A stretch of 64,000 nt of DNA from Salinibacterium sp. SWN167 (lineage in GTDB: Bacteria; Actinomycetota; Actinomycetes; Actinomycetales; Microbacteriaceae), in contig NZ_JADYWU010000001.1 of assembly GCF_015864665.1 (NCBI RefSeq), positions 930,001-994,000 on the forward strand, read 5' to 3'. Of the stretch, positions 1 to 64,000 are shown in pieces. The position numbers and the translations under genes are program-made. A model generated the notes under the pieces. That model did not search any database and was not told the DNA's origin. It was given only the letters and a program-made list of their open reading frames with translations. Numbering within the stretch: position 1 is the stretch's first letter; each line of letters begins with the position of its first letter.

Positions 1-899
1 AGTGGCAAAAGGCCCGCGCGGCCCGCATGGCGAACTTCATCGTGGGCGAGGGCGACGACTCTGAGGCGCGCTACCGACAACTGGATGAGCTCAAGTACGC
101 GCTTCGTTCCGTGCACTTGTTCGCGCCGTGGATTCGCAACATTTACATTGCTACTGATTCTCCGCGCCCGGCCTGGTTGGCCGATCATCCGCGGGTCACG
201 TTGATGCGCAGCGAAGACTTCTTCGCGAACCACGACGACCTGCCAACGCACAACTCGCATGCGGTCGAGAGCCAGCTGCACAACATCCCGGGCCTCAGCG
301 AACACTTCTTGTATTCCAACGACGACATGTTCTTCGGTCGCTCGGTAAGCCCCTCGGCGTTCTTCACCCCTGGCGGCATCTCGAAGTTCATCGAGGCACG
401 CACCCGCATCGGTTTGGGCGAGAGCAGCATTGAGCGCTCTGGATTCGAAAACGCGGCCCGCGTGAATCGTCGACTACTTCAGGAGAAGTTCGGCGCGACG
501 ATCACTCGCCACCTGGAGCACGCGGCGACCCCGCTGCGCATTTCGGTGATGAAGGAACTCGAGCAGACTTTCCCGGAAGATTTCAAGCGCACGAGCGCGA
601 GCGCCTTCCGCCAGGCCACGGATGTGTCTGTCACGAACTCGTTGTACCACTACTTCGCGCTGCTGAGCGGCAAGGCAATGATCCAGTCGGATGCCAAGGT
701 CAAGTACGTCGACACAACGTCGCTTGAGGGTTTGCGCAAGATGCGCTCGCTGCTGCGCAAGCGCACGAGCGACTTCTTCTGCCTCAACGATGGCAGCTTC
801 CCGGAGATCTCGGTTGAGGACCGTGCGGCGGCAGTCGGCTCATTCCTTGATGAGTACTACCCGGTGGCGGCCCCGTGGGAGTTGCCAGAGCCCGAGTAG
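1..899 (+). CDS. Stealth family protein, sugar-phosphate transferase (5' truncated)
   Basis: The reading frame is open to the left edge, so the gene begins outside the window; the first ATG at 27 is internal. Stealth proteins are predicted hexose-1-phosphate transferases that build phosphate-linked capsule or cell-wall polysaccharide. The visible part carries the conserved CR2 block (RYRQLDELKYALRSV, then IRNIYIATD and the acidic SNDDMFFGR), a CR3-like region (RHLEHAATPLRISVMKELE, then TSASAFRQATDVSVTN) and a short CR4-like CLNDG near the C-terminus. The CR1 segment would lie upstream. Family assignment is from these motifs; substrate is unknown. It converges on the phosphodiesterase gene that follows. 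Confidence 0.85.
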   Translation, partial: WQKARAARMANFIVGEGDDSEARYRQLDELKYALRSVHLFAPWIRNIYIATDSPRPAWLADHPRVTLMRSEDFFANHDDLPTHNSHAVESQLHNIPGLSEHFLYSNDDMFFGRSVSPSAFFTPGGISKFIEARTRIGLGESSIERSGFENAARVNRRLLQEKFGATITRHLEHAATPLRISVMKELEQTFPEDFKRTSASAFRQATDVSVTNSLYHYFALLSGKAMIQSDAKVKYVDTTSLEGLRKMRSLLRKRTSDFFCLNDGSFPEISVEDRAAAVGSFLDEYYPVAAPWELPEPE

Positions 900-916
900 C
901 GGCTAGCCGCTAGCGG
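897..916. terminator. Overlapping palindromes between convergent genes
   Basis: TAGCGGCTAGCCGCTA (897-912) is a perfect 16-base palindrome and overlaps a second one, CCGCTAGCGG (907-916). It starts on the stop codon of the Stealth gene and lies between two convergent genes. It may act as a bidirectional terminator, but there is no T tract, so this is weak. Confidence 0.3.
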
Positions 917-931
917 TTGACGCGTGGTGCC

Positions 932-1939
932 CTATGCCGCGACGGTGATTGCTGAGATTGTGTTTGTGGCGACGTCACTCTGAGTGTCATCGGCGACGGT
1001 AGTGGGCGCGGCGTCAGCGGTGCTGTCAGTGGTGACGCTAGCCGTGACGTGCGGGTTCACTGCGGGGGCGATGGTGATGCCCTCCTTGACCAGAATTGCA
1101 GCGGTCTCTTCTGGTGTCACATAGGCGAGACTTCCGTAGTCGCCAAGCGGTACCACCGAGTGCAAGACGGTGTCGTCATACACGTGCACCAGGTTGAACG
1201 ACTGGGCGCCATCGCGGCCACGACTGCCGCCAACGGCCACGTTGAGGTCTTGCGTGTAGCAGGTTGCCGAGGCAACAGACACGGGGATGCCGGCGAAGGT
1301 TGCCGCCGTGGAATAGTGCAGGTGGCCGGCGATGATGCTGCGGATGTCGCTGCCACGAATGACAGCCGCCAACTCTTTCTGGCCACGTAATTCGACGGTC
1401 ACCGCAAGGTCAAGCACGGCGGGTACCGGCGGGTGGTGCATGGCGAGAATGGTGCCGTGGGGTGCCGGGGTGGCAAGCACATTCTGCAACCACAGCAGCT
1501 GGGCATCCGTGACATGGCCGTAGTGGTGGTCGAGAACGGTGGAATCAAGCGAGATGATGCGAAGCCCGTTGATGTCGATGACTCGGTCGATGGGGTCTTC
1601 GGAGGCGGCCTCATCGAGCAGGTGTGCGTTGAACGCAGAGCGGTTGTCGTGGTTGCCCATGACCCACACCACGCGAGCGCCGAGGCGTTCTGCTGCAGGT
1701 TCGACGATTTCGCGAATAGCGCGGTAGGCCACCGGGTCGCCCTTGTCGGCGATGTCGCCGGTGAAGATAATTGCTTCGGGACGGGAGTTGGATTCCTCAA
1801 GTTCGGCAAACAATTGCCGGAGCTTGACCTCGCTGTCGAGGGAGTCGTAGAGCTTCCCCCCGTTCGCCAAGAAGTGAGTGTCACTCAGATGCAAAACGAA
1901 ATGGTCGGGCCGTGGATACTGCGACGCGTAGCCGGTCAT
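932..1939 (-). CDS. CpdA-type metallophosphoesterase (3',5'-cyclic nucleotide or phospholipid phosphodiesterase)
   Basis: Calcineurin-like dinuclear metal phosphoesterase. The metal-binding motifs are present in order: SDTH, GDIADKG, GNHDN, HHPP and GHLH, within the first two thirds of the protein. This set and spacing match the CpdA class, which hydrolyses cyclic nucleotides or related phosphodiesters in the cytoplasm. The last 40 or so residues are Ala/Thr/Val-rich and probably disordered. I place the start at 1939 (MTGYASQY). Longer in-frame starts exist at 1963 (ATG) and 1990 (TTG) but add residues not typical of the family; no candidate has a strong ribosome site. Substrate is not determined by the sequence. 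Confidence 0.85.
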   Translation of the reverse strand: MTGYASQYPRPDHFVLHLSDTHFLANGGKLYDSLDSEVKLRQLFAELEESNSRPEAIIFTGDIADKGDPVAYRAIREIVEPAAERLGARVVWVMGNHDNRSAFNAHLLDEAASEDPIDRVIDINGLRIISLDSTVLDHHYGHVTDAQLLWLQNVLATPAPHGTILAMHHPPVPAVLDLAVTVELRGQKELAAVIRGSDIRSIIAGHLHYSTAATFAGIPVSVASATCYTQDLNVAVGGSRGRDGAQSFNLVHVYDDTVLHSVVPLGDYGSLAYVTPEETAAILVKEGITIAPAVNPHVTASVTTDSTADAAPTTVADDTQSDVATNTISAITVAA

Positions 1940-2197
1940 AGAAATAGTCCAACACTTCAACATGGATGCGAGGTGAACATACTGCGGCAAGTTGCAGCGC
2001 GGTACAAGGGTTTAGGCGGGTCGCGCCGCGGTTTGTGGCCCGGTTTGGGGGTCTCAGCGGGCGTTGCGGTACGCCGTTTCGAGGCGGCTACGGCGGATGC
2101 TGCTGCTCTCTTAGCCCTTGTTGGGGGAAGCGTCGATCGTGGCAGGCGAGATACTCTCGACTAGTGCGCTCGGGGGAGTGCGCTTTGGGGGGAAAGA

Positions 2198-3052
2198 ATG
2201 ACTGAAGACGTTCACACTGTGCCGGTAGTTTCGCCGTTAGACGCGGTGGGTGACTTGATTGATCGACCGGCAGCGTATTCAGTTATTGAAGAACTGTTCC
2301 GCGTTCAGGCGACGATGGAGCCGCGCAGCACGCTTCGGCGGGTTTTCGGTGCCCGACCCGTTCACGCGGATGCGCAGAGCTGGTTCGCTGGGGCGATCGG
2401 TGAGCTTAAAGTCGGCGAGCTTCTTTCACGACTTGGGCCGGAGTGGACTGTGTTGCATGCGGTCCCGGTGGGTAAGGGCGCGAGCGATATTGATCACGTG
2501 GCCATCGGCCCGGGCGGAGTTTTCACGATCAACACGAAGCGTCATCGGGGCAAGAAAATATGGGTCGGCGACACAATGCTCATGGTCTCCGGGCAGAAGA
2601 CAGATCACCTTCGCAACTCTCGTCATGAGGCCAAACGGGCCGCGAAGTTGCTGACGCGGGCCGCCGGGATTGCTGTTGATGTGCATCCGGTGTTGGCCAT
2701 TGTCGAGCCAGCATCCTTCACGTTCAAGCAGCACCCCAAAGATGTAAGCGTCATGGATGCGCGGGCTCTACCTCGGTGGCTGAAGCGCCGCACGACTGCA
2801 CTCGACGCCGACGCGCTTTCGCGAATCCTCGCGGCCGCAGTTGAGGTACGAACTTGGCACTCAACGGCGGATCTCACCATCGACCCCACCTACCGTGCAC
2901 GGTTCACGGCGCTGGATCGCGAAAACAACCAGGCGTATGTCGTGCGGATGACGTGGGCCATCGCTGCGGCGATCTCAGCCGGCTTTGTCGCGATCACCTA
3001 TCTTCTGCCCGCGATATCGGCGGCGATGATCGCCGCCGTCGGCGCACTGTAA
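2198..3052 (+). CDS. NERD domain protein, predicted nuclease-related, membrane-anchored
   Basis: The 284-residue protein has a NERD (nuclease-related) domain at about residues 65-190. It shows the family pattern GELKVGELL, then DIDHVAIGPGGVFTINTK, where the D and K of the PD-(D/E)XK-like core are conserved. A hydrophobic segment at about residues 248-284 forms one or two C-terminal membrane spans with the bulk probably cytoplasmic. The start at 2198 is preceded by a strong GGGGGGAAAG ribosome site. NERD proteins are often linked to DNA processing, but the role of this stand-alone form is not known. Confidence 0.8.
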   Translation: MTEDVHTVPVVSPLDAVGDLIDRPAAYSVIEELFRVQATMEPRSTLRRVFGARPVHADAQSWFAGAIGELKVGELLSRLGPEWTVLHAVPVGKGASDIDHVAIGPGGVFTINTKRHRGKKIWVGDTMLMVSGQKTDHLRNSRHEAKRAAKLLTRAAGIAVDVHPVLAIVEPASFTFKQHPKDVSVMDARALPRWLKRRTTALDADALSRILAAAVEVRTWHSTADLTIDPTYRARFTALDRENNQAYVVRMTWAIAAAISAGFVAITYLLPAISAAMIAAVGAL

Positions 3053-3102
3053 AACCACGGGGATTGCAGCACGCCCACCAGCGGGTTTTCGCCAGCTGAG
3101 CG

Positions 3103-3957
3103 CTAGTCCCGCCAGCTGTGCTGCGGCACCCAGCCGAGCAACCGCTCGGCCTTGGCAATCGACGTCAGCGACGCATTGACGCCAAGCTCGCCGCGAACCT
3201 CTACGCCGGGGAACACCTCAGCCACGAGCTCTGCATTCGGGCGTGACATGACGGTGTCGGCGGCGAAGATGTTGAAAACGTCATAGCCGGGGCGGGAGGT
3301 TTCCAGTGCCAGACGGATGGCGTTGGCTCCGTCGCGGGCATCGATGTAACCCCAGAGGTTCCACGACCGCTGTCGGGCATCCGCATCGAAGCTCGGGAAT
3401 TCGGCGTAGTCGGCAGGGTCCATCACGTTGGAGAAACGCAGCGCGGTGATGGTCAGCGTGGGATCCCAGCGCACAAACTTTTGCGCCATCTCTTCCTCAA
3501 GATGCTTCACCATTGAGTAGGTCGACTCGGGGCGCGTCTCGTATTCCTCATCGAGCGGAATGTAGGGCGGGGGAGTCTCGAACGGCAGCCCGAGCACCGT
3601 CTCGCTCGAGGCATACGCGATTGTCTTGATGCCGAGTCGCTTGCACGCCTGAAACACATTGAACGTGGCATTCATGTTGTTCTGAAAAGTGGCCACATCG
3701 GACCAGAGCCCTGGCGCAGGGATCGCACCGAGGTGAGCGACAGCATCCACGCCGTCGTGGCGGCCGTTCACGCCGGCGAGAGCATCGACGACCTGGCCAT
3801 AGTCGGTGAGGTCAACGTAGGTGAACTGGGTGCGGTCGGGGCCAGCCATATCGAGCACAATCACCGTGTGACCAGCCGCACGCAAGCCTGCGACAGCCGC
3901 CCGCCCGAGCTTGCCGTTTCCACCGGTGACGGCGATACGAAGGGGAGTGAATGTCAT
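3103..3957 (-). CDS. NAD(P)-dependent extended-SDR epimerase/dehydratase
   Basis: Rossmann-fold protein of 284 residues. The N-terminal GGNGKLGRAAV gives the GxxGxxG dinucleotide motif, an acidic residue follows (VLDMAG), and YSMVK gives the catalytic YxxxK of extended short-chain dehydrogenases. The family includes nucleotide-sugar epimerases and uronate dehydrogenase-like enzymes; the substrate cannot be read from the sequence. TAGCTCCTTTGC directly upstream on the complement of the minus strand leaves an AAGGAG ribosome site ahead of the ATG. It is a single gene, with the DUF4132 gene about 80 bases away on its C-terminal side of the map and transcribed in the same direction. Confidence 0.85.
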   Translation of the reverse strand: MTFTPLRIAVTGGNGKLGRAAVAGLRAAGHTVIVLDMAGPDRTQFTYVDLTDYGQVVDALAGVNGRHDGVDAVAHLGAIPAPGLWSDVATFQNNMNATFNVFQACKRLGIKTIAYASSETVLGLPFETPPPYIPLDEEYETRPESTYSMVKHLEEEMAQKFVRWDPTLTITALRFSNVMDPADYAEFPSFDADARQRSWNLWGYIDARDGANAIRLALETSRPGYDVFNIFAADTVMSRPNAELVAEVFPGVEVRGELGVNASLTSIAKAERLLGWVPQHSWRD

Positions 3958-4037
3958 GGCTAGCTCCTTTGCTTGGCACGATTGTGAATCGTTTTAGATG
4001 ACCGGGAGCAATGCTAGCTCTGTGCATGCTGACGCGC

Positions 4038-7000
4038 CTAGGCCGCGCCAAAAAACTCGTAGTCCGCAACGAGCTCGGCCAGCAGTGCGGGTGGCAGCTC
4101 CGAGAATTGTGCTGCGCCACCGCTGCCGCGCGGAGTGATCCGGCGAATGGTGAGCGCCCCGAGCTCGATAGGGATGTTCGTTTCCGGCAAGCTGCTTCCC
4201 GAAAACGACAGCACGCCTTCCAACCCGACGGTATCGAACCGCTTCACGTATTCGAAGAAGCTCACGTCGTCACCCGTCTCCCCACGGTTCCATTCCCTCG
4301 CTTTCGCTCGCGAGCGGAGTCGGAACGATTCACTCTCCGTCCCGTCGAGGTTGTCGCGCCGTGATTCCGTTCCTGTGGTGGCAATCGGGGTTGCGCCAAA
4401 TTGGTCAAAGCCGAGCCCCAAGGGGGCTGCACTCGCGCGCCAGGCCTCAATCACGGAGGTGTCGAGCGTTGTCGGGTGCGCAACGCTCACGCGGGCATCC
4501 GGGGTCACTTCGACAGGCGAGCCATCAACGGTTCGTAGGGTGCCGTCGAGATCAGGGCGAACTGTGATGCCATCGATGTGCCAGACCAACGCCGCAACGA
4601 GAACGCCCATGATCGGATGCTCGAGCAGCCGTTCGCGCCACTCAGCGCCAGTCCACTCCCGTCGTACGCACATCGCGTCGTAAAGCCGTCGGCGTTGGAT
4701 TGTGACGACCGCGGTGAGCTCCTTCTTGTTGGTGGCCAAGTGGGTTTTCGCTGCCGCAGCAGATTCGTCAGCCTTGCGCGGGGCGGGGAGTGCCTTGATC
4801 AGTTCGCCCTCAGCAGTTTCGAGACTGAGTTTGAGAGAGGTGCCGAAGCGCGCCACAAACGAGCGCGGCCCATAGTCGAGCGCGAACGTGCGTGAACTGT
4901 CGAGACCGGCGGTCGGGATCATCCGATCGGCAAGTTCGTCTGTCGACCACCCGCGGGCCTCGGCGATCGCATCGACAAGCTCGCCAGCCCGCTTTTGGAT
5001 GCCGGCGGTGCGATACCGCCGTGCCGTCGCGACGAGGAGCTGTGTCGGTTCTGGATCGCCCGAGAGCGACAAGACCACGAGGAGTGCGTCGATCTGCGCC
5101 CGCTTCAAATGCTTACGTCTCATGTACTGCCGCACGATTTCGGCAAGCTCGGCGCCTGGAACGTGGCTGCAGAGGGAGAGGATGCCACGGTGTGCTGTCG
5201 CGGTTGGCACCTTGCCATATTCCCGCAAACGTTCCCGTTCGAAATAGTCCAACTCTCTTGAGTTCGCGAGAGAAAACTCCGGTGGCAAATCTGCATCCAC
5301 GATGTCGAAGAACAGCAGAGTTTCGCGCGTAATTTCCGGATCATCTAGAGCGAGTGCCTTCACGATGCCTGAATAGCGGATAGCAGCTGTGAACGCTTTC
5401 TCCATGGAGACGGCGTCGTCTTTCGTCGCGTCGCGTGCGATCCACGTCGTCAGCACGAAGCGGCCGAGTGCACTGGCGCTCGCCGCAGTGAGCGTACGCA
5501 GGTATAGCGGCAGCAGACCCGCACCGGCAGGGTCTTTCAGCGTGAAGCCGAGAACGGTCCACCAGCGCAGAACGTCGGAGGGCACCTCAACGCCGTCCGC
5601 GTAGGCGGCCGTCGGCAGGTCGGCGAAGGGAAACCACTCCATCTCCTTGGGCAGGCCCTTAGCGAGTCCCTTGGCTGCCTCGGACGCAAGAGCAGATGGC
5701 TGCAGATAAACACCGATGTTTCGCCCTAGTCGCTCAAGCGCGGCGATGATCGTTGCGCGAACTGTCGGGACTGTTTCTTGTTCGAGTTGCTGAGCGAGTG
5801 CATCAACCGCCCAGTCGCCGCCGAGCGATCCCACCCAGACCACTGCTGCGGTGCGAATTTCGGTGTTGCCGACGCGGAGAGACTCCTCGGCGATGCGCTC
5901 CGCCAGGCCGTGCTTCTCCAGCACCCGCTGAGCCGCTGCGCGATTCGACTTTGCAGTGCCGATTGCGAGGTCAGTAACAAGGGGTAAGTAGCGCGCAGCG
6001 AGACGGGGAGATGCTTCCAGAATCGGAAGCACATCGGCGCGCAAATCGTTGCCGGACCAGTGGCCTTCGATCTCACCGAATTCAAGACCCAGAACCACAT
6101 CAAATAGGTGGGGGTTCTCCGCCATGAAGCCCACAAGTTGGGCGGGCAACAGCGATGGTCCGCTGAAATAGTCGGTGAGCGCTGAACCGAAGATATGGAT
6201 GTTGGCGTTGCTGACCGTCGACCCCGATTGGATGAGCGCGTGTGCGATCGAACGAGCGTCGATCTCCCGATCGCTATCGCTGGCTCCACGTCCCCAGTAG
6301 GAGGTTCCTGATTGCCGTACCCAGTTGACAGGGGCGAAGCCCACGAGGCGATGGCTTACGTGATTCAGCGGGTATAACAGAGTGCGCTCGAGTGCCTCGC
6401 CTCCGTAGGAGAGGTAGTTGACGATTTGGGGTAGCGCTTTCAGCGTCGCGTCTGCCTCAACGACGTGCTGCTCATAGGACTCAACTAAGTTGCCTGTGGC
6501 GTTGCCCGGGTATTTCTTGAGAAAATCCTCTCGTTCTTTCTTTGCCGATTCGACCAGGCGGCTCTGTCGTGCGCGGTAGTCCGTGACAGCCGTGCGTATC
6601 GATTCGACAGCGGCGTCGTCGAGCACATTCTCGGCGAGTGGCACCATCGCGGGTACCGCAATGTGCTCCGGGGCTCCATACAGCTCGTAAATAGCGAGGC
6701 GTTGAATCGCCCGATCGATCTCTACCGTGCCCTTCGTGCCTCGTGCAAGCGCGCGCTCAAGTACACCGATGGCAGCCGGGATATCTGGCACGTTCTCCAG
6801 TGCGTAGATGACCCTTTCGCGATGGGCTGCAGACCCCGTTTCGAGAAGAGTTTCGAGAACGGCGAGTTGGCGGGCAGGGGCGATTCCGCGTAGAACGGCC
6901 AGTGCAGGCATCCGCAATTTCTTATCGCCGTGAATGGCGAGGGCTGCGATGAGCTCCCCATGCATCTCTGCAAGCGGGGGATGGCTCGCGGCGATTCTGA

Positions 7001-7604
7001 CTAACTCGAAGAGCGCTCCGTACGTGAATTTGGGGAGCAAGTCTTCAAGCGCGTCGGCGTTCGTGACGAGAAACTCAGCCATGCCGGGAATCGCTCGAAG
7101 TCCGGTGGCTCGATAGCGAGCGTAATCGTCTGCAGTGCCGATTAGTTCGGCGATCAACGTTCGGGGGAGATCATTCTCGTTCACCTGCTCAAGTCGCATG
7201 AGCGCGGCGATTCTTTCAGTCGTTATCGACGTGAACGGAATGTCGGCAAACCTCCGCCGTCCGTTGCGGCTGAAAGCAGACAAGGCATCCATGACGAGCG
7301 CCCACACAGAGTTGGGCATCGCGCCAGGAGTGCTGAGGGGCTCGACTCGTGCCGCCGAGAGAAAACGACCCCACCGCACGAGAGTCTCATCGTCGGCTCG
7401 CTCAATGGACTCCAGCTGAAGGTAGAAGTCCGTGCGGGTAAGGGTGTCGATGCTGCAAAACGCGGCACGGTCGTTCTTGCTGAGCCGCGACGGATAATCC
7501 TGATTGCTGCCGTCGAAGACGTAGTCGAGAATGTCGTGACGCAGCACAACATCCAATTCCGCCAAAGAATCTGCGAGCAGAGTGCGGGGGTCGCTGGATG
7601 TCAT
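4038..7604 (-). CDS. Large DUF4132 domain protein
   Basis: A 1188-residue protein. The C-terminal part has the DUF4132 pattern: RRRLYDAMCVRREW, a conserved HPIMGVLVAALVW segment, then RVSVAHPTTLD and a final YEFFGAA. The rest is helical and HEAT-like, for example repeated short helices around residues 560-640. Relatives include the E. coli MolR/YehI group; no biochemical role is established. The ATG at 7604 is chosen because GTGAGGAACC lies just before it; a GTG four codons further up is the alternative. The neighbouring WapI-like gene is on the same strand, 145 bases upstream. Function unknown. Confidence 0.8.
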   Translation of the reverse strand: MTSSDPRTLLADSLAELDVVLRHDILDYVFDGSNQDYPSRLSKNDRAAFCSIDTLTRTDFYLQLESIERADDETLVRWGRFLSAARVEPLSTPGAMPNSVWALVMDALSAFSRNGRRRFADIPFTSITTERIAALMRLEQVNENDLPRTLIAELIGTADDYARYRATGLRAIPGMAEFLVTNADALEDLLPKFTYGALFELVRIAASHPPLAEMHGELIAALAIHGDKKLRMPALAVLRGIAPARQLAVLETLLETGSAAHRERVIYALENVPDIPAAIGVLERALARGTKGTVEIDRAIQRLAIYELYGAPEHIAVPAMVPLAENVLDDAAVESIRTAVTDYRARQSRLVESAKKEREDFLKKYPGNATGNLVESYEQHVVEADATLKALPQIVNYLSYGGEALERTLLYPLNHVSHRLVGFAPVNWVRQSGTSYWGRGASDSDREIDARSIAHALIQSGSTVSNANIHIFGSALTDYFSGPSLLPAQLVGFMAENPHLFDVVLGLEFGEIEGHWSGNDLRADVLPILEASPRLAARYLPLVTDLAIGTAKSNRAAAQRVLEKHGLAERIAEESLRVGNTEIRTAAVVWVGSLGGDWAVDALAQQLEQETVPTVRATIIAALERLGRNIGVYLQPSALASEAAKGLAKGLPKEMEWFPFADLPTAAYADGVEVPSDVLRWWTVLGFTLKDPAGAGLLPLYLRTLTAASASALGRFVLTTWIARDATKDDAVSMEKAFTAAIRYSGIVKALALDDPEITRETLLFFDIVDADLPPEFSLANSRELDYFERERLREYGKVPTATAHRGILSLCSHVPGAELAEIVRQYMRRKHLKRAQIDALLVVLSLSGDPEPTQLLVATARRYRTAGIQKRAGELVDAIAEARGWSTDELADRMIPTAGLDSSRTFALDYGPRSFVARFGTSLKLSLETAEGELIKALPAPRKADESAAAAKTHLATNKKELTAVVTIQRRRLYDAMCVRREWTGAEWRERLLEHPIMGVLVAALVWHIDGITVRPDLDGTLRTVDGSPVEVTPDARVSVAHPTTLDTSVIEAWRASAAPLGLGFDQFGATPIATTGTESRRDNLDGTESESFRLRSRAKAREWNRGETGDDVSFFEYVKRFDTVGLEGVLSFSGSSLPETNIPIELGALTIRRITPRGSGGAAQFSELPPALLAELVADYEFFGAA

Positions 7605-7748
7605 GTGGTTCCTCACCGGGACGCGAACACGGGGTGAGTGAACCTCACAATGAAATGCTACGGGGCTGGATGCTACCGCGCTGTCCCCACATAGGGGCGC
7701 GTTGAGCGCGACGTTAGCAGTGCCTCGGCAGCACTCGCGGTGAGCGTC

Positions 7749-8225
7749 CTAGCCGCGCAGGGGGAACTCGGCGAGTTCCGTCTCCCACGCCGCGACCGCC
7801 TGCTTGAGGTCACTCGGCGCGATCGTGAGGTCCATGAAGAATTCCATCTCGCTCGTCACGCTCGGCGGCTGTGACTCAAGCCAGAGGAACACACGGAGCA
7901 CAACGGCGGCGGGAGCGAAGCTCACGAGGCCAAAACCGAGATTCGGTTCGACGTGAGAAATGGTGGGCTGCAGCGCGCCGGCCCCGCTCAGCTCCATCGG
8001 CTCAACGAGCCCGCGGGCGGCACGCGTCAGCCACCTGCCGAGGCTGCGGGCCTCATCCACGAGCAAGCATGGCTCAAGAAAGTTCCACTCTTCGGAGCCG
8101 CAACGGGCGCGCCCATCGATCAGCAGCCAGTTGGCGTCGTACGAATCAACGCGCACATCCTCAAACTGGTAAGCCATGGGCTCGATGCTGAGATAGTTCG
8201 TTCCGCCAGCGTCCCATAACTCCAT
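7749..8225 (-). CDS. WapI-like (immunity-family) hypothetical protein
   Basis: A 158-residue soluble protein with no signal peptide. The region YQFEDVRVDSYDANWLLIDG followed by W-F-EPCLLVDEARSLGRWL resembles the WapI family, whose founder is the immunity protein for the B. subtilis WapA contact toxin. Actinobacteria carry many stand-alone members with no adjacent toxin, and no polymorphic toxin is visible here. Similarity is from memory of the family pattern, so the assignment is moderate. It lies between tRNA-Lys and the DUF4132 gene, on the same strand as both. Confidence 0.55.
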   Translation of the reverse strand: MELWDAGGTNYLSIEPMAYQFEDVRVDSYDANWLLIDGRARCGSEEWNFLEPCLLVDEARSLGRWLTRAARGLVEPMELSGAGALQPTISHVEPNLGFGLVSFAPAAVVLRVFLWLESQPPSVTSEMEFFMDLTIAPSDLKQAVAAWETELAEFPLRG

Positions 8226-8321
8226 GATGAGGAGCCTAATCGCGGCACGCTCCTGAATGCGGAAAACAACCGCAAGCCGGAGAGCAACCGCAATCAGCTA
8301 CCCCTAAGGCGGAGAAAAATG

Positions 8322-8394
8322 TGGGCCCGCCGGGACTCGAACCCGGGACCCGCGGATTAAAAGTCCGATGCTCTACCAACTGAGCTACAAGCCC
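8322..8394 (-). tRNA. tRNA-Lys(UUU)
   Basis: Read on the minus strand, a 73-nt cloverleaf starts GGGCTTG at 8394 and ends CGGGCCC plus discriminator A at 8322. The acceptor pairs fully with two G-U pairs. The anticodon arm CGGACTTTTAATCCG gives loop CTTTTAA with anticodon UUU. The T arm is CCGGG-TTCGAGT-CCCGG. CCA is not encoded. Confidence 0.97.
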
Positions 8395-8419
8395 TACACG
8401 TTAAGCGTACCGTGAACTT

Positions 8420-9049
8420 ATGGCAGATAACTTCCATAAGCCCACTCAATACTCTGGAGATAAGTTTGACACATTCGAAGGCGGTCAAGATCCAGCCCAA
8501 ATAATGCGCGCGGCCCATGACACGGCCCACGCACTCATCGATGGTGCTCGCAATTCGGATGATCCTGCCGTAGTCGACCGAATCGTCGCGTACACCGACA
8601 AGCACGGCATTGATGCGCTCGCCGAGCTCTGGTCGCGATCGAGCGCCAGCAGCCTTCCTGGCGCACTCTGGCGCATCTATTTGCTGCGTGCCGTCATCCA
8701 ACAGGATGCGGTAGGCACGAGCCTTCTCTTCCAGCGCGGTATCGAGACTCTTCCCACTATCGATGCCGCCGTTACTGGTGCCGTGAATCCGACTGGGCCT
8801 CACGAGATCAAGGAGCTTGCAGACCAGATTCTGCGTGGGCTCTTCCACGGCGACTTTGGGGTCGCCCTCGATCGTGCAGCATCCTTCAGTCGCATCTTGG
8901 CGTCAGGAGCGACGAGCGTTGCGGATGATCAAGAACTCTTGAATCCCGAACGTGCCAGTGAGCTCACCACTCGAGCCGCTCGCTACTCGCTCACCGCGCA
9001 AGAATTCACGGCCTGCGCGAAGTTATTCCGCTCAGGCTCCCTCGACTAG
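8420..9049 (+). CDS. Conserved actinobacterial hypothetical protein
   Basis: A 209-residue, mainly helical, soluble protein. The region around DKHGIDALAELWSRSSASSLPGALWRIYLLRA is very conserved among Microbacteriaceae and relatives as far as I recall. Some database entries label such proteins as an RNA polymerase beta subunit, but no RNA polymerase motif is present and the size is wrong, so I would not carry that name over. The gene starts 25 bases from the 5' end of tRNA-Lys, transcribed away from it. Its stop codon overlaps the stop codon of the convergent potC gene, leaving no room for a terminator. Function unknown. Confidence 0.75.
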   Translation: MADNFHKPTQYSGDKFDTFEGGQDPAQIMRAAHDTAHALIDGARNSDDPAVVDRIVAYTDKHGIDALAELWSRSSASSLPGALWRIYLLRAVIQQDAVGTSLLFQRGIETLPTIDAAVTGAVNPTGPHEIKELADQILRGLFHGDFGVALDRAASFSRILASGATSVADDQELLNPERASELTTRAARYSLTAQEFTACAKLFRSGSLD

Positions 9050-9867
9050 TTCACGCCGGCGTGGTGGAGCTTCTCGAGCCGTTTTGCGCGGGCCGCGCCT
9101 GATACCTGCACGGTGACGACGACGATCAACGCGAGGATGAACACTGCCGAAGCGAGAACATTCGCCTCAGCAGGGATTCCTCGCGCCGCCGATACCCAGA
9201 TGTACTTGGGGAAGGTAGATACGGCGCCGGAGTTGAAGTTCGTGATGATGAAGTCGTCGAACGACAGCGCGAAAGACAACAGGGCGGCGGCGAGGATGCC
9301 GGGAAGCAGCAGCGGGAACGTGATGCGCAGGAACACCTGCAGCGCTGAGCCGTAGAGGTCGCGCCCCGCCTCTTCGAGCGCGGGATCCAAGCTGGCAACA
9401 CGAGCCTTCACCGCGACAACAACAAAGCTGATGCAGAACATTGTGTGGGCCAAAATGATGGTCAGCATGTCCTTCGGAACACCGATCGACAGGAACTGGG
9501 CAGCAAGTCCGGCACCCAATACAACTTCCGGGGTGGCCATCGGCAAGAACAGGAACAGGCTCAATTGCGAGCGGAACTTGAACCGATAGCGCACCATCGC
9601 TATTGCGATCATGGTCCCGAGGGTGGTCGCCAGCACCGTTGCTACGACACCGATGAAGATGCTGTTGCCGAAGGCCTCGCACACTGCGCCGTTTTGCACG
9701 TTGCAGACGTTGAGCCACTTGTCGAGAGTGAAGCCGCGCCACGTGATGTTTGACTTGAGCGAATCGTTGAAGCTGTAGACGAAGGTGTAGCCGATCGGAA
9801 TCATGAGAATGAGCAGCGCGAGGGCGCTGTAGGCGGGCAATACCCATTTGCTGATGGAGTGTTTCAC
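9046..9867 (-). CDS. potC: Spermidine/putrescine-type ABC transporter permease PotC
   Basis: Inner-membrane permease of 273 residues with about six hydrophobic helices. The first begins near VLPAYSALALLILMIPIGYTF, and the cytoplasmic EAA-type loop reads EEAGRDLYGSALQVFLRITFPLLLPG, the contact site for the ATPase. It is the last gene of a potDABC-ordered operon and overlaps potB by the ATGA overlap. Family members import polyamines or similar cations; substrate here is inferred from the operon. Confidence 0.9.
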   Translation of the reverse strand: MKHSISKWVLPAYSALALLILMIPIGYTFVYSFNDSLKSNITWRGFTLDKWLNVCNVQNGAVCEAFGNSIFIGVVATVLATTLGTMIAIAMVRYRFKFRSQLSLFLFLPMATPEVVLGAGLAAQFLSIGVPKDMLTIILAHTMFCISFVVVAVKARVASLDPALEEAGRDLYGSALQVFLRITFPLLLPGILAAALLSFALSFDDFIITNFNSGAVSTFPKYIWVSAARGIPAEANVLASAVFILALIVVVTVQVSGAARAKRLEKLHHAGVN

Positions 9868-10781
9868 AGCAGGTCCTCCGTTCCAGACTTCTTCACATAG
9901 AAACTCACCATCACGAGAATCGCTGACATCAGAATGATGGAGAGTGCTGCTCCCGCCGGAAAGTTTTGCAGCACCAGAAAGTTCGCTTCGATCACGTTGC
10001 CCATCATTTGGGTTCCCGTGCCACCGAGAAACTCTCGGCTCGCATTGATGTAGTCACCCGCGGCCGGAATGAACGTGAGCAGGGTGCCTGCCACAATGCC
10101 TGGCATGGACAGCGGGATGGTTACCTTGCGGAACACATGGAACGGGCTCGCATAAAGGTCGCTGCCCGCTTCGAGGTAGCGCACGTCGAGCCGTTCCAGA
10201 GTCGTGTACAACGGCAACGTCATGAACGGGATGAAGTTGTAGGTGAGGCCGAAGATCACCGAGAAGGCGGTTCCCGTGACGTGGGCATCCGGGGCAAGCA
10301 GCGACATTGCTTTGAGCGAGGTCACCAAGAACGATTCATCCGAGAAGATCTGCTTCCACGCCAGCGTGCGTAGCAGAAAGCTGATGAAGAATGGCGCGAC
10401 GACCATCACTAGGGCGAGGCTCTGCAGCAGTGGCCAACGACGCGCTTTGACCCCGATGAAATACGCCAGTGGGTAGCTAATGATCAGGGCAAAGAATGTC
10501 GCCGTGATCGCGTAGCCGAATGAACGAAGAATGTGGGGCCAGTACGCGCTGATGACGTCGGTGTAGTTTTCCCAACGGAATGCGTAACTGAACTCTCCAA
10601 TGTCTCCGAACTCTGCCGGCACTTTGAACGACGTCAGCAGCAGCGACACCAGAGGAGCGAGAAAGAAGAGAACGAGGTACAGGATGCCGGGCAGGAGTAA
10701 CAGGAGCGCCACCGGGCTCTTCTTCTTGATGCTGTCAGAAGAAGACGGAGCAGCTGTCGTAGAGAAAGCCGCGAAAGCCAT
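9864..10781 (-). CDS. potB: Spermidine/putrescine-type ABC transporter permease PotB
   Basis: A 305-residue permease with about six membrane helices after a short cytoplasmic Ser/Lys-rich start. The EAA loop is seen in LEAGSDLYASPFHVFRKVTIPLSMPG. The second permease PotC follows with a 4-base overlap, and the ATPase gene ends two bases upstream, so translation is coupled. PotB and PotC form the heterodimeric channel of the importer. Confidence 0.9.
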   Translation of the reverse strand: MAFAAFSTTAAPSSSDSIKKKSPVALLLLLPGILYLVLFFLAPLVSLLLTSFKVPAEFGDIGEFSYAFRWENYTDVISAYWPHILRSFGYAITATFFALIISYPLAYFIGVKARRWPLLQSLALVMVVAPFFISFLLRTLAWKQIFSDESFLVTSLKAMSLLAPDAHVTGTAFSVIFGLTYNFIPFMTLPLYTTLERLDVRYLEAGSDLYASPFHVFRKVTIPLSMPGIVAGTLLTFIPAAGDYINASREFLGGTGTQMMGNVIEANFLVLQNFPAGAALSIILMSAILVMVSFYVKKSGTEDLL

Positions 10782-10783
10782 CG

Positions 10784-11965
10784 CTACGCACCCTCGAGGT
10801 GGCGCTGCGCGGCAATCGAGCGAGTGTCGAAGTCAGCCTCGAACCGCGGAGCATCCGCAGGATCGTCGTCAAGGCCAAAACCGTGGCCAACGCCCCAGCT
10901 GACCCACACTTCATCTCCGAACTTGACGTCAGAGCCGAAGGTCATGTTTTGCGCGAACACGATGAGCGTGCCTGCGCCGGGGACCTCAACCAAATACTGA
11001 GTGCTCACACCGCTGAACGAGACATCCGTGACGCGACCGGGGCCCATCACGTTGACATCAGCGTCATGGATGGGCTTTGCGGAGTGCAAGGTCAACTTCT
11101 CGGGGCGCACGCCGATCGTGATTTCGCCGGTTGTGCGGTGGGCTCGGGCGGCAGGGACCACAATCTTGTGACCCGCGACATCCACTGCCACACCCGCGCT
11201 TGTCGTGCTCACAACGGGGCCGGTGAACAGATTGGACTGCCCGAGGAAGTTCGCCACAAATGCTGTCCTGGGCAATTCATAGAGCTCTTGAGGGGCGCCC
11301 ATCTGCTCTATGCGGCCCTTGTTCATCACGGCGATCGTGTCGGCCATAGTCATGGCCTCTTCTTGATCGTGGGTTACGTGCAGGAACGTCAGGCCGACAT
11401 CCTCTTGGATGGTTTTGAGTTCAAGCTGCATTTGGCGACGCAACTTGAGGTCGAGCGCTCCTAGTGGTTCATCGAGCAGAAGCAGTGCTGGCCGATTGAC
11501 GATGGCACGTGCCAGCGCAACGCGCTGCTGCTGCCCTCCGGAGAGTTGCTGAGGTCGCCGGCTAGCGAGGTGATCGAGCTCCACTAGTCGCAGCACTTCG
11601 TGCGCTTTGCCCAGAGGGTCGGCCATCTTGCGGCGGCGCAACCCAAAAGCGACATTCTCGAGCACGGTCATGTGCGGGAATAGCGCGTAGCTCTGAAACA
11701 CCGTGTTGACGGGTCGCTGGAACGACTTCTGGTTGGTCACATCGGTGCCACCGACCAAGATCCGTCCGGCGGTGGGAGCCTCGAGGCCAGCGACGAGTCG
11801 CAGCGTCGTTGTCTTGCCGCAGCCAGACGGTCCGAGCAGTGCAAAGAATGACCCTGCGGGGATGGTGAGATTGAGTTCTTCAATCGCGGTGAAGCCGGGG
11901 AAACGTTTATGGATTCCCACCAACTCAAGGTCTGCGCCACTCTCCGCAAAGGTGTCTGTCGTCAT
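10784..11965 (-). CDS. potA: Spermidine/putrescine-type ABC transporter ATP-binding protein PotA
   Basis: ABC ATPase of 393 residues. Walker A is GPSGCGKTT (about residues 44-52), the signature is [14 protein letters not shown], Walker B is LLLLDEPLGALD, and the switch His lies in LHVTHDQEEA. A C-terminal TOBE-type domain follows from about residue 250. The Q loop and D loop are intact, so it should be active. Its ATG shares one base with the potD stop (TAATG), and potB follows two bases after the stop. Confidence 0.92.
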   Translation of the reverse strand: MTTDTFAESGADLELVGIHKRFPGFTAIEELNLTIPAGSFFALLGPSGCGKTTTLRLVAGLEAPTAGRILVGGTDVTNQKSFQRPVNTVFQSYALFPHMTVLENVAFGLRRRKMADPLGKAHEVLRLVELDHLASRRPQQLSGGQQQRVALARAIVNRPALLLLDEPLGALDLKLRRQMQLELKTIQEDVGLTFLHVTHDQEEAMTMADTIAVMNKGRIEQMGAPQELYELPRTAFVANFLGQSNLFTGPVVSTTSAGVAVDVAGHKIVVPAARAHRTTGEITIGVRPEKLTLHSAKPIHDADVNVMGPGRVTDVSFSGVSTQYLVEVPGAGTLIVFAQNMTFGSDVKFGDEVWVSWGVGHGFGLDDDPADAPRFEADFDTRSIAAQRHLEGA

Positions 11966-13176
11966 TAAGCTGCCCCGAGCACGACGCTCTGGAAAGCGGT
12001 GTTGTACTTCTGCTCTTCAGAACTGTCGAGCTCACGGAACACGAACGCTTTCGACAGCATCTCGTCGTCGGGGAAAATCAGCTTGTTCTCGGCGAGTTCA
12101 GGATCGATAGCCATCATCGCTTCTTTCGCGCCGACCACGGGAGTGATGTAGTTCACGTAGGCGGCGACCTCAGCAGCGACCTCGGGGTCGTAGTAGTAGT
12201 TGATCATTTCTTCCACGTTCGACTTCGCGCCACTGCCAATCGGCACCATGAAGTTGTCGTTCCACAGGGTTCCGCCATCGTCGGGAACGATGAACTCCCA
12301 CTTGTTGCCGTTTTCGGCATTCAGCTGCACGATGTCGCCCGACCACACAATCGCAGCAACGGTGTCGCCGTTGACGAGGTCCTCTTTGTACGAGTTGCCC
12401 TTGATGTTTCGAATCTGGCCATCGGCGACTTGCTTCGAAAACTCGTCGATCGCTGCGTTGAATTCGTCGTCGCCCCAGTCTCCAGAGATATCGACGCCCT
12501 GGGCGAGCATGATCAGGCCCATGGTGTCGCGCATTTCAGAGAGCACTCCGACGCGACCCTTAAGGTCGGCCTTCCAGAGGTCCTGAACGGATTCGATTCC
12601 ACCGGGCAGCAGTTCCTTGTTCCAGCAAATGCCTGCGAAGCCGCCCTGCCACGGGATGCTCAACTCGCGACCCGGGTCAAAGTCGACATTTTGCAGCGAC
12701 GGCAACAGGTTCTCGACGTTCGGCATCTTGCTGCGGTCAAGCTTCTGCGCGTAGCCAAAGCGAATGAGGCGAGTGGCCATCCAGTCCGTGAGGCAAACGA
12801 CGTCGGCGCCAATATCTCTGCCGAGGGAGAGCTGGTCTTTGACCTTGGCGTAGTAGGTGTTGTTGTCGTCAACAGCTTCGGTGTATTCGACCGTGATGCC
12901 GGTCTGAGCTTCGAAGGCGTCGATGGTGGGGTAGTTGCCTGCGTCATCGACGTCGACATACAGCGCCCAGTTGTCCCAACGGACGAGCTTGTCGGTGGCG
13001 CTGGTGTCTGGGGCTGCGGTCAATTCAGCAGGGCCGGTCGAGCAGGCAGAAAGTGCAAGCCCGGTCGCGCCAGCAGCGGCGCCAGTCAGCAACGCACGTC
13101 GATTCATGGTGGCGCTCTGGGCCTTACGGACCAGCTCGCGGATGATCGGATCCGCAGGTAAAGGCTTGGACTTCAT
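11965..13176 (-). CDS. potD: Spermidine/putrescine-type substrate-binding lipoprotein PotD
   Basis: Extracellular solute-binding protein of the PotD/PotF type. I start it at 13176 (MKSKPLPADP), preceded by AGGAGA; the longer frame reaching 13248 lacks a good site. The leader ATMNRRALLTGAAAGATGLALSACS contains a twin-arginine pair before the hydrophobic stretch and a lipobox LSAC, so export as a Tat-type lipoprotein is plausible, with about 45 residues removed. The mature part begins KLVRWDNWALYVD, typical of this family. It heads the potDABC operon. The exact ligand (spermidine, putrescine or another amine) cannot be told from sequence. Confidence 0.9.
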   Translation of the reverse strand: MKSKPLPADPIIRELVRKAQSATMNRRALLTGAAAGATGLALSACSTGPAELTAAPDTSATDKLVRWDNWALYVDVDDAGNYPTIDAFEAQTGITVEYTEAVDDNNTYYAKVKDQLSLGRDIGADVVCLTDWMATRLIRFGYAQKLDRSKMPNVENLLPSLQNVDFDPGRELSIPWQGGFAGICWNKELLPGGIESVQDLWKADLKGRVGVLSEMRDTMGLIMLAQGVDISGDWGDDEFNAAIDEFSKQVADGQIRNIKGNSYKEDLVNGDTVAAIVWSGDIVQLNAENGNKWEFIVPDDGGTLWNDNFMVPIGSGAKSNVEEMINYYYDPEVAAEVAAYVNYITPVVGAKEAMMAIDPELAENKLIFPDDEMLSKAFVFRELDSSEEQKYNTAFQSVVLGAA

Positions 13177-13536
13177 GACAAGTTCTCCTAGCATTCGTGA
13201 CGTGCACCGGACGCCCCGCTGCGTTGTAGGGCTGACTGATATTTGCACATATGCGCAGGAAAATCATTAAAAAGTGTCGAAAACATCGGCATTGCAATAT
13301 ATTTGTCACGAAATCCGCACAAACCGGAAACAAAGGGCGTCTGCTCACGGGTGCGCATTCGGAGCGTGCGCACAGGAAGCCCTTTGCTACACTTTTCTTC
13401 GCCGGGCCACAGTAACCCCGGGCTCCAAAATTAGCCGCTTAGAGCGGCCCTGCGTCGTGAGGCGTTCTCTGTGGCTCGGCTTTTCTTCTGCCCCGGCGAT
13501 GTGCTGCTAGGGGGCACCACGGTTTCTGAATACCGA
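13177..13536. other. Divergent intergenic region potD / sigK (498 bases to 13674)
   Basis: No gene is seen here. The minus-strand part, an AT-richer stretch near 13240-13320, should hold the potD promoter. TGCACATATGCGCA (13245-13258) is a near palindrome with one mismatched pair that could be an operator. The right part holds the sigK promoter described separately. Confidence 0.5.
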
Positions 13537-13564
13537 CCAAACCCTTTGCGCGAGGGCGCCGAAT
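13537..13564 (+). promoter_or_regulatory. Candidate SigK-dependent promoter of sigK
   Basis: CCAAAC (13537-13542), 16 bases, then CCGAAT (13559-13564). The same two hexamers at the same spacing lie upstream of the fasciclin gene at 59360, and a close variant precedes dipZ. The elements resemble the mycobacterial SigK consensus as I remember it (CCATCC / CCGAAT). This suggests autoregulation. The start codon is about 110 bases downstream. Confidence 0.7.
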
Positions 13565-13674
13565 TACCCACCAGTGAAAGCAGCCGATGAAAACCATCGT
13601 TGGCCCCGCATCCACTGACTGAAGATTCGCTGCTGAACCACTCGAACCGCGATGAAGGAGCACAGGAACCTGTC

Positions 13675-14283
13675 ATGCTTGCCCTTATGTCTCGTGAAGC
13701 TGATATCGGCGTAACGCCCGAAGAACCCGGTGTGCCCGCCACAAGCCCGCAAGACCTACTCGAGCGTGTCGCCGCTGGTGATCAAGCCGCTTTTAGCGAG
13801 CTCTATGACCAGATGGCCCCCCGAGTCTTTGGACTCGTCAAGAGGCTCCTGCGTGACCATTCGCAGTCTGAAGAAGTGACGCAAGAAATCTTCTTAGAGA
13901 TCTGGCAGACCGCAACCCGTTTCGACTCGAACCGGGGCGCCGCGGTCAGCTGGATTCTCACCATGGCTCACCGCCGCACCGTTGACCGTGTGCGTGCATC
14001 GCAGTCGTCTCGCGACCGTGACGTGCGTATCGGCATCCGTGATCACAACCCGGACTACGATCACGTTTCAGAAACCATAGAAGTCCGACTCGAACACGAA
14101 AGGGTAGAGAAGGCCATGTCCCGACTGACTGGACTCCAGCGCCAAGCTGTTTCCCTTGCGTATTACGGCGGCTATAGCCACAGTGAGGTGGCGACCATGC
14201 TCAAGGTTCCTGTCGGCACTGTCAAAACCCGACTACGTGATGGAATGATCCGCTTACGCGACGAAATGGGGGTGGCATCATGA
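13675..14283 (+). CDS. sigK: ECF RNA polymerase sigma factor SigK
   Basis: ECF sigma factor of 202 residues. Region 2 reads AFSELYDQMAPRVFGLVKRLL through EEVTQEIFLEIW and region 4 has LTGLQRQAVSLAYYGGYSHSEVATML. I begin at ATG 13675 (MLALMSREAD), with GAAGGAG and AGGAAC upstream; the frame stays open to a TTG at 13600, but that start would lie only about 35 bases past the candidate promoter and has no ribosome site. The stop overlaps the start of rskA by four bases. SigK identity rests on the downstream RskA-type anti-sigma gene and on the promoter sequence shared with dipZ and the fasciclin gene, which are SigK targets in mycobacteria. Confidence 0.88.
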   Translation: MLALMSREADIGVTPEEPGVPATSPQDLLERVAAGDQAAFSELYDQMAPRVFGLVKRLLRDHSQSEEVTQEIFLEIWQTATRFDSNRGAAVSWILTMAHRRTVDRVRASQSSRDRDVRIGIRDHNPDYDHVSETIEVRLEHERVEKAMSRLTGLQRQAVSLAYYGGYSHSEVATMLKVPVGTVKTRLRDGMIRLRDEMGVAS

Positions 14284-15182
14284 ACGACCGCAACGACGAC
14301 CTCGCCGCCCAATCTGGTGCCTACGCCCTCAACGCGTTAAGCCCAGAAGAACGCGAAGCATTCGAGAAGCACCTGGCCTCGTCCAGCGAAACTCGCACCG
14401 AAACCACTGAACTCTCTGACACGGCAGTAGCACTCGGCCTGGCCGTTGACCCGGTCACTCCGCCTCCTGCCCTCAAAACCAACCTCATGGCGATGATTGC
14501 GCAGACGCCGCAGTTGCCGCGCGAGGCAGACACCGCTGTGGTGGCTGACGAAGCTTCAGACAGTGAGGATGCCGCATCCGCGCCACTCTCCAACGTCACG
14601 CCCCTGGCGGCCTCGGTTTCGCTCGCGGCTGACGGCTCGGCTGAGCAGTCAAGCACCTCGGCTGCTGCCCCGGCGACCCCCGCTCAGACCAAGGCTCAGG
14701 CCCGCTGGTTTACGCGTCCGGCAACGGCGCTCGCCGCGGTTGCTGCCGCAGTGGCGCTCGTTGTCGCGGGTGGTGTGGTGGCCGATTCCATCGGTCGCTC
14801 GAGCATTGAGCAGTCCAGCTTTGCGTCGCAGCAGGCCGACAAGCTTGCGGCGATCAATGCAGCGAGTGATTCGCAGCGTCTGGTTTCGACTGTTGCGGGA
14901 GGAGCTACAGCTACTTTCGTGTGGTCGGGTGAGCTCGCAGCATCCGCGGTCATCGTTGATGGTCTTGAAGCGTTGCCGGCTGATCAGGTCTACGAGTTGT
15001 GGTACATCGATGACTCCGGTGCACGCCCGGCTGGTCTCATGGATGCCGCTGAAGACGGTCCAACGTGGCGCGTCTTGGACGGCGATATGGGTGCAGGCGA
15101 TGTTGTCGGTGTGACGATCGAACCAAAGGGTGGCTCGGATGCGCCAACTACCGATCCCATTGTGGTCTTCGAGAGCGCGTAA
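14280..15182 (+). CDS. rskA: Anti-sigma-K factor RskA
   Basis: Single-pass membrane anti-sigma factor of 300 residues. The N-terminal helix region (LAAQSGAYALNALSPEEREAFEKH, split here by reading) matches the sigma-binding domain of RskA. A long Ala/Ser/Pro-rich linker follows, then one membrane span at about residues 151-168 (TALAAVAAAVALVVAGGVV). The extracytoplasmic RskA domain ends the protein (YELWYIDDSGARPAG). In mycobacteria RskA holds SigK at the membrane and is cut by regulated proteolysis. It overlaps sigK by ATGA, so the two are coupled. Confidence 0.9.
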   Translation: MNDRNDDLAAQSGAYALNALSPEEREAFEKHLASSSETRTETTELSDTAVALGLAVDPVTPPPALKTNLMAMIAQTPQLPREADTAVVADEASDSEDAASAPLSNVTPLAASVSLAADGSAEQSSTSAAAPATPAQTKAQARWFTRPATALAAVAAAVALVVAGGVVADSIGRSSIEQSSFASQQADKLAAINAASDSQRLVSTVAGGATATFVWSGELAASAVIVDGLEALPADQVYELWYIDDSGARPAGLMDAAEDGPTWRVLDGDMGAGDVVGVTIEPKGGSDAPTTDPIVVFESA

Positions 15183-15190
15183 ACTAGTGA

Positions 15191-15212
15191 CGAGCGGCTA
15201 ACAGTCCGCTCG
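15191..15212 (+). terminator. Hairpin after rskA
   Basis: CGAGCGG (15191-15197) pairs with CCGCTCG (15206-15212) across an 8-base loop. There is no T tract, so it may only attenuate transcription into the next gene. Confidence 0.35.
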
Positions 15213-15248
15213 CCTCCACGGCACATTCACGCACTCAGAGGAGCGATC

Positions 15249-15851
15249 ATGATCGGCAGGGGAACTCAAGTTCTCCGGGCGCTGATCGTCGCTGCCTTCT
15301 CGGTTTTTGTTGCCGCGGCCGCCCACGTTTTTGGTGGCGGCAGCATGCCCAGTTGGGTTGCTCTCGTGCTCGCCCTTACGTTCGCGGCGCTCATCAGCAT
15401 TCCGCTCGTCGGAAAGCGGATGTCGCTCCCGCGCGTCGCCGTGGCGGTTACGATCGCTCAAACGTTCTTCCACACCGTCTTCGCGGTTATTGGCAATCCG
15501 GGCAACGTCGTGGCGCAGTCCAGCGGACACCACGACCTCGCGTTCACGGTTGTTGCGGGTTCGATTAATCACGGCGTCCACGGTGCGGGGGCTATGACCG
15601 CAGGCCACATTGTCGCCGGCATCATCACGATTGCGGCGCTGCGCCAGGGCGTCACCGCACTCAGTTCGATTGCTGCGAGCGCTGGCCGCCACCTTCGTCA
15701 GTTGTTCTCGACTCAGGTTGTTCCTGTTGTCATCCGTCGCACGGTTGTTGCTAGCGCCGTCTGCCGTGACGAGATCATGGCAACGCTGCAGTCGTTGCGT
15801 TCTGTTGTGAGCCGCAGAGGGCCACCGACCGTCAGCGCGGTCTTCTTCTAA
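15249..15851 (+). CDS. Polytopic membrane protein with intramembrane histidines
   Basis: A 200-residue protein with about four hydrophobic helices in its first 145 residues and a basic soluble tail. Histidines cluster in and near the helices: TFFHTVF, SGHHDLAF, NHGVHGAG and AGHIVAG. I do not recognise a named family. Similar His-bearing membrane proteins sit beside CopC-like genes in other actinobacteria as far as I recall, and here CopC and a PCuAC-type copper protein follow directly. A role in copper handling is a reasonable guess but rests only on context. AGGAG at the ribosome site (CAGAGGAGCG) supports the start. Confidence 0.7.
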   Translation: MIGRGTQVLRALIVAAFSVFVAAAAHVFGGGSMPSWVALVLALTFAALISIPLVGKRMSLPRVAVAVTIAQTFFHTVFAVIGNPGNVVAQSSGHHDLAFTVVAGSINHGVHGAGAMTAGHIVAGIITIAALRQGVTALSSIAASAGRHLRQLFSTQVVPVVIRRTVVASAVCRDEIMATLQSLRSVVSRRGPPTVSAVFF

Positions 15852-15957
15852 CCCTCTCTGCAGTGTGGTGGCTTTGTGCCGCCCCTGTGCGGTTGCGCGC
15901 ATGCCCCTGATGGGCTGTGTGTGCCTCCGCGATGACAACGGAAAGCTGACAACTCAG

Positions 15958-16530
15958 ATGACGTTTGTGCGTACTTGTGCGCGCGTAGTCGGGGGAGTGG
16001 CTCTTGCTGCTCTGCTCGTATTCGCGATGCCTCAGACGGCTTTTGCCCACGATCAAATCATCGGGCAAACGCCGAATGAGAACGAAGTGCTTGAGATTGC
16101 CCCGAGCGAGATCACTCTCGAATTTACGGGCGAGCTCATGGACATCACACAGCTCGCCATGGTGGTGGATGCCGACGGCACCGACTGGGTCAGTGGACCC
16201 ATGCAGGTGACAAATCGCACCGCCATCCAGCCTCTGCTACCTGAGATGCCTGAGGGCAGCTATCAGGTGCGGTGGCGTGTGGTGTCGAGCGACGGCCACC
16301 CGATTTCGGGAAGCTTCGAATTCGCGGTTGGTCAGGAGACGCCGGGGGCAACCTTCGGCCTTGAAGAAGACACCCCTGAGCAGCTCGACACCGCTGCCTC
16401 AGCAACAGACAACTCGATAACGGGCATGAGTCCGCTCGTTGTTACCAGCCTCATCGGTGCCGGTAGCGGCATCGTCCTTTTTGCCGGAGTCATCGCAGCG
16501 CGATGGTTCTGGATTCGACGAAAGAAGTAA
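15958..16530 (+). CDS. copC: CopC domain copper-binding membrane-anchored protein
   Basis: A 190-residue secreted protein. The start at 15958 gives a classic signal peptide ending PQTAFA before HDQIIG, so the mature N-terminus would be His, a known copper ligand of CopC. The CopC fold is supported by EITLEFTGELMDITQL and by SSDGHPISGSFEFAVG, where the conserved DGH supplies another ligand. A Thr/Glu-rich linker and a C-terminal membrane span (about residues 158-183) ending WIRRKK anchor it outside the membrane. The YcnJ/CopD channel part found in some relatives is absent. The next gene encodes a copper chaperone. Confidence 0.85.
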   Translation: MTFVRTCARVVGGVALAALLVFAMPQTAFAHDQIIGQTPNENEVLEIAPSEITLEFTGELMDITQLAMVVDADGTDWVSGPMQVTNRTAIQPLLPEMPEGSYQVRWRVVSSDGHPISGSFEFAVGQETPGATFGLEEDTPEQLDTAASATDNSITGMSPLVVTSLIGAGSGIVLFAGVIAARWFWIRRKK

Positions 16531-16537
16531 TACAGAA

Positions 16538-17092
16538 ATGATCCGCACCAAAAACACCTTTAGCCTCATCGCCGTTCTCGCGGCAGGAGCGCTTGCTCTC
16601 GCCGGATGCTCGACCGCAGCATCCACCGATGGCGACGACAGCATGGAGTCGACCGCCACCACTCTCACGACGTCCGACACGTGGGTCAAGGCAATCGACA
16701 GCGGCATGACGGCCGCGTTTGGGATGGTTGAGAACCCCACCGATCACGACATCACGATCGTGTCGGCGACCACGAGTGCCTCAGATATGACGGAACTCCA
16801 CGAGACGCTGGAGAACGAATCGGGCGACATGGTCATGCAGCCGATCGAGGGTGGCTTCACCATTCCGGCGGGCGGAATGCTCATGCTTGAGCCCGGCGGA
16901 AACCACATCATGATCATGGGCGTTACTGAGCCGATTCTTGCGGGAGATGACGTCACTGTCACCCTCACGCTTGATGATGGCAGCACGCTCGAGTTCACGG
17001 CTCCGGCCAAGGACTACTCCGGCGCCAACGAGAACTACGAGGGCGACGACGAGATGGACATGGACCACGATGACATGGAGATGGACGAGTAA
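16538..17092 (+). CDS. PCuAC-family copper chaperone lipoprotein
   Basis: A 184-residue lipoprotein. The signal ends at the lipobox ALAGCS. The PCuAC (DUF461) core has the copper site built from His and Met: ELHETLENESGDMVMQP followed by GGNHIMIMG. The tail is rich in Met, Asp and His (EMDMDHDDMEMDE), which could add a second metal site. Family members deliver Cu(I) to cytochrome oxidase CuA outside the membrane. ATG at 16538, seven bases after copC, is chosen because it gives the signal peptide; the open frame upstream overlaps copC and lacks one. Confidence 0.87.
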   Translation: MIRTKNTFSLIAVLAAGALALAGCSTAASTDGDDSMESTATTLTTSDTWVKAIDSGMTAAFGMVENPTDHDITIVSATTSASDMTELHETLENESGDMVMQPIEGGFTIPAGGMLMLEPGGNHIMIMGVTEPILAGDDVTVTLTLDDGSTLEFTAPAKDYSGANENYEGDDEMDMDHDDMEMDE

Positions 17093-18355
17093 TTGTCTGA
17101 ACCAGTAGAGCCTGACACTTCGCGTCGGCTCTCGCGGCGGCACCTCCTCTGGGGAGGTGCCGCCGCGGCGGGCGTCGGCGCGGCAACAGCAGCCGGAGTG
17201 AGCATCGTTGGCGACACTTCGGGTTCGGTCGCGCCCACAAGCACCGGCGATAACACGACTGCGGGTTTCACCCCGCAGGAGGCCTTTGAAGGTGCTGTGC
17301 CGTTCTATGGGGTGCACCAGGCTGGCATCGAAACGCCAGCCCAGTCCAACGCCGTCTTTATCGCGCTCGATCTGCGCGACGATATCGACGCTTCTGGGTT
17401 GCGTCGCCTTATGGGCGTCTTGACGGATGACGCAGCTCGCCTCACGGCGGGGCAGCCCGCTCTGGCGGACTCCGAGCCTGAGCTCGCCGTCATCCCGGCG
17501 CAGCTCACGGTCACCTTCGGCTTCGGGCCGCGCGTTGTCGAGCTGGCAGGCAAAGCCGCGCCCGCGTGGCTCGGCCCGCTTCCGGCGTTCGGCATCGACA
17601 AGCTCGATCCGGCCTATTGCGATGGGGATCTCCTGATCCAGATCGGCGCTAACGACCCGCTGACGGTCACTCACACCGCGCGAATGCTGCTCAAGGATGC
17701 TCGGAGCTTCGCTCTGCCGCGGTGGTCGCAAAGCGGCTTCCGTCGCGCTGCAGGAGCGGAGAATCCCGCCGCCACTATGCGCAACCTCTTCGGTCAGCTC
17801 GATGGCACTGGCAACCCTTCGCCCGGCACCACCGAGTTCAGCGAGGCAGTCTGGAGTACAGACGTTCCGTCGTGGATGGAGGGTGGCACGAGTTTTGTGT
17901 TGCGTCGCATCGTGATGGATCTTGATGGCTGGGACAAAATCGATCGCCTCGGTCGTGAAGAGACCATCGGTCGCACCCTCGACACCGGTGCGCCCCTCAC
18001 CGGCACCGTTGAGGGCGACGAACCCGACTTGGAGGCGAAAGACAGACTGGGCTTCCCCGTCATTCCCGCCTTCGCCCATGTTCGTCGGGCGAAAGAGAAC
18101 GAGGCAGCTAACAAGATGTTCCGTCGTGGCTACAACTACGACGACACGGTGCTGACGGGTGCCGAGAGCGTTTCGAACTCGGGGCTGCTCTTCGCGGCAT
18201 TCCAAGCGGATGTCGATAAGCAATTTGTCCCCGTGCAAAAAGCCCTCGACACGCTTGACTTGCTCAACACGTGGACCACACCCGTCGGGTCGGCGGTCTT
18301 CGCTATTCCGCCCGGCTGCCAGCAGGGTGGCTACATCGGAGAAACCCTCTTCTAG
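17093..18355 (+). CDS. Tat-exported Dyp-type heme peroxidase (EfeB/DypA class)
   Basis: Dye-decolorising peroxidase of 420 residues. The leader has SRRHLLWGG (twin Arg at 15-16) and an Ala-rich stretch, so export folded by Tat is expected. The distal catalytic motif GxxDG is seen as FGQLDGTGNPSPG, the proximal heme ligand is probably the His in PAFAHVRRA, and MFRRGYNYDD follows. The start is a TTG that directly abuts the TAA of the copper chaperone, so the two are cotranslated. EfeU and EfeO, the usual iron-uptake partners, are absent; here the partners are copper genes, and the signal-to-heme layout matches a stand-alone secreted peroxidase. Confidence 0.88.
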   Translation: MSEPVEPDTSRRLSRRHLLWGGAAAAGVGAATAAGVSIVGDTSGSVAPTSTGDNTTAGFTPQEAFEGAVPFYGVHQAGIETPAQSNAVFIALDLRDDIDASGLRRLMGVLTDDAARLTAGQPALADSEPELAVIPAQLTVTFGFGPRVVELAGKAAPAWLGPLPAFGIDKLDPAYCDGDLLIQIGANDPLTVTHTARMLLKDARSFALPRWSQSGFRRAAGAENPAATMRNLFGQLDGTGNPSPGTTEFSEAVWSTDVPSWMEGGTSFVLRRIVMDLDGWDKIDRLGREETIGRTLDTGAPLTGTVEGDEPDLEAKDRLGFPVIPAFAHVRRAKENEAANKMFRRGYNYDDTVLTGAESVSNSGLLFAAFQADVDKQFVPVQKALDTLDLLNTWTTPVGSAVFAIPPGCQQGGYIGETLF

Positions 18356-18370
18356 AGAGTGCGAGCAGAC

Positions 18371-18412
18371 AACAGAACAGCCCCCGGCCAGCTGGCGCGG
18401 GGCTGATCTGTT
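18371..18412. terminator. Bidirectional terminator between Dyp peroxidase and pstB
   Basis: AACAGA-a-CAGCCCC pairs with GGGGCTG-a-TCTGTT around a 14-base loop, between two convergent genes. Confidence 0.7.
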
Positions 18413-18428
18413 GTGCTCAGGCGGCTCG

Positions 18429-19208
18429 TTAGCCGAACTTGCCCGAGACGTAGTCTTCGGTTGCCTGCACGCTAGGGTTCGAGAAGATCGTGGTGGTGTC
18501 GTCGTATTCGATGAGCTTGCCAGGAGCGCCGGTGCCGGCAATGTTGAAGAAAGCGGTGCGGTCAGAGACTCGGGCGGCCTGCTGCATGTTGTGGGTCACG
18601 ATCACGATCGTGTAGTCCTGCTTGAGTTCCTCGATGAGGTCTTCAATGGCCAGAGTCGAGATGGGGTCGAGGGCCGAGCACGGCTCATCCATCAACACGA
18701 CGTCGGGCTTTACAGCGATGGCGCGCGCGATGCAGAGTCGCTGCTGCTGTCCACCAGAAAGGCCAGAGCCGGGCTTGTCGAGACGATCCTTTACCTCTTG
18801 CCACAGGTTTGCGCCGATGAGGGATTGTTCGACGAGGTCGTCGGCGTCGCTCTTGCTCATGCGCGAGTTGTTGAGCTTCACACCAGCGATCACGTTGTCG
18901 CGAATCGACATCGTGGGGAACGGGTTGGGGCGCTGGAAGACCATGCCCACCTGGCGGCGAACGCTGACGGGGTCAACACCGGGCGCGTAGAGATTGTTGC
19001 CGTCAATGAGCACTTCACCCTCAACGTACGCACCGGGAATCACCTCGTGCATGCGGTTCAGGGTTCGCAGGAACGTTGATTTGCCGCAACCAGACGGGCC
19101 GATGAAGGCAGTAACGGTACGGGGCTCAATGGTGAGCGATACACCTTCTACAGCGCGAAACTTGCTGTAGTAGACGTTGAGGTCATTGACTTCGATGCGC
19201 TTAGACAC
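18429..19208 (-). CDS. pstB: Phosphate ABC transporter ATP-binding protein PstB
   Basis: ABC ATPase of 259 residues, the normal PstB length. Walker A is GPSGCGKST, the signature [14 protein letters not shown], Walker [14 protein letters not shown], with the switch His in [19 protein letters not shown], which is diagnostic for PstB. The start is GTG at 19208 (MSKRIEVN). It is the last gene of pstSCAB, 18 bases after pstA. It powers high-affinity phosphate import and is a known partner of PhoU, encoded at 31 kb here. Confidence 0.96.
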
Positions 19209-19226
19209 GAATAGGGGTTCCTTCGG

Positions 19227-20309
19227 TTATCGACCGGTCTTGGGGGCGAAGATCTTGGCGATGATGCGTGCCAGGAGGTTCAGTGCCATCACGATCAGGA
19301 TGAGGGTGAGTGCTCCAGCCCACGCCCGATCGATGTAGGCCTGGGCGTCGGTGCCCTGAGAAATGTAGGAGCTGTACACGAACACGGGCAAGCTCTGCAT
19401 CCGGTCGCTGAACAGCGAGTAGTTGAAGTTGTTGGTGAAGCCAGCGGCAACGAGCAGCGGGGCGGTTTCACCGATGACGCGGGCGATGGAGAGCATCACA
19501 CCGGTCGTGATTCCGGCGATGGATGTCGGCAGCACAACTTTCAGAATGGTCAGCCACTTGGGCACGCCGAGTGCAAACGCCGCCTCACGCAGTTCGTTGG
19601 GCACGAGTCGCAGCATTTCTTCGCTCGAGCGCACGACCACGGGAATCATGAGCACCGACAGGGCGACAGCTCCGGCGATTCCGACCCGAACGCCGGGGCC
19701 GAAGAAAATCACGATGAGGGAGTAGGCGAAGAGACCGGCGACGATCGAGGGGATGCCGGTCATGACATCCACGAAGAAGGTGATCGCTTGGGCAAGACGA
19801 CCGCGACCGTATTCGACGAGGTAGATCGAGGTCATGAGGCCGATGGGAACCGAAATGATGGTTGCCGCGAGAGTCATTTGCAGGGTGCCGATGATGGCGT
19901 GGGCTGCACCGCCACCTTCGCCGACGACGTTGCGCAGCGAGAGGGTGAAGAAGTCGAGGTCGAAGCGGGCTGCACCGTTGATCACCACGGTGTAGAGCAG
20001 TGAGATGAGCGGCAGGAGAGCGATAACGAACGCGAGGGTAACCAGAGTCGTGACGAGTCGGTCTGTGGCGCGACGGTGGCCTTCAACGAGTCGTGAGACG
20101 GTCACGAGCACGATGCCGTAGAGCACGACGCCGAAAAATACGGCGCCGACGACGTTGAACTCGCCTTCTGGCTGGCCTGCCTGAATGAACAGGAAGATGA
20201 TCACGAAGGTCGCGAGGCTGCTAATCAGGATAAGCAGGGGAGCCCAGCGGGGCAGTTGCCCGGCGGCGTAGGCGTTCTCGATGGGGCGCGCGGGGGTGGT
20301 GGTAGTCAT
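19227..20309 (-). CDS. pstA: Phosphate ABC transporter permease PstA
   Basis: Permease of 360 residues, longer than E. coli PstA because of an N-terminal extension with extra membrane helices (about residues 25-95). The typical core follows, with LRNVVGEGGGAAHAIIGTLQMT, then the ATPase-contact loop EMLRLVPNELREAAFALGVP. The ATG overlaps the pstC stop codon. It forms the channel with PstC. Confidence 0.94.
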   Translation of the reverse strand: MTTTTPARPIENAYAAGQLPRWAPLLILISSLATFVIIFLFIQAGQPEGEFNVVGAVFFGVVLYGIVLVTVSRLVEGHRRATDRLVTTLVTLAFVIALLPLISLLYTVVINGAARFDLDFFTLSLRNVVGEGGGAAHAIIGTLQMTLAATIISVPIGLMTSIYLVEYGRGRLAQAITFFVDVMTGIPSIVAGLFAYSLIVIFFGPGVRVGIAGAVALSVLMIPVVVRSSEEMLRLVPNELREAAFALGVPKWLTILKVVLPTSIAGITTGVMLSIARVIGETAPLLVAAGFTNNFNYSLFSDRMQSLPVFVYSSYISQGTDAQAYIDRAWAGALTLILIVMALNLLARIIAKIFAPKTGR

Positions 20310-21253
20310 CAGTTCGCTCCCGAGAATTCCTTGCGGCGGTTGACGATGTAGCGCGCGATCGTGTTGACGATCAGCGTGATGGCGAACAGGATCAGGCCTG
20401 TTGCGATCAGTACGTTCACATTGAGTCCGTAGGCCTCGGGGAAGCTCAGCGCGATGTTCGCGGCGATTGTCGACGGGTTAGTCGAGCTGATCACGTTGAA
20501 GGTGATGACGTTGGAGGCCGACAGCACCATGGCAACAGCCATGGTTTCACCGAGGGCGCGGCCGAGGCCGAGCATTGCTCCCGAGACGATGCCGGCGCGA
20601 CCGAAGGGAAGCACCGCGATTTTGATCATTTCCCAGCGCGTTGCGCCGAGGGCGAGTGCAGCTTCTTCGTGCAGCACCGGGGTCTGGAGAAAGACTTCGC
20701 GGCAGATGGCGGTGATGATCGGCAGGATCATGACGGCGAGCACGATGGAAGCGGTGAGGATGGTGCGGCCGGTGCCCGAGGCTGGGCCGGCGAAGAAGGG
20801 GATCCAGCCGAGATTGTCGGCCAGCCAGGCGTAGGCGGGCTGCACTCCGACGGCGAGAACGTTGCCGCCCCAGAGGCCGAAGACTACGGAGGGCACTGCG
20901 GCAAGCAAGTCGATGATGTAGCCGAGGGTTGCTGCCAGCGGGCGCGGCGCGTAGTGCGAGATGAAGAGCGCGATGCCGATGGCGATTGGCACGGCCATGA
21001 TGAGGGCGAGGCCGGCCGACCAGAGCGTTCCGAAGACCAGCGGACCAACGTACGCCCAGAAGTTCGTTCCTTCAAGGAGCGTCGTCTTTTCTGGATCCGC
21101 GGTGATTCCGGGAACACCCTGAATGACGAGGAAGGCAGCGACGGCTGCGAGAATCGCGAGGATGAGCGCGCCAGCGGTGAGGGCCGTACCTGAGAAGAGG
21201 CGGTCTCCGGGGCGCTGTTTCGCGCGAATACGGGGGGCCGCAGTCGAGGTCAT
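20309..21253 (-). CDS. pstC: Phosphate ABC transporter permease PstC
   Basis: Permease of 314 residues with six membrane helices. FGTLWSAGLALIMAVPIAIG and the ATPase-contact loop HEEAALALGATRWEMIKIAV are characteristic of PstC. It is followed with a stop/start overlap by pstA. A hairpin lies between it and pstS, consistent with less permease than binding protein being made. Confidence 0.95.
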   Translation of the reverse strand: MTSTAAPRIRAKQRPGDRLFSGTALTAGALILAILAAVAAFLVIQGVPGITADPEKTTLLEGTNFWAYVGPLVFGTLWSAGLALIMAVPIAIGIALFISHYAPRPLAATLGYIIDLLAAVPSVVFGLWGGNVLAVGVQPAYAWLADNLGWIPFFAGPASGTGRTILTASIVLAVMILPIITAICREVFLQTPVLHEEAALALGATRWEMIKIAVLPFGRAGIVSGAMLGLGRALGETMAVAMVLSASNVITFNVISSTNPSTIAANIALSFPEAYGLNVNVLIATGLILFAITLIVNTIARYIVNRRKEFSGAN

Positions 21254-21355
21254 GTGTCGAGTATCCCTTATCCCTGGCTTGGCTTAGTGCGTGATCTGTA
21301 CTGCGTGGTGCTCACGGGGACTGCGCGGTGCGCCGGGCCCAGTGCAAAGTCTGCC

Positions 21356-21384
21356 CGACCCCGCTGCTAGTAGCAACGGGGTCG
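21356..21384 (-). terminator. Intercistronic hairpin between pstS and pstC
   Basis: CGACCCCG (21356-21363) pairs with CGGGGTCG (21377-21384), with further inner pairing of GCTA and TAGC. It begins 17 bases after the pstS stop in the transcript. It could attenuate readthrough into pstCAB or stabilise the pstS message. Confidence 0.55.
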
Positions 21385-21400
21385 AAGCAGACTCGAGGTG

Positions 21401-22495
21401 TTACTTGATGGCGTCTACTGCAGCCTGAGCCTTCTCGAACAGAGTCGAGGAGATCGGTGCTGAACCAGCGGACTCGGCGGCAGTTGCCTGGCCTTCGTCG
21501 CTGATGATGTAGGACATGTAGGCCTTGACCAGATCAACGTTGTCGCTTGACGCGTACTCGTTGCAACCAATGAGGTAGCTGATCAGAACGACCGGGTAGA
21601 CACCCGATTCTTCGGTTGCGCGGTCGATCTCAACAGCGAAGTCGGTCTCGCCTCGGCCTTCTGCGAAGGGCGATGCGTCAACAATGGCTGCTGCAGCTTC
21701 GGGCGAGTACGGCACGTACTCGTCGCCGACCTTGACGGCTACGACTCCGAGGTCACCGGCGCGCGATGCGTCGGCGTATCCGATGGTTCCGGTTCCGTTG
21801 GTTACTGCGTCAACGAGACCAGAGGTCTGAGGAGCACCCTCGCCACCGAACTCGGTTGGCCAAGTTTCGATCGATCCGACGGTCCATACCGAGGAAGCTG
21901 CAGCCGACAGGTAGTCGGTGAAGTTCGCGGTCGTTCCCGAGTCATCAGCGCGGTGAACTGCGGTGATGCCGAGGTCGGGGAGGTCTACGCCATCGTTCTG
22001 GGAGACGATTGCATCGTCACTCCAGTTGGTGATTTCACCCGTGAAGATGCCGGCGATCGTGTCAGCGTCGAGGTTGAGCGAGTCAATGCCGTCGATGTTG
22101 AAGATGATCGCGATGGGGGAGATGTAGGCAGGGATCTCGAGGATGCCGGTGCCGGGAACGCAGGATGCGAAGTTGTCTTCGTCAATCTCTTCGCTCTTGA
22201 ATGCGCGGTCGGATCCAGCGAATTGGCTTCCGCCACCGATGAACGTATCGCGTCCTCCACCAGAACCGATGGGGTCGTACTCAACAGTGACGTTCTCGTT
22301 CGCCGTCTGGAATCCAGCAACCCAGGCCTCCTGGGCTGACTGCTGCGACGAAGCGCCGGCGCCAACGAGGGTGCCGGTGAGGTCGGACATGTTCTCATCG
22401 CTGCTGCCGTCTTCGGCTGCTGTGGCGCAGGAGGAGAGGAGGATGGTGCCTGCGATAGCAATGGCACCGATGGTGCCAAGACGCTTGAAGTTCAC
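21401..22495 (-). CDS. pstS: Phosphate-binding lipoprotein PstS (copy 1)
   Basis: Substrate-binding lipoprotein of 364 residues with leader ending LLSSCA. Phosphate-binding loops are visible: GAGASSQQSAQEAW near the N-terminus, GSGGGRDTFIGG and the HRADDSGTTANFTDYL segment. The start is GTG at 22495 with GAAGGGA upstream. It is next to pstC and preceded by a second pstS gene with very similar sequence, most likely a tandem duplication. A PHO-box-like repeat lies upstream. Confidence 0.95.
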   Translation of the reverse strand: MNFKRLGTIGAIAIAGTILLSSCATAAEDGSSDENMSDLTGTLVGAGASSQQSAQEAWVAGFQTANENVTVEYDPIGSGGGRDTFIGGGSQFAGSDRAFKSEEIDEDNFASCVPGTGILEIPAYISPIAIIFNIDGIDSLNLDADTIAGIFTGEITNWSDDAIVSQNDGVDLPDLGITAVHRADDSGTTANFTDYLSAAASSVWTVGSIETWPTEFGGEGAPQTSGLVDAVTNGTGTIGYADASRAGDLGVVAVKVGDEYVPYSPEAAAAIVDASPFAEGRGETDFAVEIDRATEESGVYPVVLISYLIGCNEYASSDNVDLVKAYMSYIISDEGQATAAESAGSAPISSTLFEKAQAAVDAIK

Positions 22496-22588
22496 AGTTT
22501 TCCCTTCGGGATGTTGATTACAGGTTTCAGGTCGGTGCGACCCAAATAGAAAACTTAGGCACGGCAGGTAGCCACTTTTGCCCGGTTA

Positions 22589-22606
22589 GGTAAACGGGAG
22601 GTAAAC
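22589..22606 (-). promoter_or_regulatory. PHO-box-like direct repeat upstream of pstS copy 1
   Basis: On the minus strand GTTTACC occurs twice with 11-base periodicity (plus-strand GGTAAAC at 22589-22595 and 22600-22606). A weaker unit GGTAGCC lies 22 bases further (22567). Actinobacterial PHO boxes bound by PhoP/RegX3-type regulators are 11-base direct repeats of a GTTCACC-like unit. RegX3 is encoded at 32.8 kb. Confidence 0.65.
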
Positions 22607-22671
22607 GACCCATCAACAGGAGACGGGAGAGCCCCGGTTTTTCGGGGATGAGGTGTCAGAGGGTGCCGAAA

Positions 22672-23751
22672 CTACTTAATGGCGGCGACGGCTGCCGACG
22701 CTTTTTCGTAGAGCGAGTCGGAGATGGGGGCCGAACCTGCTGACGCGGCAGCAGCCTGCTGACCTTCGGGGCTGATGACGTAGTCGAGGTAGCCGGTGAG
22801 CACATCGAGGCGATCGGTGGAAACATATTCGTTGCAGGCGATCAGGTAGCTGATGAGCACTACCGGGTACACGCCGCTTGCGGTGGATGCTCGATCGATC
22901 TCAACCGCGAAGTCGGTGTCTCCGCGACCTTCCCCGAAGGGCGAGACATCCACGATGGCCGCGGCGGCTTCCGGCGAGTAGGAGACATACTCGTCACCGA
23001 CCTTCACCGCCACTGTGCCGAGGTCACCGGCGCGCGAGGCATCGGCGTAGCCGATCGTGCCGGTTCCGTTGGTGACAGCATCCACAACGCCGGATGTTTG
23101 AGGTGCGGCTTCTCCGCCGAACTCGAGCGGCCATTTTTCGATTGAACCGACCGTCCACACGTCGGGCGCTGCGCCAGTGAGGTAGTCGGTGAAGTTGGCG
23201 GTGGTGCCCGAGTCGTCTGCACGATGGACGGCAGTGATGTTCAGGCTCGGCAGCTCGACGCCGGGGTTCTGCTCGGCGATGGCCGCGTCATCCCACTGCT
23301 CGATTTCGCCCGCAAAGATGCTGGCGATCGTGTCAGCGTCGAGGTTGAGCGAGTCGATGCCGTCGAGGTTGAAGATGATCGCGATGGGAGAGATATAGGC
23401 CGGGATTTCGAGAATGCCGGTGTCAGGAACGCACGAAACGAAGTCGGCTTCGGCGATCTCCTCGACGGTGAATGCACGGTCGGATGCCGCGAACACCGCG
23501 CCACCACCGATGAAGGTGTCGCGTCCTCCTCCGGAGCCGATGGGGTCGTATTCGACCGTAGCGGCCACGTTGGCGAGCTGGAAGCCCCGCACCCAGGCCT
23601 CTTGCGCGGCCTGCTGTGACGACGCCCCTGCGCCGATAATGGTCCCGGAGGGGCCAGACGCGTCGCTAAGGTCGGTGGGTACACACCCGGTGAGCGCGAG
23701 TGCGCTGGTCATCGCGATGATGCTGACGGTGCCGAGGCGGGTGAACTTCAC
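22672..23751 (-). CDS. pstS: Phosphate-binding lipoprotein PstS (copy 2)
   Basis: A 359-residue lipoprotein closely similar to the neighbouring PstS along its whole length. It keeps GAGASSQQAAQEAW, GSGGGRDTFIGG and HRADDSGTTANFTDYL, so phosphate binding should be intact. The lipobox is ALTGCV. Start is GTG at 23751 with AAGGGA nine bases upstream. Its own upstream region holds an 18-base perfect palindrome, so it may be regulated differently from copy 1. Several actinobacteria have more than one PstS; different affinity or timing is possible but not shown. Confidence 0.94.
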   Translation of the reverse strand: MKFTRLGTVSIIAMTSALALTGCVPTDLSDASGPSGTIIGAGASSQQAAQEAWVRGFQLANVAATVEYDPIGSGGGRDTFIGGGAVFAASDRAFTVEEIAEADFVSCVPDTGILEIPAYISPIAIIFNLDGIDSLNLDADTIASIFAGEIEQWDDAAIAEQNPGVELPSLNITAVHRADDSGTTANFTDYLTGAAPDVWTVGSIEKWPLEFGGEAAPQTSGVVDAVTNGTGTIGYADASRAGDLGTVAVKVGDEYVSYSPEAAAAIVDVSPFGEGRGDTDFAVEIDRASTASGVYPVVLISYLIACNEYVSTDRLDVLTGYLDYVISPEGQQAAAASAGSAPISDSLYEKASAAVAAIK

Positions 23752-23768
23752 TGGGGTCCCTTCGAGAA

Positions 23769-23786
23769 AATGACGTGCACGTCATT
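23769..23786. promoter_or_regulatory. 18-base perfect palindrome upstream of pstS copy 2
   Basis: AATGACGTGCACGTCATT is a perfect inverted repeat lying 18 bases from the pstS copy 2 start codon, within its 5' region. It looks like a dimeric regulator site (ACGTGCACGT core); the regulator is unknown. It would overlap the transcript leader, so it could also fold as RNA. Confidence 0.55.
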
Positions 23787-23793
23787 GTCTCGC

Positions 23794-23810
23794 GAATTCC
23801 TATGGAATTC
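23794..23810. promoter_or_regulatory. Second inverted repeat upstream of pstS copy 2
   Basis: GAATTCC-TAT-GGAATTC, 7-base arms, only seven bases from the 18-base palindrome. It may be part of the same control region or a weak hairpin after the Nudix gene. Confidence 0.4.
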
Positions 23811-23854
23811 ACCGCACCGCAACCTTGATGGGCTACTGAGTGGGCAGGCTCGAT

Positions 23855-24793
23855 TTAGGACTCGTGTGTTTCTACCGCAACGAGGCGAGGCTTCTTGGAG
23901 TCTCGGGCAAAGTGCAGCACCGAAAAATCACCGGTATTGAGCAGGGCCGCTGCGCGTAACTGCGAGTCGGGCTTGGCATGGCTGGCCTCCGCGAGGGCGC
24001 TCACAATCTGTGGCAAGACGGGGCCGTGGCTACACAGCACCGCCGTTTGCTGCTTCTTGAGTCGCTTGGCGACGAGCGCGGTGATCGCTTTGCCGTTGCT
24101 CGAGTAGGAGTCTTGGCTGAGATCGTCGGTCGCTTTGATCTCGAGTTCGGTGCGCTGCGCGAGCGGCGTGATTGTGGCGAGGCAGCGCGCTGCGGTACTG
24201 CTCAGGATGCGGTCGGGCGCGAATGCCGCGATGCTGCCGGCGATGGTGGCGGCTTGGTCTGTCCCGCGGTGCATGAGCGGGCGAGTGGCATCCGGTCCGT
24301 CCCAGGTTTCGCCGGGAACGGCTTTGCCGTGACGAACGGCGATCATCGCAAAGGTGCGAGCATTGCCGGCGTCGTAGACGGCGGCGAAGCGGTCAAGAAT
24401 ATCGATGTCGTGCGTGTAGCTGACTTTCTTGCGGGCTTTGGCGAGCGGCAACCATTCGAGCGCGGAGATTTCACCGTTGGGGGTGAACTTGGCGACCTCG
24501 AGGGTGTGGTCGTTCACTTCGGCTGACCAGTAGTGCACGTACTTGTCTCGGCCGTTGGCGAGCGTGTAGTGCACGCTACCGAGCGGTACCCCGAGATCGA
24601 CGCTCAATCCGGTCTCTTCGAGGATCTCGCGCACAGCGGTCTCCGGCAGCATCTCACCCGGATCCAGCTTGCCCTTGGGCAGCGAGACATCCTTGTGAAC
24701 GGTGCGGTGCACGAGCAACACTCGCGGTTTACCGTCGACGACGCGCCAGCAGACTATGCCTGCGGCAAGGACCGGAGTGTTCGCGGCGCTCAC
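23855..24793 (-). CDS. Nudix hydrolase fused to SixA-type histidine phosphatase
   Basis: Two-domain protein of 312 residues. The N-terminal Nudix box is complete: [20 protein letters not shown] followed by TGL (about residues 41-63). The C-terminal half begins [12 protein letters not shown], the RHG signature of histidine phosphatases, with a second His near [12 protein letters not shown]. The architecture equals mycobacterial MutT1, which hydrolyses 8-oxo-GTP/8-oxo-dGTP and also diadenosine polyphosphates. Its start overlaps the ppk stop by four bases, so polyphosphate kinase and this phosphohydrolase are made together. Confidence 0.92.
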
Positions 24794-26970
24794 CGGCGAG
24801 ACCCGCCTCGTTTGCGCTGCGTTATTCGCTTCATAAGAACATTCTGCATGTCGTTGAGAGGTTCACCGGTCTCCGAAGTACCGTGGCGCACCCAATCTCC
24901 TTCCTCATCGAGCCACCAGGAGGAGGTGTTTTCGTCGACCGCGAGGTCGAACATGTACTCGAGTTCTTCGATGTGTTCGGGTTCGACAATGCGCACAAGA
25001 GCTTCGACGCGACGGTCGAGATTGCGATGCATCATGTCAGAACTGCCGATGTACACCTGCGGGTCTCCGCTGTTGTGGAAGGCAAATACGCGCGAGTGCT
25101 CGAGGTACCGGCCAAGAACAGAGCGCACGCGAATGTTCTCGCTGAGACCGGGAACTCCGGCTCGCAGGGAGCAGATTCCTCGCACAACGATGTCGATAGG
25201 CACGCCAGCATTGCTCGCCCGGTAGAGCGCATCGATGATCGCCTCATCCACCATCGAGTTCAATTTGATGCGGATGCCCGATGGCAGGCCTTCACGAGCG
25301 TTGGAGGCTTCGTTCTCGATCTGCTTGATGAGGCCCTTACGCAGATGGCGCGGAGCCACTAGGAGTCGCTTGAACTTTTTCTCGATGGCATAGCCAGAGA
25401 GCTCGTTGAATAGTCTCGTGAGGTCTTTTCCGACCTGGTCATCGGCGGTCAGCAGCCCGAGGTCTTCATACAGGCGGCTGGTCTTGGGATTGTAGTTTCC
25501 CGTGCCGATGTGGGCGTAGTGACGCAGCTTGCCCTCTTCTTGACGCACCACGAGCGCAAGCTTGCAGTGAGTCTTGAGCCCGACGAGACCGTAGACGACG
25601 TGCACGCCGGCCTTCTCGAGCTTGCGGGCCCACGAGATGTTCGCGGTCTCATCAAAGCGAGCCTTGATCTCAACGAGCGCCAGCACTGCTTTTCCTGCTT
25701 CAGCAGCATCGATGAGCGCTTCGACGATAGGGCTGTCACCGCTGGTGCGGTACAGGGTTTGCTTGATGGCGAGCACGTGCGGGTCAGCGGCGGCCTGCTC
25801 AAGGAAGGCCTGAACGCTCGTGGAGAACGACTCGTAGGGGTGGTGCAGCAGGATGTCCTTGCGGGCGATCGCGCGGAAGATATCGGCGCGTTCGTTGCCT
25901 TCGGTCGGCATGAGGCTGCGACTCGTGATCGGCACGTGGCGTGGGTACTTCAATCGGGGGCGGTCGATGCCGGCGAGCTGGAAAAGTCCGCTGAGATTCA
26001 ACGGTGCCGGCAGGCGGTACACCTCTTGTTCAGTGATCTTGAGTTCCCGCACGAGAAGACCGAGCGTGACGTCATCCATATCATCGGTGATCTCGAGGCG
26101 GATGGGCGGCCCAAAGCGACGATTAAGGATCTGTTTCTCGAGCGACTTGATGAGGTTCTCCGACTCATCTTCGTCAACGTTCACGTCTTCGTTGCGGGTA
26201 ACGCGGAACTCGTGGTGCGCCAGGATCTCCATTCCGGGAAACAGGGCGCCGAGGTGGTTGGAGATCAAATCTTCGAGCGGAATATAGCGCAGCTGGTCGC
26301 TGCCGTCATCCGGCAATTGGATGAAGCGAGGCAGAACGCTTGGCACCTTCAGGCGCGCGAACTCTTCTTTTTGGGTCTTGGGGTTACGCACTCGAATCGA
26401 CAGATTGAGCGAAAGCCCAGAAATATAGGGGAATGGATGCGCGGGGTCGACCGCCAATGGCATCAGCACCGGGAAAATCTGGTTGGAGAAGATGTCGTGA
26501 ACGCGCTCGCGGTCTTCCGGGCCGAGGTCGGCCCAGGTCTCAATGTGGATCCCCTCGGAATCCAGTGCTGGCTTCACGCTGTTGAGGAACTCGGCGGCGT
26601 GACGTTCTTGCAGCGCGTGAGCGGCAGCGCTCAGCTCTTCGAGCACTTCTGCCGGTGCCCGCCCAGTGTTGGTCGGAACAGCAAGCCCAGTGTCGATGCG
26701 GCGCTTGAGCCCCGCAACGCGCACCATGAAGAACTCATCGAGGTTGCTCGCAAAGATCGCCAAGAAGTTGGCGCGTTCCAGCAGCGGAAGGGACTCGTCT
26801 TCGGCTAGTTCGAGTACGCGCTGGTTGAAGGCGAGCCAGCTCAATTCCCGATCAAGGTAGCGATCAAAAATCAGCGTTCCATCGTCAACACTCGACGACT
26901 CGTCATTGTCGTACTCGTCAAGCGAGTCCGTTGCAGAGCTCGGGTCGACGATTGCGGTCTCGTTGTCCAT
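24790..26970 (-). CDS. ppk: Polyphosphate kinase 1
   Basis: RNA degradosome-type polyphosphate kinase, about 726 residues from the preferred start at 26970 ([10 protein letters not shown]); a GTG at 27018 is possible but has no ribosome site. The N-terminal [19 protein letters not shown] block, [19 protein letters not shown] and the phosphohistidine region [20 protein letters not shown] are all typical and intact. The enzyme reversibly makes inorganic polyphosphate from ATP. It is downstream of the GlnR-type regulator (75 bases) and translationally linked to the Nudix-phosphatase gene, and the pst genes follow on the same strand. Confidence 0.95.
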
Positions 26971-27044
26971 CCCCTCATCCTGCCACTGAGTGATGAACAA
27001 CTGATTAACTCCGCCCACACTGGGAGGCAGTTGATGGCGCTTTG

Positions 27045-27776
27045 CTAGACAGCGATACTTTGCGGCGCGAGGTCGGCGGTGGAGCCGGTGCTCGAATCTG
27101 CTACAGGTGCTTTCTCGGTCTCTTCAGCAATATTGAAGCAGTAGCCGACGTTGCGCACGGTTCCGATAAGCGACTCGAGATCGCCGAGCTTGGCGCGCAA
27201 GCGACGCACGTGCACGTCGACGGTGCGGGTGCCACCGAAGTAGTCGTAACCCCACACTTCGCTCAAAAGCTGTTCGCGAGTGAAGACGTGAGAGGGGTGC
27301 GAGGCCAAGAAGCGCAGCAACTCGAACTCCTTGAAGGTGAGGTCAAGAGAGCGGTCACGCGCCTTTGCCGAGTAGCTGGCTTCGTCGATGACGATTCCGG
27401 ATGCTCGAATCTTCGAAGCGGAACTCTCACTCTCGCGGCGCGCCAATGCCAAACGGATGCGGGCATCGACTTCGGCTGGTCCGGCGCCGGACACAAGGAA
27501 GTCGTCGATGTGCCACTGGTGATTGACTGCTGCAAGGCCGCCATCAGTGACGACCACGAACAGCGGAACCGTGATTCCGCTGGAATTGAGTACGCTGCAC
27601 AGCCCTTTGGCGGCCGCAAGATTGATGGTCGCGTCGACCATGATCAGGTCTGTGGTCGGCGCGGCAACAAGAGTTGCGGGCGCGGCAACGACAACCTCCA
27701 CCGTATGGCTGAGCAACTCCAGGGCTGGGAGCGGTTCAACGTCGGGCGCAGAGCTAAGCATCAAGATGTGTGCCAT
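27045..27776 (-). CDS. glnR: GlnR-type orphan OmpR-family response regulator
   Basis: A 243-residue regulator with a receiver-like N-terminal domain ([12 protein letters not shown], then DLIMVDA) and a winged-helix C-terminal domain ([49 protein letters not shown]). The receiver domain lacks the usual acidic pocket pattern, as in actinobacterial GlnR, which is active without a cognate kinase and controls nitrogen genes. No histidine kinase is adjacent. Here it lies upstream of ppk on the same strand. A strong GGGGAGG precedes the ATG. Another OmpR-family regulator is possible, but the GlnR resemblance along the whole length is good. Confidence 0.82.
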
Positions 27777-27871
27777 ATGGCCTCCCCACTGCGTGAAAGG
27801 AATTCTACCGTGTGTGCGCGCTCCCGGCTGACGGGGCCCGACTTCGGCACATTCATCGTTACGATGGGGAT

Positions 27872-28126
27872 ATGACTTGGCAAAAGTGGAGCGTCGTGCC
27901 CGTGTGGGCGTTAAGCCTTATCGGTGCCGTCATTGTCGGGGTCTTTGAGACGCCGGAGCTGCGAGTCACGTGGCTGGCGATCGTATTGGCGGCCTGCGTC
28001 ATTCTTACTTTCGTTATTCAGTTGATAATTCACCGCAAAGAAGGTTTCGTGGCGAGAGCCACCGCCAGCATGGTTGGCGCGCTTGCCATCGTCGCGGCCG
28101 CTACGGCGATTTTCGCTGTGATTTAG
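27872..28126 (+). CDS. Small membrane protein, conserved hypothetical
   Basis: An 84-residue protein with three hydrophobic segments (about residues 8-25, 31-50, 62-83) and a short basic loop HRKEG. Start at 27872 follows ATGGGGA; the frame is open upstream to 27812 but without a ribosome site. It is divergent from glnR and first in a run of plus-strand genes through gpmA. Function unknown. Confidence 0.72.
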   Translation: MTWQKWSVVPVWALSLIGAVIVGVFETPELRVTWLAIVLAACVILTFVIQLIIHRKEGFVARATASMVGALAIVAAATAIFAVI

Positions 28127-28159
28127 TGCGGCACGGCTGCACAGGGATAGGATTAGTAC

Positions 28160-28270
28160 ATGCTTCTCGCACTTGAGCTCTTCTTCGTCGGCCTTCTCGG
28201 TCTCGCGACGCTGTCAATCGGCTACGTGTCGGTTGTCGTTGTCTACAACCTCTTTCGCGGCCAGCGCTAG
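28160..28270 (+). CDS. 36-residue single-pass membrane peptide
   Basis: ATG at 28160, stop at 28268-28270. The sequence begins MLLALELFFVGLLGLATLS, is almost entirely hydrophobic and ends NLFRGQR, so a single membrane helix with a positive cytoplasmic end is expected. AGGGATAGG lies at ribosome-site distance, and the gene fits tightly between two plus-strand genes. I recall short proteins like this at this locus in related genomes but cannot check it. Role unknown. Confidence 0.5.
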   Translation: MLLALELFFVGLLGLATLSIGYVSVVVVYNLFRGQR

Positions 28271-28282
28271 CCGCGCCGCATC

Positions 28283-28879
28283 GTGATTGAGCTAGACACC
28301 TCCGGCCCCGCTGAACTCGCGCCACTTTCGTGGCTCGTTGGACTGTGGGAGGGCACTGGCATCGTCGACTACAAGATCGGCGAAGAATCGCGCAGCCTCG
28401 AATTTGGTCAGCGCATCAGCTTCACGCACGACGGCCTCCCGCACCTCAACTACAACTCCTACACGTGGTTGCTTGACGATAATAAGACTCCGCACGTGAC
28501 CGAAACTGGGTACTGGCGTCTTCGCCGTCCCGCCAGCGAGGGAGACCCCGGTCCCGGCCTGCTGCCGGCAATCGGAGAACGTCCCTACGGCACAGCCGAC
28601 GAGGTCGAAACGCTGCGCACTGCCGACGGAGGCTTTGAGATCGAAGTCTCGATCGTGCATCCGGGCGGCATCAATGAGTTTTACATCGGCGAGGTCACGG
28701 GGCCACGCATCGATTTGGCTACCGACGCAGTGATGCGCACCGAGAGTGCCAAGGAGTACACCGCCGCTACTCGCATGTATGGGCTCGTCGAGGGCCATTT
28801 GCTGTGGGCGTGGGATATCGCTGCTCTCGGCCAAGACCTCCGCACACACGCATCGGGGCGACTCGCTCGTGTCGAATAG
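28283..28879 (+). CDS. Nitrobindin-type heme-binding protein (FABP family, DUF1794)
   Basis: A 198-residue beta-barrel protein. The family signature GxWxGxG is seen as GLWEGTG at about residues 24-30, with a C-terminal block AATRMYGLVEGHLLWAWDIAALGQ where His and surrounding residues form the heme pocket. Bacterial nitrobindins bind ferric heme and may isomerise peroxynitrite. Start is GTG at 28283. Its 3' end overlaps the GTG start of the YgfZ-like gene by about 11 bases. Confidence 0.87.
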   Translation: MIELDTSGPAELAPLSWLVGLWEGTGIVDYKIGEESRSLEFGQRISFTHDGLPHLNYNSYTWLLDDNKTPHVTETGYWRLRRPASEGDPGPGLLPAIGERPYGTADEVETLRTADGGFEIEVSIVHPGGINEFYIGEVTGPRIDLATDAVMRTESAKEYTAATRMYGLVEGHLLWAWDIAALGQDLRTHASGRLARVE

Positions 28880-29942
28880 TTCATTCGCTGCTCGGCCCGG
28901 CGCTGTCGGCAGCCCTCCCGAGCACTACGGCAATCCTTTTGGAGAGCAACGCGCTCTCGTCGAGGGCCGCTCGGTAGTCGAGCTTGCTGACCGCGCTGTC
29001 ATCACGATCACCGGCCCCGACCGGCTGACTTGGCTCGACTCACTCACGACGCAGTCGCTCACGGGCCTCCAGCCGGGGGAGAGCGCTGAAACACTATTGC
29101 TCAACCCAAATGGTCGCGTCGAACACGCCATGCGCCTCGTCGATGATGGCGAAACTCTCTGGTTGCTTGTTGATGGTTCGCAACGAGAGGCTCTCGCCGC
29201 ATGGCTCGACCGCATGCGCTTCATGCTGCGGGTAGAAATTGCTGACCGCAGCGACGACTTTGCGACAATCGGCAGCTTCGGCGACTCGCTTGAGCTGCCC
29301 GTTGCCGTCTCGCAGGACATCCCGCTGGTCTGGAACGACCCCTGGGCAAGTGTTGTTCGAGGCGGACACCAGTACTCAAAGTCAGATGCTCACCCGGCGG
29401 CCACGTGGAATTACCGCGAATCACTCGTCGCGGCAGATGCCGACCTCAGCGCGTTCGACGCCGCAGGGTCCCTCGCCGTCGATGCCCTCCGCATTGCAGC
29501 CTGGCGTCCACGCTTCAGCTCCGAAGTCGACGACCGCACCATTCCGCACGAACTCGACTGGATGCGCTCCGCCGTGCACCTCAACAAGGGCTGCTACCGC
29601 GGGCAAGAAACAGTGGCCAAGGTGCACAACCTCGGGCATCCGCCCCGTCGCCTCGTCATGCTGCACCTCGATGGCTCGGAGGGTGCACTGCCCGAAGCTG
29701 GCGCCGAGGTGAAACTGGGCGAAAAAACTGTCGGAAGCGTCACTGCGTCTGCTCGCCACTTTGAGCTGGGCCCCATTGCCCTCGCCGTGATCAAGCGGGG
29801 AGTGGACAGCGCCGAGACTCTGGCTGTTGCCTCCGACATCGGTGAGATTGCCGCCGCGCAAGAAGTCATCGTTCCCACCGACGCGGGTGCCGAAGCGAAC
29901 GTGCCGCGCCTGCCCCGGCTCGGAGCCGTCACTCGCGGCTAA
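28869..29942 (+). CDS. ygfZ: YgfZ-type folate-binding protein
   Basis: Tetrahydrofolate-dependent protein that helps repair or assemble iron-sulfur clusters. The family signature KGCYxGQE appears in HLNKGCYRGQETVAKVHNLG, with LTWLDSLTTQSLTGLQPG near the N-terminus, typical of aminomethyltransferase-like folds. Start GTG at 28869 (MSNSSFAARPG) overlaps the nitrobindin gene; a longer open frame reaches 28746 but runs through that gene in another frame and is not used. Length 357 residues is normal. Confidence 0.87.
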   Translation: MSNSSFAARPGAVGSPPEHYGNPFGEQRALVEGRSVVELADRAVITITGPDRLTWLDSLTTQSLTGLQPGESAETLLLNPNGRVEHAMRLVDDGETLWLLVDGSQREALAAWLDRMRFMLRVEIADRSDDFATIGSFGDSLELPVAVSQDIPLVWNDPWASVVRGGHQYSKSDAHPAATWNYRESLVAADADLSAFDAAGSLAVDALRIAAWRPRFSSEVDDRTIPHELDWMRSAVHLNKGCYRGQETVAKVHNLGHPPRRLVMLHLDGSEGALPEAGAEVKLGEKTVGSVTASARHFELGPIALAVIKRGVDSAETLAVASDIGEIAAAQEVIVPTDAGAEANVPRLPRLGAVTRG

Positions 29943-29974
29943 CGGCATCCAGTCATTCTCGGTACTCTTGAGGT

Positions 29975-30718
29975 ATGACTCACACCCTGATTTTGTTGCG
30001 CCACGGCAACTCCGAATGGAACCAAAAGAACCTCTTCACCGGATGGGTGGATGTCGGGCTCACCGACCAAGGCCGCACCGAAGCCAATCGCGCAGGTGAA
30101 CTCATTGCCGCGTTCGAGAAGCAGCCGGACATTCAGTACACCTCGCTGCTCAAGCGTGCGATTCACACCGCCAACATCGCGTTGCAGGTTGCCGACCTCG
30201 ACTGGCTTCCGGTCAAGCGCTCGTGGCGACTCAATGAACGTCACTACGGAGCGTTGCAGGGCAAGGACAAAGCTCAGACTCTCGAAGAGTTTGGCGAAGA
30301 GAAGTTCATGACGTGGCGTCGCAGCTTCGACGTGCCGCCGCCCCCGCTCGACGACGACGCGGAGTACAGCCAAGTTCACGACCGCCGCTACGTAGGCATC
30401 GACGGCGAGATTCCTCGCACCGAGAGCCTCAAGCTCGTCATCGACCGCATGTTGCCCTACTGGGAATCAGATATCACCAAGGATCTCGCTGCCGGCAAGA
30501 CCGTGCTCGTGACCGCCCACGGCAACTCGCTGCGCGCGCTCGTGAAGCACCTCGATGGCATCTCCGATGACGACATCGCGAGCCTCAACATCCCGACCGG
30601 TATCCCGTTGGTGTACGAACTCGACGACAACTTCATGCCGATCAAGCCGGCCTATTACCTCGACCCAGAAGCCGCAGCAGCCGGTGCCGCCGCTGTTGCC
30701 TCGCAGGGCAAGAAGTAG
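29975..30718 (+). CDS. gpmA: 2,3-bisphosphoglycerate-dependent phosphoglycerate mutase
   Basis: Glycolytic enzyme of 247 residues interconverting 3- and 2-phosphoglycerate. The catalytic [18 protein letters not shown] is at the N-terminus; [13 protein letters not shown] and [15 protein letters not shown] follow with the second catalytic His. Start ATG at 29975 after TTGAGGT. It ends the plus-strand run and is closed by a strong hairpin. Confidence 0.96.
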
Positions 30719-30736
30719 CCAATACTTGACACGCAA

Positions 30737-30770
30737 GAAGCCCCGATGAGAGAAATCTCGTCGGGGCTTC
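30737..30770. terminator. Bidirectional terminator gpmA / phoU
   Basis: GAAGCCCCGATGAG pairs with CTCGTCGGGGCTTC around a 6-base loop (one G-U pair), between the convergent gpmA and phoU genes. Confidence 0.85.
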
Positions 30771-30822
30771 ATGCGTGGTAGCGACTCGGGTGAGCAGCTA
30801 CCACTCACAGGATGAGACGGGT

Positions 30823-31476
30823 TTAGTCGTCTGCCGGAATCCAGTCGCCGGTAGCAAGATACTGAACCTTCTTGGCGATGGAGACCGCGTGGTCTGCGAA
30901 GCGCTCGTGGTAGCGAGACGCCAGAGTGGCATCCACGGTATCGACCGCAGCACCCTTCCAGGTTTCACCGAGCACCTTGTCGAACACGCTCAAGTGCAGC
31001 GCGTCGATTTTGTCGTCGTCGTTGCGAATCTCTTCGGCAACGCGCACGTCTTCATGCTTGAGCAGCTCTACCAGCTTGTTGGCGACCGCAACATCGAGTG
31101 CACCGAGCTCTGCGAAGGTTCCTCGCAGTGACTTCGGTACAACCTTGTCGGGGAAGCGGTAACGCGCAAGCTGAGCGATGTGCTCAGCCATGTCACCCAT
31201 GCGCTCGAGTGAAGCGCTGATGCGCAGGGCGCTCACTACAATCCTCAAGTCGCGGGCGACTGGTTGTTGACGAGCGAGGATGTTGATCGCAAGCTCGTCG
31301 AGTTCGGCTGCCGCCGCATCAATCTGGTCATCGTCTGCGATCACTGTTTCCGCTAGTGATACATCGGATTCATTAAATGCTTTTGTGGCGTTGTCGATTG
31401 ACACCGCCACCAGGCTGGCAATTTCCACGAGGCGATCTTGCACCTCGCGTAGTTCTTGTTGAAATACTTCGCGCAC
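30823..31476 (-). CDS. phoU: Phosphate signalling protein PhoU
   Basis: All-helical cytoplasmic protein, 217 residues from the GTG start at 31476 (MREVFQQELREVQD), which has AAGGGACG upstream. Two three-helix repeats carry the metal-binding motifs ERMGDMAEHIAQLA and the matching RYHERFADHAVSIAKK. PhoU represses the Pho response when phosphate is plentiful by linking the Pst transporter with the sensor kinase. It is divergent from senX3-regX3, the arrangement typical of this family. Confidence 0.95.
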   Translation of the reverse strand: MREVFQQELREVQDRLVEIASLVAVSIDNATKAFNESDVSLAETVIADDDQIDAAAAELDELAINILARQQPVARDLRIVVSALRISASLERMGDMAEHIAQLARYRFPDKVVPKSLRGTFAELGALDVAVANKLVELLKHEDVRVAEEIRNDDDKIDALHLSVFDKVLGETWKGAAVDTVDATLASRYHERFADHAVSIAKKVQYLATGDWIPADD

Positions 31477-31543
31477 GCTATCTACGTCCCTTCGATACGG
31501 GCATGACGAAGCCCGCACGGCTTAGGCCACCCTGCCCGCGTCA

Positions 31544-31561
31544 GGTTAACAGCAGGTGTTG
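31544..31561. promoter_or_regulatory. Degenerate PHO-box-like repeat between phoU and senX3
   Basis: GGTTAAC (31544-31550) and GGTGTTG (31555-31561) are spaced 11 bases apart in the phoU/senX3 divergent region. This is a loose match to the 11-base PHO box seen upstream of pstS and is only suggestive. Confidence 0.35.
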
Positions 31562-31637
31562 GCGGCCTGAACTTTATCTGAAGTGAGCACCCGTCGCGAA
31601 CTCGCGGCAAGCGAACGCCTCAGATGTAACTAACCTA

Positions 31638-32798
31638 GTGGCTATGGACTCTGCGTGGCTCGTGCCGGCCGCCCTCGCTTTCGGGGTATTTCTTGGCGGC
31701 GGTATGTCCTTCATCATCTACGCAGCCGCTAAACGCGGTCAGCGAGCCGCCCACGTGGTCTCTTCTGCCGTGCCGGATGGCGTAGATCAGGTCATCGATG
31801 CGCTGGAATCCGCGGGTATCGTGCTCGATCCCTCGAACAACATCATGAAGGCCTCGAACGCAGCGTTGACCTACGGCCTCGTCTGGAATCACGCGCTCGT
31901 GCATCCGGAACTCGTGGAGTTCGTCGACCAGGTGCGCCGCACTGGCGTGCCCATTGCGCAAGAAGTTCACCTCTCTCGCGGCCCTTTTGGCGACGCAAAC
32001 ATTTATCTTTTTGTTCGTGTTGCTCGCCTCGGCACGCGATACGTTTTGTTGTTGGCCGAAGACCGCACGGAGTCGTACCGTCTTGATGAGGTGCGTCGTG
32101 ACTTCGTCGCCAACATCAGCCACGAACTTAAGACGCCGATCGGTGCTGTGGGCCTGCTGGCCGAAGCGCTCGTGAGCGCCTCAGATGAACCGGATCAGGT
32201 GAAGCGATTCGCCAAGCGCCTCACCAAGGAATCCCACCGCCTCGCTCGCATCACGCAAGAGATCATCGAGCTCTCTCGACTGCAGTCGGCCGACGGGCTT
32301 GCTGAAGCGGCTCCGGTCGATATCGACACGGTCGTATCGATCGCGATCGACCAAAACCGGGCAGTCGCTGAGTTCAATAAGGTCACGCTCGCCAGCGGCG
32401 GGCTTACCGGGTTCGAGACCTTCGGAGACGAAACACTTCTCGTGCTTGCTCTCGACAACCTCATTTCCAACGCTGTGCAGTATTCGCCAGAGAACACTCG
32501 AGTCGGCATCGGGGTGCGCCACCGCGACGGGGCCGTCGAAATCTCCGTTACCGACCAGGGCGTGGGAATTCCCGAAGATGAACTCGACCGCGTCTTCGAA
32601 CGCTTTTACCGCAGTGACCCCGCCCGCAGCCGCCACACGGGCGGCAGTGGGCTTGGCCTCAGCATTGCCAAGCACGTCGTGCAAAACCATGGCGGCGACA
32701 TCCGTGTGTGGTCGCAGCTAGGCCACGGCTCTACCTTTACGATTCGACTGCCCGAGATCGATCCCGACGTAATCAACGCAACAGGAGAAAAACAATGA
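31638..32798 (+). CDS. senX3: Sensor histidine kinase SenX3/PhoR-type
   Basis: A 386-residue kinase with an N-terminal membrane helix (about residues 7-28), a PAS-like region, then HisKA with phospho-His in ANISHELKTPIG (His 162) and an HATPase with the N, G1 and G2 boxes (DNLISNAVQYSP, DQGVGIPEDEL, GSGLGLSIAKHV). SenX3 senses phosphate through the Pst-PhoU system and phosphorylates RegX3. Its stop overlaps regX3 by ATGA. Start is GTG at 31638; ATG at 31644 is also possible. Confidence 0.95.
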   Translation: MAMDSAWLVPAALAFGVFLGGGMSFIIYAAAKRGQRAAHVVSSAVPDGVDQVIDALESAGIVLDPSNNIMKASNAALTYGLVWNHALVHPELVEFVDQVRRTGVPIAQEVHLSRGPFGDANIYLFVRVARLGTRYVLLLAEDRTESYRLDEVRRDFVANISHELKTPIGAVGLLAEALVSASDEPDQVKRFAKRLTKESHRLARITQEIIELSRLQSADGLAEAAPVDIDTVVSIAIDQNRAVAEFNKVTLASGGLTGFETFGDETLLVLALDNLISNAVQYSPENTRVGIGVRHRDGAVEISVTDQGVGIPEDELDRVFERFYRSDPARSRHTGGSGLGLSIAKHVVQNHGGDIRVWSQLGHGSTFTIRLPEIDPDVINATGEKQ

Positions 32799-33475
32799 CC
32801 CGCATTTTGATCGTCGAAGATGAGGCGTCGTTGAGCGAGCCTCTCGCGTTCCTGCTCGAGCGCGAAGGCTACGAGACGACCATCGCTGAAGATGGTCTCG
32901 CGGGACTCGCTGAGTTCGACCGTAACGGTGCCGACGTCATCCTGCTCGACCTCATGCTCCCTGGCCTCGCTGGCACCGAAGTGTGCCGCGAGATTCGCAC
33001 GCGCTCGAGCGTGCCCATCATCATGCTCACCGCCAAAGACAGCGAAGTGGACATCGTGGTCGGCCTCGAGCTGGGAGCGGATGACTACGTCACGAAGCCG
33101 TACTCAACTCGCGAACTCTTGGCCCGCATCCGTGCCGTTATGCGTCGTCGCACAGAAGATATTGACGAGACCGATTCGATTCTCGAAGCCGGGGGAGTGC
33201 GCATGGATGTCGAGCGTCACACGGTGTCGGTCGACGGTGCAGATGTCACCATGCCGCTCAAAGAATTTGAGTTGCTTGAGCTGTTGCTGCGCAATGGTGG
33301 ACGCGTACTCACGCGTGGCCAGCTGATCGATCGAGTCTGGGGCGCTGACTACTTCGGCGACACAAAGACGCTCGACGTGCACATCAAGCGCATCCGGTCG
33401 AAGATCGAGAAGACGCCGTCGCAGCCGACGATGCTGGTGACGGTTCGCGGTCTCGGCTACCGCTTCGAAGACTAA
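32795..33475 (+). CDS. regX3: Response regulator RegX3/PhoB-type
   Basis: OmpR-family regulator of 226 residues. Phosphoacceptor Asp 52 sits in DVILLDLMLPG; the winged helix has RGQLIDRVWGADYFGDTKTLDVHIKRIRSKI. Start ATG at 32795 overlaps the kinase stop, with AGGAGA upstream; the longer open frame (to 32708) lies inside the kinase gene. It likely controls the pst genes through the PHO box near 22.6 kb and phosphate-linked genes elsewhere. Confidence 0.95.
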   Translation: MTRILIVEDEASLSEPLAFLLEREGYETTIAEDGLAGLAEFDRNGADVILLDLMLPGLAGTEVCREIRTRSSVPIIMLTAKDSEVDIVVGLELGADDYVTKPYSTRELLARIRAVMRRRTEDIDETDSILEAGGVRMDVERHTVSVDGADVTMPLKEFELLELLLRNGGRVLTRGQLIDRVWGADYFGDTKTLDVHIKRIRSKIEKTPSQPTMLVTVRGLGYRFED

Positions 33476-33486
33476 GGCTTAGCGGG

Positions 33487-33520
33487 GGTGCATGCCTGGC
33501 TTGCTGAGCCGGTGTGCACC
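33487..33520. terminator. Nested hairpin between convergent regX3 and lipoprotein genes
   Basis: GGTGCA (33487) pairs with TGCACC (to 33520) and an inner GGCT/AGCC pair extends it. No T tract; placement between convergent stop codons supports a terminator. Confidence 0.4.
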
Positions 33521-33549
33521 AGCCCAGTTCGAGCGGACGCTATGGCGAG

Positions 33550-34059
33550 CTATTCGCCGAGTGCGCTTGCGGGAGCGAGGTCGCTGTAGATCGGGTCGCT
33601 GCCGGAGATCACCGGAATGAGCAGTTCTTGACCGCTCTCGTCGCCGAACTGCAGGTAGATGGGGAACAGCTGGCCAGCCTTGACGCCCGCATCGGTGATG
33701 ACGATCGTGTCGCCGTCTACCTCGGTGCCATAGGTCTTGACAGTGTTGGACGTGATCGGCTTCGAGATGTCGATGCGCTCGCCATCAACGGATTCGTACT
33801 GCAGTCGCAGGCTGCCGCTCGTGGAGGTCGTGTTGACGACCGTAATCATGAGGCTTACGGCAGAGTCATCGTCGTTGCTGATCGCAAGAACGTTGCGAAC
33901 CTTCACGTCGCCGACCTCGGCGCCGATGCCGTCGCTGGGGTCGTACTGGTTCAGCGTCGCCGTGGGCGTGATGAACGAACAACCGGCGGTGCCCACTAGT
34001 AGAGCGCCGGCAATGAGGGCGGAGGCTGCAGCGCGTGCTGCGCGAGTGCGTACTGTCAC
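33550..34059 (-). CDS. LpqE-like secreted lipoprotein, conserved hypothetical
   Basis: A 169-residue lipoprotein; the leader ends GTAGCS. The mature part is beta-rich (VGDVKVRNVLAISNDDDSAV, then GSLRLQYESVDG). It sits divergent to carD and next to the ispDF gene, exactly as lpqE does in mycobacteria. No function is established for lpqE. The start at 34059 gives an N-terminus with basic residues TVRTRAAR, as expected for a signal peptide. Confidence 0.8.
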   Translation of the reverse strand: MTVRTRAARAAASALIAGALLVGTAGCSFITPTATLNQYDPSDGIGAEVGDVKVRNVLAISNDDDSAVSLMITVVNTTSTSGSLRLQYESVDGERIDISKPITSNTVKTYGTEVDGDTIVITDAGVKAGQLFPIYLQFGDESGQELLIPVISGSDPIYSDLAPASALGE

Positions 34060-34117
34060 GTACCCATACTAATAGATAGTGGGGCTGGCTGGTTTACTTA
34101 GGCAACCCTTACCATGT

Positions 34118-34134
34118 GTTTACTGTGATAAACT
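34118..34134 (+). promoter_or_regulatory. Candidate carD promoter -10 region
   Basis: TGTGATAAACT gives an extended -10 (TG, then GATAAA or TAAACT). GTTTA (34118) and TAAAC (34129) form an inverted repeat over it. Transcription would begin near 34140, about 20 bases before the start codon. No clear -35 is seen. Confidence 0.4.
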
Positions 34135-34161
34135 GGGTTTTCTTCGAGAGGACCACTATTC

Positions 34162-34644
34162 ATGTTGTTTGAGGTCGGCGAGACAGTCGTTTATCCCCAT
34201 CACGGTGCTGCAACCATCACCGAGGTGAAGAAGCGCACCATCAAGGGTGAAGAGAAAGTTTATCTCAAGCTCAATGTAACTCAGGGTGATCTCACCATCG
34301 AAGTACCCGCAGAGAATGTTGATCTCGTGGGTGTTCGCGACGTTATTGGTCGCGAGGGTCTTGACGCGGTATTCGAGGTGCTTCGTGCGCCGTTTACTGA
34401 AGAGCCCACCAACTGGTCGCGCCGTTATAAGGCCAACCTTGAAAAGCTCGCTTCGGGCGACGTCATCAAGGTTTCTGAGGTTGTTCGCGACCTCTGGCGC
34501 CGCGATCAAGACCGCGGACTCTCTGCTGGAGAGAAGCGCATGCTTGCTAAGGCACGTCAAATTCTGATCTCAGAGCTCGCTCTTGCGGAGAAGACTGACG
34601 AAGACAAAGCATCGTTGGTTCTCGACGAGGTTCTTGCCTCATAA
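34162..34644 (+). CDS. carD: CarD-type RNA polymerase-binding transcription factor
   Basis: A 160-residue essential actinobacterial regulator. The N-terminal RNA-polymerase-interacting domain is clear ([20 protein letters not shown], residues 3-22), followed by the helical DNA-binding C-terminus ([21 protein letters not shown], conserved Trp). CarD stabilises open complexes at rRNA and other promoters. GAGAGGACC lies upstream of the ATG. Context (lpqE upstream, ispDF downstream) matches the mycobacterial gene order. Confidence 0.96.
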
Positions 34645-34754
34645 TTCTGGCATTGCTGACTGTATTCACAGGTGAGCATGGATAGGCTGGTTCGCTACGT
34701 CTTTCTGGCGGAGGAGTATTTCCTCGCCCATCGATTTGGAGATACCCGCCCCCT

Positions 34755-35960
34755 ATGAGTCCACAGAATGCTCCGCGCGTTGCAGTGATCCTGCTCGGCG
34801 CCGGAAATGGAACCCGCCTCGGTCGAAACGAGCCAAAAGCTTTCGTCCACCTCGCTGGCCGTCCGACCCTGAGCCGTGCTCTTGAATCCGTTTTTGCCAT
34901 GGTCGAGCCGACGCAGGTCATCATCACGGTTCCCAAGTCCTACGCTCCGATCGCGAAGCAACTTGCGCGATCGGTACCGGGTGGTCGCGATCACGAACCC
35001 ACCATCATCGTCGGTGGCGCAACTCGTCAAGAGTCTGTTGCCGCTGCGCTCGGCTACCTCGAGCCCAGCGTCGATGTGGTTCTCGTGCATGATGCGGCGC
35101 GTCCGCTGACCCCGAGCGTTGTCTTTGACTCGGTTGCTGCTGAGGTTCGCAGCTCCGGCGCCGGTGTTGTGCCTGGCCTTCCCGTTGCCGACACGATCAA
35201 GCGCACGGATGACAACAGCCAAGTTGTTGAGACCGTGGATCGTTCGGTGCTCATGGCCGTGCAGACCCCGCAGGGTTTTCCGCGTGACCAGCTCGTCGCC
35301 GCTCACGCTGCCGCGCGAGAAGAGCACACCGATGACTCTGCGCTGGTAGCCGCTGCCGGCTATCCCGTCTCGATCATCGCTGGCGATCCGCTCGCGTTCA
35401 AGATCACCACGGCGTGGGAACTTCGTCGCGCCGAACAATTGTTTACCGAATCTGCCGCTACCGGCATCCGGGTCGGCACGGGCACCGATGTGCACGCCTA
35501 CGACTCAACGAAGCCGCTATGGCTCGCGGGGCTCCACTGGCCCGATGAGGTCGGTCTTCGTGGGCACAGTGATGGCGATGTCGTTGCGCACGCGATTTGC
35601 GATGCCATGCTCTCCGCCGCGAAGCTCGGTGACCTCGGCAGTGTCTTTGGCACGAGCGATCCCAAATTTGAAGATGCTCATGGCGACGTGTTCCTGCGTG
35701 AAACCCTGTTCCTGTTGCGGGATGCCGGCTTCGAAGTGGGCAACGTTTCCGTTCAGCTCATTGGAAATCATCCGATGGTGTCGCGTCGTCGCGTCGAGGC
35801 AGAGGAGTTCCTCAGCGGAATTCTTGGTGCCTCGGTGAGCATTGCGGGCACGACCTCCGACGCTTTGGGCTTCACGGGCCGTGGCGAAGGTATGGCGGCG
35901 ATCGCTACAGCGCTCGTGCACGTGCGCACGGTGGCCGAAGCAGCACACAACAAGGGCTAA
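34755..35960 (+). CDS. ispDF: Bifunctional IspDF: MEP cytidylyltransferase / MEcPP synthase
   Basis: Fusion of two MEP-pathway enzymes, 401 residues. Residues 1-235 are IspD, which attaches CMP to 2-C-methyl-D-erythritol 4-phosphate ([16 protein letters not shown] with the Mg/CTP site, then [10 protein letters not shown]). Residues 237-400 are IspF, the cyclodiphosphate synthase ([23 protein letters not shown]). The intermediate IspE is not in the window. Start ATG at 34755 after CGCCCCCT. The island that follows contains a DRL-type oxidoreductase that could share MEP as a substrate. Confidence 0.95.
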
Positions 35961-35984
35961 CCTCCCGCGTCGCCGATGACGAGG

Positions 35985-36016
35985 TTGTCTCGTTGTCTCG
36001 TTGTCTCGTTGTCTCG
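35985..36016. repeat. 8-base tandem repeat, four perfect copies
   Basis: TTGTCTCG is repeated four times at 35985-36016, followed by TG. It lies 24 bases after the ispDF stop, at the left edge of the accessory island. A short repeat such as this may vary in copy number by slippage. Confidence 0.9.
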
Positions 36017-36142
36017 TGTGGTCGAGCGATCCTCTGTGAGCCAGCCCCTGTGGGTGCACCCTTGTGCGAAATATCTCTCGGTGTGAGGCGCTGAAGCGCG
36101 CCTGAAAACGAACCTGAGTACTAATTTTTTTCGGTTCCACCT

Positions 36143-36172
36143 TGGTTCAATGCTCGTCGGACTGCTATACCT
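36143..36172 (+). promoter_or_regulatory. Candidate promoter for the sorbitol-type PTS genes
   Basis: TTGGTT (36143-36148), 18-base spacer, TATACC (36167-36172). The transcript would start near 36180, and the palindrome CACATATGTG follows at 36201. Confidence 0.5.
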
Positions 36173-36200
36173 GTTATTACACGACTGTGAGTCCAATGCT

Positions 36201-36210
36201 CACATATGTG
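36201..36210. promoter_or_regulatory. Palindromic operator CACATATGTG
   Basis: Perfect 10-base palindrome about 30 bases downstream of the -10 element and 100 bases before the first PTS gene. It shares the CACANNNGTG pattern with sites at 38990, 47811 and 47929. Confidence 0.5.
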
Positions 36211-36310
36211 CAAATGCAGTACCAGGGTCGATGGGGACACGCACCTCACGTCTACGCCACCGGCCCTGACAGGCGCCGACAACGAAGTTGCGGCTGGAGA
36301 AAGGTGTGAG

Positions 36311-37018
36311 ATGCAATCTGTTCTGGACACGATAATTTGGGCGGCTGATTCGCCGCCAGTGCCGGCCAGTGACAACCCGTTCATTCAGGCCCTCACCTGG
36401 GGTGCGACGCACTTCATCGGCCTGTTCAATGCATCGGGTGAAGCTCTTGTTGGTTTGGCCACCGGCATCCTGCCGACACTGATCGTGCTTCTCACGTTCA
36501 TGTACGCGATCACCACCTGGGTGGGCGAAGCGCGCATGACTCGTGCGGTGCAGTGGTCAGCTCGCTGGGCCATTACTCGTTACACGCTCATGCCCATCAT
36601 CGCGGTCATCGTCTTGACCAACCCGATGGCGTACTCCTTCGGCATCTATCTACCCGAACGACAGAAGCCGGCGTTCTACGACTCTGCAGTGTCTTTCGTG
36701 CACCCCGTCACCGCCTTCTTCCCGCACGCTAACGCTGGCGAGATCTTCGTCTGGGCTGGTGTCTCGGCTGGAGTTCTCTCCATCGCTCCCGAAAAGTACC
36801 CGCTGCTCGCGCTGCTGTACTTCGGTACCGGCATCGTCGTGATCTTCATTCGCGGAGTCGTCACCGAGTGGATCACTAACCTGCTCATCCGTCGCCAGGG
36901 TCTCACGGCCGTCTTTGACGAGTACGACCGCGAATTTGCTTTGGCCAGTGAACGCTTCAACGAGGCAAAGTCGACCAAGAAGACCGGATCCTCGGTTGCC
37001 ACTGAAGGGACGGTGTGA
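36311..37018 (+). CDS. PTS system glucitol/sorbitol-type IIC component (GutA/SrlA family)
   Basis: Membrane component of about 235 residues from ATG 36311, which has AGAAAGGTG just upstream. About five helices are visible. Family features include ITRYTLMPIIAVIVLTNPMAYSFGIYLPE and SVSFVHPVTAFFPHANAGE (present here as SAVSFVHPVTAFFPHANAGE). In E. coli SrlA forms the channel with SrlE and passes the polyol during phosphorylation. Its end carries a Lys/Thr-rich tail. It is followed within four bases by the IIBC gene. Sorbitol is not assured as the substrate, since no sorbitol-6-phosphate dehydrogenase is in the island. Confidence 0.9.
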   Translation: MQSVLDTIIWAADSPPVPASDNPFIQALTWGATHFIGLFNASGEALVGLATGILPTLIVLLTFMYAITTWVGEARMTRAVQWSARWAITRYTLMPIIAVIVLTNPMAYSFGIYLPERQKPAFYDSAVSFVHPVTAFFPHANAGEIFVWAGVSAGVLSIAPEKYPLLALLYFGTGIVVIFIRGVVTEWITNLLIRRQGLTAVFDEYDREFALASERFNEAKSTKKTGSSVATEGTV

Positions 37019-37020
37019 TC

Positions 37021-38076
37021 ATGACTGAGAACACCTACAACAAAGTATTCGTCAAGCCCGGCAACGGCGGCTGGGGCAAGGGCCTCCTGCTCGAGCCCAG
37101 TGAGACCAAGAACGTCGTTCTCTCGGTAACCGGTGGCGGAATCCACCCGGTCGCCGCGCGTATCGCTGAACTGACCGGCGCAGAAGCTGTCGACGGCTTC
37201 ACCAACAGCATTCCCGAAGAGCGCGTTGTCGCTGTCGTGATCAACTGTGGTGGAACCGCGCGAATTGGCGTCTACCCCAAGAAGCGCATGATGACCGTGG
37301 ATGTCTTCCCGGGAGAGCCATCGGGCCCCCTCGCTAAGTACATCACCGACGATGTCTTCGTCTCCGCAGTGGGAACCGAAGACGTTGAGCTTGCGGGAGG
37401 ATCAGCCGCGTTCGCGACTCATGCTGCTGAAGCGTCGGCAGCATCCGAAGCAGCAATCGGAAGCCCGGCACCGTCTGGAGCATTCGGTACGAGCAACGTG
37501 ACGCACTTCACGGCGCAGACCACAACGGGTGGGGGCTTCATCGGCTTCTTCTCGAACGTGGCAACGCGCTTCGGTTCGGTCATCGGAAACATCATCAACA
37601 CGCTGCTGTCGTCTGGTCGCCAGACTGTTCAGCTCGTGCTGCAGACGATCCTTCCGTTCATGGCGTACGTGAGCCTCTTGATTGGTTTCGTCACCTACTC
37701 GGGACTCTCGGACCTCATTGCGCAGGCAGTAACTCCGTTGGCCTCGAACCCGATCGGCCTCATCCTCCTTGGCGTGATCACGGGACTACCGTTCCTGTCG
37801 CCCATCCTCGGACCGGGTGCGGCTATCGCACAGGTCGTCGGTGTACTCATGGGTACACAGATCGCCGCTGGCGCGCTGCCAGTGCAGTATGCACTGCCGA
37901 CGCTGTTCGCCATCAACGGTCAGGTTGGTTGTGACTTCGTTCCCGTGGGTCTTGCCCTGGGAGAAGCCAAGCCGGAGACGGTCGCAGTGGGTGTTCCCGC
38001 TGTACTCTTCTCTCGCCTGATCACATCGCCGCTGGCAGTCTTGATCGCGTGGGGCGCAAGCTTCGCACTGATCTAA
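37021..38076 (+). CDS. PTS system glucitol/sorbitol-type IIBC component (SrlE family)
   Basis: A 351-residue protein with a cytoplasmic IIB domain first (phospho-Cys likely in VINCGGTARIGVYPKKR, about residue 76) and membrane helices after about residue 185 (LILLGVITGLPFLSPILGPGA). A Ala/Ser-rich linker joins them (about residues 130-165). Phosphate passes from IIA (next gene) to the Cys and then to the substrate. Start ATG 37021 has GGGACGG upstream; a GTG two codons earlier overlaps the IIC stop. Confidence 0.9.
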   Translation: MTENTYNKVFVKPGNGGWGKGLLLEPSETKNVVLSVTGGGIHPVAARIAELTGAEAVDGFTNSIPEERVVAVVINCGGTARIGVYPKKRMMTVDVFPGEPSGPLAKYITDDVFVSAVGTEDVELAGGSAAFATHAAEASAASEAAIGSPAPSGAFGTSNVTHFTAQTTTGGGFIGFFSNVATRFGSVIGNIINTLLSSGRQTVQLVLQTILPFMAYVSLLIGFVTYSGLSDLIAQAVTPLASNPIGLILLGVITGLPFLSPILGPGAAIAQVVGVLMGTQIAAGALPVQYALPTLFAINGQVGCDFVPVGLALGEAKPETVAVGVPAVLFSRLITSPLAVLIAWGASFALI

Positions 38077-38121
38077 CCAGCACAACCACCACACGTAACA
38101 GCAGAGAAAAGCGAGACAGCA

Positions 38122-38496
38122 ATGACTACCTATTACCGCAGCGAGGTCACGTCCATCGGAACGGACGCCACCGAAATGTTTGAAGGGGGAGTGGTGATCT
38201 TCTTCGGAGAACCCTGCCCCGCCGAACTGGCTGAGGTAAGCGTGGTTCACACTGTCGCGCACCACCACCCGCAGCGCGACCCCCAGCCGGGAGACGTGCT
38301 GCGGGTGGGGGACTCTGAAGTCACCATTACGGAGGTCGGCGAGATTGCCGGCAACAACCTCCGCACGCTTGGTCATTTCGTGATCTACAGCGACCCAGAA
38401 GACAGCCAGAAAGTTCTCCCCGGCGCCATTCACGCGAAGGGCACACTCTCGTTGCCCAACGCGGGCGTCACCATTGAGCTCATCGAAGGTAGTTGA
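38122..38496 (+). CDS. PTS system glucitol/sorbitol-type IIA component (SrlB family)
   Basis: Cytoplasmic IIA of 124 residues. The phosphohistidine lies in VHTVAHHHPQRDPQ, matching the family. It receives phosphate from HPr and gives it to the IIB Cys of the preceding gene. AGAGAAAAGCGAG lies upstream. One IIA, one IIBC and one IIC in a row make a complete sorbitol-type permease. Confidence 0.9.
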   Translation: MTTYYRSEVTSIGTDATEMFEGGVVIFFGEPCPAELAEVSVVHTVAHHHPQRDPQPGDVLRVGDSEVTITEVGEIAGNNLRTLGHFVIYSDPEDSQKVLPGAIHAKGTLSLPNAGVTIELIEGS

Positions 38497-38497
38497 C

Positions 38498-38899
38498 ATG
38501 GACACCGGCTTCGCATTACTGCTGATGGCAGCGCTCGTACTGAGCGTTGTATTCAGCCTTCTTCAACAGCGCACGTATTCTCGTGCCACCAAGCGCCTGG
38601 GAACCAGCTTCCTCGGCGTCAAAGACCACTTCCTCGTCTCGGGGCGAGGCAAGAGCTTTCTCCGGGGAGCGATCGTTCTCCTCGTCGTCGACGCGTCAAC
38701 ATCTCGCATCGTGGCCGCCGAGGCCATGGTCGGCAGCACCGTCATGGCGCACTTCAAGCCGCGCCCCGAGCTGATCGGTGATCTCGATACCGCCGTGCTT
38801 CGCACGAAGGAAAAGATGATGACCGCAGCCGTGGACTACGCGACCAAGCAGTACTGGGTTACGTATAAGCGCAACGTCGCAGCGGCAGCCCGCAAGTAG
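38498..38899 (+). CDS. GutM/SrlM family membrane protein
   Basis: A 133-residue protein with one N-terminal membrane helix (residues 4-22), then a soluble part (YSRATKRLGTSFLGVKDHFL, GRGKSFLRGAIVLLVVD). GutM proteins were named activators of the glucitol operon, but they look like small membrane proteins and their mechanism is unclear. The ATG at 38498 sits directly after the IIA stop codon. It closes the PTS part of the island; a promoter for the enzyme genes lies right after it. Confidence 0.82.
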   Translation: MDTGFALLLMAALVLSVVFSLLQQRTYSRATKRLGTSFLGVKDHFLVSGRGKSFLRGAIVLLVVDASTSRIVAAEAMVGSTVMAHFKPRPELIGDLDTAVLRTKEKMMTAAVDYATKQYWVTYKRNVAAAARK

Positions 38900-38979
38900 C
38901 AACATCACTCGTTCGGGTGTTTCGGCATCCGACATTGCATCGTCGTTCCCGGCGGGGCATACTAAATACACATACTTGA

Positions 38980-39007
38980 TTAACTAACGCACATAAGTGC
39001 ATATAAC
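38980..39007 (+). promoter_or_regulatory. Candidate promoter with embedded operator upstream of the DRL-family gene
   Basis: TTAACT (38980-38985), 16-base spacer, TATAAC (39002-39007), with the operator-like CACATAAGTG (38990-38999) inside the spacer. A repressor there would block polymerase. The transcript would begin near 39014, and the gene starts at 39028. Confidence 0.55.
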
Positions 39008-39027
39008 GTGGTTTCAAAGGGGTAGTC

Positions 39028-40353
39028 ATGGGTTACACAAACAAACTGCTTGCGCGTCAGCGTGAAGTCGGTCGTCCCGTCCGCATCGGACTCGTCGGAG
39101 CAGGCCAAATGGGCTCCGGCTTCATCGCCCAGATCGCACGCCAAAAGGGCGTCGACATCACCGCCGTCGCCGACATTGCGATCGACCGTGCCGTAAGCGC
39201 TCTCGCCAACGCCGGCATCACCGACGTTGACCAGTCAGCGGACCTCGAGACGCTTGCCGCCACAATCGAAGCGGGCGGCCACGTTGTCGTCAACGACGCT
39301 CTCGCATTGCCCAAGCTCCCTATCGACATGGTCATCGAGTGCTCGGGCGTTCCCGAGATCGCCGCCAAAGTCGCTCTGGCTTCGCTGCTCGGCGGCAAGG
39401 ATGTCGCCCTCATGACTGTTGAGGCAGACGTCACCGTCGGTCTCCTCCTGGCTCGCATCGCAGCGCAGACCGGCAACATCTACACCGTCTGCCGTGGCGA
39501 TGAGCCCGTTGAGTGCCTGAAGCTCGTCGAGTACGTCGAAGACATCGGTCTTGACGTTGTGCTCGCCGGTAAGGGCAAGAACAACCCGCTCAACGAGTCG
39601 GCTACCCCCTCCAGTCTCGAAGAAGAAGCCAAGACCAAGGGCATGAACCCGCGGATGCTGTGCAGCTTCGTCGACGGAACTAAGACGATGATCGAGATGG
39701 CTGCCCTCGCTAACGCGGCAGACCTTGAGCTCACGAAGCGTTCGATGCACGGACCGGCCGCAACAGTGCCGACCCTGCAGGACATCTTCAAGCCCATCGA
39801 AGACGGCGGCATCCTTGACCGCAGCGGTGTTGTTGACTACGCCACTGGCCCGGTTGCTCCCGGTGTGTTCGTTGTTGCGAAGGCAACTGACCCCGTGGTG
39901 CACGAGGAGCTCAGCTACCTCAAGCTCGGCGAAGGCCCCTACTTTGCGTTCTACCGTCCGTACCACCTCGCCAGCGTCGAGGCAGTGCTGTCGATTGGCG
40001 AGGTCATGATCGACCGCCAGCCGTCGCTCGCTCCGATCGCCTGGAACGCAGATGTTTCTGCCATGGCCAAGCGCGACCTCAAGGTTGGCGAGAAAATCGA
40101 TGGCATCGGTGGCGAGCACGTCTACGGTGACGCTGTTCCGGCGGCCGAGGCCAAGGCCGGGCGCGAACTGCCCATCGGTCTGGCATCGGCGGGCACGCTC
40201 ATCCGTGACGTTGCCAAGGGAACTGCGGTGACCTACGACGACGTACAGCTCGACGAAACCAAAACGATTGTGATCTTGCGCAAGCTGCAGGATGCCCTTC
40301 TCGCCGATGGCCAGCTGCAGGTTCCTGCACTCGCGTCGTTGCTCTCCGTTTAA
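39028..40353 (+). CDS. DRL-family (COG4091) NAD(P)-dependent oxidoreductase, SAF domain
   Basis: A 441-residue protein with an N-terminal Rossmann fold (GAGQMG at residues 24-29), the family motifs AGKGKNNPLN (about 181-190), SFVDGTKTMIEMAALANA and GMNPRM, PYFAFYRPYHL, then a C-terminal SAF domain (about residues 345-435). Annotated elsewhere as homoserine-dehydrogenase-like. The nearest characterised relative I recall is DRL of Brucella, an alternative DXP reductoisomerase that interconverts DXP and MEP. Many family members may act on other substrates. Gene order here (polyol PTS upstream, acetoin-dehydrogenase-like E1 and E2 downstream) suggests oxidation of a PTS-made polyol phosphate. Start ATG 39028 after AAAGGGG. 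Confidence 0.82.
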   Translation: MGYTNKLLARQREVGRPVRIGLVGAGQMGSGFIAQIARQKGVDITAVADIAIDRAVSALANAGITDVDQSADLETLAATIEAGGHVVVNDALALPKLPIDMVIECSGVPEIAAKVALASLLGGKDVALMTVEADVTVGLLLARIAAQTGNIYTVCRGDEPVECLKLVEYVEDIGLDVVLAGKGKNNPLNESATPSSLEEEAKTKGMNPRMLCSFVDGTKTMIEMAALANAADLELTKRSMHGPAATVPTLQDIFKPIEDGGILDRSGVVDYATGPVAPGVFVVAKATDPVVHEELSYLKLGEGPYFAFYRPYHLASVEAVLSIGEVMIDRQPSLAPIAWNADVSAMAKRDLKVGEKIDGIGGEHVYGDAVPAAEAKAGRELPIGLASAGTLIRDVAKGTAVTYDDVQLDETKTIVILRKLQDALLADGQLQVPALASLLSV

Positions 40354-40367
40354 GAAAGGTGACCACT

Positions 40368-41342
40368 ATGAACACGCAGATCGTTGCGGACCGCGAACTC
40401 GCGGCAGCCAGCCTTGCCACCATGTGGAAAATCCGCCGCTTTGAAGAAGCAGTGGAAGATCTCTACGGCCGTGGACTCATGCACGGCACCATGCACCTGT
40501 CGATCGGTCAAGAGGCCGTGCCAACGGGAGCATGCCTCGCCCTCAATAAGGACGACTACATCACCTCGACGCACCGTGGCCACGGTCACTGCATCGCCAA
40601 GGGCGCCGATATGGAGCGCATGATGGCTGAACTTCTTGCGAAAGAAACCGGCTACTGCCGCGGCCGCGGTGGCTCCATGCACATCGCGGATACCGAAACC
40701 GGAAACCTCGGTGCGAACGGCATCGTTGCCGGTGGAATCCCTATCGCGACCGGCGCAGCGCTGTCGGCGAAGATGCGCGGCACCAAGCAGGTTGCTGTGA
40801 GCTTCCACGGTGACGGCGCGATGGGTGAAGGCGCCTGGCACGAGGGTGTTGTGCTCGCGGCCATGTGGCAGCTTCCCGTTGTGTTCCTCTGCGAAAACAA
40901 CCTCTATGGCATGTCGATGTCGTCAGAGAAGGCCTTCAATCTCGACCAGCTTTCTGACCGCGCGAAGGGCTACGGCATCCCCGGAGTCACCGTTGACGGT
41001 AACGATGTTCAGGCTGTCTATGACGCCACGAAGGAAGCGGTTGACCGCGCTCGTGCTGGCGGCGGACCGACCTTCATCGAAGCAAAGACGTACCGCTGGC
41101 GCGGACACTCGAAGTCAGACAAGAACCTGTACCGCACGCGCGACGAGATCGATGAGTGGCGCGGTAAAGACCCCATTCCTCACTTCGAAGCTCTGGCTCT
41201 CGCCGCCGGTGGCCTCACGCAGGCTGACATCGACGCTGTGCGCGACAACGTGCGCACCGAGCTGCGCAGTGCCGTTCAGCGCGCCAACGCTGCGCCGGAC
41301 GCCACCGCTGACGATCTACTTTCCGCCGTCTACGCAAGGTAA
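40368..41342 (+). CDS. Acetoin-dehydrogenase-like E1 component, alpha subunit
   Basis: Thiamine-diphosphate enzyme of 324 residues. The ThDP motif reads [15 protein letters not shown] through [21 protein letters not shown] and [14 protein letters not shown] match AcoA-type subunits rather than the longer classical PdhA. AcoA/AcoB cleave acetoin to acetaldehyde and a hydroxyethyl unit that goes to lipoamide. Start ATG 40368 with AAGAAAGG upstream; a GTG three codons earlier is less likely. It is followed by the beta subunit after five bases. Confidence 0.9.
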
Positions 41343-41347
41343 CAACG

Positions 41348-42385
41348 ATGACTATTGAGACGACCGCGGCCCAGCCCGCAGCGGCCCCCGCACCGGCCGA
41401 GACAGTGACAATGACCTACTCTGAGGCCATTCGCGACGCAATGCGCATCGCCATGGCTAAGGACCCCGCCGTCTTCATCATGGGTGAAGATGTCGGAACC
41501 TACGGTGGCGCCTTTGGAGTCACCGGCGAGCTGATCAACGAGATCGGCCCCGAGCGCATCCGCGACACCACCATCAGTGAGCTCGGCATCATGGGTGCCG
41601 GTGTCGGTGCTGCCATGACCGGAATGCGCCCGATCGTGGAGATCCAGTTCTCTGACTTCACGGCTCAGGCCATGGACCAGATCGCCAACCAGGCAGCGAA
41701 GATTCACTTCATGCTCGGTGGCGCCGTGAGCGTGCCGATGGTTATTCGCGCTCCCGGCGGCTCGGGAACGGGTGCTGCCGCGCAGCACTCGCAGAGCCTC
41801 GAAGCGTGGTTCGTGCACATCCCGGGTCTCAAGGTTGTCATGCCGGCAACGGCGGATGACGCCAAGGGCCTGCTGCTCTCGGCGATCGACGACCCCAACC
41901 CGGTCATGGTTATCGAGCACAAGCTGCTCTACAAGACCTCGGGAGAGGTGCGCACGGGAGACATCCGCACGCCGCTCGGTGTCGCCGCTGTTCCTCGCGA
42001 GGGCAAGGATCTCACCATTATTGCCACCGGTGTCGAGGTGAGCCGCGCACTCGAGGCTGCCGAGATTCTCGCCGCCGACGGTATCGAAGCAACCGTGGTT
42101 GACCCGCGCACGCTCAAGCCTCTCGACAGCGACACCATCCTGCGCACCGTCAAGGCCACCGGTCGTGTCCTGCTCGTGCAAGAGGCTGTGCGTACACTCG
42201 GCTTCATGTCCGAAGTGTCTGCGATCATCTCCGAGTCGGATGCCTTCGGCTACCTTCGTGCGCCGATCAAGCGTCTTGCTGGCCTCGACATCCCCATCCC
42301 GTACGCACCCAAGCTCGAACGCGCTTCGGTTCCTCAAGTTGAAGACATCGTCGCGGCAGCCACTGATCTCGTTCGGAAGTGGTGA
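41348..42385 (+). CDS. Acetoin-dehydrogenase-like E1 component, beta subunit
   Basis: A 345-residue partner of the alpha subunit. It has a low-complexity Ala/Pro/Glu start (residues 1-20), then [34 protein letters not shown] and the conserved [17 protein letters not shown]-terminal transketolase domain from about residue 205. Together the subunits make an alpha2beta2 E1 enzyme. Coupled to E2, whose ATG is one base past the stop codon. Confidence 0.9.
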
Positions 42386-42386
42386 C

Positions 42387-43709
42387 ATGGCTGAGCTGCC
42401 ACTGACAATGCCCAAAATGTCCATGACCATGGAAGAGGGCACGATGGTCGCGTGGCTCAAGCAGGAAGGTGACTCGGTTCGTTCCGGGGAGCCGATCTGT
42501 GAGGTCGCGACCGACAAAGTCGACATGGAAGTGGAGTCGCCATTCGATGGTGTGCTCGCTCGCATCATTGCGCAGCCCGATGACGTCTACGCGGTAGGCG
42601 ACACGATCGCGTTCATCACAACCGAAGCGGATGACCTGCTCGGCGGCCTCTTCGACGAGCCCGTTGTTGAAGCTCCGGCTGCGGTTGCGGCCGAAGCGGT
42701 TGCGCCCGTTGCTGCGCCTGCGCCGATCGCCACCGGTTGGATTCCTGCCGTTCCGGGCGCACGCAGTGCAGCAGAAGCCGCAGGCATCGACCTTGCGACC
42801 GTGACACCGACCGGCCCAGACAACACCGTGCGGGTCGCGGATGTCGAAGCGGCTACCGCAGCACCCGCAGCCCTCGTTGCGGCACCGGTTGCGTCAGCCG
42901 CTCCCGTTGCTCCTGCGGTCGTTCCGGCCGCTGCAGCCCCCGTCGCCGCTCCGGCTCCGGCCGCAGCACCAGCAGCTCCGGCTCCGGCTCCGGCTGTGGC
43001 CGCTGCGCCCGCCACAGCGCCCGCCACAGCGCCCGCTACAGCGGTTGACCCGGTAGAAGCTCGCCGCCTGCGCACCCGCAAGCAAGTTGCCAAGGTGATG
43101 GCGGCATCCGCTCTCGTTCCGCAGTTCACTGCCTACGTTGATCTCGATTTGTCAGCTTTGGCTGCCGTGCGCAAAACCACGCTCGGCGGCGCAAGCTGGA
43201 CCGCGCTCTTTGTGCGGGCTCAAGCAATCGCTCTGGCCGAGAACGCTGCGCTCAATGGCACCTGGACTGATGGGGGAGTTGCTGCCAACGAGCACATCGG
43301 AATTGCGCTCGCGATTGACTCACCATCGGGGCTCATCGCGCCGGTGCTGACGAACTCGCACAAGGGAACGCTGGCCGACCTGGTCGCCGAAATTGCGACC
43401 GTCGTCGACGAGACGCGCAAGGGAACCTTGCCGCCCGCACGCCTCGGCGGCGGAACAAGCGTATTCTCGAATCTGGGTGGATTCGGCGTGGAATCGTTCA
43501 ACGCACTACTGACCCCACCGCAGTCGACAGCTTTGTCGTCGGGAGCCGTCAAGCCGCGCATGCGCGTGTTTGACGACGAATCCTTCGGTGTTCGTCTGAG
43601 CTGCACGATCGGCCTCACCGTCGATCATCGTGTAGCTGACGGTGCGGATGCCGCACGAATGCTCGCGACCATCACCAACCTCGTCGCGACCCCGGAGCGT
43701 TTGCTCTAG
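42387..43709 (+). CDS. Dihydrolipoamide acyltransferase (E2) with lipoyl domain
   Basis: A 440-residue protein. Lipoyl domain at residues 3-78 with the lipoyl Lys 44 in ATDKVDMEVESP. Residues about 90-200 are Ala/Pro-rich linker with a small E1/E3-binding domain (PGARSAAEAAGIDLATVTPTG). The catalytic domain ends with DHRVADGADAARML, the HxxxDG active-site His. It accepts the acyl group from E1 and transfers it to CoA. No E3 (dihydrolipoamide dehydrogenase) gene is in the window; a housekeeping one would be needed. Start ATG 42387 with GGAAGTGG upstream; the longer open frame upstream overlaps the beta gene. Confidence 0.92.
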   Translation: MAELPLTMPKMSMTMEEGTMVAWLKQEGDSVRSGEPICEVATDKVDMEVESPFDGVLARIIAQPDDVYAVGDTIAFITTEADDLLGGLFDEPVVEAPAAVAAEAVAPVAAPAPIATGWIPAVPGARSAAEAAGIDLATVTPTGPDNTVRVADVEAATAAPAALVAAPVASAAPVAPAVVPAAAAPVAAPAPAAAPAAPAPAPAVAAAPATAPATAPATAVDPVEARRLRTRKQVAKVMAASALVPQFTAYVDLDLSALAAVRKTTLGGASWTALFVRAQAIALAENAALNGTWTDGGVAANEHIGIALAIDSPSGLIAPVLTNSHKGTLADLVAEIATVVDETRKGTLPPARLGGGTSVFSNLGGFGVESFNALLTPPQSTALSSGAVKPRMRVFDDESFGVRLSCTIGLTVDHRVADGADAARMLATITNLVATPERLL

Positions 43710-43785
43710 AGCCGCAACCCGCTCGCGGGTTCCACCCCAGCGCTCCGTACGGGCGCTGTCCACCACGTTTCGAAACAGGTACACC

Positions 43786-44043
43786 ATGTCAGAACGCACA
43801 GCCACAATCGTTTCACCGTCCGGACTTCACGCCCGCCCCGCTGCTCTGTTTACGCAGGCCGTCAGCAAGAGCGGTTTCAAGATCACGGTCGCTAAGGGTG
43901 AGAAGGCCGTCAACGCGGCCAGCATCCTCGCCGTTATCTCGCTCGGTGTCTCGCAGGGCGAAACCGTCACGATTGCCTCCGACGATGAGGGCGCTGACAG
44001 CGTTCTCGACCAGCTCGTAGAACTGCTCTCCACCGTCGAATAG
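43786..44043 (+). CDS. ptsH: Phosphocarrier protein HPr
   Basis: An 85-residue HPr. The active-site His 15 is in PSGLHARPA, and Ser 46 is at the position of the regulatory phosphoserine of Gram-positive HPr. It receives phosphate from enzyme I and passes it to the PTS IIA proteins. No enzyme I gene is visible in the window. Its place at the end of a plus-strand operon of PTS and E1/E2 genes suggests it is dedicated to this island. A strong terminator follows. Confidence 0.95.
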   Translation: MSERTATIVSPSGLHARPAALFTQAVSKSGFKITVAKGEKAVNAASILAVISLGVSQGETVTIASDDEGADSVLDQLVELLSTVE

Positions 44044-44050
44044 CAACTAA

Positions 44051-44089
44051 CACAGAAGGCCCGCACCGGCATGGTGCGGGCCTTCTGTG
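44051..44089 (+). terminator. Strong terminator after ptsH
   Basis: Perfect 17-bp stem CACAGAAGGCCCGCACC / GGTGCGGGCCTTCTGTG with a 5-base loop. Confidence 0.9.
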
Positions 44090-44120
44090 CGTTAAGCGCC
44101 GTTCACCGCTCGGCGATCCT

Positions 44121-44180
44121 CCTTCAGCGCCCTTCAGCGCCCTTCAGCGCCCTTCAGCGCCGTCCAGCGCCGTCCAGCGG
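44121..44180. repeat. 10-base tandem repeat, six copies
   Basis: Four perfect CCTTCAGCGC units (44121-44160) followed by two diverged units CGTCCAGCGC and CGTCCAGCGG (44161-44180), between two terminators. No gene runs through it. Copy number may vary. Confidence 0.9.
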
Positions 44181-44187
44181 ACGCACA

Positions 44188-44221
44188 AAAGCCCCGCTCC
44201 TTCCTGGGGGAGCGGGGCTTT
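44188..44221 (-). terminator. Terminator after gatC-like gene
   Basis: 13-bp stem AAAGCCCCGCTCC / GGAGCGGGGCTTT around an 8-base loop. Read on the minus strand it is followed by T residues from the A run, as expected for an intrinsic terminator of the minus-strand gene. Confidence 0.85.
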
Positions 44222-44241
44222 CGGCGGCGAAGCCAGGCCTG

Positions 44242-45678
44242 TTAGGCCTTGGCTACTTCTTCGTCGGATGCTGCTGCGGCATCCGCTTCGACCTGAGCAC
44301 GAACGATGTCGCGCTTCTTCTCGAGGCGGCTCACCCAGTAGGCGAAGCCGAGGGAGAGCACGGCGAGGACCGCAATGGTCCAGCCGCCGAGGTTTGCTAC
44401 TCCGAAGAACAGGCCGGTCAGAGGGTTGGCTCCGTCGACGAGCGACGAGATGAGCTGTGATCCCTGGTTGTCGCTGAAGCCGGAAGCTTCGGCGATGGCC
44501 GTGAACTGCGGTGCCGTTGCGGTGGCGATGAACAGGCCGATCGCAATAACGATTGCACCACCGATGACGGAGCGCACGATGTTGCCACGGAAGATCGGAA
44601 CCATCATGGCCACGATGAACGGCAGAGTCGCAAGGTCAACGAGCGGCAGTACCTGGTTGCCGAGCGGAGCGAGCGCAATAGCGATCAACACGGTGACGGG
44701 AACCAACACGAGCGACGTCGCGAGCACCGCGGGTTGCCCCACGGCGATAGCGGTGTCAAGACCGATGTAGAACTTGCGGCCGGGGAAACGCTTCTGAACG
44801 AACTCGCGAGCGGAGTCGGAGACCGGGATGAGGCCTTCCATCAGGATCGACACCATGCGCGGCAGCAGCAGTAGAACGGCGGCGAGGCTGATCGCGAGAA
44901 CGAGGATCGCAATCGAGTCTTCACGTGGGTCGTCGAAGCCGAAGCCAGCGAGCCCGATGATGATTCCGAGCACGAGACCCAGGATCATCGATTCGCCGAA
45001 GACACCGAAGCGCTTCTCGATGGTCTGCGGGTCAGCCTTCAGATTGCGGAAGCCGGGGATGCGGTCGAAGATCCAGTTGAAGGGGATCGCAAACAGGATG
45101 TACGGCGCGCTGGTTCCGTGGGGGAACGAGATGTCGGGGAAGTTGAAGTACTTCTGGATCATCGGTGCCGAGAGGTCGGCCAGGGCCAGAACGATCACCA
45201 TGTGCACGGCGGCAGCGGCAATACCGATCCAGAAGTTGTCGGTGACGGCTCCGACAAGAGCGCCCACGAGGGCGAAGTGCCAGAAGTTCCACAGGTCGAT
45301 GTTGAACGTGCGGGTAAGGCCCGACCACAGCAGCAACATGTTGACGAGGATGCCGACAGGAATAATCACCGCCCCGATAGTTGATCCGAACGCGATGGCG
45401 GCGCTCGCGGGCCAACCAACGTCAAGAACGGTGAGGTTCACGCCGAGGTTCACGGCGAGAGCCTGAGCGGCGGGACCAACCGTGCCGGCCATGAGGCCGA
45501 TCACGAGGTTGATGCCGATGAAGCCGATACCGATGAGGACACCGGCGCGGAGGGCTTGGCTAAACTTTTGGCCAAGGATCATGCCGAAGATCGTGATGAG
45601 GATCGGCAGGGTTACGGAGGCTCCGAGAGCCGTGAGATAGCTGGTGATATTCGTCAGAATATCTTCAATGATGTTCAA
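44242..45678 (-). CDS. PTS system galactitol-type IIC component (GatC family)
   Basis: Membrane protein of 478 residues with about 11-12 helices. EIIC-GAT family motifs are visible: SVTLPILITIFGMILG, AFGSTIGAVIIPVGI, and NFWHFALVGALVGAVTDNFW. A basic/acidic cytoplasmic tail ends the protein. The IIB gene is 104 bases upstream. The usual galactitol catabolic genes (galactitol-1-phosphate dehydrogenase, tagatose kinase or aldolase) are missing, so the substrate is open. Confidence 0.9.
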   Translation of the reverse strand: MNIIEDILTNITSYLTALGASVTLPILITIFGMILGQKFSQALRAGVLIGIGFIGINLVIGLMAGTVGPAAQALAVNLGVNLTVLDVGWPASAAIAFGSTIGAVIIPVGILVNMLLLWSGLTRTFNIDLWNFWHFALVGALVGAVTDNFWIGIAAAAVHMVIVLALADLSAPMIQKYFNFPDISFPHGTSAPYILFAIPFNWIFDRIPGFRNLKADPQTIEKRFGVFGESMILGLVLGIIIGLAGFGFDDPREDSIAILVLAISLAAVLLLLPRMVSILMEGLIPVSDSAREFVQKRFPGRKFYIGLDTAIAVGQPAVLATSLVLVPVTVLIAIALAPLGNQVLPLVDLATLPFIVAMMVPIFRGNIVRSVIGGAIVIAIGLFIATATAPQFTAIAEASGFSDNQGSQLISSLVDGANPLTGLFFGVANLGGWTIAVLAVLSLGFAYWVSRLEKKRDIVRAQVEADAAAASDEEVAKA

Positions 45679-45781
45679 CGTTGAACGTCCAATTCTCTGT
45701 CTGAAGTGAGTGGTGTGGGTGCGCTAGAGCGCGCGGTAACGCACCGCAATGGTTAACTGCGGTGCACGGCGTCGGGGTGAA

Positions 45782-46063
45782 TTAGCCGAACTGCTTCTCG
45801 ATTTCGGCATACACCTTGTCGAGGCCCATTCCGGTAAGGAACGGGAGTCCGGCGATAACGGGGATTCCGACCGAGCCGGGCACTTGGGTAGTGGCGACGA
45901 TGAAGTCTGCAGCGAGGTCGCCGCGCAGAGTGTCGGTTACTTTGCCTTGCGAGATTGTGGCGTCGAGGCCCTTAGACGCACAAAAGTCCTTGATCTTTGT
46001 TGCGACCACGGTGGATGTTGCGACGCCGGTGCCACAGATGACGAGGATGCGTTTTGAGGCCAA
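45782..46063 (-). CDS. PTS system galactitol-type IIB component (GatB family)
   Basis: A 93-residue protein, the normal GatB length. Phospho-Cys lies in ILVICGTGVATSTVV near the N-terminus. The start is a TTG at 46063 with GGAG eight bases upstream; an upstream frame reaching 46114 contains no typical start and lacks a ribosome site. The divergent IIA gene begins 156 bases away and the intervening region has paired TGTACA sites. Confidence 0.88.
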   Translation of the reverse strand: MASKRILVICGTGVATSTVVATKIKDFCASKGLDATISQGKVTDTLRGDLAADFIVATTQVPGSVGIPVIAGLPFLTGMGLDKVYAEIEKQFG

Positions 46064-46120
46064 TTTCGATACTCCAATGTATTCGCGAATGACTGGTGTG
46101 ACACAATTATGCACGTTTGA

Positions 46121-46136
46121 TGTACAAATGTGTACA
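46121..46136. promoter_or_regulatory. Paired TGTACA sites in the gatA/gatB divergent region
   Basis: TGTACA occurs at 46121-46126 and 46131-46136, with the 10-base unit TGTACAAATG/TGTACAAGTG repeated directly. Each TGTACA is palindromic. Placement in a divergent promoter suggests a regulator-binding site, perhaps for the SorC regulator or another protein. Confidence 0.5.
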
Positions 46137-46219
46137 AGTGGTTCTTGTTTTGACTAACACAGTCGCCAAGTGCCCGACAGACACGAAACTTAACCACCGC
46201 CAATGAAGGATGAGGGTTC

Positions 46220-46741
46220 ATGAGCGACACGACCAACGCAGCCGCGGCAGATGCCAACCACGAGGGCGCAACCGCGACCGTAATGCCGCGCGCCGACCTC
46301 AGCTTTGTGGGCCTCCAAGCCAGCTCGAGTGCCGAAGTTCTCACGGCTTTCGCGGCCCAGGCGCTCGCCGTCGGAGCAGTACACCCCACCTATGAGCTGG
46401 CACTGCTTGAGCGCGAACGGGCATACCCCACCGGGCTGCCGACCGTCATCCCTGTTGCTATTCCTCATGCGGATGTCGAACACGCCATCGAGTCGGGCCT
46501 AGGAATTGCGATGCTTGCAGAACCGGTCGACTTCGGCGAAATGGGCGGAGCTGACTCCACCGTCGCAGCCCGGGTCGCGGTGCTTATTCTCGTCACCGAG
46601 CCGCACGCACAAACGGAGATGCTGTCGCAACTCATCGCCGTGTTCCAACTCGATGGCTGGCACGAAACGCTGAGCGCAGCCACGACTGCGGAAGAACTCG
46701 CCGCAACTTTCGCCGGCCTGCTGGCTTCAACCGCTCAGTAG
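46220..46741 (+). CDS. PTS IIA component, galactitol/fructose-type (GatA/EIIA-Ntr-like)
   Basis: A 173-residue IIA protein with an acidic/Ala-rich N-terminal extension of about 24 residues. The phosphohistidine is His 83 in VAIPHADVEHA. It would pass phosphate from HPr to the GatB Cys. It is transcribed away from gatBC. SorC gene follows 60 bases past its end, on the other strand. Confidence 0.87.
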   Translation: MSDTTNAAAADANHEGATATVMPRADLSFVGLQASSSAEVLTAFAAQALAVGAVHPTYELALLERERAYPTGLPTVIPVAIPHADVEHAIESGLGIAMLAEPVDFGEMGGADSTVAARVAVLILVTEPHAQTEMLSQLIAVFQLDGWHETLSAATTAEELAATFAGLLASTAQ

Positions 46742-46802
46742 TGGGCCGCCGGGAGCTGCTTCGCTGCTGACCTGAAGCGTGACTACCGCGGGGTGGTGCT
46801 CG

Positions 46803-47729
46803 TTAACGCTGGTTGAGGAGTGCGAGCGCGAGGTCCGAGTCGACGACGAGCACATCGAAGAGCCCGCCCGTGAGCGCCGCGTGGGTGCCCTCGAGCTTCT
46901 GTGCTCCGGCGGCAACGCCCACGACGGTCGGAATGTTGCCGAGCTCTTCCAGATCGATCGCGATGACGCGGTCATTAACTACTGACTCGACGATTTTTCC
47001 GTCACTGTCGAAGAAGCGTGTGCAGCAGTCACCAACGGCTCCGGATGCTGCGAACTCAGCGCGCTCAGTCTTGCTCAAGTTCATCGACTCGATGATCGCG
47101 CCAGAAGCTCCAACGCCGACGTTACCGACACCAACGATCGCGATCTTGGCCCGCTTCGATGCGCTCAATACGCCGGTGATGGACGGTTCGCGCAGGAATG
47201 CTTCTCGGGATGCGGGGGATTCGACGACCGCGGGCGCGTAAAGGCGGCGGTGTTGCGCTCCCAGTTTGGTGGCGAGCAGGCGGACGAGAACGTTGCCGTC
47301 GCGAGCGGAGTCCACGATGGAAAGCCCGCCGACGAGGGGAAGCACTTCGATGTTCTCGTGGGAGGAGTCATCCGGAATCTCATCAACGACGGCCTGCACG
47401 CTTGAGCCCCAGGAAAGGGCGATGCCGCCGTCGCGGGGCAGATTGTCGATGAGCCATTGGGCGCCGAGCGCGCCAACGCGAGTGAGTTGGTTGTCGGCGC
47501 CGGTGCTGGGCGCGACGCGGCACTCGCGGAGTCCGTAGCGGGCGACGAGTTGAGCTTCGAGGTCTTGAGCACGGCCGAAAGGATCGTTGATACGGATCTC
47601 GACGATGCCGTTCTTGCGGGCATCAGCGAGCACGCGAGAGACGTTCGATCGCGAGACCCCAATCTCTTGGGCGACTTCGGCTTGTGATTTGCCCTCGAGG
47701 TAGTAGAGAGTGGCGGCCTTCACAAGCAT
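46803..47729 (-). CDS. SorC/DeoR-family sugar-binding transcriptional regulator
   Basis: A 308-residue regulator. N-terminal helix-turn-helix (MLVKAATLYYLEGKSQAEVA, then GVSRSNVSRVLADARKNG) and a C-terminal sugar-phosphate-binding domain from about residue 60 (SWGSSVQAVVDEIPD, VGNVGVGASGAII). The ATG at 47729 is the first start after an in-frame stop. It is divergent from the hydroxyacyl-CoA-dehydrogenase-like gene. It is the only regulator in the island, so it is the best candidate for the CACANNNGTG sites. Confidence 0.9.
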   Translation of the reverse strand: MLVKAATLYYLEGKSQAEVAQEIGVSRSNVSRVLADARKNGIVEIRINDPFGRAQDLEAQLVARYGLRECRVAPSTGADNQLTRVGALGAQWLIDNLPRDGGIALSWGSSVQAVVDEIPDDSSHENIEVLPLVGGLSIVDSARDGNVLVRLLATKLGAQHRRLYAPAVVESPASREAFLREPSITGVLSASKRAKIAIVGVGNVGVGASGAIIESMNLSKTERAEFAASGAVGDCCTRFFDSDGKIVESVVNDRVIAIDLEELGNIPTVVGVAAGAQKLEGTHAALTGGLFDVLVVDSDLALALLNQR

Positions 47730-47810
47730 GGCTTGATTGCGTGGACTGGGTATCGGTCCATTCCTCTCTCATGCTTCGTTGCTGATTTGCACTGATTCTA
47801 CTTCGGTCTT

Positions 47811-47820
47811 CACACTCGTG
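47811..47820. promoter_or_regulatory. Operator-like CACACTCGTG upstream of the SorC gene
   Basis: The 10-mer sits just upstream of a candidate -10 TAGAAT (plus-strand ATTCTA at 47795-47800) for the minus-strand SorC gene. The identical 10-mer is at 47929 upstream of the divergent gene, suggesting joint autoregulation. Confidence 0.5.
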
Positions 47821-47928
47821 CGCGTGATTTGCAGGGTTCTGCTAGCTAAAAACCCCTGATTGATGCCAGTCCGTGACCCACATGCCCCCAGAAAACAAGC
47901 GCTTTATATCCCGCTGAAGCACATGCTG

Positions 47929-47938
47929 CACACTCGTG
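47929..47938. promoter_or_regulatory. Operator-like CACACTCGTG upstream of the HAD-family gene
   Basis: Same 10-mer as at 47811. A -10-like TATAAA is at 47993-47998, 20 bases before the gene start. Confidence 0.5.
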
Positions 47939-48017
47939 AGGTACAGCCAAGGCTCAGCCAATCAGGAGTAAATTTAGAGCATCGGATCAGGTTATAAACC
48001 GAAGAGAAGAGAGCACA

Positions 48018-48878
48018 ATGACAAACATTCAGCGTGTAACGGTTCTGGGCACTGGCGTGCTCGGATCCCAGATTGCATACCAAACAGCATTCAGTGGCTT
48101 CGAGGTCGTGGCATACGACATCAACGATGAAGTTCTAGAGAAGGCTCGCACTCGGTTCGACGGGCTGGCGAGCACCTACGTTGCCGACAGCGTTGCTGGT
48201 GCGGCAGACGGCAAGGCGCAAGAAGCCCTCGGTCGCGTGCGGTTCTCCTCCGATCTTGCGGATGCAGTTAAGGACGCCGACCTCGTTATCGAGGCCATTC
48301 CCGAGATTCTTGACCTCAAGAAGACCACCTACGCGGAGCTCGGAAAGCTCGCTCCCGCCCACACGATTTTTGCGACAAACTCGTCCACTCTGTTGCCCAG
48401 CGACATCAAGGACTCCACCGGGCGTCCAGACAAGTTCCTCGCACTGCACTTTGCCAACCAAATCTGGAAGTTCAACACTGCAGAGATCATGGGTACGGCA
48501 GACACCGACCCCGCTGTCTTCGATTCGGTCGTGGAGTTCGCTTCTGCAATCGGTATGGTGCCGATTCCGATCCACAAGGAGAAGGCCGGCTACGTTCTCA
48601 ACTCGTTGCTCGTTCCGTTCCTCAACGCTGCGGCAGAGCTCGCGGCCGATGGTTATGCAGAACCCGCCGACGTAGACAACACGTGGCGGATCGCTACTGG
48701 TGCTCCTATGGGGCCGTTCCAGATCTTCGACGTCATCGGGCTCACTACGCCGTACAACGTCATGTCCCACGGTGATGACAACGCGAAGCGGTTCGCCGAG
48801 TGGCTGAAGACTGAATACATCGACAAGGGCTACCTCGGTATCGCAACCGGTCGAGGTTTCTACACCTACACGAAGTAG
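48018..48878 (+). CDS. 3-hydroxyacyl-CoA-dehydrogenase-family NAD-dependent oxidoreductase
   Basis: A 286-residue protein with a Rossmann N-terminus (VTVLGTGVLGSQIAYQTAF), a catalytic region (VIEAIPE, ALHFANQIWKF with the His) and a C-terminal helical domain. The fold is that of 3-hydroxybutyryl-CoA dehydrogenase and L-gulonate 3-dehydrogenase. No other fatty-acid or CoA gene is near, and it shares regulatory sites with the PTS island. Oxidation of a small hydroxy acid or polyol derivative is possible; substrate unknown. A terminator follows. Confidence 0.8.
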   Translation: MTNIQRVTVLGTGVLGSQIAYQTAFSGFEVVAYDINDEVLEKARTRFDGLASTYVADSVAGAADGKAQEALGRVRFSSDLADAVKDADLVIEAIPEILDLKKTTYAELGKLAPAHTIFATNSSTLLPSDIKDSTGRPDKFLALHFANQIWKFNTAEIMGTADTDPAVFDSVVEFASAIGMVPIPIHKEKAGYVLNSLLVPFLNAAAELAADGYAEPADVDNTWRIATGAPMGPFQIFDVIGLTTPYNVMSHGDDNAKRFAEWLKTEYIDKGYLGIATGRGFYTYTK

Positions 48879-48884
48879 CGCCTG

Positions 48885-48919
48885 AGAGGCACGGCGAAGC
48901 TCGCCTTCGCCGTGCCTCT
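48885..48919 (+). terminator. Terminator after the HAD-family gene
   Basis: 15-bp stem AGAGGCACGGCGAAG / CTTCGCCGTGCCTCT with a 5-base loop. Confidence 0.85.
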
Positions 48920-48964
48920 GTGTGCGACCGTGTAATCCTCAGCGGCGGTCGCTAAACTTGCTTA

Positions 48965-50395
48965 GTGACTATTCGCCTGTACGACACCCGTAGCGCCAGC
49001 CTCCTCGACCTCGATCCCCGTGAGCCGGGCAAGGTGGGCATCTACGTCTGCGGTCCTACCGTGCAGTCGTCTCCGCACATCGGCCACTTGCGTTCGGCCC
49101 TCGTCTACGACATCTGGCGCCGCTGGCTCACCTACCGTGGGCTCGACGTCACGCTCGTGCGCAACGTCACCGACATTGACGACAAGATTTTGACCCGAGC
49201 AGCGGATGCCGCAGCCGAAGGCTCGACCGAACAGTGGTGGGCCTTGGCCTACCGTGTCGAACTCGAGTTCACCGCGGGCTACAACGAGCTCGGCATTCTG
49301 CCGCCGACCTACGAGCCCCGCGCCACCGGCAACATCGGTGAGATGCGCGAACTGATCGCGAAGCTCATCGAGCGCGGCCATGCTTATGCCGCGAGCGACG
49401 ACTCCGGCGACGTCTACTTCGACACTCAGTCGTGGCCCTCCTACGGTGAACTCACCCGGCAGAAGCTCGACGACATGGTTGCCGCAGCCGATGCCGACCC
49501 GCGCTCCAAGCGCGACCCGAGAGACTTCGCCCTCTGGAAGGGGAGCAAGGCCACTGAACCCGAGTCAGCATCGTGGTCGTCGCCGTGGGGCAACGGTCGT
49601 CCAGGCTGGCACATCGAGTGCTCTGCCATGTCTCGCCGATATTTGGGCGGGGCATTCGACATCCACGGTGGTGGCCTTGATTTGCGGTTCCCTCATCACG
49701 AGAACGAACTTGCCCAGTCGACCGCTGCTGGTGATGAGTTCGCTCGTCACTGGGTGCACAACGGCATGGTCAACGTCAACGGCCAAAAAATGTCGAAATC
49801 ACTCGGCAATTCGGTGTTCGCCCGCGACCTTTTGGATGCCGCCCGCCCGATTGTGGTGCGCTATTTGTTGGGAGCGGCCCATTACCGCTCCACAATCGAC
49901 TACACTGACACGTCACTTGCTGAAGCAGAAGCAGCCTTTGAACGCCTTGAGGTGTTCATTGAGCGTGCCTCGCGTCGACTGCGAGATACTCGCTTCGACG
50001 TCGCGAACACCACAGAGGTGCCCGAGGCATTCGGCGAGGCCATGGATGACGACCTTGCAGTGCCTCAGGCGCTCGCGGTCGTGCACGAGACGATTCGTTC
50101 GGGCAACGCTGCCCTCGACGACGGAGATCTTGCGGCGGTTGCCACCGCGCGATCACACGTGATCGCTATGGCACAGGTTTTGGGTATCAACCCACTTGAT
50201 CCACGATGGGGTTCTGAGCGTTCAGAGCCAGCCGTTGCTGCTTTGTCAGTACTGGTTGAACAGCTCATTGAGGATCGCAATACGGCCCGCGCAGCTAAGG
50301 ATTTTGCTGCCGCAGACCGAATCCGTGATGAACTATCAGCGGCGGGCATCGCACTAGAAGATGACTCGACCGGATCGCATTGGAGCTTGCCGTGA
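48965..50395 (+). CDS. cysS: Cysteinyl-tRNA synthetase
   Basis: Class I synthetase of 476 residues. The HIGH motif reads [13 protein letters not shown] (about residues 37-49) and KMSKS is intact at about residue 275. The Zn ligands include the Cys in VCGPTV and SAMS. In other actinobacteria this gene directly follows ispF (or ispDF), and rlmB follows it as here. Start is GTG at 48965. Confidence 0.96.
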
Positions 50396-50426
50396 CTGAT
50401 CGGCGCTTCCGACAGGAGCAACACTC

Positions 50427-51461
50427 GTGAAAAACCCAGGTAACACACCCCGCGCAGGAGCGGTACGCAAGGGCCGCAAGGGCCCCCAGGTCGGCTCGGG
50501 AGGCCAGGGACGTCAGGCTCTCGAAGGTCGCAAGCCCACCCCCAAGGCAGAAGACCGCCCGTACCACCCCGCAGGCAAGCGCAAGGCTGCGGCCGAGCGC
50601 TATGAAGCAGCCGGTGGAACTCGCCGAAACGGTGGCAAGCCCTCCGAGGGCGGCCAGCGTTCGAGCCAGCCCAGTCGGTCGCGGGTAGCGAAGTCTGCCG
50701 ACGAGTCTGAGATGGTCACCGGCCGTAACTCGGTGCTCGAGGCTCTTCGCGCCAAGATCCCCGCCCACACTCTCTACATGGCTGCACGCATCGAATACGA
50801 TGACCGCGTCAAGGAGATCCTCAAGCTCGCGACCTCGCGCGGCATTGCCGTGCTCGAAGTGATGCGTCCAGAACTCGACCGCCTTGCCGGTTTCGACTCT
50901 GTGCACCAGGGCTTTGCCCTCAAGGTGCCGCCGTACGAGTACGCGCACCCCATGGAATTGCTCGACAAGGTAGAAGCTCGCGGCCAGGTTCCGCTGCTTG
51001 TTGCTCTCGACGGCATCACTGACCCGCGCAACCTCGGCGCCATCGTGCGTTCGGTTGCCGCGTTTGGCGGCCAGGGTGTCATTGTTCCGCAGCGTCGCTC
51101 GGTGGGCATGACGGCATCCGCGTGGAAAACCTCGGCCGGTGCTGCCGCACGCACACCCGTTGCTATGGCCAATAACCTCACGCAGATGATTAAGGAATAC
51201 AAGAAGCGTGGTGTCTTCGTGCTCGGACTCGATGGGGATGGCGACGTGTCGCTTCCCTCCTTGCCGCTGGCGAAAGAGCCCGTTCTGATCGTCGTCGGTA
51301 GCGAAGGTAAGGGCTTGTCGCGTCTCGTCACTGAAAACTGCGACGCCATCGTGTCGATCCCGATCAGTGCTTCGACCGAGTCGCTCAACGCCGGTATCGC
51401 CGCGAGTGTCACGCTCTATGAGATCTCGAAGCTGCGCTCGGCAGCTCGCAAAAAGAAGTAG
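50427..51461 (+). CDS. rlmB: 23S rRNA 2'-O-ribose methyltransferase RlmB-type (SpoU family)
   Basis: SPOUT methyltransferase of 344 residues. A basic N-terminal extension (GAVRKGRKGPQVGSGGQGRQ) is typical of actinobacterial forms. The core starts GRNSVLEALRAKIPAHTLYMA; motif 1 is LVALDGITDPRNLGAIVRS and the knotted SAM site is in PVLIVVGSEGKGLSR and PISASTESLNAGIAASV. It methylates G2251 of 23S rRNA in E. coli; exact target here inferred. Confidence 0.93.
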   Translation: MKNPGNTPRAGAVRKGRKGPQVGSGGQGRQALEGRKPTPKAEDRPYHPAGKRKAAAERYEAAGGTRRNGGKPSEGGQRSSQPSRSRVAKSADESEMVTGRNSVLEALRAKIPAHTLYMAARIEYDDRVKEILKLATSRGIAVLEVMRPELDRLAGFDSVHQGFALKVPPYEYAHPMELLDKVEARGQVPLLVALDGITDPRNLGAIVRSVAAFGGQGVIVPQRRSVGMTASAWKTSAGAAARTPVAMANNLTQMIKEYKKRGVFVLGLDGDGDVSLPSLPLAKEPVLIVVGSEGKGLSRLVTENCDAIVSIPISASTESLNAGIAASVTLYEISKLRSAARKKK

Positions 51462-51490
51462 CGTGCCGCAGGAGTGATCCTGTGCTGCAA

Positions 51491-51532
51491 CGCAGAGAGC
51501 CGCTGCCCCCGAGGGGACAGCGGCTCTCTGCG
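51491..51532. terminator. Bidirectional terminator after rlmB
   Basis: 15-bp stem CGCAGAGAGCCGCTG / CAGCGGCTCTCTGCG, between rlmB and the convergent PLP enzyme gene. Confidence 0.85.
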
Positions 51533-51548
51533 TTTAAGGAAAGTGCGG

Positions 51549-52733
51549 CTAGCTTGCGCTGACCGCGTCAAGCGCAGCCGTGATGTCGTTCATGAGGTCA
51601 TCGACGTGCTCGAGCCCGACCGAGACACGCACAATTCCCGCTCCCGGCTTCGCTTCGGAAGCAACCGGGCGGTGCGTGAGCGATGCCGGATGCTGCACGA
51701 GGGTGTCGATGCCGCCGAGCGATACCGCGTGGGTGATGAGCTTTACCGACTCGGTGAACTTCGCCGCGGCGTCATAGCCGCCGGCAAGGTCGAGAGCGAT
51801 GAGCGAACCGGCGCCGGCCGATTGGGTTCCGATGAGTCCAGCCGGGTCCTGGCCGGGAAGACCGGGGTAGAGCACGCGAGCGAGCGCGGGATGACCGTCG
51901 AGGCGACGAGCAAGCTCGCCCGCGGTCTCCTGCTGGGCGCGTACGCGCAGGGGAAGCGTGCGAAGTCCACGGTGAAGCAGGTAGGCCGCAAAGGGGTGCA
52001 GAACGCCACCAGTGAGAGCGCGGACGTTGCGCAGGGCCTTGGCGTGCTCTTCGCTCGTGGCGATAACCCCGCCCATGACATCCCCGTGGCCACCCAAGTA
52101 CTTGGTGGCACTGTGCAGCACCATCGCGGCGCCGAATTCGATGGGGCGTTGAAGAACGGGAGTCGCGAAGGTGTTGTCCACGAGAACGGGCACGGCACCG
52201 GCGGCCTCGACGACCTTCTTGATGTCGACGAGTTCGAGGGTGGGGTTCGCGGGGGACTCAATGATGATGAGGCCCGTGTTGGGCTGAATGGCGCTGACGA
52301 TCGAGTCGGCATCCGCCCAGGTCACCGTCGTGCCGAGCAGTCCGTTGTCGAGAACGTGGTCGGTTCCACCGTAAAGCGGGCGAACGCCCACGACGTGCGG
52401 GCGGCCGGCCGAAGCGATGGAAATCAGCACCGCGGAGAGCGCTGCCATGCCGCTGGCATACGCGACGGCGGCTTCCGCTCCTTCGAGGGCGGCGAGGCTG
52501 TCTTCGAATCGAGCGACACCTGGCTGCCAGAGTCGTTGGTAGACCGCGGAGTGGCCATCGATGATGGGGTTTCCCGTGGCGAGGTTCTCGTAGGAGTCGC
52601 CACCCACTTCGACGCTCGGCAGCGGATTGGTGGTGGAGAGGTCGATCGAGGGAACGTGCTGACCAGATTCTTGCACGCCCTCCATTCCCGCGTGAACAGC
52701 AAGGGTTTCGAGATGGATGTCGTGAGGCAGCAT
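51549..52733 (-). CDS. metB: Cys/Met metabolism PLP enzyme (cystathionine gamma-synthase or -lyase)
   Basis: PLP-dependent trans-sulfuration enzyme of 394 residues. The Schiff-base Lys is in HSATKYLGGHGDVMGG, and the start HLETLAVHAG matches MetB. YGGTDHVLDN and SGMAALSAVL carry the cofactor site. Synthase and lyase activities cannot be separated from sequence; both process cystathionine or homocysteine. The divergent Lrp gene begins 99 bases away and probably senses a product. Confidence 0.87.
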   Translation of the reverse strand: MLPHDIHLETLAVHAGMEGVQESGQHVPSIDLSTTNPLPSVEVGGDSYENLATGNPIIDGHSAVYQRLWQPGVARFEDSLAALEGAEAAVAYASGMAALSAVLISIASAGRPHVVGVRPLYGGTDHVLDNGLLGTTVTWADADSIVSAIQPNTGLIIIESPANPTLELVDIKKVVEAAGAVPVLVDNTFATPVLQRPIEFGAAMVLHSATKYLGGHGDVMGGVIATSEEHAKALRNVRALTGGVLHPFAAYLLHRGLRTLPLRVRAQQETAGELARRLDGHPALARVLYPGLPGQDPAGLIGTQSAGAGSLIALDLAGGYDAAAKFTESVKLITHAVSLGGIDTLVQHPASLTHRPVASEAKPGAGIVRVSVGLEHVDDLMNDITAALDAVSAS

Positions 52734-52832
52734 GACTTGATAACAGCAGAAACTTCGACGCTAATCAACTCTCCTGCAGAATCTTCACGAAATGTGACGT
52801 TTTTCGCATAAGCTGCGACTCAGGAGGCCACC

Positions 52833-53315
52833 GTGCGAGAGAATAATAGTCTGCCCATCGACTCAATCGATCAAACCATTTTGGCGAGCCTAGCCAGCAA
52901 CGCGCGGATGTCGGGGTCGGCCCTGTCAGCCGCAGCCGGAGTTGCCGAATCCACTGTCTCTCAGCGCCTTCGTCGCCTGCACGACGAAGGTTATCTTCGA
53001 GGTTTCCACGCTGACATCGATGTCGCCAAACTCGGCATGAGCGTGCAGGCCCTCATCTCCATCAAACTCGTCAAACACGTGCGCGAAGACGTGGATGCTT
53101 TCCGCAGTGCTGCCCCGAACTGGCCTGGCGTGCTGGCCTTCTTCCACACCGGCGGCGGCGACGACTACTTGCTTCACGTCGCGGCTCACAGCGCGGCAGA
53201 ACTGAGAGACTTTGTGCTCACGTACTTGGCCAGTCATCCGGCTGTCGCGCATTCCGAAACCAATCTGGTCTTCGAACACGTGACCGGGCGGGGCCTCGAA
53301 CAACTCTTGTCGTAG
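52833..53315 (+). CDS. Lrp/AsnC-family transcriptional regulator
   Basis: A 160-residue regulator. The HTH is in DSIDQTILASLASNARMS and AAAGVAESTVSQRLRRLHDEG, and the RAM ligand-binding domain follows with beta strands. Start is GTG at 52833 with AGGAGG upstream. It is divergent from the metB-like gene, so regulation of that gene by an amino acid is likely. Confidence 0.92.
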   Translation: MRENNSLPIDSIDQTILASLASNARMSGSALSAAAGVAESTVSQRLRRLHDEGYLRGFHADIDVAKLGMSVQALISIKLVKHVREDVDAFRSAAPNWPGVLAFFHTGGGDDYLLHVAAHSAAELRDFVLTYLASHPAVAHSETNLVFEHVTGRGLEQLLS

Positions 53316-53330
53316 CGAAACGACGCCTGG

Positions 53331-54641
53331 TTAGACCTTGAGGCGCCAGTCCTCTTCGTCGTCGCCACCGTCATCCGCGGCGGCTAATTCGCCCTGAATC
53401 GTGATCGGCATCGTGAACGCGCCCGTTGGCGGGTTGATCATGGTGGCTTCGTCGCGACGGAACTGCAACACATTCTCGACATAACTGCCCACAGCTTCTG
53501 CCAGCGGGATGTCGTGGCCGGAATCCTGCGCGAGTTGGCGACGGTGATCGAGCAGCTGGTGGAAAGCCTCAGCCGGTTCGAGCTTGCCGCGCATCTCTTT
53601 CGGGATCGCGCGAATCACGGGTTCGAAGACGCGCGCGGCCCACTCGTGGGCAAGCATCTCTTCGTCCATGTCTTGCTTGTCGAACGCGGCGCGGTATGAG
53701 TCCATGTCGTTGAGCAGGCGGCGAGCTTGGTTTTCTTGAGCATCGAGACCGGTTAACCGCAGCAGGCGACGTGAGTGGTGTCCGGCATCCACGACCTTCG
53801 GCTGAATGCGCACCCGGGTGCCCGAATCTTCGGTCTTGATGGCGAGTTCTTCGATGTCGAAGCCGAGAGCATTGAGGCGCTCAACGCGCTGGTTGATGCG
53901 CCAGCGTTCGGACTGGTCGAAACGCTCCGAACCGGTGAGCTCTTGCCACAGCGTGCGGTACTGGGCAACGATGCCGTTGCTGATCTCAACGGGGTCAATG
54001 TCTTGTTCGAGTCGTCCGCCGGCCTGCAGGTCGAGCAGTTCGCCCGCAATGTTGACGCGACCGATTTCGAGGTCGTTCTCGCGTTGACCATTCGATAGCC
54101 GGTCATACAGCTGCCCGGTTTCGGCATCCACGAGGTAGGCCGCGAACGCGCCAGCGTCACGACGAAAAAGAGTGTTGGAGAGCGAAACATCGCCCCAGAA
54201 AAAGCCGACGATGTGCAGGCGAACGAGCAACACCGCCAGAGCATCGACGAGTCGCCGAGCGGTCTCGGGGCGCAAGCTTTGGGAATACACAGCGCGGTAG
54301 GGGAGGGAGAAGCGCAAGTGTCGGGTCACAAGAACCGACTTCAGTTCTTCGCCATCGGCCGCCGTGCGGTTCGTGATGATCGCGAGCGGGTCGACACAGG
54401 GAACGTCGAGCTTCTGCAGGGTGCGCAGCATCTCGTACTCACGCTTAGCGAGCTCGCTTGAGGTCTCTTTGATCGCCACGACGTAGCCGCTGAGATTGGC
54501 AAAGCGCACGAGGTGTCGCGAAATACCCTTCGGCAGGATCGCGATGGAATCATCGGGCCACAGCTCGAGCGGCAACTCCCACGGCAGATCTAGCAGGGCC
54601 GGATCGACGGTGGCGGCGGTGATGTTGACAGAACCAGTCAT
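53331..54641 (-). CDS. DUF4032 domain protein with kinase-like fold
   Basis: A 436-residue protein. The N-terminal part has kinase-like features (GYVVAIKETSSELAKREYEML, FFWGDVSLSNTLFRRD with the catalytic-loop Asp, then LVDAETGQLYD) and the C-terminal DUF4032 domain follows (RWRINQRVERLNALGFDIEEL). No substrate is known. Start ATG 54641 with AAGGACACG upstream. The ABC ATPase gene lies upstream on the same strand, with a hairpin between. Confidence 0.88.
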   Translation of the reverse strand: MTGSVNITAATVDPALLDLPWELPLELWPDDSIAILPKGISRHLVRFANLSGYVVAIKETSSELAKREYEMLRTLQKLDVPCVDPLAIITNRTAADGEELKSVLVTRHLRFSLPYRAVYSQSLRPETARRLVDALAVLLVRLHIVGFFWGDVSLSNTLFRRDAGAFAAYLVDAETGQLYDRLSNGQRENDLEIGRVNIAGELLDLQAGGRLEQDIDPVEISNGIVAQYRTLWQELTGSERFDQSERWRINQRVERLNALGFDIEELAIKTEDSGTRVRIQPKVVDAGHHSRRLLRLTGLDAQENQARRLLNDMDSYRAAFDKQDMDEEMLAHEWAARVFEPVIRAIPKEMRGKLEPAEAFHQLLDHRRQLAQDSGHDIPLAEAVGSYVENVLQFRRDEATMINPPTGAFTMPITIQGELAAADDGGDDEEDWRLKV

Positions 54642-54663
54642 TCACGTGTCCTTGAAAATAGAA

Positions 54664-54708
54664 CGAGCCCGCCAAACATCCGAACTGGGTTCGACGTCGA
54701 CGGGCTCG
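54664..54708 (-). terminator. Hairpin between the ABC ATPase and DUF4032 genes
   Basis: CGAGCCCG (54664-54671) pairs with CGGGCTCG (54701-54708), with an inner CGAAC/GTTCG pair. No T tract. Confidence 0.45.
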
Positions 54709-54723
54709 ATCGTAAAGCGGAAG

Positions 54724-55824
54724 TTAGCTTGCGACTACAGGCTTCTTGGTGAGGCGCAGGCCCGACTCGGTGTCGAACACGTGCACGTGGTGAGGCTCAG
54801 GGGTCAAGAAGACCTTCTCGCCAGCGTTCGGGTGCGACCGGCCATCAACGCGAGCAACGATGTCAACACGCTCGCCCTTGATCTCTGCGTGACCGTAGAG
54901 GTAACCGTCAGCACCGAGTTCTTCAACCAGGTCAACATCAACGGGAAGGCCGTTGCCCGACGTCGAAACGATGACGTCTTCGGGACGGATGCCGATGGTG
55001 ACCGTCTTAGCGTCGGTTTCACCGAGCGTCTCAGCGTCAACCGCAACAACGGCGTCGCCGAACTGCAAGCCACCGTCGACGATGTCAACGCTGAAGAGGT
55101 TCATAGCGGGGCTGCCGATGAAGCCAGCAACGAAGATGTTCTGCGGTGCTTCGTACAGGTCGCGAGGAGTTCCAACCTGCTGCAGGATTCCATCCTTGAG
55201 CACAGCGATGCGGTCACCCATGGTGAGCGCTTCGGTCTGGTCGTGAGTCACGTAGACAGTGGTGACTCCAAGGCGACGCTGCAGGCTAGCGATCTGCGTA
55301 CGAGTCTGAACGCGAAGCTTGGCGTCCAAGTTCGACAGCGGCTCATCCATGAGGAAGACCTGGGGCTGGCGAACGATAGCGCGACCCATGGCAACACGCT
55401 GACGCTGACCACCCGAGAGTGCCTTGGGCTTGCGGCTCAAGTAAGGCTCGAGGTCAAGAAGCTTCGCTGCTTCGAGTACGCGAGCTGCACGCTCTTCTTT
55501 GTTGACGCCGGCGATCTTGAGCGCGAAGCCCATGTTCTCGGCAACCGTCATGTGCGGGTAGAGAGCGTAGTTCTGGAAGACCATGGCGATGTCGCGGTCT
55601 TTCGGCGGAACATCGGTGACGTCGCGGTCACCAATGAGGATGCTGCCATCGTTGACCTCTTCAAGGCCGGCGAGCATGCGAAGGCTGGTGGACTTACCGC
55701 AACCCGAAGGGCCGACAAGTACGAGGAATTCGCCGTCTTCTACGTGAAGATTCAGCTTGTCTACAGCGGGGATCGTTGATCCCGGGTAGAGACGTGTTGC
55801 ATTGTCAAAAGTTACAGACGCCAT
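54724..55824 (-). CDS. Multi-sugar ABC transporter ATP-binding protein (UgpC/MsmX/MalK-type)
   Basis: ATPase of 366 residues with Walker [11 protein letters not shown], signature LSGGQRQRVAMGRA, Walker B VFLMDEPLSNLD, and the TOBE domain at the C-terminus (residues about 240-360). It is a stand-alone gene without permeases, which is typical of actinobacterial multi-sugar ATPases that serve several importers. Start ATG 55824 after AAGGAGAAA. Confidence 0.92.
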   Translation of the reverse strand: MASVTFDNATRLYPGSTIPAVDKLNLHVEDGEFLVLVGPSGCGKSTSLRMLAGLEEVNDGSILIGDRDVTDVPPKDRDIAMVFQNYALYPHMTVAENMGFALKIAGVNKEERAARVLEAAKLLDLEPYLSRKPKALSGGQRQRVAMGRAIVRQPQVFLMDEPLSNLDAKLRVQTRTQIASLQRRLGVTTVYVTHDQTEALTMGDRIAVLKDGILQQVGTPRDLYEAPQNIFVAGFIGSPAMNLFSVDIVDGGLQFGDAVVAVDAETLGETDAKTVTIGIRPEDVIVSTSGNGLPVDVDLVEELGADGYLYGHAEIKGERVDIVARVDGRSHPNAGEKVFLTPEPHHVHVFDTESGLRLTKKPVVAS

Positions 55825-56069
55825 TGTTCTTTTATTTCTCCTTCACCGGCAGGTACGTGCCGGACGATCCGAGTGATGGACAGCGGTCGAAACCGCGTTG
55901 GGTCATTATTGCACTCTTTTGGGGGGTGAATGACAGAGTGGTCCACCCCGAAATGGTCGCCAACTTAGGGTTCGGTTGGGCAATTCCCAGCGATTCCTTC
56001 TAAAATCGACGGGTGCGTCGTAATTTTTGGGCGCCTTCCACAGCGATTTACACGGCAGATGAGGTTCGA

Positions 56070-56990
56070 TTGAGCAACGGCAACTCCGGCGATGGCCGAC
56101 TCAGCAAGAATGAGCGTCGCGAAGCGGCGCGTGAAAAAGCTCGCGTTCAGCGTGACGAGCAGAAGAAGAAAGATCGCCGCACCAAGTGGATTCTTCAAGG
56201 CAGCGTTGGCCTCGCGCTCGTCGCCATCGTCGCGGTCATTGCTCTCGTGCTCGTGAATTCGAACCAGCCTGCAGGCCCGGGCCCGCAGAACTTCGCTAGC
56301 GATGGTGTTCAACTCAGTCAGGGTTTCATCGCTACGCCGACGGCTGCGCTCGAAGCGGATGCTGATCCGATCCCGAGCGTCCACGATGAAGAGTCAGGCG
56401 TTCTTGACATCCAGATCTATGTTGACTACCTGTGCCCCATTTGTGGTGCTTTTGAGCAGACCAACGGTGCGTATATTGAGAGTCTCGTCGCCAACGGTGC
56501 AGCAACTCTCGAAGTGCACCCCATCACCATCCTCGACCGGCTCTCGCTCGGCTCGGAATATTCCTCGCGTGCGGTCAACGCCGTTGCCTGCGTCGCAGAC
56601 ACCTCGCCGAACGACTTCTATGCGTACCACTCGCTGCTTCTCTCAGACGGAATCCAGCCTGAAGAAAACACCTCAGGGCTCAGCGATGTCGACCTCGTTG
56701 AGCTCTTGGACATCGCCGGGGTAGAAAACACGGAGGTCATCGCTGAGTGCATCAACGATGAGAGCTTCAAGTCCTGGGTAAGCAACTCCACAGCGCGTGC
56801 TCTTTCGGACCCCATCCCCAACTCTGACGTCGGAGCGGTCACGGGAACCCCGACCGTTCTCGTCAACGGAATCAAGTACGAGGGCGCAGTGGACGACCTC
56901 GTCAGCTTCCAGGCCTTCGTTACTCAGGCTGCTGGTGATGACTTCATCGAAAGTTCAACACCGACACCGACTCCCACGCCTGCTCCGTAG
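56070..56990 (+). CDS. DsbA/thioredoxin-like membrane-anchored protein
   Basis: A 306-residue protein. A charged cytoplasmic start (LSKNERREAAREKARVQRD) precedes one membrane helix (about residues 48-70). The outer domain has CPIC (Cys 121 and 124) in VDYLCPICGAFEQTN and a DsbA-type cis-Pro loop in GTPTVLVNG. A Thr/Pro tail ends it. I pick TTG 56070 with GAGG upstream; the frame also reaches GTG 56013. It likely forms or shuffles disulfides outside the membrane. A perfect hairpin follows. Confidence 0.87.
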   Translation: MSNGNSGDGRLSKNERREAAREKARVQRDEQKKKDRRTKWILQGSVGLALVAIVAVIALVLVNSNQPAGPGPQNFASDGVQLSQGFIATPTAALEADADPIPSVHDEESGVLDIQIYVDYLCPICGAFEQTNGAYIESLVANGAATLEVHPITILDRLSLGSEYSSRAVNAVACVADTSPNDFYAYHSLLLSDGIQPEENTSGLSDVDLVELLDIAGVENTEVIAECINDESFKSWVSNSTARALSDPIPNSDVGAVTGTPTVLVNGIKYEGAVDDLVSFQAFVTQAAGDDFIESSTPTPTPTPAP

Positions 56991-57001
56991 GTCGCGCTAG
57001 T

Positions 57002-57049
57002 CAACGACACAGGCCCCCGATCCATCTGGATCGGGGGCCTGTGTCGTTG
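57002..57049. terminator. Bidirectional terminator, perfect 23-bp stem
   Basis: Arms at 57002-57024 and 57027-57049 pair over all 23 positions with a 2-base centre; begins CAACGACACAGG. Between the convergent DsbA-like and dipZ genes. Confidence 0.92.
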
Positions 57050-57065
57050 TGCAGAGGAGTTCGGG

Positions 57066-58877
57066 TTAGCCGAACGTGTACGAGTACGCCTCGACGCCCT
57101 CGCTCACCGTCACCTCCAGCGTGCCGGTCTCGATCGTGTCTCCCTTAGGGATGATCGAGTAGGAGTTCGGCGTTCCGGAAACGTTGATGGTCTCCGTCTT
57201 GCCATCGCGCTTCACCGTGATCGTGCCTTCGCCACCGAGCACCATACGAACTTCACTCGCGGTGTAGTTCAGCTTGATCGAGCCCTCGCCATTGCGGGGA
57301 GTCGCGTTCTGGAACGTGAGCTCCCAGTCGCCCTTGAGGGCGAAGCTGTTGTCGGCGAGCTTCGAGGGGAAGCTGTAGGTGTTCGTGCCTGACGAGTATT
57401 TCTCGTCGCCGCCGTAGTTCACTACCTTGCCCAGACTGAGGTACGTCTCGGGAGTAGTGGTTCCCGCTTCGGGAGTGTCATCGCTGACCTCGGTTGCTGG
57501 CGGCAACTGAACGTCGGGGTTGGCATCCACGAGTAGTTCACGAATCAGCTTCTCGGTGGTCTGGTAGCTACCTTCACCGAACTTGATGTGACGAACAACG
57601 CCCTCAGCGTCGATCAGGTAGTGCGCCGGCCAGAAACGGTTGCGGTAGTTGGTCCAGGTGCTGAGATTGTTATCGAGAGCGACCGGGTATTCGATCGCGT
57701 AGTTCTCAGCGCCAGCCTTGACGTTGGCCGGAACCTTCTCAAACGCGTACTCGGGGGAGTGGACGCCAATGACGTTCAGGCCGAGATCCTTGTAGGCGTC
57801 GTACCAGCTGTTGATGTGCGGAACCGCACGCTGGCAGTTGATGCAGGAGTATGCCCAGAAGTCGATCAAAACGACTTCGCCGCGCAGCTCATCCAGAGTG
57901 ATTTCTTCGTTGTTCTCGGTGTTGAACCACTCTTGAATGCCCTGAATGTCAGGAGCGATACCGCAACTCTCAAGCTCGGTGCCACCGTTGGTGCACTGGT
58001 CGAGATCCTTGTTCTGCTCGTTGACGAGACCACCGAGGTTGAGCTGTTCTGCAATCTGCTCAGAGTTGCTGAACTGGTCTTGCAAAGCGCTCGTGTAGTC
58101 GGGAACGAGGCGCTGAAGTGCCTGAGGAAGGTTGAAAACGAGACCGATCGCGAGAGCGATCATGAGTACGCCGCCGGTGACGCGAATCTTCTGCTGGTGC
58201 TTGCGGAACGTCTTGACGCGCTCGGCAACACGACGGCCGGCGAGAGCGAAGATGAGCAGCGGGAGGGCTGCACCCACCGCGAAGGTGATCGTAAGCACGA
58301 TGGTCTCGGGCCCGATGCGTCCGGTCGAGCCGGCAACCGTGATGGCGGCCAGAACTGGTCCAGCACACGGCACGTAGACGGCACCGAGAGCCAGGCCGAG
58401 CACGAAGCCGCCCTTGTCTGTTCCGACGTTCTTCTGCGGAATCCACGAGAAGGGCTTCTCCAGAAGGTGCTGGAAAGCGGGGATGATGAGGCCGAGGCCG
58501 ATCAGAACGAGAACGACAATGCCGGCCCAGCGCAGGAAGTCCTGGGGGAGGTTGAGCAGTGCCAAGATGAGCGAACCGATGAGCGTGAACACGCTGAACG
58601 CGACAACGAGGCCGGCGATCACGAAGTAGGGGCGCCACGGCGAAACCTTGGGGGCGGCATTCTTCTCGGCTGTTGCTGTAGCGGCGTCGCTGATGGCCGC
58701 AGCGTCGGATGCCAGGGGCATTGTTCGGCGGGCAAAGCGACGCTTCTTGGTTTCCCCTTCGCCGCGGGCACTCATGGCGCCACCGGATAAGAAGATGACC
58801 GGAAGGACCGGCAAGATACACGGGGATATACCCGTGATGATGCCTCCTAGGAAGCCGATAAGGGCGAGACTGAGCAT
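57066..58877 (-). CDS. dipZ: DipZ: CcdA-like thiol-disulfide transporter fused to redoxin and C-terminal domain
   Basis: A 603-residue three-part protein. CcdA-like membrane domain at residues 1-260 with paired Cys motifs (SPCILPVLPVIFLSG; AVYVPCAGPVLAAIT). Redoxin domain at about 335-460 with SCINCQRAVPHINSW (CxxC). C-terminal beta-rich domain from about 475. It moves reducing power to the outer face for protein or heme thiols. Start ATG 58877 with GAGGAA. In mycobacteria dipZ lies in the SigK regulon beside mpt70 and mpt83; here a candidate SigK promoter lies upstream and a fasciclin gene is nearby. Confidence 0.92.
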   Translation of the reverse strand: MLSLALIGFLGGIITGISPCILPVLPVIFLSGGAMSARGEGETKKRRFARRTMPLASDAAAISDAATATAEKNAAPKVSPWRPYFVIAGLVVAFSVFTLIGSLILALLNLPQDFLRWAGIVVLVLIGLGLIIPAFQHLLEKPFSWIPQKNVGTDKGGFVLGLALGAVYVPCAGPVLAAITVAGSTGRIGPETIVLTITFAVGAALPLLIFALAGRRVAERVKTFRKHQQKIRVTGGVLMIALAIGLVFNLPQALQRLVPDYTSALQDQFSNSEQIAEQLNLGGLVNEQNKDLDQCTNGGTELESCGIAPDIQGIQEWFNTENNEEITLDELRGEVVLIDFWAYSCINCQRAVPHINSWYDAYKDLGLNVIGVHSPEYAFEKVPANVKAGAENYAIEYPVALDNNLSTWTNYRNRFWPAHYLIDAEGVVRHIKFGEGSYQTTEKLIRELLVDANPDVQLPPATEVSDDTPEAGTTTPETYLSLGKVVNYGGDEKYSSGTNTYSFPSKLADNSFALKGDWELTFQNATPRNGEGSIKLNYTASEVRMVLGGEGTITVKRDGKTETINVSGTPNSYSIIPKGDTIETGTLEVTVSEGVEAYSYTFG

Positions 58878-58930
58878 GAGGTTCCTCCACAGAACTGTGT
58901 GACGCCCGGAAGCCCGGACGGCTGCACTCA

Positions 58931-58958
58931 GTTCGGAACCGTTGCCCGAATTGGTTGG
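58931..58958 (-). promoter_or_regulatory. Candidate SigK-dependent promoter of dipZ
   Basis: On the minus strand CCAACC (plus-strand GGTTGG at 58953-58958), 16 bases, CCGAAC (plus-strand GTTCGG at 58931-58936). One mismatch per hexamer to the sigK and fasciclin promoters. The transcript start would be about 45 bases before the dipZ ATG. Confidence 0.6.
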
Positions 58959-58976
58959 TCTGAGGTTGCGTCGCCT

Positions 58977-59258
58977 CTAGGGGTGCTGCTCGGGATCGGC
59001 ATGCGGATGCCAGCGAAAGCGGCGAGCGAAGCGCCACGTCGCAATGCTTCCGCCGATCGCAATAGCAAGCGCGAGGACAGCAACGCCGAGGTAGCGCCAC
59101 TCCGAGGCAGGGGAGTAGGGGAAGGTATCTGACCAGTCGAGCCCGAGCCGCACGGCGACGGCCCCCAGCATCCAACTCATGAGGACTCCGCCGAGAGTTA
59201 CCAGAACAGAGGCGGGCGTTGCTCTACGCCGACTCTTCTTGGCGGAACGTCGGGTCAT
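58977..59258 (-). CDS. Small membrane protein, conserved hypothetical
   Basis: A 93-residue protein with two membrane helices (about residues 16-35 and 53-72). The N-terminus is basic (MTRRSAKKSRRRA) and the tail is His-containing (RWHPHADPEQHP). I choose ATG 59258; an upstream ATG at 59309 is open but lacks a ribosome site. It lies between dipZ and the fasciclin gene on the dipZ strand; no known family. Confidence 0.6.
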   Translation of the reverse strand: MTRRSAKKSRRRATPASVLVTLGGVLMSWMLGAVAVRLGLDWSDTFPYSPASEWRYLGVAVLALAIAIGGSIATWRFARRFRWHPHADPEQHP

Positions 59259-59359
59259 ATCGCACTGCTTTCGGATTGCTGGAGTCGTTCTGAGCTTACG
59301 TGCGAACAATCCTTACCTCCCTATGCGCGAAAGCGGTTGGGAAAAACTTTGAAAAAGTT

Positions 59360-59387
59360 CCAAACCCTTTTCGGGGGTGCCCCGAAT
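59360..59387 (+). promoter_or_regulatory. Candidate SigK-dependent promoter of the fasciclin gene
   Basis: CCAAAC (59360-59365), 16 bases, CCGAAT (59382-59387). Identical hexamers and spacing to the site upstream of sigK at 13537, with the first spacer bases CCTTT also shared. Confidence 0.7.
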
Positions 59388-59463
59388 AGTCCTGTGTAAG
59401 CCGGCAGCGAGTCGGCAAACCGGGTCCATTCGGGGGCCACCAACTTTCACCAAGGAGATTCAC

Positions 59464-60111
59464 ATGCGATCCATTAAGCGCAACACCTTCGCCGCCCTCA
59501 CGTTCGCTGCTGTAGCAATGGTCGGTCTCGCCGGTTGTTCCACTGGAGCAGCAGAAGACACTGCAGCACCCGCTCCTGAGGAGAGCATGTCATCGATGGA
59601 GATGGACTACACGACAGACCTCGTCGGCGCCGGCTGTGCCGCCTACGCCGAGACCGTTCCGGACGGAAGCGGCTCGATCGTCGGAATGGCGCAGGACCCC
59701 GTAGCAGTAGCAGCATCGAACAACCCGCTGCTCACCACGCTCACCGCAGCCGTTTCGGGTGGACTGAACGCAGACGTTGACCTGGTTGACACTCTCAACG
59801 GTTCAGAATTCACCGTCTTCGCTCCGGTTGATGACGCTTTCGCAGCACTTCCTGCTGAGACCGTAGAGGCGCTCATGCAGACCGAAAACGCTGACCTGCT
59901 CACGAGCATCCTCACGTACCACGTTGTTCCCGGCCAGATCCTTCCGGATGACATTGCTGGCGAGCTCACCACTGTCAACGGCGAGACCATCACCGTTGCT
60001 GGTAGCGGCGACAACATCACCGTCAACGGCGCCAACGTCATCTGTGGTGGCGTACACACCGCAAACGCAACCGTTTACCTCATCGATGGTGTCCTCACCC
60101 CCGGTGCATAA
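59464..60111 (+). CDS. Fasciclin (FAS1) domain lipoprotein, MPT70/MPT83-like
   Basis: A 215-residue lipoprotein; lipobox LAGCS. An acidic/Met spacer (SMSSMEMDY) precedes a FAS1 domain at about residues 80-213 with the H1 motif [14 protein letters not shown] and H2 motif [15 protein letters not shown]. Two Cys (about 57 and 196) may form a disulfide. In mycobacteria the FAS1 proteins MPT70/MPT83 are SigK targets and lie beside dipZ. Start ATG 59464 with AAGGAG upstream. Confidence 0.92.
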
Positions 60112-60127
60112 TTTGTAGCAAAACTTT

Positions 60128-60156
60128 CGGGGATCCGCGCCTGGCGCGGGTCCCCG
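60128..60156 (+). terminator. Terminator after the fasciclin gene
   Basis: 13-bp stem CGGGGATCCGCGC / GCGCGGGTCCCCG with a 3-base loop, followed by TTTG. Confidence 0.85.
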
Positions 60157-60260
60157 TTTGTGCGTTAAGGCCCGTAGTTGCAGGGGTTCTGGCGCACCGG
60201 CACAGGGTAGACACAGGGCTCTAGGGTCGTGAGGGTGATGCGCTTTCGTTACCTCAAGGC

Positions 60261-60289
60261 TTGACTTTCTTCCCTCGACAGAGTTATTT
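60261..60289 (+). promoter_or_regulatory. Candidate promoter giving a leaderless ROK regulator mRNA
   Basis: TTGACT (60261-60266), 17-base spacer, TTATTT (60284-60289). The start site seven bases later would fall at the GTG (60297), so the message may have no leader. Confidence 0.55.
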
Positions 60290-60296
60290 TCTCTAA

Positions 60297-61466
60297 GTGA
60301 GCAATGAAGCCGTAAGCCGATTCGATGAAGCGACCTCTGTGCGTGCGCAGGTCTTGACCATGCTGCGTGACAGCGGTCCGTTGCCCCGAATTGAACTCGC
60401 CCGCCGCGCTCACCTCAGCCCCACCACCATCACCCGTGCCGTCAGCCAACTCGTTGACGAAGGCGTGATCGTCGAGGGCAACTCGATCTCACCCACCAAA
60501 CTCGGTCGGCCTGCCACCGAGATTTCGATCGTCCGCGACGCGTTCGTCGTCGTCGGCGTTCAAGTGGGTGTTGGCTTCGTTCAGCTCGGTCTTATCGACC
60601 TGCTGGGTGGCACCGTGGCATCCAGCTCGCTCAGCTATGACATTGAGACCCCAGCCACGGAGGTCATGGTGGAGGCCGCGACCGCGATTAGTGAACTTAT
60701 AGCGGCATCGGAATATGACCAGTCGATGGTCATCGGAGTTGGCGTGGCCGTTCCTGGTCCCGTGGATGTCGCGGGCCGAAGCATCCTGCTCCCCATCAAC
60801 CTCGACTGGCGAGATGTTCCCGTCGCCGACATCCTCGAACCGCTCACCGGACTCCCCGTCACCGTCGAGCACAACGTTCGCTCAATGGCGCTCGCCGAAG
60901 CCCGCTTCGGTGTCGCCAAAGACCTCGGCAGCGTTGCATTCATCTACTTGCGTACGGGCCTCGGCGCCGGCCTTGTCGTTGAGGGGCAGCCCTTCGCTGG
61001 CGGCGTGCGTGGGGCCATTGAACTCGGTCATCTGCACGTTATCGACAACGGCATCGACTGCGTCTGCGGCGGCAACGGATGCCTCGAAACCATCGTGAGC
61101 GAAGGTGCCTTGCAGCGCCAGCTCGCCGAAGCCGGGCTCTCGAGCAACGGCGGGGGAGCACTCACCGCGCTGTACGCCGCAGCGGACACGAACGAGACCG
61201 CGCGAGCATCCATCGACTCGATCATCACCCAGTTGGCTACCGCAACATCGGCCATCGTCAACCTGCTCAACCCCGACGTGATTCTGCTGGGTGGCGCGCT
61301 CGCCGAGGTGCCCGAGGCTTTCTTCGAGCGCCTTACCGAACAAACCCGCCAGCAAGTGTTTCCGCTCATCCGCCCCCTCGTTCGTATCGAGCCATCGTCG
61401 CTCGGCATGTACGCGGGAGTGCTCGGAGGCGGAACCGCCGCGCTTGAACGCTATTTCTACATCTAG
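60297..61466 (+). CDS. ROK-family transcriptional regulator
   Basis: A 389-residue regulator: N-terminal winged helix ([21 protein letters not shown], here [15 protein letters not shown]), then a ROK kinase-like domain with the Zn-binding [11 protein letters not shown] motif. A true N-terminal DIGGT phosphate motif is not obvious, so it is likely a sensor rather than a kinase. GTG 60297 is probably leaderless. Downstream genes make an ABC importer, so a sugar or related solute may be the effector. Confidence 0.88.
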
Positions 61467-61502
61467 ACCACAACTTCTCCATCACACCAAGAGGACCGGA
61501 CA

Positions 61503-61529
61503 ATGACGTCGAACAGGAACGTGACATGA
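61503..61529 (+). CDS. Eight-codon mini-ORF coupled to the permease gene
   Basis: ATG ACG TCG AAC AGG AAC GTG ACA TGA encodes MTSNRNVT. It has GAGGA eight bases upstream of the ATG, a better site than many genes here, and its TGA overlaps the permease start (ATGA). It could be a leader peptide that couples translation, or chance. Confidence 0.35.
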
Positions 61530-62350
61530 CAGCTCGAAAGGCCGAACCAGAGGCCCTGACCATGGCAACACCGACAGCCGTCGCAGAGGACACCGAAAAG
61601 GGCGAGCGTTCTCTCAAAGGGCTGTACGTCATCACGTTCTTCCTCGGGATCGGGATTTGGACGCTGAGCGCGGTACTCTCGCGCAACGCACTCATCCCGA
61701 CGCCGATTGACGTTGTTGCCAGCTTTGCTGAACTCATCGCCAATGGAACCCTCTGGGGCCACACCGTAACGAGCCTCAGCCGAGTTACGACTGGCTTCCT
61801 GCTCGGAGTGGCTTTGGCCATTCCGGCCGGCTTCCTCATGGGCTGGTACTGGCTCGCGCGTGGATTGCTCGAGCCGTGGATTCAGTTCTTCCGCACCATC
61901 CCGCCGCTCGCGCTCATCCCGCTGGTCATCGTGATCCTCGGAATCGGTGAGACCGCCAAGATCTTCGTGATCTTCCTCGCGGCCTTCCTCTCCTGCGTGC
62001 TCGCGACCTTCCAGGGCGTGCGTAACGTGGACATCACCCTCATCAACGCGGCGAGAGTGCTCGGTGCCAAAGACTTCACGATCTTCACCCGCGTTGTCAT
62101 TCCGGCATCCACCCCGTTCATTTTCGTCGGAATGCGCGTCGCGCTCGGTGCCTCGTGGGCGACCCTCGTGGCCTCGGAGCTGATCGCAGCCCCGACGGGT
62201 CTTGGACGGATGATGCAGCAAGCCGCCCAATTCTTGCAAACCGACCGCATCGTCGTCGGCATCATCATGATCGGTGCGCTCGGCTTCATCATGGACCGTT
62301 TGCTTCTTCTCGCCGAACGGCGACTTACTCGCTGGCAGGAGACTCGCTAA
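61526..62350 (+). CDS. NitT/TauT-type ABC transporter permease (SsuC-like)
   Basis: Permease of 274 residues with about six helices. The cytoplasmic contact loop is [20 protein letters not shown], typical of the SsuC/TauC family. Start ATG 61526 with AGGAA upstream; [10 protein letters not shown] at 61562 is an alternative. Its last base starts the ATPase ATG (TAATG). Substrate unknown: this family includes nitrate, sulfonate, taurine, thiamine-precursor and other importers. Confidence 0.88.
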
Positions 62351-63108
62351 TGCCTCTCATCTCCATCAAAAACGTCACCAAGATCTACAACACGGAGCGT
62401 GGCCGCACAGTCAGCCTCGACAATGTCAGCCTGGATGTCGAGCAGGGTGAGTTCATCACTCTCGTCGGGCCAAGTGGCTGCGGCAAGTCCACGATGCTCA
62501 ACCTCGTCGGCGGCTTGCTCATGCCGACCTCGGGTCAAGTGCTCGTGAACGACGAACCCGTCAAGGGCCCCGGCCCCGACCGCGGCGTGATCTTCCAGCA
62601 GTACGCACTGTTCCCGTGGCTTACCGCTCAAGAAAACGTTGAGTTCGGGCTTCGCCTGCAGAAGGTACCCAAGAAGGAGCGGGCCGAACGCGCCATGCAC
62701 TACTTGAGCCTCGTCGGTCTCCAAGACTTTGCCAACGCGCTGCCCAAGGAGCTTTCGGGCGGCATGAAGCAGCGTGCGGCAATCGCACGGGCCTATGCCG
62801 TGCATCCATCAGTACTGCTCATGGATGAGCCATTTGGTGCCCTCGACGCCCTCACCCGGGTACAGATGCAAGACGACCTGCTCGAGACCTGGGAAAAAGA
62901 AAAGCGCACCGTCGTGTTCATCACCCACGACGTTGACGAGGCCGTGTACCTCGCCAGCCGCGTGGTTGTTATGAGCCCCCGCCCCGGTCGCATCAGCGAA
63001 ATTATCGACGTTCCCCTCGCGTATCCCCGCGGGGAGGAGATTCGGCTCTCTCCCGAGTTTGCCGAGATCCGCGCCAGAGTCTGGCGCGGAGTGCACCACC
63101 ACGAATGA
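62350..63108 (+). CDS. NitT/TauT-type ABC transporter ATP-binding protein
   Basis: A 252-residue ATPase: Walker [11 protein letters not shown], signature LSGGMKQRAAIARA, Walker B LLMDEPFGALD, switch His in FITHDVDEAVYL. Overlaps the permease stop by one base. An open frame to 62155 is inside the permease and not used. Confidence 0.92.
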   Translation: MPLISIKNVTKIYNTERGRTVSLDNVSLDVEQGEFITLVGPSGCGKSTMLNLVGGLLMPTSGQVLVNDEPVKGPGPDRGVIFQQYALFPWLTAQENVEFGLRLQKVPKKERAERAMHYLSLVGLQDFANALPKELSGGMKQRAAIARAYAVHPSVLLMDEPFGALDALTRVQMQDDLLETWEKEKRTVVFITHDVDEAVYLASRVVVMSPRPGRISEIIDVPLAYPRGEEIRLSPEFAEIRARVWRGVHHHE

Positions 63109-63146
63109 CTCCACCAATCATCTCCAATCACAGGCAAGGACGCCCC

Positions 63147-64000
63147 ATGAAGAAGAAAATGCTCGGCGCGGCAGCAGTCGCCGCAACATTTGCTCTCGCA
63201 TTGACCGGTTGCACGACAGATGCCGGTAGCAACGAGAGCGGCGAAGAACTCGTCGCCATCAACGTCGGCTACATCGACACCAGCATCAACGGTGTCGGCA
63301 TTATTGCCGTCGCTAATGACCAGGACCTCTGGACCAAGGCTGGACTCGACGTCAACCTCGTTCCCTTCACCAATGGTCCAACCCAGATTCAGGCCATGGC
63401 CAGTGGATCGCTTGACGTTGGTTACATCGGTGGCGGCGCCATGTGGATGCCCGCCTCAGGCCAGGGCACCGTTATCACGCCCAACGAGAGCACCTTTGGT
63501 GACTTCCTCATCGCTTCGCCCGAGTCGGGTGCAACCGAGATGGCTGACCTCAAGGGACTCAAAATTGGTGTTCCGGATGGCGGATCGGGCGAAATGATTC
63601 TCGCGCTTGCCCTCGAAGAAGCTGGCCTCACCGAAGCTGACATCGAGCGCATCCCGCTGGACCCGCCGAGCGTCGTTTCGGCATTCGTTGCTGGCCAGAT
63701 CGATGTCGCAGCAATCTTCTCGCCCTTGAGCGACCAGATCTTCGAGTCGGTTCCTGACGCTCAGGTCATTGCTAACAACGTCGACTTCCCCGAAACCGAG
63801 TTCCTCGGAGCCTGGGTTGCCTCGAACGATGCGATTGCCGACAAGAGTGAAGCGCTTACCCGCTTCCTCGAGGTATTCATCGAAGCGAACGACTACCGCA
63901 TTTCGGACACCGAAGACACTGTCGCTCTGTCTGCTGCTCTCTCGGGTGCTCCCGCTGAACAGCTTCAGAGCCAGGCCGACGGCCTCGAATGGTGGACGTC
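63147..64000 (+). CDS. NitT/TauT-type ABC transporter substrate-binding lipoprotein (3' truncated)
   Basis: Starts at ATG 63147 after AGGCAAGGACG and runs to the window edge (about 284 codons visible). The leader ends ALTGCT (lipobox). The NMT1/SsuA-like fold begins INVGYIDTSINGVGIIAVAND and has QIQAMASGSLDVGYIGGGAMWM, which places the ligand pocket. The gene continues past 64000. It completes a permease-ATPase-binding protein operon under a ROK regulator; the solute cannot be named. Confidence 0.9.
   Translation, partial: MKKKMLGAAAVAATFALALTGCTTDAGSNESGEELVAINVGYIDTSINGVGIIAVANDQDLWTKAGLDVNLVPFTNGPTQIQAMASGSLDVGYIGGGAMWMPASGQGTVITPNESTFGDFLIASPESGATEMADLKGLKIGVPDGGSGEMILALALEEAGLTEADIERIPLDPPSVVSAFVAGQIDVAAIFSPLSDQIFESVPDAQVIANNVDFPETEFLGAWVASNDAIADKSEALTRFLEVFIEANDYRISDTEDTVALSAALSGAPAEQLQSQADGLEWWT

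Follow-up and report, generated by a model that had tools for sequence, protein, structure and literature searches.

A conserved PTS, DXR-II-type oxidoreductase and E1/E2 gene cluster in Salinibacterium as a candidate operon for methylerythritol catabolism

When the 64,000-nucleotide stretch of the Salinibacterium sp. SWN167 genome analyzed here (contig NZ_JADYWU010000001.1, positions 930,001 to 994,000; hereafter the window) is compared with related loci, one of its gene clusters appears likely to be a catabolic operon for 2-C-methyl-D-erythritol (ME), in which ME would be converted via MEP and DXP to acetyl-CoA and glyceraldehyde-3-phosphate. A preliminary description of this DNA had proposed such a pathway, and the comparative evidence, namely a conserved gene set, the grouping and residues of a DXR-II-type protein, the grouping of the E1 subunits and the recurrence of IspD, supports it as a hypothesis.

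Gene content and the proposed pathway

The genes of this part of the window were established from open reading frames, a start-site check, and scans against Pfam and NCBIfam:

34755-35960, + strand: IspDF, a housekeeping neighbor that consumes MEP (Pfam IspD and YgbB; TIGR00453 200.1, cut-off 181.3)
36177-36213, no strand: imperfect palindrome before srlA, a weak candidate for a regulator site, largely kept in loci L002 and L004
36206-37018, + strand: srlA-type PTS IIC (Pfam EII-GUT 209.3 bits; NCBIfam NF049923 176.7, cut-off 150)
37015-38076, + strand: srlE-type PTS IIBC (Pfam EIIBC-GUT_N/_C; NCBIfam NF049924 424.5, cut-off 400)
38122-38496, + strand: srlB-type PTS IIA (Pfam PTSIIA_gutA 90.9 bits; under NCBIfam cut-offs)
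38474-38899, + strand: GutM-like protein (Pfam GutM 47.9 bits)
39028-40353, + strand: DRL / DXR-II-type oxidoreductase (Pfam DRL_cat 214.8 bits, cut-off 27; 3upl 344 bits; tree; residues)
40359-41342, + strand: E1 alpha, 2-oxoacid/acetoin-type dehydrogenase (Pfam E1_dh 298.6 bits; trees; clade-typical H42, T44, K252)
41348-42385, + strand: E1 beta (Pfam Transket_pyr and Transketolase_C; NCBIfam NF006667 373.1, cut-off 321; tree)
42387-43709, + strand: E2 lipoyl acyltransferase with lipoyl, E3-binding and catalytic domains (Pfam; start-site check)
43786-44043, + strand: HPr (Pfam PTS-HPr 85.2 bits; start-site check)
44242-45678, - strand: galactitol-type PTS IIC, gatC (Pfam EIIC-GAT 280.9 bits)
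45782-46114, - strand: IIB of the second (gat-type) PTS (Pfam PTS_IIB 49.5 bits)
46220-46741, + strand: IIA of the second (gat-type) PTS (Pfam PTS_EIIA_2 76 bits)
46803-47729, - strand: SorC/DeoR-type regulator with sugar-binding domain (Pfam Sugar-bind 222.2 bits)

Every gene from srlA to HPr lies on the + strand. These scans confirm the gene set of the preliminary description (sorbitol-type PTS, DRL, two-subunit E1 and lipoyl E2; 36206-44043). The range it gave holds for the core of the locus but is too small overall, since the gat-type PTS (44242-46741) and the SorC-type regulator (46803-47729) recur with this core. An alternative start of the srlA-type IIC at 36311, preceded by GGAGAAAGG, is possible. 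A sequence related to the palindrome lies at 38988-39002; palindrome-like sequence has 3 matches in the window against 0.9 expected, a count that 6 of 100 shuffles reached.

Homologues of IIC, IIBC, IIA and GutM are all present (IIA by Pfam only), with IIC and IIBC exceeding the NCBIfam glucitol/sorbitol equivalog cut-offs. As had been claimed, the Pfam and NCBIfam scans found no SDR-type sorbitol-6-phosphate dehydrogenase among the proteins around the locus, and apart from E1/E2, the DRL gene is the only one for a dehydrogenase that was found from srlA through HPr. A single DRL is present in the genome, which encodes an AceE-type pyruvate dehydrogenase (PDH) and a lipoamide dehydrogenase away from the locus, and already carries DXR-I in addition to IspDF.

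In the proposed pathway, the srl-type PTS would phosphorylate ME to MEP, which the DRL protein would convert to DXP. The E1 alpha and beta subunits, with thiamine diphosphate, may then break the C2-C3 bond of DXP, in the manner of acetoin dehydrogenase on acetoin, to release glyceraldehyde-3-phosphate and pass the two-carbon unit to the lipoyl E2 to give acetyl-CoA; an E3 encoded elsewhere would regenerate lipoate with NAD+. MEP or DXP is the probable signal for the SorC-type regulator, and in organisms that encode IspD this enzyme could take MEP as well. The second (gat-type) PTS and the variants of the cluster that lack E1 have no place in this scheme. In Salmonella, ME is reportedly phosphorylated by an ATP-dependent kinase, as told in a passage that refers to Testa et al. 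This counts against the proposed scheme; the title of Testa et al. itself strengthens the reading of the cluster as one for ME catabolism.

Relationships of the DRL and E1 proteins

The only solved structures matched by the window DRL are the DXR-II entries 3upl (344 bits) and 3upy (343 bits). In a tree of 87 DRL rows, built by a quick method and rooted at the midpoint, the window protein, the Brucella DXR-II (3upl), Listeria and all DRLs linked to E1 or a PTS fall into a group of 60 rows with moderate support (SH-aLRT 85), which at that strength suggests that the window DRL belongs with the characterized DXR-II and not with DLO1/DLO2. The linked DRLs keep G190, K191, G192, K193, N194, N195, D225, K228, R320 and H323 in 45 of 45 cases, T229 in 44 and H250 in 40. 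Fosmidomycin is anchored by K191, K193 and T229 of DXR-II, according to passages of PMC3847144 (Carretero-Paulet et al. 2013) that also call Thr229 absolutely conserved and discuss G121 and V351. The window DRL has K191, K193 and T229 and the family-typical H250 and R320, and departs from DXR-II at G121 (Ala), E174 (Lys), F178 (Tyr) and V351 (Asn). Its earlier assignment to the DRL/COG4091 family is upheld by the DRL_cat match, the grouping with Brucella DXR-II and the retention of K191, K193, T229 and R320.

An actinobacterial family (f12) falls inside the DXR-II group, as does the Brucella enzyme. All 8 of the f12 genomes tested lack DXR-I and HMG-CoA reductase and have IspD, from which it follows that DRL probably makes MEP there. 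Of 10 f12 rows, 9 carry Ser at position 229; set against the Thr described as absolutely conserved (PMC3847144), this weakens the argument from bracketing.

In the E1 tree, the DRL-linked E1s fall together with an acetoin dehydrogenase group in one clade (98/94), apart from the other E1 paralogues sampled, which annotation does not individually name. The window E1 lies outside the 8-row Aco clade (100/97), though related to it; one change for the linked E1s was found in 28% of 200 bootstrap trees, and their monophyly lacks firm support. Among 42 linked E1 alphas, H42 is present in 41, T44 in 42 and K252 in 40, at positions where the 8 Aco-type rows have P (8), F (7) and E (7); 2 of 16 further E1 alphas share T44. 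Both T44 and K252 align with what we take to be active-site positions of PDH alpha, which would fit a substrate that carries charge. Among NCBIfam models, E1 alpha scores best with a PDH, below its cut-off (TIGR03182, 356.6 against 393.85), E1 beta exceeds the PDH-beta subfamily model NF006667 (373.1 against 321) and falls below the equivalog NF008854, and the best solved-structure relatives of the E1 are PDHs. No sigma-54 regulator, AcoX-like gene or butanediol dehydrogenase was found in eight annotated linked loci and the window proteins scanned; aco operon partners are present beside the Aco anchors L094 and L095. The E1 had been called AcoA/AcoB-like; it groups with acetoin dehydrogenases and apart from the other E1s sampled, but lies outside the Aco clade itself and lacks the aco operon partners. 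According to a passage in PMC3424233, purified PDH makes 1-deoxy-D-xylulose; the passage cites a 1986 paper whose title also names acetoin dehydrogenase. This passage strengthens the case for ME catabolism.

Distribution, isoprenoid context and alternative explanations

We compared 100 DRL loci, with near-duplicates dropped and 28 DLO-type loci as contrast. E1 alpha is encoded in 42 of the DRL loci and in none of the DLO-type loci, and these 42 contain E1 beta (42), E2 (40), the SorC regulator (38), the srl PTS (32) and gatC (10). They come from Actinomycetota, Chloroflexota, Alphaproteobacteria and one Bacillota plasmid; the set that the preliminary description had pointed to, DRL with an AcoA/B-like E1 and an srl PTS, is widespread in other genomes. 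Among the best 40 plasmid records with DRL, E1 alpha lies within 3 kb in 32 and within 12 kb in 33. Distances between DRLs and between E1s correlate over 33 loci (Mantel r 0.88, reached in 0 of 2000 permutations), with r only 0.38 among 468 more distant pairs. Uptake modules interchange between PTS, ABC transporter with kinase, and PTS/MFS with FGGY kinase. In some rhizobia an ABC transporter and kinase stand in place of the PTS and E1 is still with DRL, two rhizobia have Lpd and LipA with E1/E2, and thiamine genes adjoin one rhizobial cluster. DRL-PTS loci free of E1 occur in Listeria, in Ligilactobacillus (with FSA and transketolase) and at L144 and L145, from two genomes belonging to the family of the window; L144 also encodes a class II aldolase and TIM-like proteins. 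Such loci show that DRL and the PTS together can supply a different route too. A Phyllobacterium DRL that is a near relative of the rhizobial proteins is accompanied by ABC genes but not by E1, and neither E1 nor PTS was found in any of 7 contexts examined from an alphaproteobacterial DRL sample, one of these a 5 kb contig.

IspDF had been noted directly upstream of the cluster; it is encoded there, but as part of a carD-ispDF...cysS neighborhood shared by relatives, so that its adjacency in the window alone is weak evidence. IspD also occurs in or beside the clusters L011, L037-L042, L045 and L057-L059/L128/L129, and five genomes (G422, G502, G404, G017 and G200) have a second copy with the cluster. 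The ispD model was the best NCBIfam match of all eight IspD proteins scanned, over cut-off in 2; IspD is present in only 6 of the 42 E1-linked loci. Six cluster genomes (G348, G350, G351, G504, G472 and G087) have HMG-CoA reductase and lack DXR-I and full-length IspD, so the cluster does not serve isoprenoid synthesis there. In G119 and G275, which have E1-linked DRLs, we found no DXR-I, full IspD or HMG-CoA reductase.

The same chemistry could act on another substrate, with the PTS importing a 1-deoxy or 6-deoxy polyol (1-deoxypentitol, rhamnitol or fucitol), DRL working simply as a polyol-phosphate dehydrogenase that forms a 1-deoxyketose phosphate, and E1/E2 splitting off acetyl-CoA. An acetoin-type E1 requires only CH3-CO-CHOH-R, and the E1-free clusters with aldolase and TIM-like genes or FSA and transketolase hint at other polyols; however, the linked DRLs keep the DXR-II substrate-binding residues and have likely biosynthetic lineages nested among them, IspD is repeatedly encoded within or alongside the cluster, and we therefore regard this alternative as unlikely. 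We give still less credence to an ordinary polyol operon with an accessory PDH, in which DRL would oxidize the phosphate of a common hexitol or pentitol and the resulting ketose phosphate would yield pyruvate through glycolysis. The PDH models matched by E1 alpha and E1 beta, the Ligilactobacillus locus and the absence of AceE-type PDH in 4 of 11 genomes tested would fit it, but the other 7, the window genome included, encode AceE elsewhere, the E1 groups with acetoin dehydrogenases, and E1 remains with DRL where ABC and kinase genes replace the PTS.

The recurrent, at times second, IspD and the thiamine genes beside one rhizobial cluster would suit salvage, in which scavenged ME feeds MEP to IspD (or DXP to thiamine or PLP synthesis) and E1/E2 drains the excess. 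This is the least probable of the three, as the six genomes with HMG-CoA reductase argue against it, E1/E2, joined by Lpd and LipA in the two rhizobia, resemble a carbon-catabolic outfit, and the window genome is equipped with DXR-I and IspDF in any case.

Implications and comparison with known systems

Among the literature matches listed, none describes a catabolic route for methylerythritol or DXP, in line with the earlier remark that the pathway is undescribed, and we know of no consumer of ME as a carbon source. ME had been named as a plant metabolite, and indeed ME and its glucosides build up in plants, and the cyclic diphosphate form is exported by plants and microbes (passages in PMC11192765), so a carbon source exists. 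On a broader proposal we are divided, leaning slightly toward doubt: that bacteria of at least four phyla grow on ME by reversing the first steps of the MEP pathway with a new CoA-acetylating DXP dehydrogenase (a thiamine-dependent complex), and that DXR-II began as the catabolic enzyme of this pathway and was taken into isoprenoid synthesis repeatedly, in the Brucella lineage and the actinobacterial family. A passage of PMC3847144 asks what led bacteria that already possessed one DXR to evolve another, unrelated one. If the proposal is true, the cluster would answer this; a catabolic origin and repeated recruitment would account for the puzzling redundancy of the two DXR types. ME catabolism through this cluster also predicts a thiamine enzyme of new specificity, intermediate between those of acetoin dehydrogenase and DXP synthase. 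If true, it would offer isoprenoid engineering a module for uptake and entry in which Dxs and Dxr are bypassed.

The cluster resembles the glucitol/sorbitol PTS operon (srlA-srlE-srlB-gutM) in its IIC and IIBC, and differs in that DRL replaces the SDR sorbitol-6-phosphate dehydrogenase, the regulator is of SorC type and IIA scores below the NCBIfam cut-offs. Its E1 is related to AcoA/AcoB, whose carbon-carbon cleavage chemistry would also act on DXP, whereas the linked E1s lie outside the Aco group and have H42/T44/K252 where Aco-type E1 alpha has P/F/E. The DRL shares family, group, K191, K193, T229 and the interface residue R320 with Brucella DXR-II (3upl/3upy; PMC3847144); that enzyme is described as biosynthetic for isoprenoids, whereas the window DRL sits in a PTS and E1/E2 operon of a genome already provided with DXR-I. 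With the MEP pathway (Dxs, Dxr, IspD, IspF) the proposed route would share the intermediates MEP and DXP, but with the Dxr step and the carbon-carbon step of Dxs reversed and ending at acetyl-CoA instead of pyruvate.

Composition of the cluster and its occurrence in other genomes

The preliminary description of the genes in this part of the window is right according to gene calls and profile matches. The window has a GC content of approximately 0.6 and belongs to a genome of 3.0 Mb, and the cluster is laid out as follows:

34755-35960: ispDF, housekeeping neighbour before srlA
between ispDF and the SorC-type regulator, + strand: srlA, srlE, srlB, gutM, DRL (39028-40353), E1 alpha (40359-41342), E1 beta, lipoyl E2 and HPr
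44242-46741: galactitol-type PTS, after HPr; gatC and gatB on the - strand, gatA on the + strand
46803-47729, - strand: SorC-type regulator, after the galactitol-type PTS

The srl-type IIC and IIBC proteins score above the NCBIfam cut-offs for glucitol/sorbitol, and E1 beta above that of a PDH-beta subfamily model, while the DRL, E1 alpha and E2 pass no NCBIfam cut-off. An imperfect palindrome before srlA (36177-36213), largely conserved in three genomes, is a possible SorC site; a weak similar sequence precedes DRL at 38988-39002, and apart from this weak palindrome no operator motif common to the intergenic regions was found by exact words. The 3-hydroxyacyl-CoA dehydrogenase gene at 48018 was rejected as a pathway member, as it has no counterpart in the contexts of loci L004 and L006. 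At the cluster, Salinibacterium sp. NG253 (L005) is almost identical to the window genome.

Conserved sets of DRL, AcoA/B-like E1 and srl PTS, which the preliminary description had suggested looking for in other genomes, occur in several phyla. When the 15 loci from a first DRL scan were searched by tblastn with the window proteins, the series srlA-srlE-srlB-DRL-E1 alpha-E1 beta-E2 was found in Salinibacterium, Cryobacterium and Terrimesophilobacter, and the same srlA-to-E2 set in Chloroflexi (Anaerolineales L012 and L013). A Nocardioides MAG showed the PTS-DRL part, together with an E2 fragment where the contig ends. A DRL is present in 56 of 346 Actinomycetota sampled, 56 of 251 genomes from the phylum of the Anaerolineales MAG, 67 of 289 from the class of a Rhodobacteraceae-type genome and 42 of 199 from the window's family. 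Locus contexts of approximately 7.5 to 10 kb per side were chosen from the matches listed, not at random: E1 alpha occurs in 17 of 40 from Actinomycetota and in 3 of 20 from Chloroflexota (two more after two contexts were extended), none of 7 from Alphaproteobacteria has E1 or PTS, and the 12 from the window's family (three being repeat genomes of L002, L005 and L009) comprise seven with E1 alpha, two with the PTS only and three with neither. The Bacillota evidence consists of three plasmid-collection records.

Over all contexts, with 25 ids (near-duplicates and sub-loci) removed by hand and both L019 and L020 (alike, from one genus) kept, E1 alpha is present at 42 of 100 DRL loci. These 42 loci also carry E1 beta (42), E2 (40), SorC (38), srl PTS (32), EI (21), HPr (21), gatC (10) and IspD (6). 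Neither E1 alpha nor srl genes are found at any of 28 DLO-type loci, which serve as an internal control; the label is our own and covers the 27 DRL-tree rows outside the 60-row DXR-II group plus L076, which is absent from the tree, the later unlinked DRLs L130-L136 and L146-L148 being outside the 28. On plasmids, E1 alpha lies at most 12 kb from DRL in 33 of the best 40 DRL records, and 33 of the best 34 E1 alpha records adjoin one of these 40 DRLs; the seven DRL records without E1 alpha are from five Phyllobacterium, a Pararhizobium and a Listeria. We believe that chance does not explain this association. The retention of E1-E2-SorC-srl-DRL in small genomes (G1046 and G986; 1.4 and 1.7 Mb) suggests that the cluster is really used in nature. 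The available portions of PMC6106888, PMC10663253 and PMC5957436 hold nothing on this gene context, and our search of the literature, which was not exhaustive, found no published description of the pathway as such.

DRL and E1/E2 form the constant core of the cluster, and its variable part is the import and phosphorylation of a sugar-like compound. Rhizobium sp. B230/85, Pseudoroseomonas and Terrarubrum have srl PTS, ptsP, SorC, DRL, E1 and E2, while in S. meliloti Rm41, A. tumefaciens CFBP7129 and R. sophoriradicis an ABC sugar transporter and a sugar kinase replace the PTS beside SorC, DRL, E1, E2 and Lpd, with LipA also present in the first two. The Priestia DRL is surrounded by PTS genes, E1-E2-Lpd, an MFS transporter and an FGGY kinase; NGR234 has SorC-DRL-E1-E2 (by tblastn, the record being unannotated), and Aminobacter has DRL-E1-E2 with no sugar uptake genes adjoining. 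A gat-type PTS recurs with the cluster, often adjoining E1 (window, L128, L061, L019, L020, L027, L077, L084). At L128, gatB-gatC-gatA-E1-E2-HPr is a single run divergent from DRL-srl-IspD, which leads us to speculate that the gat-type PTS might import 1-deoxy-D-xylulose. DXP is also a thiazole precursor, and at L077 (15789-19263) thiC, an FAD oxidoreductase, thiS and thiazole synthase follow the rhizobial DRL-E1-E2 cluster.

The substrate of the linked DRL proteins

According to the available text of PMC3847144, the family is split into DXR-II and DLO1/DLO2; complementation works for 11 DXR-II members and for none of four DLO1/DLO2 members tested, Listeria innocua is among the DXR-II species, and T229 and R320, which take part in substrate binding and dimerisation, are named as divergence sites. 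In our DRL tree (quick method, rooted at the midpoint; drawn without L001, L003, L005, L007, L016, L030 and L076), a single group of 60 rows, set apart by a fork with support 85, holds the window DRL, Brucella DXR-II, a Listeria innocua sequence and all those DRLs of the tree that are linked to E1 or a PTS. All 45 linked DRLs keep G190, K191, G192, K193, N194, N195, D225, K228, R320 and H323, and T229 and H250 are kept in 44 and 40 of them, respectively; the window DRL differs in having Ala for G121, Lys for E174, Tyr for F178 and Asn for V351.

The same group contains ten solo DRLs of the actinobacterial family f12, and Brucella DXR-II nests with rhizobial E1-linked DRLs. All eight f12 genomes tested (G004, G019, G047, G285, G093, G136, G190 and G305) lack DXR-I and HMG-CoA reductase and have IspD at 188-211 bits, so that the solo DRL is likely the MEP synthase there, despite Ser at position 229 in nine of the ten rows; absence of DXR-I from unfinished genomes may be incompleteness. 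In f9 genomes, DXR-I matches are weak and partial only. Because one known and one likely biosynthetic lineage lie inside the linked group, MEP/DXP would be the most economical substrate pair to predict for the linked DRLs.

The adjacency of ispDF was rejected as evidence by itself: in the window ispDF is an ordinary neighbour of carD, the carD-ispDF-cysS neighbourhood being seen in relatives too. Terrimesophilobacter L009 and L143, with HMG-CoA reductase present, have a PTS enzyme I-like gene between carD and srlA and no ispDF there. An IspD homologue lies in or beside the cluster at L011, L037-L042, L045 and L057-L059/L128/L129. The Nocardioides MAG (L011) has an IspD-like gene near carD (6833-7984, - strand, 37 bits) and a better IspD (133 bits) after DRL. 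Among NCBIfam models, ispD rather than ribitol-5-phosphate cytidylyltransferase scores highest for each of the eight cluster IspDs scanned; L128 and L129 pass the ispD cut-off of 181.3 and six fall short (157-181 bits). In G422, G502 and G404 the cluster copy (178-180 bits) is second to a stronger IspD elsewhere (213-216 bits); in G017 and G200 the cluster copy likewise accompanies another IspD, and in G108, G063, G247 and G349 it is the sole full-length IspD. Since IspD consumes MEP, its recurrence next to PTS and DRL makes MEP the probable product of the PTS or kinase.

Could the DRL be a mere backup for DXR? The window genome, which lacks HMG-CoA reductase, has DXR-I and IspDF, and the idea was rejected there on this ground. 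It was rejected as well in six cluster genomes (G348, G350, G351, G504, G472 and G087) that have HMG-CoA reductase (356-395 bits), with no DXR-I and no full-length IspD; judged by this gene content, the role of the cluster in them is not isoprenoid synthesis. Genomes called as lacking IspD have IspD-like matches of 27-44 bits, above the Pfam cut-off and covering the model in part, which are presumably GlmU-like or related transferases. The Cryobacterium genome G347 combines HMG-CoA reductase with DXR-I and IspD, and G119 and G275 have none of the three, perhaps through incompleteness. A different question is raised by DRL-PTS loci without E1: Listeria; the Ligilactobacillus salivarius plasmid (L085), with an srl-type PTS, an FSA-type aldolase and transketolase; and L144 (11217-12824) and L145 from the window's family, with srl PTS, GutM, DRL and SorC, to which L144 adds, close by, a gene of the class II fructose-bisphosphate aldolase type and a TIM-like one. 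Either DXP is processed otherwise at these loci, or their DRLs act on another polyol phosphate, and it is mainly on their account that we do not place the route described below higher.

The E1 component and the proposed route

DXP has the structure CH3-CO-CHOH-R. Thiamine would attack it at C2, and cleavage between C2 and C3 would set glyceraldehyde-3-phosphate free; the hydroxyethyl unit left behind would be taken to acetyl-CoA by the lipoyl-E2. The route from 2-C-methyl-D-erythritol (ME) through MEP and DXP to acetyl-CoA and glyceraldehyde-3-phosphate, as set out in the preliminary description, is probably correct and is the best-supported explanation of the observed gene content, conservation, phylogeny and residues; its substrate, direction and cleavage step are what we infer. 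Ser at 229 in the f12 rows and the match of E1 beta to the PDH-beta model lower our confidence. The available text of PMC3424233 reports that the DXP formed in vivo by aceE mutants suffices to replace Dxs, that wild-type PDH does not replace Dxs in vivo, and that purified PDH forms 1-deoxy-D-xylulose from pyruvate and D-glyceraldehyde. The PTS step from ME to MEP is a tentative prediction, as ME is phosphorylated by an ATP-dependent kinase in Salmonella according to PMC3994034, which cites Testa et al. More doubtfully, DXR-II might be an ancestral catabolic ME enzyme, recruited more than once to isoprenoid synthesis, and the complex a new one that cleaves DXP.

All parts of the cluster are members, or at least relatives, of known families. 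The linked E1s and the acetoin dehydrogenase group form one clade in the E1 alpha tree and in a joined alpha+beta tree (careful method, duplicates dropped; 98/94). Two operons, each with a sigma-54 regulator, anchor the Aco group (8 rows, support 100/97): one from Enterococcus, which also carries 2,3-butanediol dehydrogenase, and one from Mycetohabitans, which also carries an NAD-kinase-like gene, E2 and lipA. Apart from L017, left unresolved at the base, the linked rows group together with 90/88 support; in 28% of the 200 bootstrap trees the linked rows fall on one side of a branch. The remaining E1 paralogues taken from cluster genomes are placed either in the Aco group or outside both groups. 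By this position the linked E1 is judged acetoin-dehydrogenase-like but not an AcoAB. An AceE-type PDH is encoded elsewhere in 7 of the 11 genomes tested, among them that of the window, so in these the cluster E1 is not the sole PDH.

Linked E1 alpha proteins carry H42 (41/42), T44 (42/42) and K252 (40/42), counting five short loci (L103, L104, L107, L111, L119) relabelled by hand as DRL-linked because longer loci of their genomes show the link. The eight Aco-type rows, six assigned by tree position and two by annotation, instead have P (8), F (7) and E (7) at these positions. In alignment with human PDH alpha, T44 is opposite the Phe of the RGFCH stretch and K252 opposite the Met of the HSMSD stretch, positions that we take to line the active-site channel; a more basic channel in the linked E1 would suit a phosphorylated substrate.
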